64,000 bases of DNA from Eretmocerus hayati (taxonomy: Eukaryota > Arthropoda > Insecta > Hymenoptera > Aphelinidae), in contig CM056743.1 of assembly GCA_029851415.1 (NCBI GenBank), positions 248,001-312,000 on the forward strand, written 5' to 3'. Below the pieces are notes generated by a model. The model ran no database searches, was not told where the DNA came from, and was given only the letters and a program-made list of their open reading frames with translations. Position numbers and translations under genes: made by a program. Shown here in pieces: positions 1 through 64,000 of the stretch. Position 1 is the stretch's first letter. Each line of letters starts with the position of its first letter.

Positions 1-1840
1 TTTTCAAAAAATGCTCATGACCTCCATATCTCTTTTCTACCAATTCTGGCTATCAAATCATGTTCTTCGGCATTCAAAAAATGTATCTTCATGCTTGCTA
101 AGTGAATATTGAGTGACCTCAGTCTCATACACTCAGTAGAACCATCTTTCACGTGCAGAATTGATGAAAATGCATTGAGACGTTTAATCGCAATCGGATA
201 TCTTGTGTGACGTACCCATAGATACGCTGATGAAACTTGGAGGTCATTGAACTCGATTTCGCATCGTTTTCGAACTTTTAGTGAAGTGGTTGTCCCAAAA
301 ATTGACCCAGTATTGGGAAAGAGGGTCAAATTACATTTTTTCGAATGGCTGTATACCCCTAAAAATCGCCAGCTACCTTCCAATTCCTGTGCAGTTGTTT
401 TAGGGATGCCAAAAGTCTTTGAAATAAGCCAGGTATGCGCATCGAATCATGCCACGGGCAAGGTAAAATTAGTTTTCATCATTTTTCTCGGAATGAGCAT
501 TTTGTAATTAGGCCCTTGTTCCACCCGCCCCCTCAATTATACAAGGGGAGCAAAAGCCGCTCCAAGTCAACTTTAGTCACAAGATAATTTGAGTGACATA
601 AGTTTTGCTATCCTATATGAACATTTGATTCACTGATAGTCAAAAGTTGTGAGCAGAATTTCAAGCTTCAACTCCTATCAAGTCCAGAAATCCATATTCC
701 CATCTTATGGAGCACTTAATATCTTCTTCACATCACATCTCAACTCATCAGTTACAACACATGAATTTCAAACTTTCTTGGAGCAGCAATAACTCTGCTG
801 GAATTTCCTCGTAGTACTACATGGACCCATGAGCTGTATGTATGATTGTGATGATGGAAGAGTTGTTGCTCTGGCTCTGAAAGATTGTGGAAGTGTGTGG
901 TAGTTCCATCGAACTCGCTTGACACCTTGCCAATATTTGCTGTTTTACATACCAACTCTAAAGCTTCTCACTTGATTACACTAATAAGTAAAACTCAAAA
1001 ATCAACTGAGAAGCAGTCAAAATGATGAATTGTATCGTGTGGTCCTCACAATGATATCAACTCTTGATGGCAATATCAATAGACCAAGAGTAAAATAGTG
1101 ACCGCTCAATCTCAATTTATCCAGATTATTCTGTGTATGCATGAAAATCAGGACACATAATCAATCACTGAAACTTCCCATACACCACTTCTCACTGAAT
1201 GTTTGGAAAAAGAGAAGATGAAGAGCAAGATCACATGTATCAACGCAGTTGAAGTAACTTATTGAACATCAAGGAGCTGTACTTGGAAAATGCTCCTGAT
1301 TCTGAAGACATTCAGTTCTGCATTGCATACTCTTCGAGACTTCAAGTTGCATCCAAACTCCAAATCTGATGGGGCGAAGAAACCATATACAGCTGGCAAA
1401 GGTTTTCACAATATACCACGTTCAATAATATTTCACCCACAAACTCGTTATTCCATGAAGATACAAACATTTTGGATATATTTTGTCCAAACGAAATAAT
1501 ACCCGCAGCTGTATAATTGAGATTGCGGAACCGCGGTATGCCGATGTAAACAAAGCAGACGGATCTTCTCTGTTTCTCTCTCTCCTTTTCTCTCTCACTC
1601 GTCGACAGCTCTCAAACCGAAGCTACCTTTGAGCTCTAATGAAAGTCGAAGCTGCGTTCGAGCTCTAATGAAACTCGAGTGGATAAATTTTTTAAGGGGG
1701 TGAAAACTGGCGAAGCGAAATAAAAGCCCCAGCTGTCAGAATCGGAAGATTGATGACACCAACAGTGAGTCCTTATTAAATCAGCCCTGAATAGAGAGGC
1801 AGAAGATGTGAATGCACCCGGGTGGTTGTAATAAGTAAGG
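1..1840. other. AT-rich non-coding stretch, nothing recognised
   Basis: Only short open frames (under 125 codons) without recognisable motifs occur here on either strand. No RNA gene, terminal repeat or transposon protein was recognised. Confidence 0.5.
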
Positions 1841-1925
1841 TGGGAAAAATGTGAGGTTAGAAAACCCCCAATTCAAAGTACATAAGGCACAGCGCCTCGC
1901 TCGATTTTTTGTCTGCTCAATGTTC
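1841..1925 (+). repeat. Promoter-like repeat, degenerate copy
   Basis: This stretch resembles 12266-12345 (by eye about three quarters identical), sharing AATAAGTAAG, TGTGAGGTTAGAA and the block ending in ATAAGGCAC. In the other copy the corresponding position is a good TATA box; here it reads GTACATAAGG. It may be the promoter part of a dispersed LTR or other retroelement whose body I cannot identify. Confidence 0.4.
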
Positions 1926-2990
1926 AGGGTTCATCTGAATCATCAAAATTATTATTGAGAGAGATAAGCACGTTTACGCTCTCAGAGAAAATGGTAGGTT
2001 CAACTTGGAAAAATTTAAGGCGGAGAAGTCAATCATTATAGAAACTGGATCCATACATTCATCTGGATGTACTTTGAGGGTCATTTTATCAGGAGTCAAA
2101 GCACTTCTCATTTAACGCTATTGAATCTCCATTCTCAAATTGAAATCCCCCGAAATACTTCAACTTCTTGATGTGTCACAAGTAATCAATGTCCTAGTTG
2201 AAATTTGTTCAAGTTTTTGGTTTTCGCACAGTGTTGAGAAACATATGCATTGTCACAGAGCCATCTCTTTGGGAAGAAATCAAAATGATTAAGCTGATCC
2301 AACAAATTTGGAATTAATGGGTATGAGTTTTCTTCTGTTGGAAATTCCTTTTTATCTTATACTGTACACTCGCCTTTCTCCCCACACTAAAACCAAAACT
2401 CACAGGATAACTATTTCAATTTTAATTCTGATTTCATCCCAGCTATTGAAGATGTGTACGTTGGACTAAAATCTGAGGACGGAAAGGTCCAAGGTCGAGT
2501 TCATGTATGATCTCATCATTGAAATTGGGTGGTATAGAGAGTAGGAAAGAGAATAAGCTACATTGAGAGTATACCCCTTCTGCAAGATACTACAAGATTT
2601 TCCTTGGCGTCAAAAATTTCTTCATGGTACAATCAAGTTTAACGGACATCACAATTCCTGTTGATTATGCTTCCACCATTTTTGGTGACGTGCATGATCA
2701 ATGTAATGTATGTATTTTCTACTCAATATTTTGAGGTGGATGGACTGCCACCTGAAGTCATGTACTCTTTTCTGATCCTAATCATTTTTCAACAAATCAT
2801 CAAGTTTTCCAATCGTCAGATCCAGAGTTTAGCCAGATAGAAATCCTATGCAATGTAATCATGGACCCATCTTTCGAACTCTCATTTAAGCAGGTGATGA
2901 ACTAAAATATGTCTGCGAGTACAAGTTTTCTACACTGGAATGAAGAACTTGATTCTTGTATAGGCCAGTAGGATTAGCTCGAAAAGGACG
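1926..2990. other. Non-coding stretch, nothing recognised
   Basis: No open frame of note, RNA gene or repeat boundary was recognised. Confidence 0.5.
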
Positions 2991-3395
2991 TCATTTTGGC
3001 GGTGGAAGATAGGTGCTGGTTTTATTTTTTTCAGGTGCAGGACACTCCATAGAGCCATGTCTACCCACTTCCGAACAAATTTCGCTGGTCGGAAAAAATT
3101 ATTAACAATGAATTACTGGAAAAAATGACACTTTTCGAGGATTAATGCCTATAGCTCTGTGGGTATAACTTTGAGCGAGTTTGCTCTGGTTTCACCTTCT
3201 AACCAGTGAAAAAACCTACAGATTAAAAAAAATGTAATGCTCTAGCATATTTTTTGTTGGAGTTACATGGGTTTGAACAAAGAAAGATCTATTATAAACA
3301 AATAGTTATTAATCCCCCAATAGTTGACTAATGAGTCCGAAAACACAGACGATTGATAGTCCTTATTGAGGTTAATAAGCATACCAAATTTGGTG
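2991..3395 (+). repeat. Left copy of a 14-kb-spaced inverted repeat
   Basis: About 400 bp starting at TTGGCGGTGGAAGATAGG recur in reverse complement at 17033-17388, with shared blocks such as GGACACTCCATAGA and CGAGGATTAATGCCTATAG. The two could be ends of one element spanning about 14.4 kb or two independent insertions; I saw no matching target duplication. Confidence 0.6.
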
Positions 3396-3712
3396 ACAAT
3401 TCGTTGAACCGTTTTTGAACAACCCTATTTGTTTATAATATTTTTTATAAGAGAAGTGGCGTAACTTTTTCATAAACAAAGATGCAGTTTTGGGGGAAAT
3501 CAGGGCGATACCTAGAAGTCTACTCTTCAGAATCCCGTTTGAATCATTATCATATCTTGTATAGGCGATTTTTGAGAGCTAACTATTTATAATTTTTGCA
3601 CACGCCTCTCATTGAGTATTAAAATCTCGAGATACATCCATTAGATGAGGAGGAATCCGAAAATGAAACCAGCCAATCGCGGTTTTGTCTCAAGCTACCC
3701 CAGATTAAAAAA

Positions 3713-3901
3713 AGAATGAAGCAAATTGGTCACGTAGAACCAGAAATATTGCGAAAAAATCCTAGGCGCTCGATATTGAAGTTCACCGTTTCTCACACGC
3801 CACGAGCTAACCAAAGCTAATATTTGGTGCAATCTAAAATTGGGCGCCGAGGATTTTTTCGCAATATTTCTGGTTGTACGTGACAAATTTGCTTCATTCT
3901 T
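3713..3901. repeat. Foldback MITE
   Basis: Two near-complementary arms of about 52 bp (3713-3765 and 3850-3901) begin AGAATGAAGCAAATT and end AATTTGCTTCATTCT, around an 85-bp centre. This is the structure of a short foldback or MITE-type element with no coding capacity. Confidence 0.6.
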
Positions 3902-3904
3902 TTT

Positions 3905-6500
3905 GCTTTCTCAAAGAGGAAGGGTTGTATTCGTGACAAGATATTCTTGCTCAACTTTTCCACTCAAATTAATTTTTCATTCTAAAAATCTTCATCCATA
4001 GCGAATCGGTTTTCACCATTTTGTTCCTCTCGCCGAAATCTTCCTATTGTAAGTCACGGTTTTTCCTCCAGGCTTATCACTGGTCCTCCACGAATTTAAC
4101 TTTCTCTGTCGTTGTCCGTGTCCGTGTGTATATATGTGTCTGTGCAAAGTAATTCTTCGTTCACGGTTTCTCCTCAGCCTTTCGACCGATCCTCCTGAAA
4201 TTTATGTGGGTGGTAGAGGATCATGCAAAGATGTGCTGAAAGGAGTCATAACTCACTCCATTGAACAGTTCTCGATTGATGAGTCTTCAAAAATGAAAAT
4301 GTCGAAATTTTCCAAAAATCGATTACCGTCAAATTGGGTAAATTTGGTACGTTTTCGGTGCTTTTCATTTTGTTTGGCTCGGCATTCCAACATGCATTGC
4401 CTAAACGACTTCTATTAGTGGTCAATCTCAAGCTTACAGTTTCAGATTTCGATTGACGGGTTACAAAGTTCAATTTGATGAGTTTAAGCCGGAGCTATTA
4501 GCAGTTAAAGAAGTGTACCAAAGTTAGACCCCGACTGGGCAACTTTGGTACACTTACAAAATATTTCAACTCTACCGACCACCATGTGAATAAACTAATT
4601 TTAATCGTTCAGAAGTCTTATATTAAGCTGTTTGAAACATTCTAAAACCTCGTAGACCATCACTCGAATCAAGGCAAAATTTCTAGAAGCTGTCATAGGA
4701 AGTTGTAATGGAGTTACCCTATCCTCATGCTTCTTACGGAGAGTGGGGTAACTTTGGTACACTTTTTCATGGGTTTTATTCCTGTTTTTCATTCATTAAA
4801 ATTCGCAATGCTGTAAATACCCCAATGTAACGATGGTTTCTTCAATATGGTGATATATGTGGTCGAAATGTAGCATTATGCTCCCGTAGATCGTTCTGGA
4901 ACACTTTTTGCCAGGTACACTAACTGGACCACTCGCGTATCGCTGCTAAATCAGCCATTTCGGGAAGAGCTTCAATGAACGAGTACAATCGTTCCGCGGG
5001 ATCTACGGTGGCTCAACACATTGTTTATGCGTGTGCCAAGAGGGGAGAATAGGTTTCAGAGCGATAGAATCGTTTACCTTGCCGAACGCAGCTCTGAAAG
5101 TCATTTTTCAGGGGTGTATCAAAGTTGCACCCACTGTACCAAAGTTACCCAATTTGACGGTATTTGATATTCAAATATCTTTTTCCAAAAATAACACACC
5201 AAATCTCGCGTCACCTAAACAACCATTTTTCCATCATCCTCCGTCAATTGGTTAATGTGGAATTTTCATTCATATCTATCTCTGGCAATTAATTCATGAA
5301 TCTCCTATCAATGAAAAAAAAAATCATGTACAGTTCTCTTTCCATACAGTTAAACGCGATTCCGTATCAACCAATCGATCAAGAATGGGGAGATGAAGAT
5401 TTCATTAGGTCACTTCAAGTTACCTTAGACATTATTCCTAGAAGATGATTCGGAAAATTCTGAATAATTTCTTGAAAATCTTGACATTTTTATTTTCCAA
5501 GACTCATTAATCGAGAAGTGTTCAATAAAGGAAGCTTTGAATCCTTCCAGCAGACCTTTGCATGGTCCTCTACTATCCACATAAATCTCAGAGAGATCGG
5601 TCGGAAGGCTGAGGAGAAAGCGTGGACAGAGAATCCTAGAATTTATTTCGTGACAACAGATTTTGCACTAACTTTACCAGTCAAATCATTTTTTTATTCG
5701 AAAAATCACCATTCATAGCCAATCAGCTTTCACCATTTTGTTCCTCTCGTCGATATTCTTCTATTGTAAGTCACGTTTTTTCCTCCAGGCTTATTCCATG
5801 TCCTCTACGAATTTAACTCTCTATGTCGATGTACATGTTCGTTAGTATGGGTGCGTATACCTGTTCTTTCCGACAACGGTTCCTCCTCAGCCTTTCGACC
5901 GATCTTTCTGAAATTCATGTGGGTGGTAGAGGACCACGCAAAGATATGATGGGAGGATTCAACCTCATTCTATGGAATAGTTCTCGATTAATGAATCTTC
6001 GAAGATAGAAGATTCAAAACTTTCGAAAAATCGATTATTTTATCCTCAAATATCTTTTTTTCAAAAACAGCAAAACTAGTTTTGCGTCACCTAAACAACC
6101 ATTCTCTCGTAAATTCCCATCAATGGGTTAATGTGAAATTTCCATTCTACCAATTACTTCATAGATCTTCCATCAATGGAGGAAAATGAGGTACAGTTCT
6201 CTTTCTATACACTTTAACGAAATTCCGTATCAACCAATCGATCAAGGATAACGAGATGAAGACTTGATTAGCTCACCTCAACTTTCCTCATGAACTTTTT
6301 CTGGAAGATAATTCGAGAAATTTGGAATAAATTTTGGAATATGTTGACATTTTCATTTTCGAAGACACATTAATCGAGAATTGTTCAATAGATTGAGCTA
6401 TAAATCCCTCCAGCTCATCTTTGTGTGGTCCTCCACCACCCACATGAATTTCGAAACGATCACTCGGAGAGATGAGGAGAAACCGTTGACGAAAAAACAT
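3905..6500. repeat. Cluster of direct and inverted repeat units
   Basis: A unit with TTTCGACCGATC, GGTGGTAGAG and GTTCTCGATTAATGA-type blocks occurs in direct orientation from about 3905 (interrupted by the MITE at 4326-5160) and from about 5690, and inverted at about 5470-5690 and 6300-6500. The same family recurs at 17812-19184. Alternating orientation suggests a foldback or palindromic repeat family. No protein is encoded. Confidence 0.6.
4326..5160. mobile_element. Mariner-type MITE flanked by TA
   Basis: The 835-bp element begins CCGTCAAATTGGGTAA and ends in the reverse complement, TTACCCAATTTGACGG, with TA on each side (4324-4325 and 5161-5162). It interrupts the surrounding repeat at AAAATCGAT-TA. 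Related copies of that repeat at about 6025-6060, 18210-18245 and 19075-19110 lack the insert and so act as empty sites. A shorter relative lies at 50895-51102. It has no transposase, so it is non-autonomous. Confidence 0.8.
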
Positions 6501-6643
6501 ATAAATTATTTTTATGTTCCTAGCAATAGACTAGAACTTCAAAATCATAATCTACTGGTCTACACCGATAGTCACATTTCGACGTGAGAAAGCATCCTGC
6601 TGATAGCATTCAGCAGCGAATTTTAATCTGGGGTAGCTTTGTG

Positions 6644-6945
6644 ACGGTTTTGGTGACTCGTCACTTGCAGGCAAAGCCTGCTTCCAATGAGAAACTCAGG
6701 GAGTGAGCGATTGCTGGAATTGTTCAAGAAATCAGGGGGGGGGGGAGCACTGGATGAGCACACACTCGATTAAAATTGAGAATGAAAGGGCATATATTCA
6801 AGAAATTTTATTTACAAATCGGCCCGCTGACCGTTCGGGTGAATCAAGCCCGAGCACGATTAACGAGGGCGCATTTAGGGACGAATACAATCTCCAAGCT
6901 CAGAAAGGGGAGAGAGAGATTTGCGAGAGGCACTTACAAAGATTC
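6644..6945 (+). repeat. Dispersed repeat, partner at 28292-28590
   Basis: About 300 bp run from GGTTTTGGTGACTCGTCACT to GCGAGAGGCACTTACAAA and recur in reverse complement at 28292-28590 with scattered differences. A run of twelve G lies inside this copy. The shared 3' edge at CACTTACAAA may be an element boundary. No protein motif was recognised. Confidence 0.65.
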
Positions 6946-7646
6946 CTTACTCCACTTGTGATGGTGCTTGCAAGAGAAAGTTTTTGGATCACGAGGAACT
7001 TTTAGATTGTGGAAATTCCCCACATGACGAACCACATCCACTCTTCAGCAAGACAAGATAATAATTATCAAAGTGAATAACTAGTAACTAATTAATGAAT
7101 GGAACATAGAATTATGACACTACATCTGTTATCCAACATTTTTCAAGAACCAAATACTGAAACAAATTCCATGTCGCACATTGCTAATTCGTAACACATC
7201 AAGAAGTTGGAGCAATCTGTGCAAACTCATTCTGAGGGGAATGAAGGTTCAATAGCAACATGTGATAAGTTTAGATTTCTGATGAAATGATCCTCAAGAT
7301 ACTTCCGGATAGATGTATGGATCCAGTTTGTTCAGTGATTGACTTCTCAACCAATCATTCTTTCAATTTGAACTCATCACTTCCCACCAAGAGCGTACAT
7401 GTGCCTTTCTTTCTCCATAATATTCTTGATGAAATAGAAGAACCTTGTACAACTTTCTGATCCTAATCAAAAATTAACCTATGCCATCACGCTCACAAAG
7501 TATATGGCAAGAATGTGAGGGACACGCCAAGGAAGTAAAATCCATAATATACCATATGAGTAAGAGTCTAGCTGAGACCTTTGGATGAGAGTAATACGCA
7601 ATGGAAAAATAATATTAAAAAGTAATCAGAGCAGCACCAGAGATCA
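6946..7646. other. Non-coding stretch, nothing recognised
   Basis: AT-rich sequence between the dispersed repeat and the hAT-like element. No feature could be supported. Confidence 0.5.
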
Positions 7647-7654
7647 GTGCTTAT

Positions 7655-10600
7655 TAGGGTGGTCCTTATTTCCCAAGTTTCACAGATCCTTTCTCCCCCC
7701 CCCCCTCTGGATACCTTCTTTGAGCCGAAAAAACATGGGGAAAATTTTCCCCGAGCCCCTAGAGAGTGATTTCATAGTGCCTCAAGTAAAAAATAACGCT
7801 TCTTGTGATTTTTCTGTCCCTATGTTCGAGCTCTTGAAACTCAGTTTATCTTCGCGAATGTAAAAAGGGGAAACATGTTCCCACGTAAATTTGATCCTGA
7901 ATCGAATTTCATCGTGACATTTGAACTAGGATGCCACCCAATACTCGTAAATTGCGTTCTCCGACGCGGAAAACATTTTCAGCGTGACTTTTCCATCTCA
8001 TTCGAGTGTCTCAGGCGTCACTTACTCCCTCAAGATTAATCTTAACCACCTATTTTCATGTAGAAAAAGACGCTGAATTGCAATCCATCGTTATTTCCTA
8101 GGTATAATGTGGCCCAACGTGAGAAAAATGCGTTTTTCCACCGAGAAAACACCTTAAGCGAGTCTTTCACGCCCGAATTGAGTGTCTCAGGCGTCACTCA
8201 CTCTCTCGAGATCAATACGAACGACCTAATTTCATGTAAAAAAACACGCTGAATTAGAATTCATCCTCAATCCTAGGTAAAATGTCGCCTAACGTGAGAA
8301 AAATGCGCTTTTCCACTGAGAAAGTACCTTAAGCGAGTCTTTCACGCCCGAATCGAGTGCCTCAGGCGTCACTCACTCTCTCAAGATTAATCTAAACCAC
8401 CTAATTCCATGTAAAGTAAACCGCTGGATTGGAATCCTTTGTTATTTACCAGGTATAATGTCACCTAACGTGAGACAAATGTGTTTTTCCACCAAGGAAG
8501 CTACCTAAGCTCATCTTTCACGCGGGAATAGAGTGTCTCAGGCGTCACTCACTCTCTCAAGATTAATCTAAACCACCTAATTCCATGTAAAAAGAACCGC
8601 TGGATTGGAATCCTTTGTTATTTACCAGGTATAATGTCGCCTAACGTGAGACAAATGTGTTTTTCCACCAAGGAAGCTACCTAAATTCATCTTTCACGCG
8701 GGAATAGAGTGTCTCAGGCGTCACTCACTTTCTCGAGATTGATCTCAACGACCTGATTTCATGTCAAAAACCACGCTGAATCTAAATTCATCGTTATTTC
8801 TCAGGTACAACGACGCTTAACTTGAGAAATTATCCGTTTTTCCACTGAGAAAGCACCCTAAGCGCGTCCATCACGCGGGAATCGAGTGTCTCAGGCTTCA
8901 CTCACTTCCTCGAGATTGATCTTAATGACCTGATCCCATGTAAAAAACCACGTTGAATCGAAATTCATCATCATTTCTCAGTAACAACGATGCCTAACGT
9001 GGAACAAATGCGTTATTCCACCCAGAAAGCATCCTAAGCGCATCTTCCACCCCCGAATCGAGTGTCTCAGGCGTCACTCACTCTCTCGAGACTAATGTGA
9101 ATTGACCAAAATGTCTCTTCCGTTCGATTCGAGGGTCTCAGCAGTCACTGACTCACGTAGGAATGGTCAGAACGTTCCAAATCCATGCCAAATCAGAGGT
9201 CACCATCATTTCTGCCGTAAAATTGGTCTCTGTAAAGGGACCTAAGGGAGAGTTCCTGCCAAAATCGAAAAACTGTCTCACTTGGCCTCATGGGGATTTT
9301 CGGGATCCGTGACAAACTCTCTTCACAGCCATTCCTAAAGGCGCTCACTATCGGATGAAGATCTAGGCTGAATCTAATTCGACAATGGCGTCTTGTTGAA
9401 ATCACCTCCAATCATCGCGAGATAAAAGTATCTCGTACGAAAACGTCTATGCACTCCGGCCGCCTAATCCAGAAAGAGATCAATCGAGCTTACTCTAACC
9501 CAACCCTCACGGGTAAGGTCCCTATCTCACGCGAAGATTGTAGCGTCCCTTGCTCGTACGTTGCGGCCGGTCATCGAACCAAACCTTACACGCTTCGCAA
9601 TCCTAGCATTTTATGTGAAAATGGGATCCTATGGCCGCTCTAGAAGTCCAGGCCCTGCTCCCAGCCTTTTGTCAGCGTCGATTCACGTCGGTCGTTTTGG
9701 CAGTTAACGACGAGCAACGTCAAGCTGTCATGAAATTTTAGTGAGTTGCGGATAAGTAGGTCCCTGGGGAACCGATCGAGATTCTGGAATCACAATGCTT
9801 CCCTAAATTACTCTCTGGTATACTTTCAAATCTGAATCCATGTCGAATCTGACTATACAAAAGAGTCTTCTGCTGTGACTATGATTTCCAGAGCCAAAAT
9901 ATACCAGAATAGTTTATTATCATACAAGGGCGCAAACGATGGTTTTCGCAGTTCGAGTGACTTTTTTAGGCCCGAGCCGCAGGTGAGGGTCTAAATAGTC
10001 ATGAGAAGGAGAAAACCATTGCGCCCGAGTATCATACTATGTTTTTTTATCTTCTGTGAGCAAATGGAGAGCGAAAAACAGTACGCAAATTACTCATTTG
10101 CGCACAGACGATCAAAAACCCAGTTGCATTCTATATAGCTAAGTTTAACAAGGGATAAAAGACAGTATCCAGATGCAAGTAAGATGACCGTTCTGAAGGA
10201 GATGAGGATCGAAGAGGAAAGATCTTCATAATTTTATGAGTCGAAGGCTCGTGTTATGTTGTTAACTTGAGTCACTCGACATCTCCACTCTTGTTTATAA
10301 ATGCATCTCCCTAGTCGAAGCGTGATAAAGAGTATCGACTATCCCATCTGAATCAGATATCGTAAATTTTTTCTTCCAATAGATGCCTGAGGTGTAAATC
10401 CTTTTGACTCATGATATCCCTATTTGTGTCGAGTATCAAAATGTTCTGGTGGAGAATGATGACTAAGTTCTTTAAGAATCACAATGGTTTGTAGGGACTT
10501 TAAGCTGTCTTTCAAATTGACTAGGTTGATTCCAGACTTTTTATGAATTTTACCCAGGAATTCGTCATCTCTCATGGATTTCGGTGCATTCTGGAGGAAA

Positions 10601-11361
10601 AACGGGTTTCTTCACATTAAGCGTCGTTGTACCCGAAAAATAACGATGAATTTTGATTCAGCGTAGATTTTTACATGAAATCAGGACGTTGGGATCAATC
10701 CCGAGAGAGTGAGTGACCTGGTAATTGGAGATGGATTCCAATTCAGCGTGTTTTTTTTACATGAAATTAGGTCATTCGTATTGATCCCGAGAGAGTGAGT
10801 GACGCCTGAGACACTCGATTCGGGCGTGGAAGAATCGCTTAAGGTACTTTCTCGGTGGAAAACGCATTTTTCTCACTTTGGGCCACATTATACCTAGGAA
10901 ATAACGATGGATTGCAATTCAGCGTCTTTTTCTACATGAAAATAGGTGGTTTAGATTAATCTTGAGGGAGTAAGTGACGCTTGAGACACTCGAATGAGAT
11001 GGAAAAGTCGCGCTAAAAATGTTTTCCGCGTCGGAAAACGCAATTTACGAGTATTGGGTGGCATCCTAGTTCAAATGTCACGATGAAATTCGATTCAGGA
11101 TCAAATTTTACGTGGGAACATGTTCCCTCTTTTTACATTCGCGAAGAAACACTAAGTTTCAAGAGCTCGAACATAGGGACAGAAAAATCACAAAAAGCGT
11201 TATTTTTTACTTGAGTTTCAAAGCAAGATGCTCTTTGAGGCACTATTAAATCACTCTCTAGGGGCTCGGGGAAAATTTTCCCCATGTTTTTTCGGCTCAA
11301 AGAAGGTATCCAGAGGGGGGGAGAAAGTATCTGTGAAACTTGGGAAATCAGGACCACCCTC
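7655..11361. mobile_element. Non-autonomous hAT-like element with long TIRs
   Basis: The element (3,707 bp) starts TAGGGTGGTCC and ends GGACCACCCTC, and is flanked by the 8-bp direct repeat GTGCTTAT (7647-7654 and 11362-11369). TIR starts of the (C/T)AGGG type with 8-bp duplications are typical of the hAT superfamily. The inverted terminal regions are long: roughly the first and last 580 bp mirror each other and run into a 176-bp tandem array. No transposase frame is present, so it would need one supplied elsewhere. A shorter element with a similar end (TAGGGTGTGCG) and an 8-bp duplication lies at 52784-53426. Confidence 0.8.
8004..9200 (+). repeat. Tandem array, 176-bp period
   Basis: The marker GAGTGTCTCAGGCGTCACT recurs at about 8004, 8180, 8355, 8531, 8707, 8884 and 9060, a very even 175-177-bp spacing. 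Each unit also carries a CTAACGTGAGA-type block. At least two inverted units lie in the right arm (near 10800 and 10977). The array sits entirely inside the hAT-like element. Confidence 0.85.
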
Positions 11362-11369
11362 GTGCTTAT

Positions 11370-12265
11370 ATACCACAACAACTGTTCTTGTGCAGTCGTC
11401 AATTGGACTGACCTACTCACAACATCTAAATGTGAGAGACGATCAGTCTTAATGTGTTGGACATTGACAGGTTTTTATTGAGACAGAAAAAGCACTTCGA
11501 AGGATATTCTATTGGTTGCACTTCTCTTCAACTAGAGTGGTTTATGATGAACTTTTCTTTGAGACGCACAATTTATAGCTCCAGAGTTGGGTCTGACTGA
11601 AGTAAAGGAAACTGAAATTCAATACACTGCTGTGAAATGTAGATTGATACTGGCACTCATTTTTTCTCACGACCAAATCCTAAATTCTGCAAATATTTTT
11701 AAAGATCAGCTCTGGACACTGCACAATTGCGGGAATGACACATATTCTGGCCTATTATTCTTATATCACTCCAGACAAGAGAATCCACAATAATATGTGG
11801 CTCTTATTCCTCCAACAATGAGAGCTGATTTCTACAAGCTCGCTGCAGGCGGTGCTACAATTGGCATCAATCGGGATTCAATCTCTGTTGTTATCTCTAC
11901 ATAATATAACCAAAATAGTAATAAAAAAGTTACAACATGGTACTCAATGTTCCTGCTGGAGCGGAATAACGCCGTCTACTACACACGCGGCCGCATCAAA
12001 ATATCACCCGGTCTTCACCCGGTCTCGCGACTCGCGGTGGACCATCTGGCGTGGTCGATATCAACGATTGATTGTGTTCGACTTCGAGTGTCTTGACGCG
12101 GCTGAAATCTTGAGGCGAAAAAATTCCGAAGGGTCGAAATTAGTGAGCAAGATATTTTGGCACTAAACGTTGTCAGCGATGAAATGACTCGCCAATATCC
12201 TTTTTGAGGACCGAAATAATGGGTTCAGAGGGAATGAGACCCTCCTGAACCCAGAAAAGCATGAA
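11370..12265. other. Non-coding stretch, nothing recognised
   Basis: Several frames of up to 104 codons are open but show no motif. They are probably chance. Confidence 0.45.
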
Positions 12266-12355
12266 ATAAGTAAGTTCGAAAAAATGTGTGAGGTTAGAAC
12301 GCCCCAACTCAGCGTATATAAGGCACGGCGGCCTTGCGCGCGCTCTCTCTCATTC
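12266..12355 (+). promoter_or_regulatory. Candidate TATA/Inr core promoter
   Basis: TATATAAG at 12315-12322 is followed by TCATTC at 12350-12355, which fits the arthropod initiator consensus TCA(G/T)T(C/T), although the spacing of about 37 bp is a little long. The segment is repeated in weaker form at 1841-1925, so it may be the U3/R part of a retroelement LTR. It would drive transcription rightwards. No downstream gene on the plus strand is clearly linked. Confidence 0.35.
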
Positions 12356-12774
12356 TTACATGTTTTTCTCTTTCATATACTCGCCAGCAAGGCGCTACCG
12401 CGCCTCTTGATTGGCCTCGAATCGGTTGAGAGAAATCGATCAGCTGATCAATGACCATGGGTTGCATCGAATGTAAGCATAGTATCACGACTATAGAATG
12501 TCGGAAATAGCTCGTCAGAATTGGGGTTGAATTGCCTAAGCCACTTGGACAGCTGCGCGTGTGCGGTAAGCTAATATATTTCAAACGATAGGTCAGTTCT
12601 TCATGACCAAAAAATTCAAGAGTCTTTGAAGTATCGCATTCAGGCAAGAGAGGTGCCATATCAGATAGAAGTGCGTGTCGAGACTCTACTAATATCAAAA
12701 TTGGGAATGGTACCTGAAAATGGTACTGTGGTACTCGCACAATGCTCAGGCATAGGTGGGAAGAATTGGAATAA

Positions 12775-13731
12775 TTATTTTCTATTATTTCTTGGAACAT
12801 GGGCATGGGGCTCGGCCTCGATTTCAGACAAAACGAGGTAAAGGGCTCCATTGGTCGGTCGAGATTGCTCAAAACCGCCCTCATACTCAGGCCAGTATTT
12901 GTGATCGGTCTTGCGACCACCAAGTGTTTTATATAGGTCCCAACCAAGTTCAAACTTGAGATATTGCAAGTCGGTACGAGATAAATTTAATTGCCAGGAA
13001 AATATGACATTGCCCTGAAACTGAGAGTCAAAATTTAAAATATTAGGGTTTATCAGGCCCATCATTAATCTTGATGCATTTCTAGATTCAAGAAACTTGA
13101 CAATCTCATCAGGCAGACGAGTTTGCGCTACAACACGCGCGTGCTTATCATATTTTACATTTCCGACTGCACTCATCGAATGGGAACCGGATGGTCGTAT
13201 AAATGATCGGTATGAATTGATGTTCAAAATACGTATAGAAAGATAAGGATTAGGAAAATTATTGACGTTCAGAGGATTCGCGAAGGACTCAGAAGACATA
13301 CCTTCGCTAAGAATGTTAACACGACTCTCTACCCTCATGTTGAGGGAAGATTTTATTTGGTATTTCATCTGAAAAGATACCAGATCAGAATGATTATTTG
13401 AACAGAGCCGCTTTTGCTCGTGCCAAATTTCATGCCCAAATCGGCTGAATTGAATAGACGTCATGTCTGGCAATGAAGGATAAGCGCAAGATTGAGCCAT
13501 CTGGACGTCCGTCAATACAGAAGAGTAATAATCTTGTTTGTCAGATTCAATATTCGACAAATTGTCATGATCTGATACTATATTTTCAGAAAAGTCAGAT
13601 GATAAGCTTGATTGTTCATCAGACTCAGGAGTTAGGGGTGAAAGGAATAATACGGAAGTGATAGTGAAAGTGGATAGACACACGTGCGAATGGAGATTAA
13701 TGCAAATTTTTTGAAAAACGTGACAGTGCAA
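12775..13731 (-). CDS. Unrecognised 318-codon open frame
   Basis: I do not recognise this protein. Its first half is rich in Ser, Asp and Glu (an acidic SDEQSS/SDFSEN/SDHDN stretch around residues 35-65), and the second half is more hydrophobic and aromatic. There is no zinc knuckle, protease, RT or integrase motif. A second minus-strand frame (12309-12953) overlaps its 3' end and may be a frameshifted continuation. The plus-strand frame at 13684 starts divergently and overlaps the first codons. The neighbourhood (a promoter-like repeat to the left, a gypsy gag fragment to the right) suggests a decayed element rather than a host gene. It could also be a chance frame, but its length is notable in this AT-rich setting. 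Confidence 0.35.
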   Translation of the reverse strand: MHCHVFQKICINLHSHVCLSTFTITSVLFLSPLTPESDEQSSLSSDFSENIVSDHDNLSNIESDKQDYYSSVLTDVQMAQSCAYPSLPDMTSIQFSRFGHEIWHEQKRLCSNNHSDLVSFQMKYQIKSSLNMRVESRVNILSEGMSSESFANPLNVNNFPNPYLSIRILNINSYRSFIRPSGSHSMSAVGNVKYDKHARVVAQTRLPDEIVKFLESRNASRLMMGLINPNILNFDSQFQGNVIFSWQLNLSRTDLQYLKFELGWDLYKTLGGRKTDHKYWPEYEGGFEQSRPTNGALYLVLSEIEAEPHAHVPRNNRK

Positions 13732-14064
13732 GAATTGGACAAAGAAACATTAGTGGAAATTTTGAGCAAATTTCCCGCGGTAGCGGTATTGCAACGCTTC
13801 AATATCGACGAACTTCGTGGAGTCACACGGAAAATTCGCCAGGAAGAATTTGACGAATCATCAATCAAGAGAGTCACCGACGGTGAAGCGAGAGCAAAAA
13901 GCAAAGAAAGTGAAATTCCTGAGGCAAGTGACTCCCAGTTGAACATAAACAAGGCCGCAATAGGAGAGAGTGAGCATTCCAGTGACAGTAAATACAACAG
14001 CGCTGACAGTGGAGATCATTCAGAGCTTGTCGAGTTAGACAGCTCTAGGCAGAGCAACGAGTAA
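13684..14064 (+). CDS. Unrecognised 126-codon acidic open frame
   Basis: The predicted 126-residue protein has a helical-looking N-terminal half (about residues 10-55, with alternating Leu/Val/Phe and charged residues) followed by a Ser/Glu/Asp-rich tail. It has no recognised domain. It starts divergently from, and overlaps, the minus-strand frame ending at 13731. A small helical N-terminus with an acidic tail could be the start of a retroelement gag, but that is a guess. A/T-rich sequence follows with no splice or poly(A) signal I would insist on. Confidence 0.3.
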   Translation: MRMEINANFLKNVTVQELDKETLVEILSKFPAVAVLQRFNIDELRGVTRKIRQEEFDESSIKRVTDGEARAKSKESEIPEASDSQLNINKAAIGESEHSSDSKYNSADSGDHSELVELDSSRQSNE

Positions 14065-14179
14065 TATGTACAACCACTGTATCTCTAATAATGTTCTCAC
14101 AATACATGTATAAAACGGAGTACTATCAGTTATTCCAGTGTACTCATAATACATCTTGCATATTCTACAATCTTTCCTA

Positions 14180-14962
14180 GAGGGGGGCATGATATGGCTT
14201 CAAGTGCAATGGTTTCACCTCGTTTTTGAACATGGGCTCAATTTTTCTACCCCTGTAACAGCCTCGAATATTTGAAAATAAAATAGGGAATTTCACAAGC
14301 ATTTGCTTTTGAATATCAGAACTTTGCACGTAAAGAATATTACCCTGATTTGACTTCGATTGTCACAAGTACAGCGGCCATAACCCAAAAATTTTCAGCC
14401 ATTGTCTACTCAATAACCTTGGACCTCGACCTTTCATCACATACAATTCTAAATCTTTGGTTTGGTTCGCATAACAAGCTCGCATTTTCAATTTGCCCAG
14501 AGGATATAATTGTACATCACCGTAACTGGTTGATTTCAAATCACTTTGGTACAACTGTTCATTTGGAAAGAGCTGTTCTGTATCACTTTCGGATATTGCG
14601 GCCACGTACGAACCCATATCGATCTTCATACTAACAGTAATTTTATTCAAAACAATTTGTGTAAACATTGGCTCTGCTTCTATTTTGTGAATTTTACCTT
14701 CGGAATGGATTGGATAGAAATCGTAAGGGCAATTTTGATCATCATTTGACGCGTCCGAATCTGAGCTTGCAGCGCCCTTATCTCTTAGCGTGTGACATTT
14801 CTTACCAGCATTAGGATCATAATCATCACAAAATAGGAGCTTGAATACTGCCATCTTGCCATGCTTTGTGATGCATACTCTTTCCAAATGTCCCGTTTTT
14901 TTACAGAAATTACAAGATTTATCGTGCAAACGACAGAAGCGCGTTACATGGTTGTCTTGCAT
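14180..14962 (-). pseudogene. Ty3/gypsy nucleocapsid and protease fragment
   Basis: The minus-strand frame 14962-14363 carries a zinc knuckle (C-N-F-C-K-K-T-G-H-L-E-R-V-C, about residues 18-31), then an aspartic-protease-like stretch with DMGS where gypsy proteases have D-[ST]-G-[AS], and a LLSRQWL segment typical of the protease-RT linker. After the stop, linker-like residues (KPLHLKPYHAPL) can be read in another frame down to about 14180, where the element ends without any RT. It is a broken retrotransposon remnant: RT, RNase H, integrase and the 3' LTR are missing. Confidence 0.7.
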
Positions 14963-15622
14963 ACCGCAACAAAAACGAGATTTTCTGAATTCCGAGAAAA
15001 GTTCTTGGCTCTTTCTGAGTTGTGTTTACCTCTGCTTTGCTGCTGATTTTGTCGATCTCTGGCTCGTGGATTTTGGACTGCTGAGTCGCTGCTGCTTGAA
15101 CACTGATTCATCGTTGCTTTTTCGGCATTTTCCACTGCTGCTCTTCGTGTGGCTGCCATCTTCACAGCGCTGGTATATGTTAGATACTCTTTGCTAGAAA
15201 GAGCTATTCTCGTGTCTTGATCTCTGATGCCGCATACCAGCTGATCTCTAAGTGCGTAATTCAGATTTCCGGAATTACAATGAAGCGATAGCTCTTGAAG
15301 ACGTGCCGCATATTCAGCAACCGATTCTGTGAGCTCTTGTTTAACCCTATGAAGGTTGGATCGCTCCATTGCCTCATTTTTCTTTGGGTGCAAATGATGT
15401 TGCATGATTGTCACGAGCTCGTCATATTCTTTTGTAATAGGTTTCACATTCATGGATAGGTTCTGCAGCAACGCATACGTTGCGCTTCCGCACTTTGATA
15501 GCAGGAAAGCCACTTTTGATGACGGAGTCATCTTTCGGCGCGGTGCGAGTGAATCCGTGATTGGGAATCCATGTGGACACGCTCTCAGTTGGGGGTGCGT
15601 TTGCTATGTTATGCGCAGGCAC
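14944..15622 (-). pseudogene. Ty3/gypsy gag (capsid) fragment
   Basis: The frame 15531-14944 encodes a retrotransposon-gag capsid-like region: KCGSATYALLQNL, then a helical segment containing EYDELVTIMQHHL and ESVAEYAARLQELSLHCN, and the DQLVCGIRD motif common in insect gypsy gags. A basic Gln/Arg/Ser-rich tail leads into the zinc knuckle encoded by the next frame, which overlaps it by 19 bp. A second frame (15622-15422) may hold the N-terminus after a frameshift. Together with the protease fragment this is a gag-pro remnant on the minus strand. No LTR was identified upstream. Confidence 0.7.
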
Positions 15623-17032
15623 CGCGTGTCGCGCTATACTTGATATTAGTAATATATGCTCAACATTATACTAGGTGCTGTATATATGTGCTATATCTAA
15701 CGACTTTTGGCCTATGGCCTGATGCTCGCGCTCGTTGCTGCGTGTATGTGTGTGTATTCTTTCACAAATGACGGCACTCGTTCATGGAAATTTTGATGAC
15801 ATTCGCAATGCGTGTGCATTACATATTTGAGAACTCGTTTGAGATTGGAATCATATCCATATTAGGGATTTCAATGTAGACTTTTTTGAGAATTCTTTTT
15901 GGCAATTGCTAGAATTTTCAAGAGTAACCTTTGTCTGAGATTTGAAAGAAAATTCACATCAGGCGATGACAAAACGCCATTCTCGAAACTCTGATACACC
16001 ACCGAGCTCAAGTCTAGACTATTCTAGCCTGATATCTATAGTATATACAGAATCGGAAACTTTTCTCTCATATCACACGTTTTATAATGATCGTATGATA
16101 AAGCGAGTCCTCAATTTCAGAGCGTCGCATTATAGGTCTCCCAGATGTTGAGTAAAATTTTGAGTTTACAATGACCAATTTCTAAGATAGGAACAATGGA
16201 AGTAATGAACCAATTCCTGATTATATATGAATGAGACTTCGAGGCACCACACTGGTATTGAATACATGTTTTATGATTTCAACTAATGTAGGGTACCCTC
16301 ATCAAGCCAATTTCTCAATAACTTTAGCCCATCTCAATATTCTCGAACGTACTTCAACTCGTTTGGAAGCTCGTCTCAAGAACTTCGAAATGAGCTGAAG
16401 TACGTCTAATTTTTATAAATCGGAGGCAAGCTGTTTAAAATTTCCCAGAAAGTGATTTCTAGGGGTTCACGAAAATGTGTACCCAACTTGCCGAGCAACT
16501 TGCCCCCATCATTTAAAACCATGTCAATTGGCGATAAAATGCATGAAATCGTTTTCATATGATTTTCACGCCGTGCAACCACATTTGGAGCTTTTCGCCG
16601 GTCCGAACCATTATTTCCGTTTACCTCCAAATTTTGCATATTCTAGATCGATGTTTTCCAACTCTAAAAACGGGTTTCGAAGGTCTTAAAACAAGGTATA
16701 CAATACGGTTAAGAACTTTAAGATCCGCCAAACTAAAAAAATTCGCACCGGTTTCACTAAACGCAATTTCTTCGTTGATTTTTTAGCTGTGCAATCGCGA
16801 AAAATGGAAAAACCACTGCAACCAACCAACCAAAAGTATTGTGAGTAATTTTGTAGATTTTTCGTCCTTGATGTTTAATATATAAGACCAAATAATCATC
16901 TCATATACAAAAAGTATTGTTTTCCTCATAGTTTGGGGTTAGTAACTAGGGGAAATCGCTCCCGGGGCCATACCTGACAAGGGCCAATTCGCCATGCTTA
17001 GCCGCCTAGTCCCTTTGGCATGCTTCGTAACC
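15623..17032. other. Non-coding stretch, nothing firm
   Basis: No supported gene. Around 16290-16420 there are TGAGCTGAAGTACG-type words that also occur in the MITE-rich region near 44.2-44.95 kb, so part of it may be decayed MITE sequence. Confidence 0.4.
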
Positions 17033-17388
17033 TCAATGAGGACTATCGATTGTCTGAGTTTTCGGCCTCATTAGTCAACTATTGGAGAGTACTACCATTT
17101 GTTTATAATAGGTTTTTTTTTGTTCAAACCTATGTAATCCCAACCAAAAATATGCTAGAGCAATACATTTTTTTGAATCTGTAGATTTTTTTCACTAGCT
17201 AGAAGGTGAGACCAGAGCGAACACGCTCAAAGTTATACCCACAGAGCTATAGGCATTAATCCTCGAAAAGTGTCGTTTTTTACAGTAATTCATTGTTAAT
17301 AATTTTTTCCGGCCAGCGAAATTTGTTCGGAAGTAGTAGACATGGTTCTATGGAGTGTCCTGCACCTATCTTCCACCGCCAAAAAAAA
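17033..17388 (-). repeat. Right copy of the 14-kb-spaced inverted repeat
   Basis: Reverse complement of 2991-3395, ending in TTCCACCGCC. The blocks align colinearly with scattered substitutions and small indels. Confidence 0.6.
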
Positions 17389-17811
17389 TCTAATTCTCCT
17401 GGTCTGTAGGTCTAGGCTGATAATGAAGATATCTTTAGCATGTAGTTTTTTTGGAAAAGTGCTTGGTGAGAAATCTTGTCTCAACATGAATATGAGAAAG
17501 GGGATTCGATCATCTCATCCCTCTCCTTACATATTTCCAATCAAGGTGGAGAGTTTTCATCTGTACCTTTGCTTCTTTTATCAGAGAAAAATTGAACATA
17601 AGCTACATTCCCTTTTCAACTTCTCATTGCTACTGCAATGTTGACTGTTCCTATGATGATATTCCCCTCACGGTACACATCAGAGGTCTTACTTCATCAT
17701 CAATTTACTAGTTCAATATTTGATATCAATTTCTGGAAAAATGTGGTCGCTGGAAAATTTGCAGCAATCACACACTGTGGTAAACAGTTTTTCGAACATG
17801 AATCAAGGTTT

Positions 17812-19184
17812 TTGCTTTCTCAAAGAGAAAGGGTTGTATTCGTGACAAGATATTTTTGCTCAATTCTTTTACTCAAATCAATCTTCCTCCCTGAAAATCT
17901 TCATCCATAGCGAATCGGCTCTCACCATTTTGTTTCTCTCGCCGAGATCTTCCCATCTTGAGTTTTTACTCCAGGCTTATCCCTGGTCCTCCAACAATTT
18001 AACTTTCTCTGTTGTTGTCCGTGTCCGTTCGTATGTATGACTGTACAACTTAATTTTTCGTCCACGGTTTCTCCTCAGCGTTTCGACCGATCTTTCCCAA
18101 ATTCATATGGGTGGTAGAGCACCATGCAGAGATATGCTGAAAGGATTTATGGCTCACTCTATGGAACCGTTTTCAATTAATAAGTCTTCGAGAATAAAAA
18201 TGTCAAAATTTTCCAAAAATCGATTATCTTATATTCAAATACCTTTTCTCAGAACCAACGCATCAAAATTTGCGTCACCTAAACAACCATTTTTTCATCA
18301 TTCCCTGTCAATTGTTTGATGTGTAATTTTCATTCATATCTATCTCTACCAATTGAATCATGAATCCTCTATAGATGGGAAAAAGATCATGTACAGTTCT
18401 TTTCCCATACATTTCAACGTGATTTCGTATCAACCATTCGATCAAAAATGGCCAGATGAACATTTCATTCAACTCCCCTTATGAAGTTTTTCTAGACATA
18501 AACTCTAAAAGTTCCTAATAATTTCTTGGAAATTTTAACATTTTTACTTTTCGACACTCATTAATCGAGAACTGTTCAATAGATTGAGCTATGAATCCTT
18601 TCAGCACATCTTTGTATGGTACTCTACCATCCACATAAATTTGAGATAGATCGGTCGGGAGGCTGAGGAGAAACCGTGGACGAAAAATCATAGAATTCAT
18701 TCCATGACGACAGATTTTTGACAAACTTTACCATTCAGATCATTTGTTTATTCTAAAAATCACCATTCATACTCAATCAGCTTCCACTATTCTGTTCGAC
18801 TTGACGATATCTTTCTATTGTAAGGCACGTTTTTTCCTCCAGGGTCATCCCCGGTCCTCTACCAATTCAACTATCTCTGTCGACATGCATGTCCGTTAGA
18901 ATCTGTTATTACACCTGTTTTTTTCGACAACGGTTTTTTCTCACCCTTTCGACCGATCTTTATCAAATTAATGTGAGTGGTAGAGCACCATACGAAGATG
19001 TCCTGAAAGGATTCATAGCTTAATCTATTCGACAGTTCTCGATAAATGACTCTTCGAAATTGAAAATGTCAAAATTTTCCAAAAATCTATTATTTTATAT
19101 TCAAATATCATTTCTCAGAATCAACACATCAAATTTTGCTTCACCTAAACAACCATTTCTCCATCACTTTCCGTCAATTGATTA
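17812..19184. repeat. Second cluster of direct/inverted repeat units
   Basis: The same family as 3905-6500. Direct units occur at about 17812-18320 and 18745-19184, and an inverted unit at about 18500-18720. It carries intact versions of the site where the MITE at 4326-5160 inserted (ATCGATTATCTTATATTC near 18220). Confidence 0.6.
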
Positions 19185-19856
19185 ATGTGTAATTTTCGTA
19201 CGATCAGAGATTTAGAGCTCTCAAAGAGGAAAGCGGAACTTCTAGCTTCTCGATTGAGAGAAATGAACCTTCTCGAAAAAAGAGTTCGCATCACATATTC
19301 CAGAAATCGAGAGTCAGAGTTTAGAGAATATTTCAGTGAGGAGAGGAAAAATGTGTACTGCCGTGATATCAAAGGTCTTTTTGATGAGTTTCAATGTGAG
19401 CACGTTCCCGAGGAATGGCGTCTGTTTATCGACTCGAACAAAACCAGTTCAAGAGCTATTTTACTGCATAATGGAAATGATAGGCCTACCATTCCCATTT
19501 TTTACCGTACACAAAGTGAAGAGAACTATGAAAATGTCAAGAATCTCCTCGAAAAAGTTAATTACAAACGATATGGTTGGAATTTATGTGGTGATTTCAA
19601 AATTATTAGCATTGTTCTTGGGTTACAGTTGAGATATACGAAGTATATGTGTTTTATTTGCGAATGGGACTCTCCTATGAGAGCTGAGAACTACGTCAAA
19701 GAAGATTGGCCCAAAAGAGAGCACATTGTGCAAGGTGTGAAGAACGCCATCGCTGAGCCCTTAATTGATCCTACGAAAGTATTCCTGCCACCACTCCACA
19801 TCAAATTAGGTTTAGTAAAAAACTATATTAAGGCAATAGAGAGGACGGCAGGGTGA
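19185..19856 (+). CDS. Arthropod multi-copy uncharacterised protein fragment
   Basis: This 223-codon frame is open and protein-like. Motifs include VPEEWRLFIDS, LLHNGND, NLCGDFK, CFICEWDS (a CxxC pair), KEDWPKRE and FLPPLHIKLGL. From memory these resemble a protein family found in many copies in arthropod and cnidarian genomes, usually annotated as uncharacterised and probably carried by a mobile element. I cannot name the domain. The frame starts at the edge of a repeat cluster and ends KAIERTAG where homologues continue, so this is probably a truncated copy. No intron is needed. Confidence is high that it is coding-derived and moderate for the family. Confidence 0.6.
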   Translation: MCNFRTIRDLELSKRKAELLASRLREMNLLEKRVRITYSRNRESEFREYFSEERKNVYCRDIKGLFDEFQCEHVPEEWRLFIDSNKTSSRAILLHNGNDRPTIPIFYRTQSEENYENVKNLLEKVNYKRYGWNLCGDFKIISIVLGLQLRYTKYMCFICEWDSPMRAENYVKEDWPKREHIVQGVKNAIAEPLIDPTKVFLPPLHIKLGLVKNYIKAIERTAG

Positions 19857-21445
19857 TTTCATCCGTGAAAGATTTGATCTCAAAGTCTTCGGGTATCCGC
19901 AAGGAATATTTTGATCGATGGAAGCTCTGATCTCAAAGTCTCCAAGCTTTTGCTATGAAAATATGAGTTCTCTTGTCATCAGGAGATGAGTTGATGCAAC
20001 TTCTGAAACGAATCTAAGTCTCAGAAAGTACGAAAGTGATTCATAATGGAAGCTTTGGTCTCAAAGTCTATGATAAGGATTTGCTCATGAGAATCAAAAA
20101 GTAAAGATGAATTGAATAAAAGTTGGAGGAATCAGAGAGTCGATTTATCGAAGAAGGCGTTGATCTATAAGTCTTTGAGCAATTGGTTATAAGTTATAAG
20201 CGTAAGTTATGAGCAATCGGTTATATCGGTTATAGTTTTTGGTGTATAACTGGTTACAGCTGTCTGTCAGAACAAAAGTAGATAATTTAGACCCGACATC
20301 TCGATCATCACAGACAAGACAGCTCACATTCACTCCCAAGTGACATCTTCATAGATCTTAGCCAAAAGAAGCAAATTATGAGTTACCGGCGCGGCGTCTA
20401 ATTTAATGGGTCAGAATGGTTCAAACTAGTTACAGATGACAATTGTCGCAAACAAGGATTACATTCTGAATATTTGAGACGATTTGGGAATATAATTTTT
20501 GTTTGAGACACGTGATAACAGTTACTTGTTCAAACAATTTGGGAACATTCTGATTTGCAACGGTAACTAACGTTTGGCCACTTTTTATCCATCAAGATGT
20601 CCCTTGAGAGTGAGTATGAGCTGTCTTGCATGTGTTCTTTGACATATTGGGTCTCAATAATCTATTTCAGGTTTAAGAGGCAACCGTAACTAGTTAAACA
20701 CCAAGAACTGCATATAGTTTAGAGCTTACATCATCCATCCAATTCCTGAAGATTTGCCTCACTGATTGAGTACACGAGTTCAATATATACTCATTCGCCC
20801 AATGTGCATCAGATTATGTCGGAACTCACACTCATGGCGAAGACAGATTGGCTTGCATATTTCTATACATTTTAAGAGTTAGGCTATGCTTGAGTCAGTC
20901 TTCTGGAGGGAAGATCAACCATCGTGTCTCCCAGAACAATTACTCTTCGCAAATTCAATCACGTATCTCTTCTTATTGTGCAATTATTGATGTAGATTTG
21001 TTCTAAAGTGATGCAGCCGCCTCGGAATAGCTCAGACGATTATTGCGAATGATCAGCTAAGGCTGTGCTCAAATGATTGTCGGGTAACGCACATACAAGC
21101 ATGCACGACCTTCACACAGAGAATATGGCGCACAGCGAGAAATCGAGACGAATTCTTGGTATTTAGCGCCCATGCTTTTAGACAGCTGCCAGCGACCAAA
21201 ACTTCGTTTTGATTTCTCGCTGTGCGGCATTTGCGGGGCGAGATAGTTACGCGCCGTAAGATCACACGGATCCCTATGTTTAAATCCAGCTACATTCCCC
21301 CCTTGAGCCAATGCGCCCCACCGCCGGTGAAAAAATTCTACATTCCACTGGTTGATGTCACTCGTAAATTTGCATCAGGAGGCTATCGGCTCAGGTTTCT
21401 GCTACGGTGTACTTCATCACTCATTACTACTTTATTAGTACAGTT
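19857..21445. other. Non-coding stretch
   Basis: The word GATCTCAAAGTCT and close variants recur at about 19875, 19928, 20058 and 20164, a weak irregular repetition. A small inverted repeat of GAGAAATC/GATTTCTC blocks spans 21128-21230. Nothing else could be supported. Confidence 0.4.
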
Positions 21446-21702
21446 GAGGTCCCGACTCACAGTGACTCCGGCAGATAGAGGTAACACAGAAACTGCTCCT
21501 TGTAGGCAGAAGAGGAAAGCCCGTTCACGCAGTGCACGGCCACACCCAAAAATTCAGCATTGGGATTCCCTATATGGCTTACCTAAAAAGGTGAAAGTGG
21601 ACTGAAGGCCAATGAGTTGACAGTACATATGACGCGCGAGTGAGAGGGACGAGTACGTTCGAGACGGGCTCGAATAGATTTTGGAATCTGGCAATCTGCG
21701 AC
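21446..21702 (+). repeat. Dispersed direct repeat, partner at 62687-62944
   Basis: About 257 bp share many blocks with 62687-62944, including CTTGTAGGCAGAAGAGGA, AGCCCGTTCACGCAGT and ATGACGCGCGAGTGAGAG. Homology stops at both ends in unrelated flanks. It may be a SINE or an internal retroelement fragment; I saw no clear tRNA-type A/B boxes. Confidence 0.65.
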
Positions 21703-22232
21703 ATTTCTTCCTCATAGATTAGGAAGATTTTGAGGGATGAAAAAATTTTTCGTTACATTTCTGATCTTGACAACAGTAATGATTTGATAGTAGGGTTCAT
21801 TTCTGCGTTTGTTGATATCAGTTGACTAGGAGCGCCGGATTGAACATTCCCAAGTCGGTCAGTATATGAGGCTACATATGATTGCCCTTGCGGTTCGGGC
21901 GTGACACTACCATTTCTATAATGTAAAATTTCACTCCATGACCCTACAATCAGTAATTTTAGCGCATCGAATATCCCACATTTATGAAACACGTACAGAA
22001 GGCCGAGATTCAAGGTAGTTTTGCCAGTATAATTCAAATATCTTCAGAATCCATCCAGCCATGTTTTGGTCCTTTCTTTATAATTGAACTCATTAATGGA
22101 CTTCTGAACTTTCGCCAGCTCTTGTGACGGCCGAGTCATTCCATTTTCCTCTCTCCCTGGACCGATTATTGTACTAATAATATATTATGATCTAGCAAAA
22201 GCACGTGAAGAGTTGCTGCTTAGTGAAAGCGA

Positions 22233-22234
<2 letters not shown>
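21703..22234. other. Non-coding stretch, nothing recognised
   Basis: Flank of the R1-clade insertion. No feature was recognised. Confidence 0.4.

Positions 22235-22267
<33 letters not shown>
22235..22267 (+). repeat. (GA)n microsatellite at 5' edge of R1-clade copy A
   Basis: About 16 GA units lie immediately before the first bases of the retrotransposon (GCCCCGTAGG). A longer (GA)n tract abuts the 3' end of the same copy. Confidence 0.9.
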
Positions 22268-22268
<1 letters not shown>

Positions 22269-22519
22269 CCCCGTAGGGGGCTTTGGGTGTGACCTTAGGG
22301 TTGCACTTGGAGCTTGAGGGAGCGACGCCCCTCCAGACCCGAGTCCTACACTTACACTAACACACACACTACACCATACATGCACCATACTCACGCCTGC
22401 TCAAGCACTACACAAACATACCAACATCATACAGGACACGCATCACACAGAACACACCCGTGCTGGTTTGGTCCGGGGTCGGCCAGCATGCGATTCCAGG
22501 CCCTGGAAGAAGAAAGAAG

Positions 22520-24445
22520 ATGATGTCCAGCATTGACGGCAAGAATTCCCCAAGTAAAGCGGGGCCCCATTCGGATCTTGGGGGGGGGGGGGGGGGGCAA
22601 TGATGCAAAACGCGCCACCAGTGGCACACTTGGCTGGTGGACTCACGCGTAAAGCTACAAGCGATGGAAATACGCCTCTGGCGAAGATAGTTGGAGGAAA
22701 GGACCAACACCAGAAAGGAGTAGACCTCACCCCGAACAGCAGGAAGAGAAAGGGTCTGGGTGAGGAAGTAGATAAGCGAACGCTGAAGCAATCGAAGCTC
22801 ACATTCTTGAGCCAAAAAAAGAAGAACGCGAAGGTTGCTGCAGAAGCGCAAGCGGCGGCAGACAAGCTGATGAAGATCAACCCCGCGATCAAGATCCAGC
22901 TTACGCAAGACAAGAACAAGGGAGACGATACCGCCGATTCCAGCTCAGATTCAGGGGACTCTAACACCACCACGGAGTCCCAGAACTCAGAAGACACCCT
23001 GACATCCAAGGACTGTGACCGCGGACTCGAAAAAGGTCAAAAAACACCGGAGGATATGGACATCGATCGGTTCCCCACACCTGAGAAGGCCAGTCGACAA
23101 AGAAGTGGAGACAAGGCCCCCGATCTAATGGAAGGATGGAGGGACTTGAAAATGTGCCGAGAACAGATGGAGGAGAAGACTCATCCTCTCCTCGACCACC
23201 TGAACTTGGTCATAGGGATAGCCGAGTCTGCCTCCAACATCCCAGAAGGAACTCAGGGCGACATGGAAGAGCTCAAGAAGATTGGCCACGCTCTCGAAGG
23301 CCTACTTGCGGCAGACAAAGGGAAGAGAGCGGCTTTCGAGACCACACTTCTCGAAGCGGAGAAGACCCTAAAAATGAAGAGGAGTGCGCAGCCCTCTGGG
23401 CCAGCCGCGTCGGGAAGCGGCACACAGGGAAGGGGGGCGAATAAACCGGAATCGCGACAAGGGAAACAGCACGATACGAAGAGGACGCGACGCGGACATC
23501 CATCGGAAGCCCTCGAAACACGGCGCTCGACATCGACTCCTAATAGGCCCAAGCAGGACGGGCCTTGGCAGGAAGTGGTCTCTAAGAGAAATACAAAGAG
23601 GGCAAAGAAAAGCGGTCAATCAAGTGACACCGCTGGGAAGAATGCAAAGATGAAGCCAAGAAGAGCGGAATCCGACGCCGTTCTCGTCACGGCAAACCAA
23701 GGTGGGTTAAGCTACGCAGATATGCTGCGCAAGATGTAGACGGATGACCTTAATGAAGAAGTCTAAAGTCACGGACTTCGACAAGACACAGGAAGGACAA
23801 ATCCTCATTGAACTGAGGAAGGGCACCGACGCTGCAGCCATCAAAGCGGCTATGACACCAGTCGTCGGGCAAGAAGGGGCCGTCCACTGCCTCGCAAATA
23901 GCATGACCCTCGAGGTTCTCGGAGTCGACTGCGATGTCGACAAAACTAAAGTGCAGAAGGACCTCGCGAAGGCCCTACCAGAAAACGAGGATGGAGCCAT
24001 TATAGTCAAGAGCCTGCGAATCGGCTCCCGAGGCACCCAAACAGCGGTTGTGTCCATCCCAGCGAGGCTCGCTCACCGCCTCCTGGACTGGAAAGAACCC
24101 AAGGTGGGATGGAGCAGAGTGAGAATCCGCGAGAAGGGAGGCATCCCACGCTGCTATAACTGCCTAGAGTATGGCCAAAAGGCCTCAGGCTGCAAAAAAG
24201 AGAAGGCAGAGGAACATCAACCGAAACTCTGCCTCCAGTGCGGTGAACCAGGACACCTCGCCGCTACCTGTGGAGAGAAACCAAAATGCCTCAGCTGCGT
24301 GGCTATCGGAACCAGATCTGACCACAGGTCGGGCTCCAGCAACTGCACAGCCTACCAAAATGCGAGGGCGACACATAGACGCAGGGGGGGAAGAAATGGC
24401 GAACTTCATCCAAGCCAACCTCAGGAGAAGCGGGGACGCTTGTGA
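22520..24445 (+). pseudogene. R1-clade ORF1 (gag-like), copy A, broken
   Basis: ORF1 of this clade encodes the RNA-binding protein of the retrotransposition RNP. The frame 22600-23739 gives a charged N-terminal part (nuclear-signal-like KRKGLGEE region, a basic Arg/Lys-rich second half). It is stopped by TAG at 23737. A 4-bp deletion near 23770, judged against copy B, puts the rest in another frame, 23744-24445. That part holds three CCHC-type knuckles: CYNCLEYGQKASGC, CLQCGEPGHLAATC and CLSC-x11-SSNC-like. An in-frame-looking start at 22520 is separated from 22600 by a run of 18 G (22580-22597) that shifts the frame, so the true start may be 22520. The ORF1 stop seen in copy B is mutated here, and the frame runs on to 24445. 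Confidence 0.85.
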
Positions 24446-27424
24446 CCTCCTACACTGCCGCCAAAGAAGGGGGTATCGATGTTCTGATCATCTCCGAACC
24501 GCTTCGGAAGCGCGAACTTTCCCGTTCCACATTCGATCACTGGGGGACCGCTGTAATTCAGATCACGAATCCCGCGATCCGCGAGACTGAACCAGCTGTT
24601 AGTGGCCGCGGTTATGCTCAAAAGACCATAGAGGGCACAGCTGTATACAGCTGCTACTACTCGCCGTCGCTCAAGACGCACGAATTTGAAGACGAGCTCC
24701 ACGACCTAGAAGAGGATGTGAGGCAATGGGGGGGCCCAGTTATAATCGCGGGAGATTTCAACTCCAAGGGACCGACTTGGAGCGGGGGGCCGCGCGATAG
24801 ACGGGGGGTAATACTCGCTGATGCCATGGAGGCATTGGGATTAGTGCTCGCGAACGAGACGGGGGTTATCACCTATTACCGGCACGACACTCGGTCCCGG
24901 GAGGGAGGTTCATCATCGGTCTTCGACCCGACGTTCATGAGCCCGTCGCTCATGGGACGTATGACATCGTGGGAAGTTCTGGACACGGAAACACTGAGTG
25001 ACCATCGACATATTCGGTTTCGACTTAGGACTGGCGGACAGAGAAAGACGACACGCAGACCGCGACCAACGGGGTGGCAGGTACGGAAGCTGGACGAGGG
25101 AAAATTCCGGGAATCGATAGAAACAGTCGAAGATCTCCCGATGAACTCCGCCTCGGACGAGGCTGTGGCGATGGTACCATCCGCCATCACGAGAGTTTGC
25201 GACGCGTCGATGCCTCGCAGGACAACACCATGTTTCTGGAGGAAACCAGAGTACTGGATCACCGATGAGATCAAGGCTCTACGAAGAACGAGCAACAAGA
25301 AAAGGAGGACCGCATGGCGATCAAGGAAGCTGCAACGACCATCGCTGGCGGAAGATGACAGAGCGTACAAAGAAGCAAAGAAGGCTCTCGTTCTAGCCAT
25401 CCGGAGGAGCAAAGAGAAGTGCTGGGGGGAACTGTGCGACATGGTTAACGAAGACCCCTGGGGCACGCCATATCGCGTGGTCATGTCAAAGGTCCGACCC
25501 CGGAGGGGCAACCCAGCACCGACCGATGCAGCAACATTGCGCACCATCGTGGAAGACCTCTTCCCAGCAGGAGAACCCAGAGTTACATTCCCTACGGAGA
25601 GCGGAGACCCCATCGCGCTCTTCACTATGCAAGAGCTACTCATAGCGGCGAAGAGAATGCCGAACGGCAAGGCCCCTGGCCTGGATGGCATCCCAAACGA
25701 GGCTCTGAAACTGGTCTTCAAATACAAGCCAGATCTACTCCTCGACCTCCTCAACATCTGTCTGAGCGCGGGAACTTTCCCGGACAAGTGGGAACGCCAG
25801 AAGCTGGTCCTGATAGCTAAGGGTCAAGGAGGTCAACGCCCTCTCAGCATGCTCGACAATATCGGGAAAATGTACGAGAGGATGGTGCTCAACAGGGTGG
25901 AAAAAGCCTACGAGGAAGGCGGTGGGCTATCACGAATGCAGTTCGGGTTCCGGAAGGGACGGAGCACTGTGCACGCGATCGAGGCGGTCCAAGAACGGGT
26001 TCAAGCGTCGGTAGGGAACCCATACCAAGGAAGAGGAGGATTCTGTGCCATCATTGCATTGGACATAAAGAACGCATTCGACTGCGCGAGCTGGGAGCGA
26101 GTCTATCAATCCCAAGCAGGTAGAGTGTCCCCCATCTACTAGCCGTCACGAGTGACTACCTGCGGAACAGGACCCTCGTGTACGACACCGACGAGGGACA
26201 AGAGGTTCGGGTACTGTCCGCCGGAATCGGACAGGGATCGGTCTCCGGGCCGTTCAACTGGAACACCCAGTATGACAGCTTACTGTCTATCGAACTGCCA
26301 GAAGGAGTGATAATAGTGGCTTCCGCGGACGACGCGGGACTCATAGTATGGGCTGACAACGAGGAACTCTTGGGTAGACGCGCGAACGAAGCGCTGGCCC
26401 GAGTCTACGAGTGGATGATTAGCAGGCTTCTGGAGCTCGCTGTCAAGAAGTGCGAAGCAATCGTGGTCACAAGGCGTAGGAAGTTTGACTTACCCCGGTT
26501 TTATATCAACGGGCAAGAGATTCCACGGAAGACAGAGCTGAAATACCTCGAGAATGGCTCGACGACAAGTGGTCGTTCAAGAAGCACATCCAGGAAGCCG
26601 CCCAGAAGGCGAGCAGGGTCGGTGCGGCGCTCCAGCGGCTTATGCCGAATATCGGAGGACCCAAGAAAAAGAGGCGCGCACTTCTCAACACCGTCACTAC
26701 CTCCATCATGCTGTACGGTGCACCCGTGTGGGGGAAGAGAGTAGAGAAGACCATCATCAAGAAGAGAATGGGGCCTGTCCACCGAAAAGCGGCCCTGAGG
26801 AGTATCCGTGCCTACCGCACTGTGTCAGGAGATGCGGCTTACGTATTGGCGAGTACTCCGCCCATCCAATTGCTCGTCGCGGAGCGAGTGAGGATCTGGG
26901 ACCGCCAGAAAGTGATCGGAGCCGAACGAGTACTCACTCCGACGATGAAGGAGATCATCCGCGACAACGAGAAGGAAACCACCCTTGAGCATTGGCAAAC
27001 TGAGTGTGATTCGCCTTTTGCGAACGGCAGATGGACGCACCGGCTGATCCGTGACGTAGCCAAGTGGGCAGAACGCACCCACGGAGAGATGGACTACTGG
27101 ACGACGCAGGCACTGAGCGATCATGGTTGCTTCGGTTCCTATCTAACCAGGTTCAAGAAGAGGACGACCCCAGCATGTCAGTCATGCGGGGACGAATGGG
27201 ATGACGCCGAACATGCCCTGTTCAAGTACAGCGACACCCGGAGAGAGCGCGCCGAGCTGGATGAATGGCTGGGTGCTCAACTAACACCTGAGAATCTCGT
27301 CCCGTACTTGCTCCGCAACCAGGAAACATGGGATAGACTCACCGGATTCATCAAGCTGGTGATGATCCGCAAAGAGGAGAAAGAGAGGGAAGTAAGGCGC
27401 CTCGAAGCAGGCGAATCACAGTGA
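24396..27424 (+). pseudogene. R1-clade ORF2 (APE endonuclease-RT), copy A, broken
   Basis: ORF2 would nick target DNA and prime reverse transcription from it. From ATG 24396 (MANFIQ) the frame is lost near 24460, resumes to 26142, is lost by a 1-bp deletion near 26133, resumes at 26178, and is lost again by a 1-bp deletion near 26553 before 26642-27424. Visible motifs are the endonuclease IISEP, GDFNSKGPTW and SDHRHI, and the RT motifs KAPGLDGIP, GFRKGRST, LDIKNAFDCASW, GIGQGSVSGP and SADD. The catalytic FADD of copy B is SADD here. The C-terminal finger CQSCGDEWDDAEHALFKY has Tyr where copy B has the last Cys. Endonuclease residue D/L in copy B's SVLDLTF is SVFDPTF here. Confidence 0.9.
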
Positions 27425-27850
27425 CTCTGCCGATTGAAACAGAAGAGGCCCAAATGATTCCAGGAGGAATCTGATGCACTGAAGAGGGAAGAAAGAAGAA
27501 AGAAGAGAGAAGAAAGAAGAAAGAGAGGGAACAATGAAGAATGAAGATAGAAGATGCCAACAAGTGGCCGAAGAGAGAAGATGGAGAAGAGGAACGCTCG
27601 CAATCGAGCGCGAGACATGCCGCTCATCCTGAAGTAATGCTCACGCGGTTCCGGGATGAGATGGTTGATGCAGGTGGATCTCCTTCTTGATTGCTCGATG
27701 CCCTAGGTATCGGACATCGAGGGGAGAAAACCCGTGTACCGCCTGGTATGGCTTGCGTGGGCTATGCGTAGTCCGCGTAAGCTGAACCAGTCCGGTGTCT
27801 GGGGACGGATCCGAGGGATCCTGAGGCAGATTTTGCCCTCTAACCACCTT
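27425..27850 (+). other. 3' UTR of R1-clade copy A
   Basis: Purine-rich at first (GAAGAAAGAAG-type runs), then unique sequence ending TGCCCTCTAACCACCTT before a short A-run. A shorter separate copy of the same 3' UTR lies at 56461-56917. Confidence 0.85.
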
Positions 27851-27869
27851 AAAAAAAAAGAGAAAAAGG

Positions 27870-27872
<3 letters not shown>

Positions 27873-27948
<76 letters not shown>
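27873..27948 (+). repeat. (GA)n microsatellite at 3' edge of copy A
   Basis: About 37 GA units follow the A-rich tail of copy A. Together with the tract at 22235-22267 it frames the element. Confidence 0.9.
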
Positions 27949-27952
<4 letters not shown>

Positions 27953-28291
27953 CCGTAGTAGGGCCCGCGCGCCCCATATTCTGAGCTGTCTCTGGCGTAA
28001 GTCAATGCTGCTCCGGCCAGAAGCCTTTTGCTATACCTTCCGTCGTAACATTTCGAAGCGCTCGGACGCGTCTATCGAGCTTATTATCGTGCGCGTTGTC
28101 CTCGCCACCAGGAGCCCGTCCTTGGTATGATTGAGCCGGGGCTCCGGTGCGTGCATCTTTTAGACTCTGTGCCATGGTCTATGACCAAAATGATCATCGT
28201 CTGGGACAATTGCGAGCTGCGTGATCGTCGTGAGCTGCGAGGACCGATGCCCGATCTGAGGTCGAGTGACTATCCTGCGTCAAGGCCATTC

Positions 28292-28590
28292 ATATTTGTA
28301 AGTGCCTCTCGCAAATCTCTCTCTTCTCTTTCTGGGCTTGTAGATTGTATCTCCCCAAATGCGCCATCGATGATGGTGCTCGTGCTTGATTCACCCTAAC
28401 GGTCAGCGGACCGACTTCTGAATAGTTTCCTTCAATAAACGGCCGTTTGCTCTTTATTTCAACCGAGCGTGTGCTCATTCAGTGCTCCCCTCTCCTGATT
28501 TCTTGAAAAATTACAGCAATCGTTCACTCCCTGAGCTTCTCAATTAATAGCAGGCTTTGCCTGTAAGTGACGAGTCACCAAAACCATCAC
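28292..28590 (-). repeat. Dispersed repeat, partner at 6644-6945
   Basis: Reverse complement of 6644-6945 with scattered differences. Shared frames such as GPLTVRVNQARA and REICERHLQ can be read in both copies but show no recognised domain. Confidence 0.65.
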
Positions 28591-28739
28591 TCTTTATATA
28601 ATTTGTACCGAGATTTTCACCTATCTTTGATATTTCTACGTGATCCAAGCATTCTGTTTCTGGGGATATATTTCTGGAGAGATCCAAACCTGAATGCTCA
28701 GTATCTACATGGTACAATTTGCTTTTTTGCTTTTGGAAG

Positions 28740-29075
28740 GAGATACCGATCAGAGTGGGAAAGCGGAAATTTTCCGGGAAACGCCAGATTTCTGTGAACT
28801 TGAAAACGATCCTCCAAGTTCGATTCAATCGACCAAAAATCATCACACACTATATTCTCTTATGTATTCTGATCTGCTAAAGACGGTCTTGGTGGTTTCA
28901 GGAAGCTAGGACGCGTCAAAATTTAGCTATGAGCAAACGTATCAGGACGATTTTCGTAGGGCTCACCAATGGGGTCGTCGCGGCCAGGGCATAGGTCACG
29001 AACACGAGTCCTCTTTCACTCGATGCGTAATCCCCAATATCAATATCAGTCGGGGACAAGTGGGCGCCATCATTG
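28740..29075 (-). repeat. Dispersed repeat, inverted partner at 61998-62332
   Basis: 336 bp match 61998-62332 in reverse complement with few differences. One edge is CAATGATGGCGCCCACT, which contains a primer-binding-site-like TGGCGCCCA, and the other is at GAGATACCGATC. It may be LTR-PBS-leader sequence of another retroelement. It lies 291 bp before the gypsy 5' LTR. Confidence 0.7.
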
Positions 29076-29366
29076 GGAAAACTATTCCAACGAGGTTTTG
29101 CCCGAGATCCCCTTCAGAAGACTGTCCTGATTATGGAAACCCATGTTGCCAAGCCGAGAAATGGTCACAATTCGTTTAAACTGAAATCGTTCAAACAATT
29201 GATATGATAAAAATTGATTCTCCGACATGGATACTATTTTTGAGGGGGATTTTGGATGATTCTGAATCGAAAGTTACTCTTGTCATTTTTTGCAAAAATC
29301 GATTCTTTTTGACTTATACGTACTTTTAAATTGAAAAATCACGATATTGCGATTACAAGTGAAAAT
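29076..29366. other. Short unassigned flank of the gypsy element
   Basis: Nothing recognised. It ends ...GTGAAAAT directly before the LTR. Confidence 0.4.
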
Positions 29367-29854
29367 TGTGACGGGTTCAGTCCCATCACTCTCTCCTCGG
29401 CAATTAGATATAAGATAATATTGAATAACATTTATTTGTGATCGAAGTATTGTTACAGGTATTTAGCCGTGATGCAGCAAGGAGAGAGTCACACGCGCAG
29501 GTTTGAAAGAGAGAGAGACAGAGAATGCGCGCGCGCCCACATGACTGACCAATGCGAGCGCGGCTGGTAATTAGCAGACCTCGCGCCATTTCGCGAGCAG
29601 ACAGACTTGTTCGGAGCTCCGATAACGCAACATCGTTATCCTCGTGGTGGTATAACCTCTCCCCCACCGCGCGTGCTCCGGTCACCCTGGTCATCCAAAG
29701 CAGGGCCTGCAGGGGTCCAGGTACCCGTATCCGGCGGCTACGGGAGGGAACTTTACCCACGGTCGAGGGATCGTCATCGGACACCCGGTCCAGCAGCGTA
29801 CTCGAGGCAGCGGCCTGACGTAGCGAAATCGCATTGTAAGTACCCGTTCGAAAG

Positions 29855-29912
<58 letters not shown>

Positions 29913-30217
29913 ATGGCGTGCGGCTCTATCTCGCGATATTTCGTTACCTGTTGCGCTCGCGCTCGACCGCTTTTTGTAATTTACTGCTGAATGAACCCAC
30001 TCTCTTGTTTAACTCACTAGGCCGCGTAATAATTTCATGTATGTCTCCTGGTGTTGCCGTCTTCATTATAGGATGCGCTATCGCTATATTGGACGAGTAA
30101 CAGCCGACAGGAGGCCGGTAACCACGAGGATGATGCAGCCAAGGAAAACCGGGCGAGCCGCATTGCACTTTGCGGACTCGCATGAATAAACAAATGACAA
30201 ACTAATTAACCGTCACA
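29367..30217 (+). repeat. 5' LTR of Ty3/gypsy element (851 bp)
   Basis: The LTR starts TGTGACGG and ends with the exact reverse complement, CCGTCACA, the usual TG...CA short inverted repeat. The primer-binding site follows two bases later. A (CT)n tract (about 29857-29911) lies inside. No 3' LTR was found in the window, so the element is incomplete or its 3' end is lost. Confidence 0.9.
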
Positions 30218-30219
30218 AA

Positions 30220-30230
30220 TGGCGCCCAAC
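30220..30230 (+). promoter_or_regulatory. tRNA primer-binding site of gypsy element
   Basis: TGGCGCCCAAC starts two bases after the LTR. TGGCGCCC is the complement of a tRNA 3' end of the type used by many gypsy elements and retroviruses (tRNA-Lys class). Confidence 0.85.
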
Positions 30231-30246
30231 GAAAAAATCCACGATA

Positions 30247-31798
30247 GTGCAAGATAATAATGGTAAAAGCTACCGGATACCACGTGACTTGCTAACACAA
30301 GTTGACAGGGCCATGGACGGAGTGAGCCAAGCCCAGTTAACACAGGTCACTCAGTCACAAGCGCACACGCTTAGCTCTCAAGGCATATCGAGAGTAACTT
30401 TTGGCGAAAATCACAACAAACGTCATATTCATAACATGAATCAGTACAATGTGAGTGACTTTACGACTGCGGTATCGCAATGTTTCTCCAATCCGCTGAG
30501 CTTTGGTAGATCCGCACTGAACGCGCACGCGCCCAGCTTCATACCATCTCATACGAAGATGCCTGGGAACGGGACCTATGAACTCAGCAGCACAGATCCC
30601 GAACAATTTTGCTCATGATTTAAGAGCTATGAGCTCCCCAAACAGCAATGTTTTCCAAAATAATCCCGTGGTTGCGGATACCACGCCCGGGGGGAGGGTG
30701 TCGTCTGAAACTAATCCGACACTCAGATCACAGAGACCTGGTAGTAGTAATTACAATAAACAGGACGTCGGAAAAATTGTTCGAGCTTGGGAAATAAATT
30801 TCACAGGCGGGGAGAAATCAATTAGTATCGAAGAATTCATCCAGCGAGTAAAATAATGCCGTGCTTTGGCACACATCGATGATGGAGATTTACTCAACGG
30901 TATGACCGAGCTCATGACTGGCGCATTGCTAATTTGGTGCCGCCAAGCTCGGAAAAAATGGTCCTCCTGGGACGATTTTTGCGCAAGCGCTCGCCGTACA
31001 TACGGTGTAGACCGGAATTTCCAACACGAGCTAGTGGTGGAAGCGCAGACGCGTACCCAAGGAAAAGTAGAACCTGTTAGGGACTATATCTTGAGCCTGC
31101 TTATAATTCTGGGCAGATTGGATAGACCTTGGGGAGAAGAGGAACAATTGGATCTTCTCTACAGCAATATGATCCCTGAACTAAGAAAACTGGTGCGTAG
31201 GCAAGAAGTATCGGACATTGATTCTCTTCTCGAACTTGCGAGAGGTGCAGAAGCTCTTTTGTGGTCTGAGAAAAATTAAAAGCCACCACCACCACCGGAA
31301 TTGGCTCTGCTTCCAGAAGTAGCGTGCCATAGCGCGAAGGCAGAGACCCAACAAAATAAACCTAACCTCGCGGCGTTGAGCGATCCTCCGCCTAGCGAAT
31401 TGACTACAGTTTTGAGCAGACTCGTGGAAGCAACGTCTAAACTAACCGCTGCTTCACAGGCTCCGGCTGCTGCTGCGCCAACGCCACCAAATCTCGAGTC
31501 TATCATAAATGAAGCGATTGCAAACGCGTTAAAAAATGCAACTTGGACCTCTGGAGCAGCACCCAAGCCAACTGCACCAAATTCAACTTCGAGTACTTCA
31601 TCTGATAAACCTGCCGATCAAGAGGCAAAGAAAAACTGGAGGAGAAACGAGAAGAAGAAGAAGGAGCCTGCCCAGGAGGGCGAAGACAAGTCTGACAAAG
31701 TGGTCAGCAAGCATAATGCAAACAAAGACCCCGGTCCCAAAGAGAATATGCAGTATTATGGCTGCGGGTGGCCAGGTCATATCAGACCCACTAAGTAG
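30247..31798 (+). pseudogene. Ty3/gypsy gag, decayed
   Basis: Gag would form the virus-like particle. Here it is in pieces: 30247-30618, 30578-30856 (another frame, then a stop), 30866-31279 and 31301-31798. The third piece is capsid-like, with WCRQARKKWSSWDDFCAS, a VRDYILSLL segment and a long helical region ending DIDSLLELARGAE. The last piece is Ala/Pro-rich, then Lys-rich, and ends in a damaged zinc knuckle, YYGCGWPGHIRPTK, where the first and last Cys of the usual CCHC are lost. At least one frameshift and two stops make it non-functional. Confidence 0.8.
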
Positions 31799-31799
31799 A

Positions 31800-33281
31800 T
31801 GAGGTCGCTGCTGTCCCCAGCCAGGAGCACGAGACCTGTCCAGGACTAATTAATTCTCCTGATGCTGCTGCAGTTTATCAAAATTCCTCGGTTCATTGTG
31901 AAAATTGTGGAAAAACGCACCACATCGGGAGTATTGAAAATAAACCGGACCATTTCCCTCGTTGGTGGGTGGACGTGGAAATCGACAAGTTTAGCGTACG
32001 CGCACTGTTCGACCCGGGTGCTTCAAGAACAGCCCTTGGCCCAGTTGGTCTTCAAATAACGACAGCTCTAGGCCAAAAAATTGAACCTTATTATGGTCCA
32101 GGCGCCAGACTCGCAGATGGGAATTGTACACCTATACTTGGTGAAGTTGAACTTCCTTTTACTATAGGAGGAATAACCAGAACAGTATGGGCCATCGTGC
32201 TGAGAGAGGCAGATGCCGACCTGCTTATTGGTGGAGATCTCATACGAGCTCTTGATGCGCAGTTATTACCGCGCGAAAATATGCTTCGCCTCGAGGGACG
32301 AGCGGAACTCTTTCCAGTCGAACTGGCTTCAATGACATGCAATGAAACGCCTGTATCCTCTGCTGGATTGGCACATCTTGCAGAAGCTCAGAGAGACAAG
32401 CTGCAGCGAATGTTGGATAGGACGCTTCCGGCCAATGATGGTAAACTTGGTCGTACCAAATGGATTAAGCATAAAATCGAGCTCACAGACAACACGCCGA
32501 TCAAGCAAAAGTATTATCCAGTATCCAAAAAACTTGAAGTAATAATTCATAAGCAAGTCGACGAGTGGTTAGAACAAGGGATCATCCGGAGATCCAAGTC
32601 TCAATGGTCGAGTCCTGTAGTCATGGTTTTGAAACCAGACGGGACATATCGCATGTGCGTCGACTACCGCAAATTGAATAAAAAGTCAAAGCTGTGCGCT
32701 TACCCTCAACGTTTTATGGACGTGATTTTGCGAAACTACGGAATGCAAAATATATCTCAGTCATAGACTTAAGCAAAGCGTTTTTGCAGATAGAGCTAGA
32801 AGAAGAGTCTATCTCTATGACCGCGTTCGTAGTTCAAAATCTAGGGCTATTTGAATTTGTGGTAACACCCTTCGGGCTCTCAGGAGCGCCATCTACCTGC
32901 CAACGACTTGCCGACATGGTTATGACACCAGAATTATCGGAATGGGTAGTTACATATTTAGATGACTCACTAATTGTGACCGAAACCTTCGAAAAACACA
33001 TCGAAGTTCTGGAAAAATTCCTCAATCGCCTGAACGAAGCTAACCTCACTGTTAATCGTGAAAAAAGCGTTTGGTGCGCAAAAGAGGTTAGATTCTTGGG
33101 ACTGTTAGTAAATCGAGACGGTTGCCGTCCAGATCCCTCCAGAATTTCACCAATCATGGATTTTCCAGTACCAAAAAAGATCAAAAAATTGCAGAGCTTT
33201 TCAAGCATGGCCTCGTGGTACAGAAAATTTTTGAAAGACTTTGCCACTATTGCTGAACCTCTTACAAGGCTCACAAATTAA
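31800..33281 (+). pseudogene. Ty3/gypsy pol: protease and reverse transcriptase
   Basis: From about 31969 the frame gives an aspartic-protease-like region (ALFDPGASRTALG, with Pro in place of the usual Ser/Thr of D-[ST]-G, and later ADLLIGGDLI). RT follows, with MVLKPDGTYRMCVDYRKLN, then a frameshift near 32700, then ISVIDLSKAFLQIEL, FVVTPFGLSGAPST and the catalytic TYLDDSLIV. The frame 32694-33281 ends in a TAA just before RNase H. The order protease-RT is that of Ty3/gypsy. The frameshift within the RT fingers and the stop show that the copy is dead. Confidence 0.9.
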
Positions 33282-33284
33282 AAC

Positions 33285-34732
33285 GTGAAGTACGTATGGG
33301 GCACCGAGCAACAAGAATCCTTCGATAGGATTAAAGCGCTAGTCGCAACAGCTCCGGTTTTAGCCCAACCTTCATTTGAACCTGAACATCAGTTCTGTAT
33401 CCAGACCGATGCTTCATACACCGGTCTGGGTTCAGTGCCTACACAGATGATTGACGACGAAGAAAGAGTTATTTGCTTCGCTAGTTGTGTACTCACACGA
33501 GCAGAGGCAAACTACTCTGTCAGCGAACGTGAGGGCCTTGCAGTTCTATGGGCGATCCGCAGATGGCGCTGTTATGTCGAAGGATACCATTTTAAAGTGA
33601 TAACCGACCATAGTTGTCTAATGTGGTTATGCAACTTGAAGAATCCGACAGGACGTCTAGCAAGGTGGGCTCTCGAACTACAATCGTACTCGTTCGACAT
33701 AGAATACCGCAAGGGCAAGCTTAATGTCGTACCCGATTTTTTATCTCGCATGTATGAAGATGAAACAAGGGAGGGGTTAGCTGCTGTGCAACCATTGGTG
33801 CCAGAGACGCAAGATGCGTGGTACTTGAAAACGTATCAAGCAGTCTTAGAAAATCCTGAGGATTACCCACATATGAAGATCAAGGGGGGTCGATTATACA
33901 TCTGGCGGCCAAATCGCATACTAGAAGATCTCGTCTCAGACGACGACGCCTGGAAATTTGTTCTGGCCAGAGAGCAAAGGGCACAAGCCATGTCTGAAGG
34001 ACACTGCGAAGCAACGGCTGGCCATTTCGGCCGCACCAAAACAGTAGATCGTATTGCACGCTATTACTTTTGGCCCAGCCTATACAAGGATGTCGCGAAC
34101 TTTGTAAAAGGCTGTTCCATCTGTCAACAAGTAAAAGTGCAGCAACTACCTCCAGCGGGACTCATGGGTAAACGACAAGCAAAGAAACCTTGGTCAATGG
34201 TAGCTGCGGATTGTATGGGCCCATACGTTCGCACGGTCCAGGGCAACAAACATATCATCGTTTCCGTGGATCTCTTTACACGTTGGGTAGAGATCGTAGC
34301 AACGAGACGCGCTGATGCAAAAACTGTCATCAAGGAACTCAAGGAGCGAATTTGTATGCGCTCTGGTACGCCAGAAATTTTCCATGCGGATAATGGCAAG
34401 GAGTTCAAGAACAAAGAACTTGAGACGTTCTTGACAGAAAATGGCGTCAAACAATCATTTTGTCCAGTTTATCATCCGCAAGCAAACCCAACGGAGAATA
34501 AAAACCGTACGCTTCGCGCTAGGATAACAGCATTCGTGACTGAAAACCACAACAGGTGGGATGAAAAATCACCTGAGCTAATGTTTGCAATAAACACAGC
34601 CACCCAAGAATCGACAAAAATGTCTCCAGCGTTCCTAAACCTAGGAAGGAACCCCACACCTCCACATACGTTTCGTAGACAGGAGGATGTGGCAGCTGCA
34701 GAAGCCGCAGAGACCGAAGAGCTTGGAACATG
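33285..34732 (+). pseudogene. Ty3/gypsy pol: RNase H and integrase, cut by giant hAT
   Basis: The frame continues after one stop with RNase H (IQTDASYTGLG, a later Glu in VSEREGLAVLW, VITDHSCLMWL). Integrase follows, with an HHCC zinc region (HCEATAGHFG then CSICQQVK) and the DDE core (AADCMGPYV, FHADNGKEF, HPQANPTENKNR). At 34732 the integrase is interrupted by the transposon starting CAGGGTTGGCA. The open frame runs 235 bp into the transposon (to 34967), giving a foreign C-terminus. The true continuation is at 54897. The RT-RH-IN order and integrase after RNase H confirm the Ty3/gypsy class. Confidence 0.9.
34725..34732 (+). repeat. Target site duplication of giant hAT, left
   Basis: GGAACATG, repeated directly at 54889-54896. 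It belongs to the gypsy integrase sequence. Confidence 0.95.
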
Positions 34733-35814
34733 CAGGGTTGGCAGAGTCACGGACATACATCATGTCTGTCTCATGTCCGCGCAGACCAGGTCCGCCGAAA
34801 CTGTGTCCGCCCTTCCTGATTGGTCGAAAGCCCCCGCCGTATGCGCCGTGCATAAGCAAGGAGTAGGGGCGCTTCTGGCAGATGAAGTCGTTACGACAGA
34901 TGAAAATTATCTGAAATTATCTGGTCGTCTGCTCGCCTCAGCTCAGATGATTTCATTCACCGGATGATGATTTCGAGACCGATGATTTCGGCTATCCCGC
35001 GTGGTTGCTAGATGCGGTGTTTATGCGGGATAGTTCAGGACGCGTGCGGCGAAATTGTATATTTCAATTTTATGTAATGTAAAAATATATCAATCTTGCA
35101 GAAAAGTTGAATGGTGAGGTGATTACTATATCAACTGTGAGAGTAAAAGTAAAAGAGGTCAGGGAGAGCACAATTGTAAATTCACAGTCAGTAAGAGTCA
35201 GGTTACCCTAACCTCGTCAATTGTAATAATCCTGGTGACTGAACTTACTGATCCACTTTCAAAGCAGAAAATGAAATTTGGGACTCGAAAACTCATTTGT
35301 GTGCTTTTAGATGATTCAGACAAGCGTTAACCCCTTTGGAGTTGGTACATGTTAGAGACGTAAGTGGACTAATGCTCCTGGGTGTAACTCTCTATTGTTC
35401 ACATAGCCAGAATTGTTGAACATCCTCATATCTCAGTTAGTGAGTATTTAAGCTTTATAAAATTATAAAGCAATCGATTGTTGATTTTACAGCGCTTCAA
35501 TATTGCCCAAAGGTGAGTGGAGCATTATATTCAAATAGTTGACTCTGATTGCATACTAAATTCTACAACACTTGCACACAGAAAATATGCCAAAATTGAG
35601 TTGATGACCAGAACTGCCAAAAGCCTTTGAGAAATGTAAATAGCTGAAAACATACATGCTCATGCAAGGTAGGTGTACCTTTGCTGAGCCATTGCATTGG
35701 TCAACGTATAGCTAAACCCAGATCTGAATCTATTCCGAATGTCAGCTATTTAGAATCAGAACACAATTGGCTCTGAAATACCAAGAATACAATACGAGAC
35801 ATTGATTGTTGTTT
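34733..35814 (+). repeat. Left 1,082-bp terminal inverted repeat
   Basis: Matches 53807-54888 in reverse complement over its full length with no indel. By eye only two substitutions were noticed (near 34814 and 35795). The first 235 bp are open in the gypsy frame, and the equivalent frame is open in the right TIR (minus strand, 54888-54654). Confidence 0.93.
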
Positions 35815-37271
35815 ATCTTTGAATTGTCTCGTAATGTCTTGAAATTCAAATAACTGTCCTGAAATTGAGTTCCCCCTACTCAGCTCAGTACAGATTTGCT
35901 GATTCAATAATGTTCAGCGCCAAACTTCTCTCCACTTTCTTCAATCGGAACTTGAAAAATCCAATGACGCTCCAAGGATGATTCATCTTGATGGTATGCT
36001 TGATTGAACAGACAGGCATATTACAATACCTTCAACTTTTATTCGATTTTCATACCTTGTCTTCATTGGGCAACTTTCATAATTGAATGAACCCTCGTTA
36101 AAGTTGTCGAAATAGATGAGAGTATCATTCATAGGCAATATATTTCACTTCAAGATAGACTTTAATATAGATAATTTCATTTAGACTCAATGAAATATTT
36201 CTTCGATCTTTGAATGAGTTTTTTCACAGCTCATCTCCGAATGACAATCTCTTTGACATGTTACAGCGGTAGTAGATACGATTTATCCTTCAATGGAACG
36301 TTTAGAAGTTCTGGGGTAGTAAGAATTACTGACAAGGTTATTCATCACAGTCATTATATTGAAGATTCATTTGTACATATTTATTGTCATTGCATACAAA
36401 TTGTTGATATCAACTCAATTTTTTACTTAACCGTTCATACACGTCATCTGACATCAACGGTAGGTCGTAAACAAATTCATCTCGCGCATGCTACATACTA
36501 GGTCTAAAAGTACATATACAGGGTAATGCCTACTGACAAGAATGAAAATTATACCGCACATGGCTTGAATTGAGCCAGTGAAAATTCTTTTACTCTTGGA
36601 TTACTCTCACACACTCTCAAACTCGCAAAATTTTATCAACTTTATTACGGAAGACATAGAGATCCGGTACAAGAATTGTATTTTCCTCATCAAGTCGTAC
36701 TTGGTGCACAATCTTTGTGAACTAAAAGTAGGCCTGTTATCTCACATAATTCTAAATTATAATTGAAATAATTATTAAAACGATATCGCACATGTGGAAT
36801 ACATAATTTCTTGACTGATGAAGACAAAAAAAATACAGCTGCTCGAATAAGCTCGTACATTATCCCGTACCACACGTGCCGAGTGAGAGTGAGTATCTAC
36901 GTTAAATACCTCACCTATGCAACTAAGTCTACAGGGACCAATTCCTATTTTGATGGGACATTAGCAGAGAAACGTTGCATCAAAAGTAAATAGGCCTACC
37001 TAGATAAGCTACCTATAAGGCGATGACGCACCACACGCACGTAGGTAGACGAAACCTCTTTCCATCGACAGAAATCGTAATATTTTTTGTGGTAAATTGC
37101 TCTAATCTTTCTAACTGTGAATTAATCCGTTTTATGTACATATTATGTTGACGTACAGAACAAAAATAGTCGTATTTCAGTTTTGGTACGCAAGACTTGT
37201 AACACTAGAAGTTTGTTCCGGTCCAGGCCTGTCCGGTGCAATTTAATGAACCTATTGTTACGTTCGAATGA
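35815..37271. other. Internal giant-hAT sequence, non-coding
   Basis: AT-rich with only short frames (up to 95 codons) lacking motifs. Nothing recognised. Confidence 0.45.
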
Positions 37272-39051
37272 TATATGATGGATTCCACGCCGAAGCGACC
37301 TACGGGAAGTGGTCATTTCTCAGATTCTTCTTTAACCCTTTTCATTCGATTCTATCGCCCAAAATAGGAACTTCGGACCGCCTATGGGGTCCGAAAAAAA
37401 TTACTCCTCTCCATTGCGCGCACATCCGTGAACAGACCGAAAATTCGTCGTGTAAAAATCGATGCTCTTTTATTCACGAAAGTGGGAATATTTCGAGTTT
37501 TTGAATAGCTATCGATTTGCGGGTTGCGGCATCTGTAAGGGCATCAAAAAAACTATCGAAAACGTCGGAAATTTTTTTTGTTATTTGGGGGCCTCCCGAA
37601 GACAAAAAAGTGTTTTCGACAAAAACGTTAATTTCTCAAAAAGCCATTCTTTTGATTCTTCGAAAATCAGATATTTGACCTAAAAATTTGCGTTCTTTCG
37701 GAAAAAATGGGTTTCAGAGGAGTTTGGGGCGATCCAAGTGACTTATGAGCCATTTTGTTGAAAATTTGATTTTTCCGGTTTCAGAAAAAGGCGATTTTTT
37801 GCGCATGTGCACAACCGTAGTTTTTCGGCACCATTTTCAATGAAAAGCTGACAAAATTCCCCATAAAATGACCACACGCAGAGTTGAAATTCATGCACTG
37901 AAACGGGATCTGCAACGATTAATTATATCGAATCAAAATCACATAAAAATTCAGCCCTTTAACGCTTTCGGGGCACCTGCTGAGATGACACATTTACGAG
38001 ATCTTTTCGGTACTCATTTTTGAGTACGAAATCGCCCTAAAAAAATTCAGACCACATGTTTCATCGTAAAATTGTCTGAACTTTCAGAATATGCGATGGA
38101 AAATTCCGTTTGAGGCGAACTCGAGGTGCTACATTCAATTTTTTGCCAGAAAATACGATTTTTCACATTCAAAATTGCAAAAAATTGAATTTAGAACCTC
38201 GGGTTCACTTCAAGCGGGACTTTTCATCGCATATTTTGAAAGTTCAGACAATTTTACGTTGAAACCATGTGATTCGATTTTTTTTAGGGCGATTTCGTAC
38301 TCAAAAATGAGTCCCGAAAAGATCTCGTAAATGTGTCATCTCAGCAGGCGCGCCGAAAGCGTTAAAGGGCTGAATTTTCATGTGATTTTGATTCGATATA
38401 ATTAATCGTTGCAGATCCCCTTTCAGTGCATGAATTTCAACTCTGCGTGTGGTCATTTTATAGGGAATTTTGTCAGCTTCTCATTGAAAATGGTGCCGAA
38501 AAACTACGGTTGTGCACATGCGCAGAAAATCGCCTTTTTCTGAAACCGGAAAAATCAAATTTTCAACAAAATGGCTCATAAGTCACTTGGATGCCCCAAA
38601 CTCCTCTGAAACCCATTTTTTCCGAAAGAACGCAAATTTTTAGGTCAAATATCTGATTTTCGAAGAATCAAAAGAATGGCTTTTTGAGAAATTAACGTTT
38701 TAGTGGAAACCACTTTTTTGCCTTCGGAAAGCCCCCAAATAACAAAAGAAATTTCCAACGTTTTCGATAGGTTTTTTGATGCCCTTACAGATGCCGCAAC
38801 CCGCAAATCGATAGCTATTCAAAAACTCGAAATATTCCCACTTTCGTGAATAAAAGAGCATCGATTTTTACACGACGAATTTTCGGTCTGTTCACGGATG
38901 TGCGCGCAATGGAGAGGAGTAATTTTTTTCGGACCCCATAGGCGGTCCGAAGTTCCTATTTTGGGCGATAGAATCGAATGAAAAGGGTTAAAGAAGAATC
39001 TGAGAAATGACCCCTTCCCGTAGGTCGCTTTGGCGTGGAATCCATCATATA
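37272..39051. repeat. 1.78-kb near-perfect palindrome (foldback element)
   Basis: The left arm starts TATATGATGGATTCCACGCC and the right arm ends with its complement, GGCGTGGAATCCATCATATA. Complementarity continues with few mismatches almost to the centre near 38160. Arms are therefore about 890 bp with little or no spacer. TATA borders each end, so a TA-type target is possible. It encodes nothing recognisable and is best called a foldback transposable element nested in the giant hAT. Confidence 0.85.
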
Positions 39052-40039
39052 GCTTTGTAGCACTGATTTATCAACCAATATAATGTTGAACCAGTTAACA
39101 AGGTGAATCATCTCATATGCTGTCGATCCAAAGTGGTTCCGTGTACTCACGCGCGTTACTTGCACAACGTATAGGAAGACCGAACGACCAGGTTACGATA
39201 TTCACCACACTTGCAATAATTCCTCTCGACGTTTGAATGATATATTATCGAAAAGCGATGACTTGTTAGCTAAAAGGGTTCATAGGAAGCGCAGCCTTAA
39301 TTTCGAAGTGTGGCCTCGAAATTTGTGGATGCCCCTCTTATTTCTTATCTTGCAATTCACTCAACAGATCGTTAAACCCATATGGCGTATCGGTGAAAAT
39401 TTTGAAAAATAATATAAATAACAAAAAAACACTCACTGACTCGTCAAGATGAGACTAGCACTATTTGTCTGGCTCAAATTATGAAGTTTCTTGTTGAAAC
39501 GCCTCAGAACTCGAAAATTATGGATTAATCGAATTGTATGAGATTGCTGATTTGCTTGGATCTAAATTATATGCGTGGTAATAGTGCAAAACCAGTTGCA
39601 AAAGTCAATAAAGAATATCCATTCAAAATCACCATTGGTCAGCAATTTTTAAAATTCTTTTCCTTTTCCCAAAATTTTTCTCCGCTACTTTCACATAGCT
39701 TTTGATCGAATCAAACTTGTATGAGTCAGATTTTTCGGAAGCATCTGAATTTTCTCGAGTTTTCTGTTGAGGCGAACGTGAGAATTCAGAGCTTTGTCCC
39801 GGACAGAGGAACTGCTATGAATACTCCTGCATAAATTGACGAATTACAAGTACTGTACATTGATGTGAAGGATACGTGAAATGGGTTTGGCGATCGATTA
39901 AGCGAGTTGTGAGCATAAAGAATATAACAATTCAAGACTTCTTTTATCTAAAAGTGACGATGCCGATATCTTTAGCCACCACGATTTCTACCGATACTAC
40001 CACATTCGCATATTCATAATACTCTCGCTCTCACAAAAA
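39052..40039. other. Internal giant-hAT sequence, non-coding
   Basis: No gene supported. It lies 3' of the minus-strand frame 41485-40040 and may include its 3' UTR. Confidence 0.4.
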
Positions 40040-41485
40040 TTAGACTGAATCGAACATAATTGAACAATAGAGGTTTCTCGCATCACTATTGTGCTCAAAT
40101 TCAGTGTTGCCGAGAATGCATGCGACCTTGTGTGGGGGTAATTTTTTGGCAGCAGCAGGGATGGACAGCATGTGTAAAGCAAACTTGCTCATATCGGCAT
40201 TAAAAATTGCTGCTTCTTCCCAAAACTTGGTCGGATTCTCTTGGTTTCGTTGAAGCAGACTCCAGAATTGGCCTGTCTCCCCCATCACGTAGTGACCGAA
40301 CCCGGGACGTGCAGCTGTAGGTGCATTATCGAGTATAAATGCGATTGATTTATCTCTGAAGCCACTGAGATGTTGGAAGTGGCTCTTCTTTATGTACCGT
40401 ATGTCTAAATAATTAGCCATGACATGGACCGGATTCGGGTCTTCAGCAAAATATGATATGAGGTTGGGATTGATCAAGAGATCTTTGTGCTTTTCACGAA
40501 TATCAAATATATCTTGGAGTGCGTTTGCGGCAGTGTAAGAAGCCTGTTTAGTTTTCTCTAGTAATGACAGAATTACTGATGAATACTCGGTGAGTTTACT
40601 TAGACCTATCTTATCCGCGGTTGCCTTGTCAAACGTGAGAAACGACATAATCAAATCTCGGAAGGATGGAAATCGCATATAAGTTGGATTCTCATCACGG
40701 TTGACATTTTTCAGTCGCCCGACTCCCTCGTGCATGAGAAATCGCACCTCTTTAATATTCAACTCCTGACGAGCCAGCTCAACAGAATCATCGCAGAACT
40801 TTTCGAGCGTGGCTGGAGCATCAACTCCACGAGGCATATGAATTGAATCTATATAAACGTAATTGCCACCTTTGCTTATTGCAAAACTAAAAACTTGCTT
40901 ATTATTATTCGCACCCTGTGAAGTTACTATAATGTAAGGCCTATATTCAAAAGTACTTTGCAAAGTTCTTAATTCTATTATTGCTTGATCCAAAATCTTA
41001 GTCTTAAAATCATTGGTCTGTGGTACTGCGTAGTTAGCATCGAGAGACTCAAACAACTCCCGAGATACGTCACAATCTAACTCTGAAAAGTCTATTTGAT
41101 GTCGCACTGCAAACTTCAATAATTTAATATTTTGGTCATCAACGTTACGTGCTGTTCTTTGTCTATTCCTCCGATGAGCCGAATTGGCGTTGGCCTGAGG
41201 TCGTGGGTACGGATGTGAGCGTGAGCTTGACGGGAAATGTTTCGCCGGTGTAGAGATCGGTTGTGAGCGCGGCTGATGCAGGGCTGAACTTGGCTGAGCC
41301 GAAATCAGCTGCGGGAGTATTGGTTGATGCTGTGATGAATTCAGCAAGCAGCCTGATGTTGGCTGCGGCGACGAACCGATTTGTGGTAACATCGCCTGAC
41401 TGGTTGAAAACACCTGATGCCCATGCGATTCAGGCCTACCCACAGCCTGAGCCAATAATGGTTGTTGAGGTTGATTCACACACAC
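40040..41485 (-). CDS. hAT-like transposase-related protein (exon)
   Basis: The frame gives up to 481 residues. The first 110 are Gln/Pro/Ser-rich and low in complexity. The rest is compact: a region with YRPYIIVTSQGANNNKQ and FSFAISKGGNYVYIDSIHMP resembles the hAT catalytic N-part, and near the C-terminus PTKFWEEAAIFNAD and FALHMLSIPAAA resemble the start of the hAT dimerisation domain (fW...lA..lLsIPAss). The usual SERVFS continuation is missing, so the end is degenerate or spliced on. The frame begins after a stop, without ATG. Acceptor-like CAG sites lie near its start, and a BED-finger exon with a GTGAGT donor lies upstream at 42669-42450, so this is probably a downstream exon. The family call is tentative. 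Confidence 0.5.
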   Translation of the reverse strand: MCVNQPQQPLLAQAVGRPESHGHQVFSTSQAMLPQIGSSPQPTSGCLLNSSQHQPILPQLISAQPSSALHQPRSQPISTPAKHFPSSSRSHPYPRPQANANSAHRRNRQRTARNVDDQNIKLLKFAVRHQIDFSELDCDVSRELFESLDANYAVPQTNDFKTKILDQAIIELRTLQSTFEYRPYIIVTSQGANNNKQVFSFAISKGGNYVYIDSIHMPRGVDAPATLEKFCDDSVELARQELNIKEVRFLMHEGVGRLKNVNRDENPTYMRFPSFRDLIMSFLTFDKATADKIGLSKLTEYSSVILSLLEKTKQASYTAANALQDIFDIREKHKDLLINPNLISYFAEDPNPVHVMANYLDIRYIKKSHFQHLSGFRDKSIAFILDNAPTAARPGFGHYVMGETGQFWSLLQRNQENPTKFWEEAAIFNADMSKFALHMLSIPAAAKKLPPHKVACILGNTEFEHNSDARNLYCSIMFDSV

Positions 41486-42449
41486 GTCAGCCAGAGGAGT
41501 GCGATTTCCCTCGAAGCAAATTTTTCTGAAAGCAGTTGGAAAAATATGTGTATGAGTACGAGGACATTTTCATACGTGGAGGTGGAAAATGTTTCAGCCC
41601 TAAATTTCACTTTCGGAGGTCCTAAGATGGATTTTTCGCTATTTTGCAACATACGAAGTACGAATTAACCCCCGCACGAATGTATATATTCACACTTATC
41701 GGTATTACTAGTTCACAGGTAAGTCCGGCTGTTGCAGCCGAAGATATATAATTAAGCGCCATATTGCAACTTGAAGAAAATTCTGAGCGTTGTGATTCAG
41801 TAGCGGAATAGATGAATCATGAAAGCGTATACATTTCCAAATTCTGCCGAGGCTTATATTGAGCTTGACTACATTCGAAAATGAGACCGATTACTCAATC
41901 CAGATTCAACTGATGATACATCGGCGATATAATAAAATCAAACTCGTACCGTTGTGGATTGCTGGTGAAATTTCAAGCATCGGTTGTGGATCGATCTAAA
42001 TGAATGCTTATTGTGAGCATTGAAAACGATTTTCAAATTTTACTCGTAAAGAACCGGAACGAGGAAAGTTCTGTGTGGAAATTACTTAGATATCTCCGAG
42101 AAAATTTAAGAACGGCCGACGTACTAACTTTCAGAATAGTTGGAAAAATGTATTCGAAGTAACTCCAAATTGTGTACAATATGGCTATTTCTACGTAACT
42201 ACGAACATGATATTGAAAACGAAAATTTAAGATTAGATGGGTATACAATGGAACAGAAATACAAATTTTGAACAAGATAGGACGCATCTTGCTATCGAAA
42301 AGAGATCGAAAAAGGTTGAAAACTCTCGACATTTGTAACGCCTCGCTATCGTCATAATTTCGTGAAAAGTTCTTACAAGCAGTTTGCGATAAATTAAGGG
42401 CATAGAAAAACTGCTCCTGATGATGAAGTTGAAGATGAAAAAAGTACTC
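41486..42449 (-). other. Probable intron between BED exon and hAT-like exon
   Basis: The minus strand begins GTGAGTAC directly after the BED finger, a strong 5' splice site, and reaches pyrimidine-plus-CAG acceptor candidates near 41530 and 41450-41380. The exact acceptor cannot be chosen without transcripts. Confidence 0.4.
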
Positions 42450-42684
42450 ACCGATGGCTTCGCATGTGTCTGATACCGTGACCAGTCATCACGACTTTGC
42501 ACAATCCACATTGACCCGCTACTGTTTTGCTACCGATCTTGCCCTTATTGTACTTGCCGTTGCTTTTGGTAGTTTCGCGAACCTCGATAAAATTGTACAT
42601 TTGCCATTTCGTCAGAGTTGTAGCAGGGGTTTTGGTGATCCCGTGACCCATGGCCGGACCCGGATCCATGTTGATTTATCCTGC
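42450..42684 (-). CDS. BED-type zinc finger exon
   Basis: On the minus strand an acceptor-like TTTTTTTCAAATGCAG precedes an exon whose ATG at 42669 opens a 74-codon frame. It contains W-x-x-Y-N-F followed by C-G-L-C and H-x3-H-x3-H spacing (QCGLCKVVM, GIRHMRSH), the pattern of a BED zinc finger, the DNA-binding module at the N-terminus of many hAT transposases. The sequence then meets GTGAGTAC, a good donor. The next frame on the same strand is the hAT-like exon 41485-40040, so a BED-hAT gene is the natural reading. It could instead serve another protein of the element. Confidence 0.6.
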
Positions 42685-43139
42685 ATTTGAAAAAAACCAC
42701 ATCAGAAATTGACTTGATAACGGCAAAAAAATTGGTTATCGTGCTTTTGATACTTGTCAATCAAGAGATCTTTGTAAGATCCATTCATTCAATGCATGTT
42801 GACTTCAAAATAATGTAACTCGCGAATTGTTTAATCAACACTAAGTATTATCTAAAATACATTTCCATTATATCAACTTTAAAGCAATCTATTTTTCGAA
42901 AAGTCATTTTTTATAACGAAAATTTGCGTCCAACTGTGAAAATGTATGTGTCAAATTTGTACTCACTCGGATAGCTCTGGTGATGCAGCAAAGCTTACTT
43001 TCGATGCAGGGAGATGCTTTCTGGTTAAGATCTATGCACGAAATGACTTACTTTGATAGTTTGGCACTGCTGGTTTACGCAAATCACAAAGGTGGGGAGT
43101 TAGCTATCCTTGGAGTAGTGTGCAAGTACAGGTGAATCC
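42685..43139. other. Non-coding stretch upstream of BED exon
   Basis: AT-rich. It may be an intron or 5' flank of the minus-strand BED-hAT gene. Nothing specific seen. Confidence 0.4.
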
Positions 43140-43480
43140 TTCACTTGCTTTGCAAAGGATTCGCGGGCGCGAAAGATCGTTAGTGTGCATGGCGGGTGTC
43201 GCCGGGGAAAATCGTCGCGACCGTCTTTTGTCTGCAAAGGGCTGGGACGGGCTGTTTCCCCGAGTATTACCGCGCCAGCATTTATATTATAGCCCTCAGT
43301 ACTTGGGAAGTCGCGCTGATAATCCCCGGGTGTCGCGAGGAATTGTATCAGTCTCGTCGTTTTGGACGACGGGCCTTTACTTTGGACGGCGTGACGCCCG
43401 CCGATTTATGGGCGCTGACAGCCGCCGTATCTTTTGTCGTTTCAACACTCTTTGTCGAATGAAATTGGAGAGCGGGATTA
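43140..43480 (-). promoter_or_regulatory. CpG/GC-rich block, candidate promoter
   Basis: About 340 bp are markedly richer in GC and CpG than everything around them. On the minus strand a TATAATATAAATGC stretch (43278-43291) is a TATA candidate. The block lies 0.5-0.8 kb upstream of the BED exon on the same strand. The 134-codon plus-strand frame across it is a by-product of the GC content. Confidence 0.35.
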
Positions 43481-43790
43481 TTTTGTGTACTTCTGTCGCT
43501 TATAACAACACTAATATATATTAAAATCTGGATACACTCTCAACTTAGCGATATGCGTACACTTGCTTCGGCGAAAAATAGTTATGTGCAGAATGCATCA
43601 GGCACATCCTGGTTGCACGTGTTAATCCACGCCTAAGTTTCTCACCTTCTTTTGACACGTACTTTTCTAACTTGCATTTTCCATTTTACTATACACTTTC
43701 CGTGAAAGTTCATTTCGCGCACTCTGTGTCGGCATTTACTCACAGTTTATCAAAAAGTTTATATATCTCGATACACGGGGGTAAAACCTA

Positions 43791-44563
43791 AGGTAACTGT
43801 GCCTAATTTGTCCCCATTCAAGTTCTCAAATGTATGCACCCGCAGACTCTGCCGAGCATTTTTTTCACATTTGTTACGTTAAAATATGAGGAAATAAACA
43901 TTCTGGACCTATACTGTATGACCCGCGCATTTTTTACAACAAAAAAGTGGTTTTCGGTACTTTCGACTTCTTTTTTGTTAGTCACAAAAAGCTATGCCAA
44001 ACAAAATTGGTGTGATCAATTCCAACGTACTTTAATTAATTTTCTTTGTCTTCGTCCCAACTTTACAATACTTTTTGCAGAATTGCAAAATTCGATTTTT
44101 AGCCAATTCTACGCTCATATTACGAGAAAAAGTGCAGTGTTCCTAATTTGCCCCTATACTCTTATCCAAACTCGTTCCTCGCTCCATTAAGATGCATCAA
44201 TTTACCTCAAAAAATTTAAAAGGGGGTAAAAAAGCTACAAAATGAGCTAAAGTACGTCTCATTTGGAGGTCTGGGAGCCGAGATATCCCGATTATACGAA
44301 AAACCCGTACAATCCCATGAAAATAGGCCTCTTTTCCCTGTGAGGGCAAATTAGGAACACACTGTTGAAAACTCGCAGAAAATCTTCTTTCGCGAAAATC
44401 ACGATATCTCGGCTTCAATTTGTTGAAATTAAACGTACCTTAGCTCATTTTCAAGGTCTTGAAACAAGCTTCAAAATGAGCTAAAGTACGTTGAAAATTA
44501 TGGAGATGAGTTGAAATGGCGAGCAAAACAAAAGTAGTGGGGGCATATTAGGCACACTTACCT
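43791..44563. mobile_element. MITE flanked by TA
   Basis: The ends are AGGTAACTGTGCCTAATTTG and the complement of AGGTAAGTGTGCCTAATATG, flanked by TA at 43789-43790 and 44564-44565. It is 773 bp, non-coding, with internal TGAGCTAAAGTACG repeats. A fragment of the same family starts at 44693. Confidence 0.75.
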
Positions 44564-44692
44564 TATTTACCACACCCTTGTATCGAAATGTACTGATGAG
44601 CGATAAATATGTATAGTTCGTGTTCATTAGCCTGATTTTGGTAGCCACCTCGATCAAATTTACATATACAATATAATCCAAGCGAGGTTGGA

Positions 44693-44960
44693 AGGTAAGT
44701 GTGCCTAATATGCTCCCACTACTTTTGTTTTGCTCATAATTTTGGCTCTCCTCAATATTATTCAACGTATCTTAGCTTGTTTTGAGACTGATTTTACGAA
44801 CTTCAGTTCACGAAAATACGCGGAGAAAGTACGTGGGTAACGTATGAAAAATCCATATTTCGGAAAATTGTGATGGCTCGTATCCGAATCGTCCGAATGG
44901 AACTTAGCTAAGCTCATTTTTAAGGTCTTGGAACAAGCCTCTTATCATCCTAACGTATTT
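44693..44960. repeat. Partial second copy of the 43.8-kb MITE
   Basis: Starts AGGTAAGTGTGCCTAATATG, followed by the same CTCCCACTACTTTTGTTTTG block found inverted at 44515-44545. No far end was found. Confidence 0.55.
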
Positions 44961-46658
44961 ACAGGTGTAAGTGTAAGACGCACAAAAAAATCGGGGTTTC
45001 CACAGTCTTATGACTTTAAATCAAGACTCTTGTTTTCTCGCTAGCATAATATGAATATGCCAATCAGAGTCCCTCATAGTGTGCAAGATGAGTATTGCAT
45101 ATCACCACAACTTGGTAGAAATATACAACAGCAATCACATAGGCACCTGATTAGAAATCTCACCCACACTCGTTGCATTGCACATGGTTACTTATTGTCA
45201 TCCACTTTGCCCCGAGCTATAAATTTTAACTACAACATCTCCTTCACTGTAAGCAAAAGCTACCGATGCTCACCTCTGCAACGGCGAGATCGAGCAAATC
45301 GTTATCAGCCGATATCAGCTGGAGTAGGTTGTTCGTCGTTTCTCCAAGTATGATACAATCTATCAACCTGCGCGAATTTTTTTCACGCTGGTTGATAGGT
45401 TCTTTCAAAACCAATTTGAAGCTTGATTCCGCAGCATTGATCTCCGTTACACTTTCAAAAGTTTACGTATTCACCCGACTTGCATGAAATTTTACGAAGC
45501 TTCAGATTGATTTTGCGAGAATCTATCAAGCTGCGCGCAAGAAATTGTAAAGAGATCTTGAAGTGCTTTGGGAACGCTACAAAATGAGCTGGAGTAGAGT
45601 AGTTTTAGACAAAGGAGATCGGAGTAGTCGAGTGATGAAGATCGAAATTTTGCTTTTCATGAAGCTCAATGAATGAGACTTTTGATACGAATATTTGTCC
45701 TGTTTATGAGATAGCTTTCAATGCACATCTATGCTGTACTTGTGAAAATCTATTTTGTTTCAGAGAACTTTAGCTATCGTGTAAAATATCACATTTCTAA
45801 TCATTTTGCGATTGTTGCATATAAGCTCGTTTCGTAACCTGCGGCACAAGAACGAGAGAAAATCTTCTCTAAATCGAGTACGATTCGAAAAATAAGAAGA
45901 AATCGATGGGTGGTGCAATGATCACATTCAACTCCGAGTACGTTTGAGAGGACTCGACCAAAACTTCGGGATATTGATTTCGGACGTCGGACAAGATTAA
46001 AGTAATAACGAATGATACAGTTCGAGGTAGAAAATATATTTCAATGTACTCTGCCCTTTTGCTATGCATACTTCAGTCGTGAATAAACAATGATATATAC
46101 AATGTATATATTATACATACTTCAAATGTTACTGACTTACTCGAAATGGAATCATTATCTCATCTCTTTATGTAAAAAATACTTTGTATGAACATCATGG
46201 AAAATTGAACAAAAACCTTTATTGAACACAAGTTGAACACAATTTATCAATAATTATTTATGGATTTCTTCACCTCCTACGGAGCTTCCTGATGACCAGG
46301 AACGGAGGCCTGTAGAAATCCCATAATGATGGCAAAATAGATGTTATAACTATGCCTTGAGAGCCATTTTGAGTAATGTCTCAAACAAAAGTCTTTCCTC
46401 GGTTTTTGGCATTTCTTGCGCATGAGAATAGTTGAATGCCTCTGAAAGTACTTTTTAATCGATAGCTGACTAAATTTCCTTGGAAATGATCCCACGACGA
46501 AGCCGATTTGGTGCACTACAACCAGAGCTGTGATTGATTCCAAAAAGTGGAAGAGTACAAGGTATCACATCTGTGGTTGATACTTCGAGTTGAAGGTCGT
46601 CGTCACTAGTTCTTCATACTTTATTATCACAGATAAGCGTAACGTATTTTATTGGCTT
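44961..46658. other. Internal giant-hAT sequence, non-coding
   Basis: No motif-bearing frame. The last part (about 46200-46658) may be the 3' flank of the minus-strand transposase frame. Confidence 0.4.
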
Positions 46659-48155
46659 TCAATCTTCTTCAGGGTTGAGGTTGAATGGAGCTCTTTGTTG
46701 TGGCATCATTCCATGTCTCATTGCGTAGTATAGGTCCAGCAATAAGCTGGACCTCTCGTTTCCAAGGCGGTTCCTATAAATGTCATGGATGAAAGTCCAG
46801 GTCGAGAACAGGCTCTCAATCATTGCTGTTGAAGCCGGTATGACTAAGACTTTTATAGCACATGCACTCAATTGCGGGTACCGCTGGTTCATCATACCCC
46901 AGAACGGTACAGGATCGTCCTCAAACCCAGCGGCGATCAATTCATACTGCCCAATGTTGTCCAAATAATGTCTGAGTTCCTCAAATATACCATCGCCAAA
47001 ATGTTGACGTAGATATGTTTCTGCCACTTGTCTTTGTGCAGGGCTCAATTGCCGTCCTTGATAGGTTGGATGCAACAGATTTGCGAGAAAACCTACGTGC
47101 GATGTCCGACGATGGATGAGAATTCCTAACCTGTTTTCAATCAATTCGTTTAGCTCGGGCCTGTCCATGTCAATGAAATCTCTGCGCACATTAGTCCATT
47201 CTTGAACAGCACGGGCTATGCTCACTCTGGGGCCTTGGCATATATTTATCAAGCGGCAAATTGGGTTCAATGCCTCACGTGTCGAGACAAGCCATCTTTC
47301 AAAGGCTAGACTATGCAGCGTAACCCGAACGGCATCAGGGATTTCCACGTCGTCCATCCTGCTGATGAGTCGGAGACGATTCAAATTGTTCAAAATTGTT
47401 AGAATCGTTCTCAACAAGTAGCAGAAACGAGTCTCGGAGTACATCTGGAGTCTTGTGCCCCCTAATTCCATCAATAACTCTTCGTAACGTGGTCTGCGAA
47501 AGAGCGTTACGACGTCCCTCATTTCGTTCACTCTTTCTTGATCAACAAAAGCCTCGATAACCAGATTGGCACTGTGGCTAGAGCAAGTACCGTGTAGCAC
47601 TGGAAGGCCATCTACAGTGAAGACGTTTCCAGCTGCGCCAACTATGGCGTATTCATTGTCAGTGATGATCGCGTAAACTCTTGCTCGATAATCACGGGCT
47701 ATCTGACGTATAACATCCTGAATGATCTCAGTCAGGTTGACTATCGTTGCTTCCTGCGAAGACATATTCACGAAACATATGAATACCTGATCAACGCGTA
47801 TGTTCCTGGCAGTGAAAACTAAATATTTCCTGTTAGCTACAGAGTTTGTCCATCCGTCGATCAGCAAGACAACATCAGTGTCTTCAAGCAATCTTGTTTT
47901 TTCTTCAACCCATTGATCGTGAAGGCGATTGAGGATGGATTCTGCAAGAGTTCGCCGGCCTGGCGGATTGTACACTGCACCGTTCCCTGCAGCATAATGT
48001 CCGAACTGAATCAGAGCTTGGACGAAGGCTATGAAGTTTTCATTCTCCACAGTTCTGAACGAAATGTTGCAAGAAAAGAAGAATCTAGCCAACATGAAGT
48101 TTAAATATAGAACCATGTCTATATGTCGAACGTTTCCAAAATCCATGTTATCCAT
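46659..48155 (-). CDS. hAT transposase (catalytic and dimerisation regions)
   Basis: A 498-codon open frame starting at ATG 48155. It shows the hAT order: VVLLIDGWTN at about residues 95-104 (first catalytic Asp in the DGWT motif), AIITDNEYAIVG near 165 (second Asp), HGTCSSHSANL near 190, MYSETRFCYLL near 245 (the R-W/F region), and a C-terminal dimerisation domain with FWGMMNQRYPQLS, VIPASTAMIESLFS (third acidic Glu) and RNRLGNERSSLL. hAT proteins usually have an N-terminal BED finger; none precedes this frame, though an acceptor-like TTATTATTTTCCACAG lies about 60 bp upstream. The frame has no stop or shift, so it could be functional. It is the best candidate for the transposase of the surrounding 20-kb element. 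Confidence 0.9.
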   Translation of the reverse strand: MDNMDFGNVRHIDMVLYLNFMLARFFFSCNISFRTVENENFIAFVQALIQFGHYAAGNGAVYNPPGRRTLAESILNRLHDQWVEEKTRLLEDTDVVLLIDGWTNSVANRKYLVFTARNIRVDQVFICFVNMSSQEATIVNLTEIIQDVIRQIARDYRARVYAIITDNEYAIVGAAGNVFTVDGLPVLHGTCSSHSANLVIEAFVDQERVNEMRDVVTLFRRPRYEELLMELGGTRLQMYSETRFCYLLRTILTILNNLNRLRLISRMDDVEIPDAVRVTLHSLAFERWLVSTREALNPICRLINICQGPRVSIARAVQEWTNVRRDFIDMDRPELNELIENRLGILIHRRTSHVGFLANLLHPTYQGRQLSPAQRQVAETYLRQHFGDGIFEELRHYLDNIGQYELIAAGFEDDPVPFWGMMNQRYPQLSACAIKVLVIPASTAMIESLFSTWTFIHDIYRNRLGNERSSLLLDLYYAMRHGMMPQQRAPFNLNPEED

Positions 48156-48434
48156 GGCGTAGGGCTGTGGTTGCGATTAAATTCGAGAAGTGATGTGGGC
48201 TGTTGTGAAGCCTGTGGAAAATAATAATGGATGATAGCACTTGACAAATGAGAACGCAGTATCTATACTCTTTAAAAAATTTTTTGAATTTGCACCAAAA
48301 TTTTAATCCTTTATTCGCCACGTTTCGCCATCAAGAATTAAATCGGCTGGTCAAATTATCAACTAACTATTCATATATTTCTTACTTTACCAGATAGTTG
48401 GATTGTCAAGCATGTGACGAAGTGGAAGATCTGA
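48156..48434. other. 5' flank of the hAT transposase frame
   Basis: Contains the acceptor-like site on the minus strand (about 48213) and otherwise AT-rich sequence. Confidence 0.4.
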
Positions 48435-49262
48435 CAATGAGTCCCCTGCTGATGATAATTTCGAGGATCCCATGGGACTTCGTGGAACCTGGCCCTGGTA
48501 AAATATGTAATTTTTATATTTTGCAAAATTTTGCACCGCAGACGTGCAGCATACAAGTTTTGAACATTTTGCCTCCGGTAGACGAAGTGGTTGATACATG
48601 GGGAGTAAAGAATAGATGCTACATGAATTTTGATCTCGATCTCTGAATGATTACGAATATGGGATTAGTGAATATCGAAGAATATTCATATGTTTGTGAA
48701 TAAACCAGGCCATGAAAGATAGTTTGGATACTTCTTCCAATCCCATCATGAGAACTCGTTTAATTCGCGTGGAGAAGTTCTCAAGAACCTAAGATTATGT
48801 ATAAAACATCATTGCTACGAGTCCTTATCATTAGATGACTCAGTATCTACACGTTCTCGAAATGAAACCCACGACATGTGTCACTCTGAGCATTGTTGTT
48901 CACTTGATCTGTTGACTCGTGACGACATCATAGGCATCTTCTCTCGGCTAGAGGCACATTTTGAGAGAAGTGACGGGATTGGTTCTCGATGTTTGATTTT
49001 TTTACACTCTTGTAGTATCAGTCGATTTCAAATATTCATATCCGAAATCATTCAGGATCAGAACTCACGTAGCATCTATTCTTTACTCCCCATGTATCAA
49101 CCACTTCGTGGGCTGGAGGAATACTGCTCGAAACTCGTATGCTGCACGTCTGCGGTACCAAATTCATAAAAATGTAGAAATTGAATATTTTACCAGGGCC
49201 ATCAGGTCCCACGAAGGCCCATATGGGATTCGACGAAATTATTTTCAGCAGGGTCATATTGC
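48435..49262. repeat. Foldback repeat with 410-bp spacer
   Basis: Arms 48435-48640 and 49050-49262 are inverted copies sharing GCAGACGTGCAGCATAC and a stretch containing GAAGTGGTTGATACATGG and GAGTAAAGAATAGATG. No coding content; probably a MITE. Confidence 0.7.
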
Positions 49263-50894
49263 CGGAAATCCTACCGTAGGTACTTCGGGCAATGATAGAG
49301 TCGGAAATTGAACTCGAATTTCTCATTAAATTCATGTGATCCTCGTGAGGTACATAAACACTAAATACGTTTTTTTCTCACAAGTTTGCAGAGGTGTCGT
49401 CGACGTTTATTTCTATTTATTAATGAGAACGTACGAAGAATATTATTTTTCTGACCCTAAACTATCTTGCGGACTTAACCAATTACCATCTCATGGGTCT
49501 CTTATTATACCCATACTAGAACAGTCGGTGGATTTTTCATGTGGCCCATCCGGATACAATACCCGCCAAAGCGTTTCCCCAAATGGATTATGGACCGGAA
49601 AGGCTTGCGGGCGCCCCAGTGATATTTTTTCCGTTTATTTTCATAGAAACATGAAGAAACTTGTATTTCTGACACAACGATGTCATCCCGAGACTGAGAC
49701 CCAAGTATCCATGTCACGGGTCGCGTATTAATAACCATGCCAGGATTGATTGAATTTTCGACAAGCTGGCTGAAGTTTTTACAAGAATGTTTTTTTTTCA
49801 GTGTAACTCAGACCGCAACATTGTGAAGGACACCCGTCAAACTGTTCGCGTTTTGCTTCCTCTAAAGAGAAAGCTTTGTTTTTAGCCCAACGAAAATTTG
49901 ATCGAATTTTTCATTAAAATCGACATATTCTTCAACAAAATTCCTTTTATCGAAAAAAGCCTTATACCAAATCTCTTTCTCTCGCCAAAAATGTATCAAT
50001 TGTAGGTAACATTTCTCCTCCTAATGGCCTTCCAAATCTGCCAGCTACTCATCTTTGCACCCCTCTGTCCGTGTTTGTGTGTGTGTGTATGTATCTTGTT
50101 TTATACCGGACACGCTTTCTCTTTTACTGTTCACCTAATCAACTTTTGGCTTTCTACAAGTAGTACAGAATTCAATTTCTCAGAGCCCAGTGATTTGGCA
50201 CCTTTCGGCTCCCAGTCAAATTTGATCCATGGTCTTTTTCAAGCACAAGTGCTCAAATTTCGACTTTTGATACATAAATATCTTCTTGTCACACACTCTC
50301 ACAACGAATTGAGTCACCTAAACTACGAGTTTGTTCTGCACGATCTATCGATTGATTGACACGGAAATTTCATTCAATCTGTACATATCTCAAATTATCG
50401 GAAAAATCAAAAATTTCACTAAAAATTTCATCTTAACCCTTTTCAAACCCACTGCATCCAAATTCTGTCTCAACCAAACATTAGATATCATCCAAAAAAC
50501 CTCAGGCTAGATTGCCCAAATCGCTCAAAAAAGCTTCCTTCAAAGGATAACTGCAAAAATTATGGAAAATTTTTCTTAATATTCATTTTCTCCTCGTGTC
50601 ATCCTTCACCACTCATTCATCTCAATTTTAATGACCTAATGACTTACTTATATGCCATTCTGAATCGATTGATTGATACCAAATTTCCTTGAAATCCGTA
50701 GAACATTATCCAAATGAATTTTTTTTTCGCGAAAAGAAAAGTTTCACCAAGTAATCCAGTCTAACCATCTTCAAACAAACTGTATCGAAATTCCGTCCCA
50801 ACCAAACGATAGATATTGGTGGAAAATCCTGCCCTTAGGAGACCCGAATTTCTCTAAAATTCTTTCTCAAAATAATAACTCGAAATATAGAATA
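49263..50894. other. Internal giant-hAT sequence, non-coding
   Basis: Frames up to 131 codons without motifs. Nothing recognised. Confidence 0.4.
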
Positions 50895-51102
50895 CCGTCA
50901 AATTGAGTAGCTTTGATACAACTTCAAAAGTCTTGCACAACGCTCCGGGAGCAACTCGGTTAATTTTACTGCACTCCAATCAAATTCTGTTATCAATTCT
51001 AATACTATGGAATCCTATTCGTTGCTCCTGGAACGCTAGGACAAGCCTTTTGAGGGTGTACCAAAGTTACCCCACATATACCAAAGTTACACAGTTTGAC
51101 GG
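50895..51102. mobile_element. Short mariner-type MITE flanked by TA
   Basis: Starts CCGTCAAATTGAGTAGCTTT and ends AAAGTTACACAGTTTGACGG between TA dinucleotides (50893-50894 and 51103-51104). It is a 208-bp internally deleted relative of the element at 4326-5160. Confidence 0.75.
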
Positions 51103-51303
51103 TACTTTCTTATTCGTTATGATTATTATTATATAACGCCGCGAGAAAGCATTCTCCTAATTACTTTCAGCAGCGTATTTTTTTCTAAAATAAATGTACA
51201 ATATTCGAAGTGGAAACCGTACTTTCAGATCCGCGAATAAATTGAAACGCGTGATATAGACAATATTTGAGCTTTCAGTGAGCCAAATTTCGCACAGAAA
51301 ATA

Positions 51304-52097
51304 CAGTACCGTGCAAAAATTCCTGAACGGGGGTATGAAATCCTCTCTTGCAAAAACGACGATTGCTCGAGCCCAGATCAACGTAGAGGAATTTTGAAAA
51401 AAGCATCTTAAAGATGAGATAAAATGCTAACTTATTACGGTCTTCGATTTTTCTTTCAGCCCTTTTTGGTACCTTAAATAACTGATGTAATTTCAAGGAT
51501 TTCGAGAAAAAACCCGTTTTTACTCTATCGGCTGTAATTTGGACGCGGATAAAGATAGAACAATTTCGCAAAAAGCATCTTGTAGAGCGGAAAAAATGCC
51601 ATTTGCAATGATTTGTCGATTATTTTTCACGTTGTGTGAATAAGAGTGTGAAAGCTCTCAAAGTAGCCAGATTCTCGGATTTTCAATGAAATACGTGTAA
51701 AAACAGCAAAAAACGGCAAAAACTACGGTTTTGGGTACTTTGAGAGCTCTCACACTATTATTCACACGACGTAAAAAATGATCGAAAAATCATTGCAAAT
51801 GGCATTTTTTCCGCTCTTCAAGATGCTTTTTGCAAAATTGTTCTATCTTTATCCGCGTCCAAATTACAGCCGATAGAGTAAAAACGGTTTTTTTCTCGAA
51901 ACCCTTGAAATTACATCAGCTATTTGAGGTACCAAAAAGGGCTGAGAGAAAGATTAAAAACCATAAGAAGTTAGCATTTTTTCTCATCTTTAAGATGCTT
52001 TTTTCGAAATTCCTCTACGTTAACCTGGGCTCGAGTAATCGACGTTTTTGCAAGAGAGGATTTCAAACTCCCGTTCAGGAATTTTTGCACGGTACTG
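51304..52097. mobile_element. Foldback MITE flanked by TA
   Basis: The ends are CAGTACCGTGCAAAAATTCC and its complement, with TA at 51302-51303 and 52098-52099. Arms of about 370 bp mirror each other around a centre near 51700. Mariner/Tc1-type target; no transposase. Confidence 0.82.
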
Positions 52098-52783
52098 TAC
52101 GTTGCTTGTTAAAAACTGCTTACAGGTTCCACCTCGAATAAGTTTCAACTCATCGCACGATTTTTCACATGGATCGTAACTCTCACCTCGTAATTGTTGA
52201 CCCCCGTGATTCTCTTCTACATATTCCTTCGACAGAAACGTGGAACTGATCGCTTCGCGAGCTGTTGATGGAAAAGCTAATTTGTGGTGACCTCCGAAGA
52301 ACAAACTCTAGCGCGTAGTTTGTGTTGCTCGATACCCACAACTGTAAGCACAATAGTAGAGTGTGTGATTGTGTAAATATAATTTTGCAGATTGTGTACC
52401 CGAAGGAATAGAGATAATGAGTTCGGCATAATGAAGCTGGATCGGCATTTGGTATATTATTTCTCAAGATTTACAATTCAATCGCATGAAATTCAAGTGA
52501 ATTTGAGAATAGAAAAAAAATTGATAGATGACAAAGCCTGAACGATTGCGGACCAAATTGGCGTATTCCACGAGAAAATTGAACGGCATCGGGAAACTTA
52601 GAAAGTAATGCGGATGGATTGCTAAAGATTATATTGAGATAAGGCATCGGGCTCCCTGTGCCAATTTCACAATAGCTTTTCTATTTGTTGGACCTAGTAA
52701 TACCTAAGAATTGTATACATCCGGGAGGCAAGTCGATTTCCTCATATTTTTCATCAATCGATTTTGGAAGAATGTATGTACAT
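52098..52783. other. Internal giant-hAT sequence, non-coding
   Basis: Nothing recognised. Confidence 0.4.
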
Positions 52784-53426
52784 TAGGGTGTGCGTTATTT
52801 CGCAACTTTCGATTTTACACGGCACCATCGTGGATTGTCGATCTTTGATATAAAAAAATAGGCAAAAACTTTCGCCGCGCCTCGCACGACGTGTCCTGCT
52901 TTGCTCGAACCTTATTTTAACATTGAAAAGCCTATGCTGAGAATTTTGCCCTTCCAACCCTTCGTGTCTCTAAGATCGCTGATTTGTCATGGCTCCTTTT
53001 AAAACTGACAAATTAATAGAATACATTATTTTCACGTAAAATTTCACGAAGAACACGATAAAATTGTCAGTTTTGACTTCCAAAGTGACCCCGGTGTGAT
53101 ATCAGTGATTTTTTGAAAGAATCGCTAATATCACATCGGGGTCACCTTGAAACTCAAAATTGACAATTTCATCGTGTCCTTCGTGAAATTTTACGTGAAA
53201 ACGATGTAGTCTGATGATTTTTCAGCTCTAAAAAGAGCCATGAAGAATCACAGCCATCTCAGAGACGCGGAGGGTCGATAGGGCAAAATTCTCAGCACAG
53301 GCTATTCAATGTTAACAATTGTATTCGAGCGGCAAAGCAGGGCACGCCGTACAGGGCGCGGCAAAAGTTTTTCCTTATCATTTCGTATCGTGCAAAATCG
53401 AAAGTTGGGTAGTAACGCACACCCTA
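52784..53426. mobile_element. hAT-type foldback MITE
   Basis: 643 bp starting TAGGGTGTGCG and ending CGCACACCCTA, with the 8-bp direct repeat ATGTACAT at 52776-52783 and 53427-53434. The arms are long and imperfectly complementary (for example ACTTTCGATTTTACACG versus its mirror). TIR and duplication length point to hAT mobilisation. Confidence 0.8.
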
Positions 53427-53560
53427 ATGTACATACATAGAAAAATGCATCGAGCATGAAGGCATCTCATCTTCTCTGATTCAAAGAAAATGTCGAGTGG
53501 GGATACTGGTTCATCATCCTCCGTTGCGATGGAATCATCGTTTATAAATTTATCAAGTGT

Positions 53561-53804
53561 GGCTTTTGGCAATTCTGGTCATCAACTCAATATTGGCATA
53601 TTTTTTGTGTGCAAATGGTGTAGAATTTAGTATGCAATCAGAGTCAACCATTTGAATATAATGTTACACGCACTTTTGGGCAATACTGAAGCGCTATAAA
53701 ATCAACAATCGATTGCTTTATGATTTTATAAAGCTTAAATACTCACTAACTGAGATATGAGGATCTTCAAAAATTCTGGCTATGTGAACAATAGAGAGTT
53801 ACAT
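53561..53804 (+). repeat. Internal direct duplication of part of the right TIR
   Basis: This 244-bp block matches 53996-54239, inside the right TIR, in the same orientation at roughly 90% by eye. It stops within three bases of the inner boundary of the TIR (53807). The left end of the element has no such extra copy. Confidence 0.8.
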
Positions 53805-53806
53805 CC

Positions 53807-54888
53807 AAACAACAATCAATGTCTTGTATTGTATTCTTGGTATTTCAGAGCCAATTGTGTTCTGATTCTAAATAGCTGACATTCGGAATAGATTCAGATC
53901 TGGGTTTAGCTATACGTTGACCAATGCAATGGCTCAGCAAAGGTACACCTACCTTGCATGAGCATGTATGTTTTCAGCTATTTACATTTCTCAAAGGCTT
54001 TTGGCAGTTCTGGTCATCAACTCAATTTTGGCATATTTTCTGTGTGCAAGTGTTGTAGAATTTAGTATGCAATCAGAGTCAACTATTTGAATATAATGCT
54101 CCACTCACCTTTGGGCAATATTGAAGCGCTGTAAAATCAACAATCGATTGCTTTATAATTTTATAAAGCTTAAATACTCACTAACTGAGATATGAGGATG
54201 TTCAACAATTCTGGCTATGTGAACAATAGAGAGTTACACCCAGGAGCATTAGTCCACTTACGTCTCTAACATGTACCAACTCCAAAGGGGTTAACGCTTG
54301 TCTGAATCATCTAAAAGCACACAAATGAGTTTTCGAGTCCCAAATTTCATTTTCTGCTTTGAAAGTGGATCAGTAAGTTCAGTCACCAGGATTATTACAA
54401 TTGACGAGGTTAGGGTAACCTGACTCTTACTGACTGTGAATTTACAATTGTGCTCTCCCTGACCTCTTTTACTTTTACTCTCACAGTTGATATAGTAATC
54501 ACCTCACCATTCAACTTTTCTGCAAGATTGATATATTTTTACATTACATAAAATTGAAATATACAATTTCGCCGCACGCGTCCTGAACTATCCCGCATAA
54601 ACACCGCATCTAGCAACCACGCGGGATAGCCGAAATCATCGGTCTCGAAATCATCATCCGGTGAATGAAATCATCTGAGCTGAGGCGAGCAGACGACCAG
54701 ATAATTTCAGATAATTTTCATCTGTCGTAACGACTTCATCTGCCAGAAGCGCCCCTACTCCTTGCTTATGCACGGCGCATACGGCGGGGGCTTTCGACCA
54801 ATCAGGAAGGGTGGACACAGTTTCGGCGGACCTGGTCTGCGCGGACATGAGACAGACATGATGTATGTCCGTGACTCTGCCAACCCTG
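53807..54888 (-). repeat. Right 1,082-bp terminal inverted repeat
   Basis: Reverse complement of 34733-35814, ending TGACTCTGCCAACCCTG before the target duplication. Near identity of the two TIRs implies a young insertion or gene conversion. Confidence 0.93.
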
Positions 54889-54896
54889 GGAACATG
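54889..54896 (+). repeat. Target site duplication of giant hAT, right
   Basis: GGAACATG, a direct copy of 34725-34732. Confidence 0.95.
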
Positions 54897-55264
54897 GGAA
54901 AACCATATGGAGAATCTAAGTAAGTTGCGTGAAATTGCAGCAGACAACTCAGCTAAAGCGCAAGAACGCCAGAGCGAATATTAAAATGCTCACCGCCGTG
55001 ACGTGCAGTATGCCGTCGGCGAAAAAGTTTGGATGCGCAATCGCATTTTGTCGTCTGTAGTTGAAGGCATTTGCTAAACTTGCACCAAAATACAGAGGAC
55101 GTGGCAAGATCTCAGCAAAATTGGGTGGAAACGTATACGAGGTGGTTGACTATGATGACGTCTCACGCGGAACATTCCCAGTATGCGATCTTAAGCCATT
55201 TTTCTCAAACGAGGAGGAACCGGACCGGACGGATGCTGTTTTCTGAAGAAGACGAGTGTGATGC
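54897..55264 (+). pseudogene. Ty3/gypsy integrase C-terminus, resumed after the hAT
   Basis: Directly after the target duplication the gypsy frame resumes (WENHMENL, then KAQERQSEY). It hits a TAA within the usual Y-Y-N position, continues as HRRDVQYAVGEKVWMRN, and shifts frame near 55070 into KLAPKYRGRGKISAKLGG and VYEVVDYDD, the chromodomain-like C-terminal fold seen after gypsy integrases. It ends in an acidic tail with DAV-x-EEDE. At 55264 it is interrupted by the Penelope-like element and resumes at 61669. The stop, the frameshift and an extra T show that it is dead. Confidence 0.85.
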
Positions 55265-55305
55265 TTATTATCACAGTTTCTTGAATCGTCCCCTTTTTTT
55301 AATAA

Positions 55306-55597
55306 ATATATCTTGTTGGCTTGACTCGATCTCGGAGGACAATGGGGAATCGTGCAATGATGTTACCGCAACGATATATTGCAAATCAGTATATTTGCTA
55401 CGTTTCGTCAACTATTTTTGTTGACCTCATCAGGCTGGAAATATAATCCACACAATAACACACTGAATTTTAACAATCAGATGGTTCACAGATTTTTCAT
55501 TTTAGAACTCATAACATAGTAATATAAATACCTTGATGGATAATTCTTTTTTAAAAAAGTTACATTGTATAAAACGTCTTTAATTTCGTAGACTAAT
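55306..55597 (-). repeat. Penelope-like pLTR, inverted copy
   Basis: 292 bp that match 61378-61668 in reverse complement with only a few substitutions. Contains a hammerhead core on the minus strand. Confidence 0.85.
55390..55445 (-). ncRNA. Hammerhead ribozyme, type I-like (inverted pLTR)
   Basis: On the minus strand: stem I strand TATATTT, bulge, GC, core CTGATGAG, stem II GTCAAC/GTTGAC with a 7-nt loop, GAAAC, GTA and the return strand GC-AAATATA. Stem III is only AC/GU, so it could close only weakly or as a dimer, as reported for Penelope-like hammerheads. The sequence is identical to that at 61530-61585. Confidence 0.85.
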
Positions 55598-55599
55598 TC

Positions 55600-56358
55600 T
55601 TGACTAACGAAAAAATCGTCACAGATTGGCACCATAAACCGACATCATCGGGCAGAATTCTCAACCATTCTTCCAACCATACCATTCATCAAAAAAAGAA
55701 CATCATATTCAACTTAGTTGACCGTGCCATCTCCTTATCACATCCAAAATTCCATAAGAAAAATCAGAAATTTGTGGAAAAAACTCTCATACAGAACGAT
55801 TATCCCGTAGACCTCATAGAAAAATGCACAAGAAGTAGACTCCAAAAAATCAAACAAGACTCACATTCACAAAACACTCATAGTTCTTTTTCCAACTTAG
55901 GTTTAGTCAGCATCCCATTCCACGAAGGTTTTTTCCACAAATGTTCATATGTTCTGAGCAAATATAAGATACGAACACTACCGAAAATAAATAAGAACTT
56001 CCAAGAAATAATTCGATTGGGAAAAGATAGTTTGAGTAAATTCGAAAAGACAGGTGTTGTATATAAATTTCAGTGTCGAGATTGCCCGGCAAGCTACGTA
56101 GGTGAAACTCAAAGAGCGTTGTCAGTCAAAATAGATGAACATCAAAAAATGAAGAATCCAAATTCAGTAGTGTCATTACATATGAAAAATCTAAATCATA
56201 AATTTGATTGGTCGAACACGAAAATATTAGATCAAGATCTCAATTTTACAAAAAGAACGTTATCAGAGATGATTTTCATAAACCAAGATCAAAATAATAT
56301 CAATTTAAAAAGTGATGTCCGTCACCTCAATAGAATCTATCATGATACCTTGGGATAA
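55600..56358 (+). pseudogene. Penelope-like RT C-terminus with GIY-YIG endonuclease
   Basis: A 252-codon open frame, intact but lacking most of the RT. Residues 5-60 (TDWHHKPTSSGRIL, SNHTIHQKKN, NLVDRAISLS, then ENQ/NDYPVDLI) are the end of a Penelope RT. Residues about 150-245 are a GIY-YIG nuclease: GVVYKFQCRDC, SYVGETQRALSVKIDEH, a conserved Glu in LSEMIFINQ, and an Asn-rich tail. The nuclease cuts the target for insertion. The frame begins directly after the inverted pLTR because the copy is 5'-truncated. It has no stop but cannot work without the RT. Confidence 0.88.
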
Positions 56359-56420
56359 TCATTTGTACAGCTGATTGCTATGTCTCACAATATCATTACC
56401 TTCCCACTCTTTGCCACCAA

Positions 56421-56460
56421 CTCTCTCTCTCTCTCTCTTTTTTTTTTTTTTTTTTTTTTT
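56421..56460 (+). repeat. (CT)n plus poly-T: GA target and tail of R1-clade fragment C
   Basis: On the minus strand this reads A-run then (GA)n, directly after AACCACCTT, as at copy A's 3' end. Confidence 0.9.
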
Positions 56461-56917
56461 AAGGTGGTTAGAGGGCAAAATCTGCCTCAGGATCCCTCGG
56501 ATCCGTCCCCAGACACCGGACTGGTTCAGCTTACGCGGACTACGCATAGCGCACGCAGGCCATACCAGGCGGGACACGGGTTTGGGTGGGGCCCACCGAG
56601 AGGTGGGCCCGGCCGTGTAATATCCCTCTCCCCTCGATGTCCGATACCTAGGGCATCGGGCAATCAAGAAGGAGATCCACCTGCATCTACCATCTCATCC
56701 CGGAACCGCGTGAGCATTACTTCAGGATGAGCGGCATGTCTCGCGCTCGATTGCGAGCGTTCCTCTTCTCCATCTTCTCTCTTCGGCCACTTGTCGGCAT
56801 CTTCTATCTTCACTCTTCATTGTTCCCTCTCTTTCTTCTTTCTTCTCTCTTCTTTCTTCTTTCTTCCCTCTTCAGTGCATCAGATTCCTCCTGGAATCAT
56901 TTGGGCCTCTTCTGTTT
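56461..56917 (-). mobile_element. R1-clade fragment C (3' UTR only)
   Basis: A 5'-truncated insertion holding only 3' UTR sequence like 27437-27850 of copy A, with about 40 extra bp near GGTGGGGCCCACCGAGAGG. Its truncated end (AAACAGAAGAGG) abuts the (GA)n that follows copy B, so it inserted in the GA tract between copy B and the Penelope-like body. Confidence 0.88.
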
Positions 56918-56968
56918 TCTCTCTCTCTCTCTCTCTCTCGTCTCTTTTTTTTTTTTTTTTTTTTTTTT
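56918..56968 (+). repeat. (CT)n plus poly-T: GA target and tail of copy B
   Basis: On the minus strand: A-run (56968-56945), then (GA)n to fragment C. Confidence 0.9.
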
Positions 56969-57392
56969 AAGGTGGTTGTGGGGCAAATACGCTGCGACGT
57001 ACGAAGGAGAGGCACCGGTCAGCCAAACACGGCTGGCCAGCACCTCCCCAACAGTCCCGGGCTGGAATCCGCATCGATACGGCCATCCGAACCGGGTAAA
57101 CCCTCTCTTCCTTCTCCGTTGGCGCCGGCCATTGGACAAGGGAGAGATCCACCAACTTACCAATCCGGCCCCGGCACCGCGTGAGCATTACTTCAGGGCC
57201 GGCGGCGTCTCGCGCTCAGGATCGAGCGTCTCTCTTCTCACGACTCGCAGGTGTTGTTTCCCTTTCTTCGATCTTCTTCCATCTCTTCATTCTTCGTCTT
57301 CTTTCTTCTCTCTTCTTTCTTCTCTCTTCCCTCTTCAGTGCATCAGATTCCTCCTGGAATCATTTGGGCCTCTTCTGTTTCAATCGGCAGAG

Positions 57393-60300
57393 TCACTGTG
57401 ATTCGCCTGCTTCGAGGCGCCTTACTTCCCTCTCTTTCTCCTCTTTGCGGGTCATCACCAGCTTGATGTATCCGGTGACTCTATCCCATGTCTCCTGGTT
57501 GCGGAGCAAGTACGGGACGAGATTCTCAGGTGTTAGTTGAGCACCCAGCCATTCATCCAGCTCGGCGCGCTCTCTCCGGGTGTTTCTGCACTTGAACAGG
57601 GCATGTTCGGCGTTATTCCATTCGTCCCCGCATGACTGACATGCTGGGGTCGTCCTCTTCTTGAACCTGGTTAGATAGGAACCGAAGCAACCATGATCGC
57701 TCAGTGCCTGCGTCGTCCAGTAGTCCATCTCTCCGTGGGTGCGTTCCGCCCACTTGGCTACGTCACGGATCAGCCGGTGCGTCCATCTGCCGTTTGCAAA
57801 TGGCGAATCCCACTCAGTTTGCCAATGCTCAAGGGTGGTTTCCTTCTCGTTGTCGCGGATGATCTCCTTCATCGTCGGAGTGAGTACTCGTTCGGCTCCG
57901 ATCACTTTCTGGCGGTCCCAGATCCTCACTCGCTCCGCGACGAGCAAGTGGATGGGCGGAGTACTTGCCAATACGTAAGCCGCATCTCCTGACACAGTGC
58001 GGTAGGCACGGATACTCCTCAGGGCCGCTCTTCGGTGGACAGGCCCCATTCTCTTCTCGATGATGGTCTTCTCTACTCTCTTCCCCCACACGGGTACACC
58101 GTACAGCATGATGGAGGTAGTGACGGTGTTGAGAAGTGCGCGCCTCTTTTCCTTGGGTCCTCCGATATTCGGCATAAGCCGCTGGAGCGCCGCACCGACC
58201 CTGCTCGCCTTCTGGGCGGCTTCCTGGATGTGCTTCTTGAACGACCACTTGTCATCGAGCCATACACCGAGGTATTCCAGCTCTGTCTTCCGTGGAATCT
58301 CTTGCCCGTTGATATGAAACCGGGGTAGGTCAAACTTCCTACGCCTTGTGACCACGATTGCTTCGCACTTCTTGACAGCGAGCTCCAGAAGCCTGCTAAT
58401 CATCCACTCGTAGACTCGGGCCAGCGCTTCGTTCGCGCGTCTACCCAAGAGTTCCTCGTTGTCAGCCCATACTATGAGTCCCGCGTCGTCCGCGAAAGCC
58501 ACTATTATCACTCCTTCTGGCAGTTCGATAGACAGTAAGCTGTCATACTGGGTGTTCCAGTTGAACGGCCCGGAGACCGATCCCTGTCCGATTCCGGCGG
58601 ACAGTACCCGAATCTCTTGTCCCTCGTCGGTGTCGTACACGAGGGTCCTGTTCCGCAGGTAGTCACTCGTGACGGCTAGTAGATAGGGGGGCACTTAACC
58701 TGCTTGGGATTGATAGACTCGCTCCCAGCTCGCGCAGTTGAATGCGTTCTTTATGTCCAACGAAATGATGGCACAGAATCCTCCTCTTCCTTGGTATGGG
58801 TTCCCTACCGACGCTTGAACCCGTTCTTGGACCGCCTCGATCGCGTGCACAGTGCTCCGTCCCTTCCGGAACCCGAACTGCATTGGTGATAGCCCACCGC
58901 CTTCTTCGTAGGCTTTTTCCACCCTGTTGAGCACCATCCTCTCGTACATTTTCCCGATATTGTCGAGCATGCTGAGAGGGCGTTGACCTCCTTGACCCTT
59001 AGGTATCAGGACCAGCTTCTGGCGTTTCCACTTGTCCGGGAAAGTTCCCGCGCTCAGACAGATGTTGAAGAGGTCGAGGAGTAGATCTGGCTTGTATTTG
59101 AAGACCAGTTTCAGAGCCTCGTTTGGGATGCCATCCAGGCCAGGGGCCTTGCCGTTCGGCATTCTCTTCGCCGCTATGAGTAGCTCTTGCATAGTGAAGA
59201 GCGGGATGGGGTCTTCGCTCTCCGTAGGGAATGTAACTCTGGGTTCTCCTGCTGGGAAGAGGTCTTCCACGATGGTGCGCAATGTTGCTGCATCGGTCGG
59301 TGCTGGGTTGCCCTTCCGGGGTCGGACCTTTGACATGACCACGCGATATGGCGTGCCCCAGGGGTCTTCGTTAACCATGTCGCACAGTTCACCCCAGCAC
59401 TTCTCTTTGCTCCTCCGGATGGCTAGAACGAGAGCCTTCTTTGCTTCTTTGTACGCTCTGTCATCTTCCGCCAGCGATGGTCGTTGCAGCTTCCTTGATC
59501 GCCATGCGGTCCTCCTTTTCTTGTTGCTCGTTCTTCGTAGAGCCTTGATCTCATCGGTGATGCAGTACTCTGGTTTCCTCCAGAAACATGGTGTTGTCCT
59601 GCGAGGCATCGACGCGTCGCAAGCTCTCGTGATGGCGGATGTTACCATCGCCACAGCTTCGTCCGAGGCGGAGTTCATCGGGAGATCTTCGACTGTTTCT
59701 ATCGATTCCCGGAATTTCCCCTCATCCAGCTTGCGTACCTGCCACCCCGTCGGTCGCGGTCTGTGTGTCGTCTGTCTCTGTCTGTCAGTCCTAAGCCGAA
59801 ACCGAATATGTCGATGGTCACTCAATGTTTCCGTGTCCAGAACCTCCCACGATGTCATACGTCCCATGAGCGACGGGCTCATGAACGTCAGGTCGAGGAC
59901 CGAAGACGAACCTCCCTCCCTGGACCGAGTGTCGTGTCGGTGGTAGGTGATAACCCCCGTCTCGTTTGCGAGCACTAATCCCAATGCCTCCATGGCATCA
60001 GCGAGTATTACCCCCCGTCTATCACGTGGCCCCCCGCTCCAAGTCGGTTCCTTGGAGTTGAAATCCCCCGCGATTATGACTGGGCCCCCCCATTGCCTCA
60101 CATCCTCTTCTAGGTCATGGAGCTCGTCTTCGAATTCGTGCATCTTGAGCGACGGCGAATAGTAGCAGCTGTAGACTGCTGTGCCCTCTATGGTCTTTCG
60201 AGCGAAACCGCGGCCACTAACAGCTGGTCCAGTCTCACGGATCGCAGGATTCATGATCTGGATTACGGCTGTCCTCCAGTGATCGAATGTGGATCGAGAG

Positions 60301-60425
60301 AATTCGCGCTTCCGAGGCGGTTCGGAGATAATCAGAACATCGATCCCTCCTTCTTTGGCTACAGCGTGTAGGAGATCGTCTGCGTCCCCGCTCTTCCTGA
60401 GGTCGGCTTGGATGAAGCTAGCCAT
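57393..60425 (-). pseudogene. R1-clade ORF2 (APE endonuclease-RT), copy B, one stop
   Basis: About 1,010 codons in one frame from ATG 60425 (MASFIQADL), interrupted only by TAA at 58697-58695. Endonuclease: IISEP (Glu about residue 35), GDFNSKEPTW near 120, SVLDLTF and SDHRHI near 210. RT: KAPGLDGIP, GFRKGRSTV, SLDIKNAFNCASW, GIGQGSVSGP and catalytic VAFADD. The C-terminal CCHC finger CQSCGDEWNNAEHALFKC lies around residue 925. The ATG overlaps the ORF1 stop (ATGGCTAG), implying coupled translation. Copy A reads Arg-like AGA at the stop position. Apart from the stop, all key residues look intact. Confidence 0.9.
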
Positions 60426-61195
60426 TTCTTCCCTTCCTGCGTCTATATGTGGTTCTTGCCCTCTGGTACGCAGTGCAGTTGCTGTCCCCAGATCTGTGGT
60501 CAGATTTGGACCCGATCGCCACACAGCTTAGGCATTTTGGTTTTTCCTTGCAAATCGCAGCAAGGTGCCCTGGTTCGCCGCATTGGAAGCAGAGTTTTGG
60601 TTTCCGTTCCTCTGCCTTCTCTTTTTTGCACCCCGAGGCCTTGTGCCCGTACTCTAAGCAGTTATAGCACCGTGGGATGCCACCCTTCTCGCGGATCCTG
60701 ACTCTGCCCCATCCAACCTTTGGCTCCTTCCAGTCGAGGAGATGGTGGGCCAGTCTCGTTGCGATCGAGACAACAGCGGTTTGGGTGCCGCGGTAGCCAC
60801 TCCGGATGGACTTGACTACAACGGCACCCTTCTCGTTTTCTGGTAGGGCCTTCGCGAGGGCATCCCGCACCTTGATTATGTCGACATCGTAGTCGACTCC
60901 GAGAACCTCGAGGGTCGTGCTGTTTGCTAGACAGTGGACAGCTCCTTCTTGCCCGACGACTGGTGCCAAGGCTGCCTTGACGGCGGCGACATCGGTGCCC
61001 TTCTTGAGTTCAAGAAGGACTTGGCCTTCTTGGGTCTTGCGGATGCCCGTGACCTTGGAGCCCACTTCTTCATCGAGGTCATCCGTTTTTATCCTGCGCA
61101 GCATGTCTGCGTAGGTTAGCCCACCTTGTTTGGCCGTAACGAGGACGGCTTCGGGCTTCACCCTTCTCGGCTTCATTTTCGCTTTCTTCCCTCTC
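60418..61195 (-). pseudogene. R1-clade ORF1 3' part, copy B
   Basis: Open from the truncation (about 61195) to TAG 60420-60418. Carries three zinc knuckles (CYNCLEYGHKASGC, CFQCGEPGHLAAIC and CLSC with a later C) and the conserved LTYADMLRR start of the RNA-binding half. It has no frameshift over this part, unlike copy A. The frame upstream to 61239 is flanking GA-rich sequence, not ORF1. Confidence 0.88.
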
Positions 61196-61377
61196 TCGTC
61201 TCTCTCGTTCCCTCTCTCCCTCCTTTCCACTGTTCCCACTCTTCTCCTCCATATATCCTTCTATCTCGCTTTTCTATTTTCTGTCTCGTTCTATCCATGG
61301 GCACTCACCTGTATGTTGCGCGAATGACTCTCGATAGATGTAACATGTGTGTGATGTATGACAAGTAGACTACAAAC

Positions 61378-61668
61378 ATTAGTCTACGAAATTAAAGACG
61401 TTTTATACAATGTAACTTTTTTAAAAAAGAATTATCCATCAAGGTATTTATATTACTATGTTATGAGTTCTAAAATGGAAAATCTGTGAACCATTTGATT
61501 GTTAAAATTCAGTGTGTTATTGTGTGGATTATATTTCCAGCCTGATGAGGTCAACAAAAATAGTTGACGAAACGTAGCAAATATACTGATTTGCAATATA
61601 TCGTTGCGGTAACATTATTGCACGATTCCCCATTGTCCTCCGAGATCGAGTCAAGCCAACAAGATATA
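61378..61668 (+). repeat. Penelope-like pLTR, sense copy
   Basis: Pairs with 55306-55597. Lies on the same strand as the RT-GIY-YIG frame. Ends AAGATATA before the target duplication. Confidence 0.85.
61530..61585 (+). ncRNA. Hammerhead ribozyme, type I-like (sense pLTR)
   Basis: TATATTT (61530-61536), bulge CCA, GC, CTGATGAG (61542-61549), GTCAAC/GTTGAC stem II (61550-61568, loop AAAAATA), GAAAC (61569-61573), GTA with predicted cleavage after 61576, then GC and AAATATA (61579-61585) pairing with the first strand. All invariant core bases are present. Confidence 0.88.
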
Positions 61669-62076
61669 GAGTGTGATGCTGTTTCTGAAGAAGACGAGGG
61701 CGTGACGACTGCAACGCAGAACGACCTCGAGCTTCATCCAGACGAGTCCAACGATGTAATTGTAAATGATGCGCAAACGCGATTGCGTGCGAGAACGCGG
61801 GGCAGACCCCGGAAAACGCGATTAACCGTAGATACCGGAGCACCGTCAGCGCGCGATCCGAACCCTGCGACTGTTTCGCAAAGTACGTCAGATGCGGAGA
61901 GCGAGCAACTTGCGAATGATCCGTTGTATGCGAGAAATGATCAGGAAACGGAAAATACACCGGACACGAACGATCAATGCGCGGAGACCGATCAGTCAAT
62001 GATGGCGCCCACTCGGCCCCGACTGATATTGATATTGGGGATTACGCATCGAGTGGAAGAGGACTCGTGTTCGTGA
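61669..62076 (+). pseudogene. C-terminal tail of gypsy pol after the Penelope insertion
   Basis: Starts with the target duplication inside a repeated DAVSEEDE motif: the gypsy sequence has two 27-bp tandem units here, and the Penelope-like element landed in the second. The frame then gives an acidic tail and RTRGRPRKTRL, with an AT-hook-like RGRP core, as in the basic C-termini of some gypsy pols. From 61998 it runs into the repeat shared with 28740-29075, so the last 25 residues may not belong to pol. No 3' LTR follows. Confidence 0.7.
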
Positions 62077-62332
62077 CCTATGCCCTGGCCGCGACGAGCC
62101 TATTCGTGAGCCCTACGAAAATCGTCCTGATACGTTCGCACATAGCTAAACTTTGACGCGTCCTAGCTTCCTGAAACCACCAAGACCGTCTTCAGCAGAT
62201 CAGAATACATAAGAGAATATAGTGTGTGATGATTTTCGGTCGATTGAATCGAATTCGGAGGATCGTTTTCAATTTCACAGAAATCTGGCGTTTCCCGGAA
62301 AATTGTCGCTTTTCCACTCCGATCGGTATCTC
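61998..62332 (+). repeat. Dispersed repeat, inverted partner at 28740-29075
   Basis: Begins CAATGATGGCGCCCACT. The homology is high over 335 bp and ends near GATCGGTATCTC. Confidence 0.7.
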
Positions 62333-62686
62333 GCGATTCACAAAGGCCCTTAACTTCTGAGGCTCAAACGAACCCGATTTTCGGTTTCTACGGCCAAAAA
62401 TACGTAAGAAAACATTGTTTGATCACCGTTTGGTGCCACCGCGTAGGTTCTGCACGCTATAACTTTGTTTTCAGAAATAGCGTAAAAATGACGTTTTCAC
62501 TCTATTCCCCGAGGATAACCAAGGATTTTGCCAGAACCTGAAAGTTCTTTTTAAAAATCCGCAGGAAATTATTTCATTATCTACGTGCAAAATAGCAAAA
62601 AATTGGCCCTCAGGCGTAACGATTTTCGAAAATTTCCATTTTTCGGCCCACCCTAACTATACAATATTGCTCTATTGATACTGTTT
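62333..62686. other. Non-coding stretch, nothing recognised
   Basis: No feature supported. Confidence 0.4.
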
Positions 62687-62944
62687 GGGACTCGACTCAC
62701 AGCACCTCCGGTCAGGTACAGGTAACACGAGATCCTACTGCTTGTAGGCAGAAGAGGAGAGCCCGTTCACGCAGTAAACGGCCACACCCGAAACTTCAGT
62801 ATGAGGATTCTCTATAGCTCTTACTTGAAAAGGTGGAAGTAGGCTGAAGGCCCATGGGTTAACAGTGCATATGACGCGCGAGTGAGAGAGACGAGTGCGT
62901 TCGAGGCGGGCTCGAATGAATGTTGAAATCTGGCGATCTATGAC
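62687..62944 (+). repeat. Dispersed direct repeat, partner at 21446-21702
   Basis: See the partner. Same orientation, scattered substitutions, abrupt ends. Confidence 0.65.
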
Positions 62945-63870
62945 ACCGCCACGGCAATTGTGAAAGAATTGAACCCCACTAAACTTGGCGTTTACTTGGT
63001 GAAGAGTGACGTGCCGTGTGAAACATATGGCGAAGTGTTCGCATCCAAGAAAATCCTTCTACGGGGCGAAGCCTCCTCACTGGCGCTAAGGAGAGTTCAA
63101 CCTTCAGAATTACCAGACGAGTCATTTCGGACTTTGAATTTGACGAGCTACAAGATGGCGCAACTCATTTCTTTTGAATATTCCGGGAAAATTCCCCCGT
63201 TCTAGCGGGATTCCTATCATCTTGAGATTCTGTTTTCACTATACAAGGCAAAAAATCGAACGATGTGGTAATCAACTTCGATCCGATTTGGGCGAAAAAG
63301 GCCGAGGAGTGTCCACATTAACTCGGTCACACGATGTACATGACCAGAACGGGTGATGACTATATATTCTCCTCATGCAGTCGGTCCTCGGGGAAGTCAC
63401 CCGCTTGTATGTTATGAGGTTTTTTTCGACGCTCTTGATCGATTCTGTGTTTCAAATAATGAATCCCAGAAATCCTCCGGAGTCCCAAACATGTATCATG
63501 AAGCTCTAGTGCGGATAATCGTTGTCTGAAACATTTTGTAATCTGACTTGACCTCCGCTAGATAGATAGCGTTTAGTACGGGTAGATGGTAACCATTGTA
63601 GCTCCGAAAGTGAGCGTGTTATTGGAAATTTTTAGATCAAAATTTCCCATGATCACAGCGAAAATTGACGAAGCTCCTCCTAGGTTGGTATTCTGCGTCA
63701 TTCTTGGAATGTATTCTTCCATCAGTCCAAACGCAACCGTTTATTGCGCGTTGTACATAAGTTTACGTCCATGAATTTACGTGAATCTGGGTTGAATATT
63801 TGGTCTCGTCGATCTTGAAGGACGGTGGGGAACTAAATAAATTCCCAAAATTTCATCATGGAAATTCTAT
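62945..63870. other. Mostly non-coding; one weak 81-codon frame
   Basis: The frame 62960-63205 (plus) has a protein-like composition (KLGVYLVKSDVPCETYGEV) but no recognised domain. It may be a chance frame or a degenerate element fragment. Confidence 0.25.
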
Positions 63871-63912
63871 TGCAACGTTTCATCCACTAGGTTTTGTGGA
63901 CCTCATCAGGCT
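63871..63912 (-). ncRNA. Third hammerhead ribozyme core
   Basis: On the minus strand: CTGATGAG (63909-63902), stem II GTCCAC/GTGGAT, GAAAC (63881-63877), then GTTGC. Stem II differs from the other copies by an A-U to C-G pair change plus one G-U wobble, so pairing is kept. Stem I pairing outside the GC/GC step is weak. It probably marks the pLTR of another Penelope-like copy extending to the window edge. Confidence 0.7.
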
Positions 63913-64000
63913 TCAGGTTTGTTATTCTTTAGATCTTCATGATATTTTTTGAACGATCTTGTAATAGAGCACAGACATAACGTCTAGCTCCTGTCAATAC

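What the first reader, a model, noticed from the sequence alone, without database searches (positions are those of the whole stretch)
34733..54888. A 20-kb hAT-type transposon with kilobase terminal inverted repeats
Seen: exact 8-bp duplication GGAACATG on both sides, mirror ends of 1,082 bp each without indels, insertion inside a gypsy integrase whose reading frame resumes immediately after the right duplication. Known: hAT elements make 8-bp duplications and often start CAGGG or TAGGG, but are usually a few kb with short TIRs. Inference: this is one giant hAT element able to move at least 20 kb of DNA. Even after subtracting the nested MITEs and foldbacks I could delimit (about 4.8 kb), more than 15 kb remain.
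Basis: partly seen in the sequence, partly recalled or inferred. Interest (0 to 1): 0.92.

Follow-up and report, generated by a model that had tools for sequence, protein, structure and literature searches.

The report
Giant two-gene hAT jumping gene
A 20,000-letter jumping gene in a parasitoid wasp genome is real, carries its own hAT transposase plus a second gene that looks like a dead copy of that transposase, and belongs to a group of giants whose paired genes recur across the genome.

Summary
Confirmed and extended. Window 34733-54888 (20,156 bp) is one precise insertion: 1,082-bp inverted ends (2 mismatches, no indels) and an 8-bp duplication GGAACATG. In 5 of 5 other gypsy loci examined the flanks are contiguous with one copy of the 8 bp. 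The interior encodes an uninterrupted hAT transposase with Hermes fold. The genome (Eretmocerus hayati) also holds two identical 9,829-bp internal-deletion copies, one with its own 8-bp duplication, and shorter derivatives.

The element belongs to a diverse set of giant hATs: others delimited measure 16.4, 18.9 and 21.1 kb, plus two abutting 30.7-kb copies sharing one outer duplication.

A second gene, ORF2 (567 aa, annotated hypothetical), is a divergent paralogue of the transposase with Hermes fold and a finger-like N-terminus but without the catalytic triad. 25 of 32 ORF2 loci lie within 25 kb of a transposase locus; 21 of those 25 are convergent. No finger was found on the transposase.

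Best reading: cut-and-paste by a hAT transposase split into a catalytic subunit and a dead, probably DNA-binding partner. The giant element is well supported; the division of labour is inference, and a repressor role for ORF2 is the main rival.

The parts
34725..34732 (.). left 8-bp target-site duplication GGAACATG
34733..35814 (+). left terminal inverted repeat, 1,082 bp, starts CAGGGTTGG
34733..40005 (+). left part retained in the two identical 9,829-bp deletion copies (99.75%)
37272..39051 (.). foldback sequence (arms 95% complementary) inside the giant, also present in the 9.8-kb copies; no duplication of 6 bp or more found at its ends
40040..41527 (-). ORF2 exon 2 (boundary approximate): catalytically dead paralogue of the hAT transposase
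42451..42669 (-). ORF2 exon 1 (boundary approximate) with a CxxC/H finger-like sequence; the gene is annotated as hypothetical protein QAD02_000006, 567 aa
42898..43444 (.). block 5' of ORF2; among the 40 scored of 164 candidates it matches only three relatives' loci (two C2 tandem copies, C4:65.56 Mb) at 73-74%; probable promoter or leader region (inference)
44283..45723 (+). middle part retained in the 9,829-bp copies; 45435-45660 of it resembles a dispersed repeat
46659..48155 (-). hAT transposase, uninterrupted ORF from the conserved ATG at 48155; DUF659 plus Dimer_Tnp_hAT; candidate acids D107, D173, E454 and CxxH (numbered from the stop-to-stop ORF 46659-48176) all present; no finger seen
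51302..52099 (.). foldback sequence; a 323-bp stretch related to it lies at a deletion junction of the 9.8-kb copies
51777..54888 (+). right part retained in the 9,829-bp copies
52860..53375 (.). foldback sequence (81% arms) in the right subterminal region, also in the 9.8-kb copies
53807..54888 (-). right terminal inverted repeat, 1,082 bp
54889..54896 (.). right 8-bp target-site duplication GGAACATG

Best explanation
This is a complete 20-kb cut-and-paste DNA transposon of the hAT superfamily, from a group of giant two-gene hATs in Eretmocerus hayati. Shown by sequence: kilobase inverted ends, an 8-bp duplication, an uninterrupted hAT transposase gene, and a second gene (ORF2) that is a paralogue of the transposase, lacks its catalytic triad and recurs beside diverged transposase paralogues. 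Inferred: the transposase cuts at the CAGGG ends and inserts with an 8-bp stagger. ORF2 joins the complex as a non-catalytic subunit and supplies end-binding through its N-terminal finger, a job normally done by the BED finger on the hAT transposase itself. The long ends would give many binding sites and help synapse ends 10-30 kb apart. Shorter copies arise by internal deletion (faulty gap repair) and move in trans.
Against: The full 20-kb form was found once, so no second full-length insertion exists in this assembly. No activity, expression or protein interaction was measured. A spliced upstream exon adding a finger to the transposase is not excluded: an acceptor-like site lies upstream of its ATG, although an in-frame stop lies between that site and the ATG in the window copy. 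Pfam recognises no zf-BED in ORF2; the finger is modestly modelled (pLDDT about 52-70), and its match is weak in family A (E 3.7e-4) and negligible in family B (E 1.9). 9 of 30 near-full-length transposase loci have no detected ORF2 within 25 kb, or 11 of 32 if the two broken loci near C2:164.85 and 164.91 Mb that I left out are counted; 7 of 32 ORF2 loci have no transposase nearby. One of the 25 pairs rests on a 49-residue transposase match. Two of 17 ORF2s keep D and three have E at the second catalytic column. Finger-truncated Tgf2 still mediated transfer at 21-25% against 56% (same abstract), so a fingerless transposase need not depend on a partner.
Confidence: 0.7

Rival explanations
1. 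ORF2 is a self-encoded repressor: a dead transposase relative that poisons the complex or occupies the ends to limit copy number, rather than a helping subunit.
For: ORF2 lacks the catalytic triad but keeps the fold. Variant hAT transposases can inhibit: Tol2-S inhibits excision by Tol2-L (PMC4818426, passages), although Tol2-S is the fingerless form and so resembles the transposase here more than ORF2. ORF2 is less constrained than the transposase, dN/dS 0.39 against 0.098.
Against: It recurs beside transposases only about 34-55% identical to this one, which is longer than I would expect a self-limiting gene to last, and no finger was found on the transposase.
Confidence: 0.23
2. A smaller hAT inserted in the gypsy and then grew in place by nested insertions, so 20 kb never moved as one unit.
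For: Foldback sequences lie inside. The full-length form was found once; the other copies of this family are at most 9.8 kb.
Against: The stretches missing from the 9.8-kb copies hold both genes. Around the ends of the missing stretches the longest duplication-like match is 5 and 4 bp, which is chance level and not an insertion duplication. Relatives with long ends and 8-bp duplications measure 16.4-21.1 kb, plus the 30.7-kb copies.
Confidence: 0.08
3. Assembly artefact or chance pairing of repeats.
For: Near-identical kilobase inverted repeats can mislead assemblers (general knowledge).
Against: Exact duplication, five empty gypsy sites, several independent copies; the published assembly used HiFi reads and hifiasm (PMC10482854, passages).
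Confidence: 0.02

Closest known systems
hAT superfamily (Hermes, Ac, Tol2, Tgf2)
   Same: 8-bp duplication, CAGGG-type ends, DDE transposase with Hermes fold and C-terminal dimerisation domain
   Different: 20 kb rather than about 4-5 kb (Tol1, Tol2, Tgf2), ends of 1-2.7 kb in most of the giants delimited (117 bp in family A), a second conserved gene, no finger seen on the transposase
Ac/Ds macrotransposons of maize
   Same: hAT ends can mobilise long DNA: as much as 100 kb is cited in PMC3260210 (passages)
   Different: those are pairs of separate elements; this is one element with its own kilobase ends and two genes
Unusually long grapevine hATs
   Same: some grapevine hAT elements are called unusually long in PMC2528002 (passages; sizes not seen)
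   Different: grapevine hAT ends there are 8-23 bp; no second transposase-derived gene was mentioned in the passages seen
PIF/Harbinger two-gene transposons
   Same: transposase plus a second, separately encoded protein (second ORF mentioned in PMC2528002, passages)
   Different: different superfamily; here the second protein is a dead copy of the transposase itself (that the PIF partner is a Myb-like protein is recalled)
Galileo (P superfamily) and Foldback elements
   Same: unusually long inverted ends (PMC3688188, abstract start in search listing)
   Different: different transposase superfamily; Galileo uses a THAP domain (title, same listing)
Other eukaryotic giants (Teratorn, Mavericks, Starships)
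   Same: very large mobile units
   Different: no viral or cargo gene was recognised among the six ORFs of the element scanned. The word hAT does not occur in the main text of the giant-transposon review PMC6431247 (term search)

Membership tests
hAT superfamily | 8-bp target-site duplication | tested here: met
   window GGAACATG with 5 of 5 empty sites. Of 13 other copies checked, 8 have an exact 8-bp duplication of their own, the two L017 elements share one across their outer flanks, and L010, L011 and L014 have none exact
hAT superfamily | CAGGG-type inverted ends | tested here: met
hAT superfamily | transposase with hAT fold, DDE acids, CxxH and C-terminal dimerisation domain | tested here: met
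   that these residues are the catalytic ones is my reading by analogy with Hermes (recalled)
hAT superfamily | N-terminal BED finger on the transposase | tested here: inconclusive
   none in the ORF and none convincing in a motif scan of 5.5 kb upstream in the window element and family A and 3.9 kb in family B; a spliced exon is not excluded
hAT superfamily | transposition activity | not testable with these tools
   needs an excision assay
Giant two-gene hAT group (proposed here) | ORF2 paralogue within 25 kb of the transposase | tested here: met
   window (5.1 kb apart); 25 of 32 ORF2 loci; 21 of 30 near-full-length transposase loci
Two-component (split) transposase | ORF2 needed for transposition or binding the transposon ends | not testable with these tools
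   inferred from fold, loss of acids and finger-like N-terminus only
Maverick/Polinton | protein-primed DNA polymerase, retroviral-type integrase and 6-bp duplication (definition recalled) | tested here: not met
   8-bp duplication; no such domain in the two large and four smaller ORFs of the element scanned, 6 of the 18 ORFs of 100 aa or more listed

The most novel reading that the evidence does not exclude
An obligate two-component hAT system: the catalytic transposase lost its DNA-binding finger, and a catalytically dead, finger-bearing paralogue, encoded a few to about twenty kilobases away in the same element and usually convergent with it, supplies end recognition. Mixed oligomers on kilobase ends would let this group synapse ends 16-31 kb apart (61 kb if the tandem pair moved as one) and keep giant size over long evolution.
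Probability: 0.4. Interest if true: 0.88.

Novelty: new variant of a known kind. Interest (0 to 1): 0.75.

Why it matters
hAT elements are classic small, one-gene transposons and popular gene-transfer tools. A group that has moved at 16-31 kb, with a conserved dead copy of its own transposase, would show how a cut-and-paste system scales up in size. It would also be a natural case of one transposase dividing its labour between two proteins after duplication. The window copy and its relatives make both ideas testable in standard excision assays.

Tried and rejected
Rejected: assembly artefact (empty sites and independent copies); Maverick-like or viral element (no such domains in the ORFs scanned; none of 6 pattern matches in viral contigs encodes a transposase relative); the 9.8-kb form as the ancestral state (both genes lie in what it lacks); RNA genes inside (the Rfam matches are all below the gathering scores, mostly microRNA families on the foldbacks; no tRNA in the window).

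Led nowhere: NCBIfam on both proteins; PDB by sequence for ORF2; Pfam on ORF2 relatives and on four smaller ORFs. Protein searches for ORF2 gave 3 and 5 hits, all Eretmocerus hayati; these searches need shared exact words, so absence elsewhere is not shown. The transposase search gave seven unnamed metagenome proteins at 31-40%.

Literature: ten searches of the held open-access library, nine on the element and one on the organism. I saw titles and abstract starts of the rows listed, and passages or the abstract of eight papers; none of that described a giant two-gene hAT. Subscription papers and preprints were not searched. I recalled that Tol1 tolerates about 22 kb in experiments; the search for it found nothing, so that stays recalled. 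The two E. hayati genome papers, in the passages seen, do not mention these elements.
Full report
WHAT IS THERE. The window lies at C3:248001-312000 of a 692-Mb assembly. I take it to be Eretmocerus hayati, a whitefly parasitoid: the annotated protein matching ORF2 bears that name and sits on a contig of the same length as C3, and the published assembly has the same size and four chromosomes (PMC10482854, passages). At 34733-54888 a 20,156-bp unit is bounded by GGAACATG on both sides and by 1,082-bp inverted ends with two mismatches and no indels. Five other gypsy loci were examined out of 40 listed matches (one of which is the window's own); in 5 of 5 the flanks of the insertion are contiguous and share one copy of the 8 bp. 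The insertion is therefore real and precise.

GENES. A 505-residue open frame on the minus strand (46659-48176; conserved ATG at 48155) matches DUF659 (7e-10) and the hAT dimerisation domain (1.3e-8). Its AlphaFold2 model (mean pLDDT 84.1) matches Hermes transposase best (Foldseek 3.5e-11). D107, D173, E454, C198 and H201 are invariant in 8 aligned relatives (that these are the catalytic residues and the CxxH motif is my reading from Hermes, recalled). A second gene, ORF2, has exon 1 at about 42451-42669 and exon 2 at about 40040-41527. It is annotated as a hypothetical protein and matches no Pfam family above threshold.

THE PAIR IS CONSERVED. The transposase query gives 72 matches in the genome (85 of 102 candidates scored), merged by hand into 53 loci, leaving out one weak match (E 3e-4) that lies on an ORF2. 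The two ORF2 queries give 31 and 23 matches, merged into 32 loci. 25 of 32 ORF2 loci lie within 25 kb of a transposase locus, about 0.4% being expected by chance, and 21 of the 25 are convergent; the four same-strand cases are the window, the two C2 tandem copies and C4:65.55 Mb, which are the closest relatives. The C2 tandem copies and the C4:98.26/98.29 Mb mirror pair are each counted twice, so independent pairs number about 23; one pair (C1:126.2 Mb) rests on a 49-residue transposase match. Conversely, of 30 near-full-length transposase loci (E below 1e-70, leaving out two broken loci near C2:164.85 and 164.91 Mb) 21 have a detected ORF2 within 25 kb and 9 do not. Between the window element and the 30.7-kb relative dN/dS is 0.098 for the transposase (504 codons) and 0.39 for ORF2 exon 2 (494 codons).

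OTHER COPIES. The TIR search scored 40 of 72 candidates and listed 45 matches, so copy counts are lower bounds. Two 9,829-bp copies on C4 and C2 are identical to each other (0 of 9,829 differ) and match the window at 34733-40005, 44283-45723 and 51777-54888 at 99.5-99.8%, lacking both genes. The C4 copy has its own 8-bp duplication; the C2 copy does not. A 4.6-kb copy (L011) is a further deletion form whose right end is cut short; L013 holds a lone end; L014 is a 3.4-kb copy sharing 470 bp of end and has no duplication. Eight elements of 2.3-3.8 kb share about 293 bp of end and a block of about 510 bp. Interior test: window 45400-46600 matches the 9.8-kb copies over its first 324 bases, where about 225 bases are also a dispersed repeat; the rest matched only itself among 40 scored of 1,539 candidates.

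A GROUP OF GIANTS. Family A: C1:169441918-169460776, 18,859 bp, 117-bp ends, duplication 7 of 8 bp. Family B: C2:63257082-63278219, 21,138 bp, ends about 2,690 bp at 99.55%, exact duplication AATACACT. Family C: C2:112548567-112565011, 16,445 bp, 1,725-bp ends, exact duplication CTTGTCAA, no ORF above 146 aa. At C2:7749225-7810599 two 30.7-kb copies abut, with one outer duplication CCGGTGGT on the 61,375-bp whole; their ends agree at 1090 of 1090 and 910 of 910 bases. A and B each carry both genes, convergent; the 30.7-kb copies carry both on one strand.

HOW IT LIKELY WORKS. Shown: precise insertion, hAT transposase, deletion derivatives, conserved paired gene. Inferred: ordinary hAT cut-and-paste by the transposase, with ORF2 as a partner. 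No finger was found on the transposase: in the window copy an in-frame stop lies eight codons upstream of its ATG, and a motif scan upstream (5.5 kb in the window element and family A, 3.9 kb in family B) finds no convincing finger. An acceptor-like site upstream of the ATG, seen by eye, means splicing is not excluded. Truncating the finger of Tgf2 transposase removes end binding in vitro and lowers gene transfer from 56% to 21-25% (PMC4890040, abstract). That makes a finger on a dead partner plausible, but it also shows that a fingerless hAT transposase can still work alone to some extent. A repressor role is the main rival.

NOVELTY. hATs described in the passages I read are about 4.4-4.7 kb (PMC10175614, passages; PMC4890040, abstract); grapevine hATs have ends of 8-23 bp, though some are called unusually long there (PMC2528002, passages). 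That hAT ends can mobilise as much as 100 kb is known for a maize macrotransposon (PMC3260210, passages). Giant size alone is therefore not wholly new for hAT chemistry. A group of two-gene giants with a dead transposase paralogue was not found in the nine element searches listed under Tried and rejected.

Noticed in passing
G000 C2:7749225-7810599 (L027, L029, L030): Two abutting 30.7-kb giant hAT copies, head to tail, with one outer 8-bp duplication CCGGTGGT; at the inner junction one end lacks its last four bases and one extra base is present. Insertion of a dimer, end-to-end joining, or an assembly effect.
   Followed up: partly
L017 (C1:43578200-43586350): Two related elements of 3.6 and 3.8 kb, 418 bp apart, whose outer flanks share GGCGAGAG while the inner flanks do not match: looks like a composite element that moved as one unit.
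   Followed up: partly
G000 C4:98262635-98289527: Mirror-image pair of ORF2/transposase sets with identical scores, suggesting an inverted duplication about 27 kb across.
   Followed up: no
L025+L026 (C2:112548567-112565011): 16.4-kb hAT with 1.7-kb ends and an exact duplication but no ORF above 146 aa: a non-autonomous giant.
   Followed up: partly
window 23635-27655 and 61191-57170: A 4-kb inverted pair (92.5% identical) flanks the gypsy and transposon region; a further inverted pair at 55307-55597 and 61668-61378 is 99% identical.
   Followed up: no
window 42898-43444: Block 5' of ORF2 (49% G+C against 40% for the element) matched only at three relatives' loci among those scored; may be a shared promoter.
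   Followed up: partly
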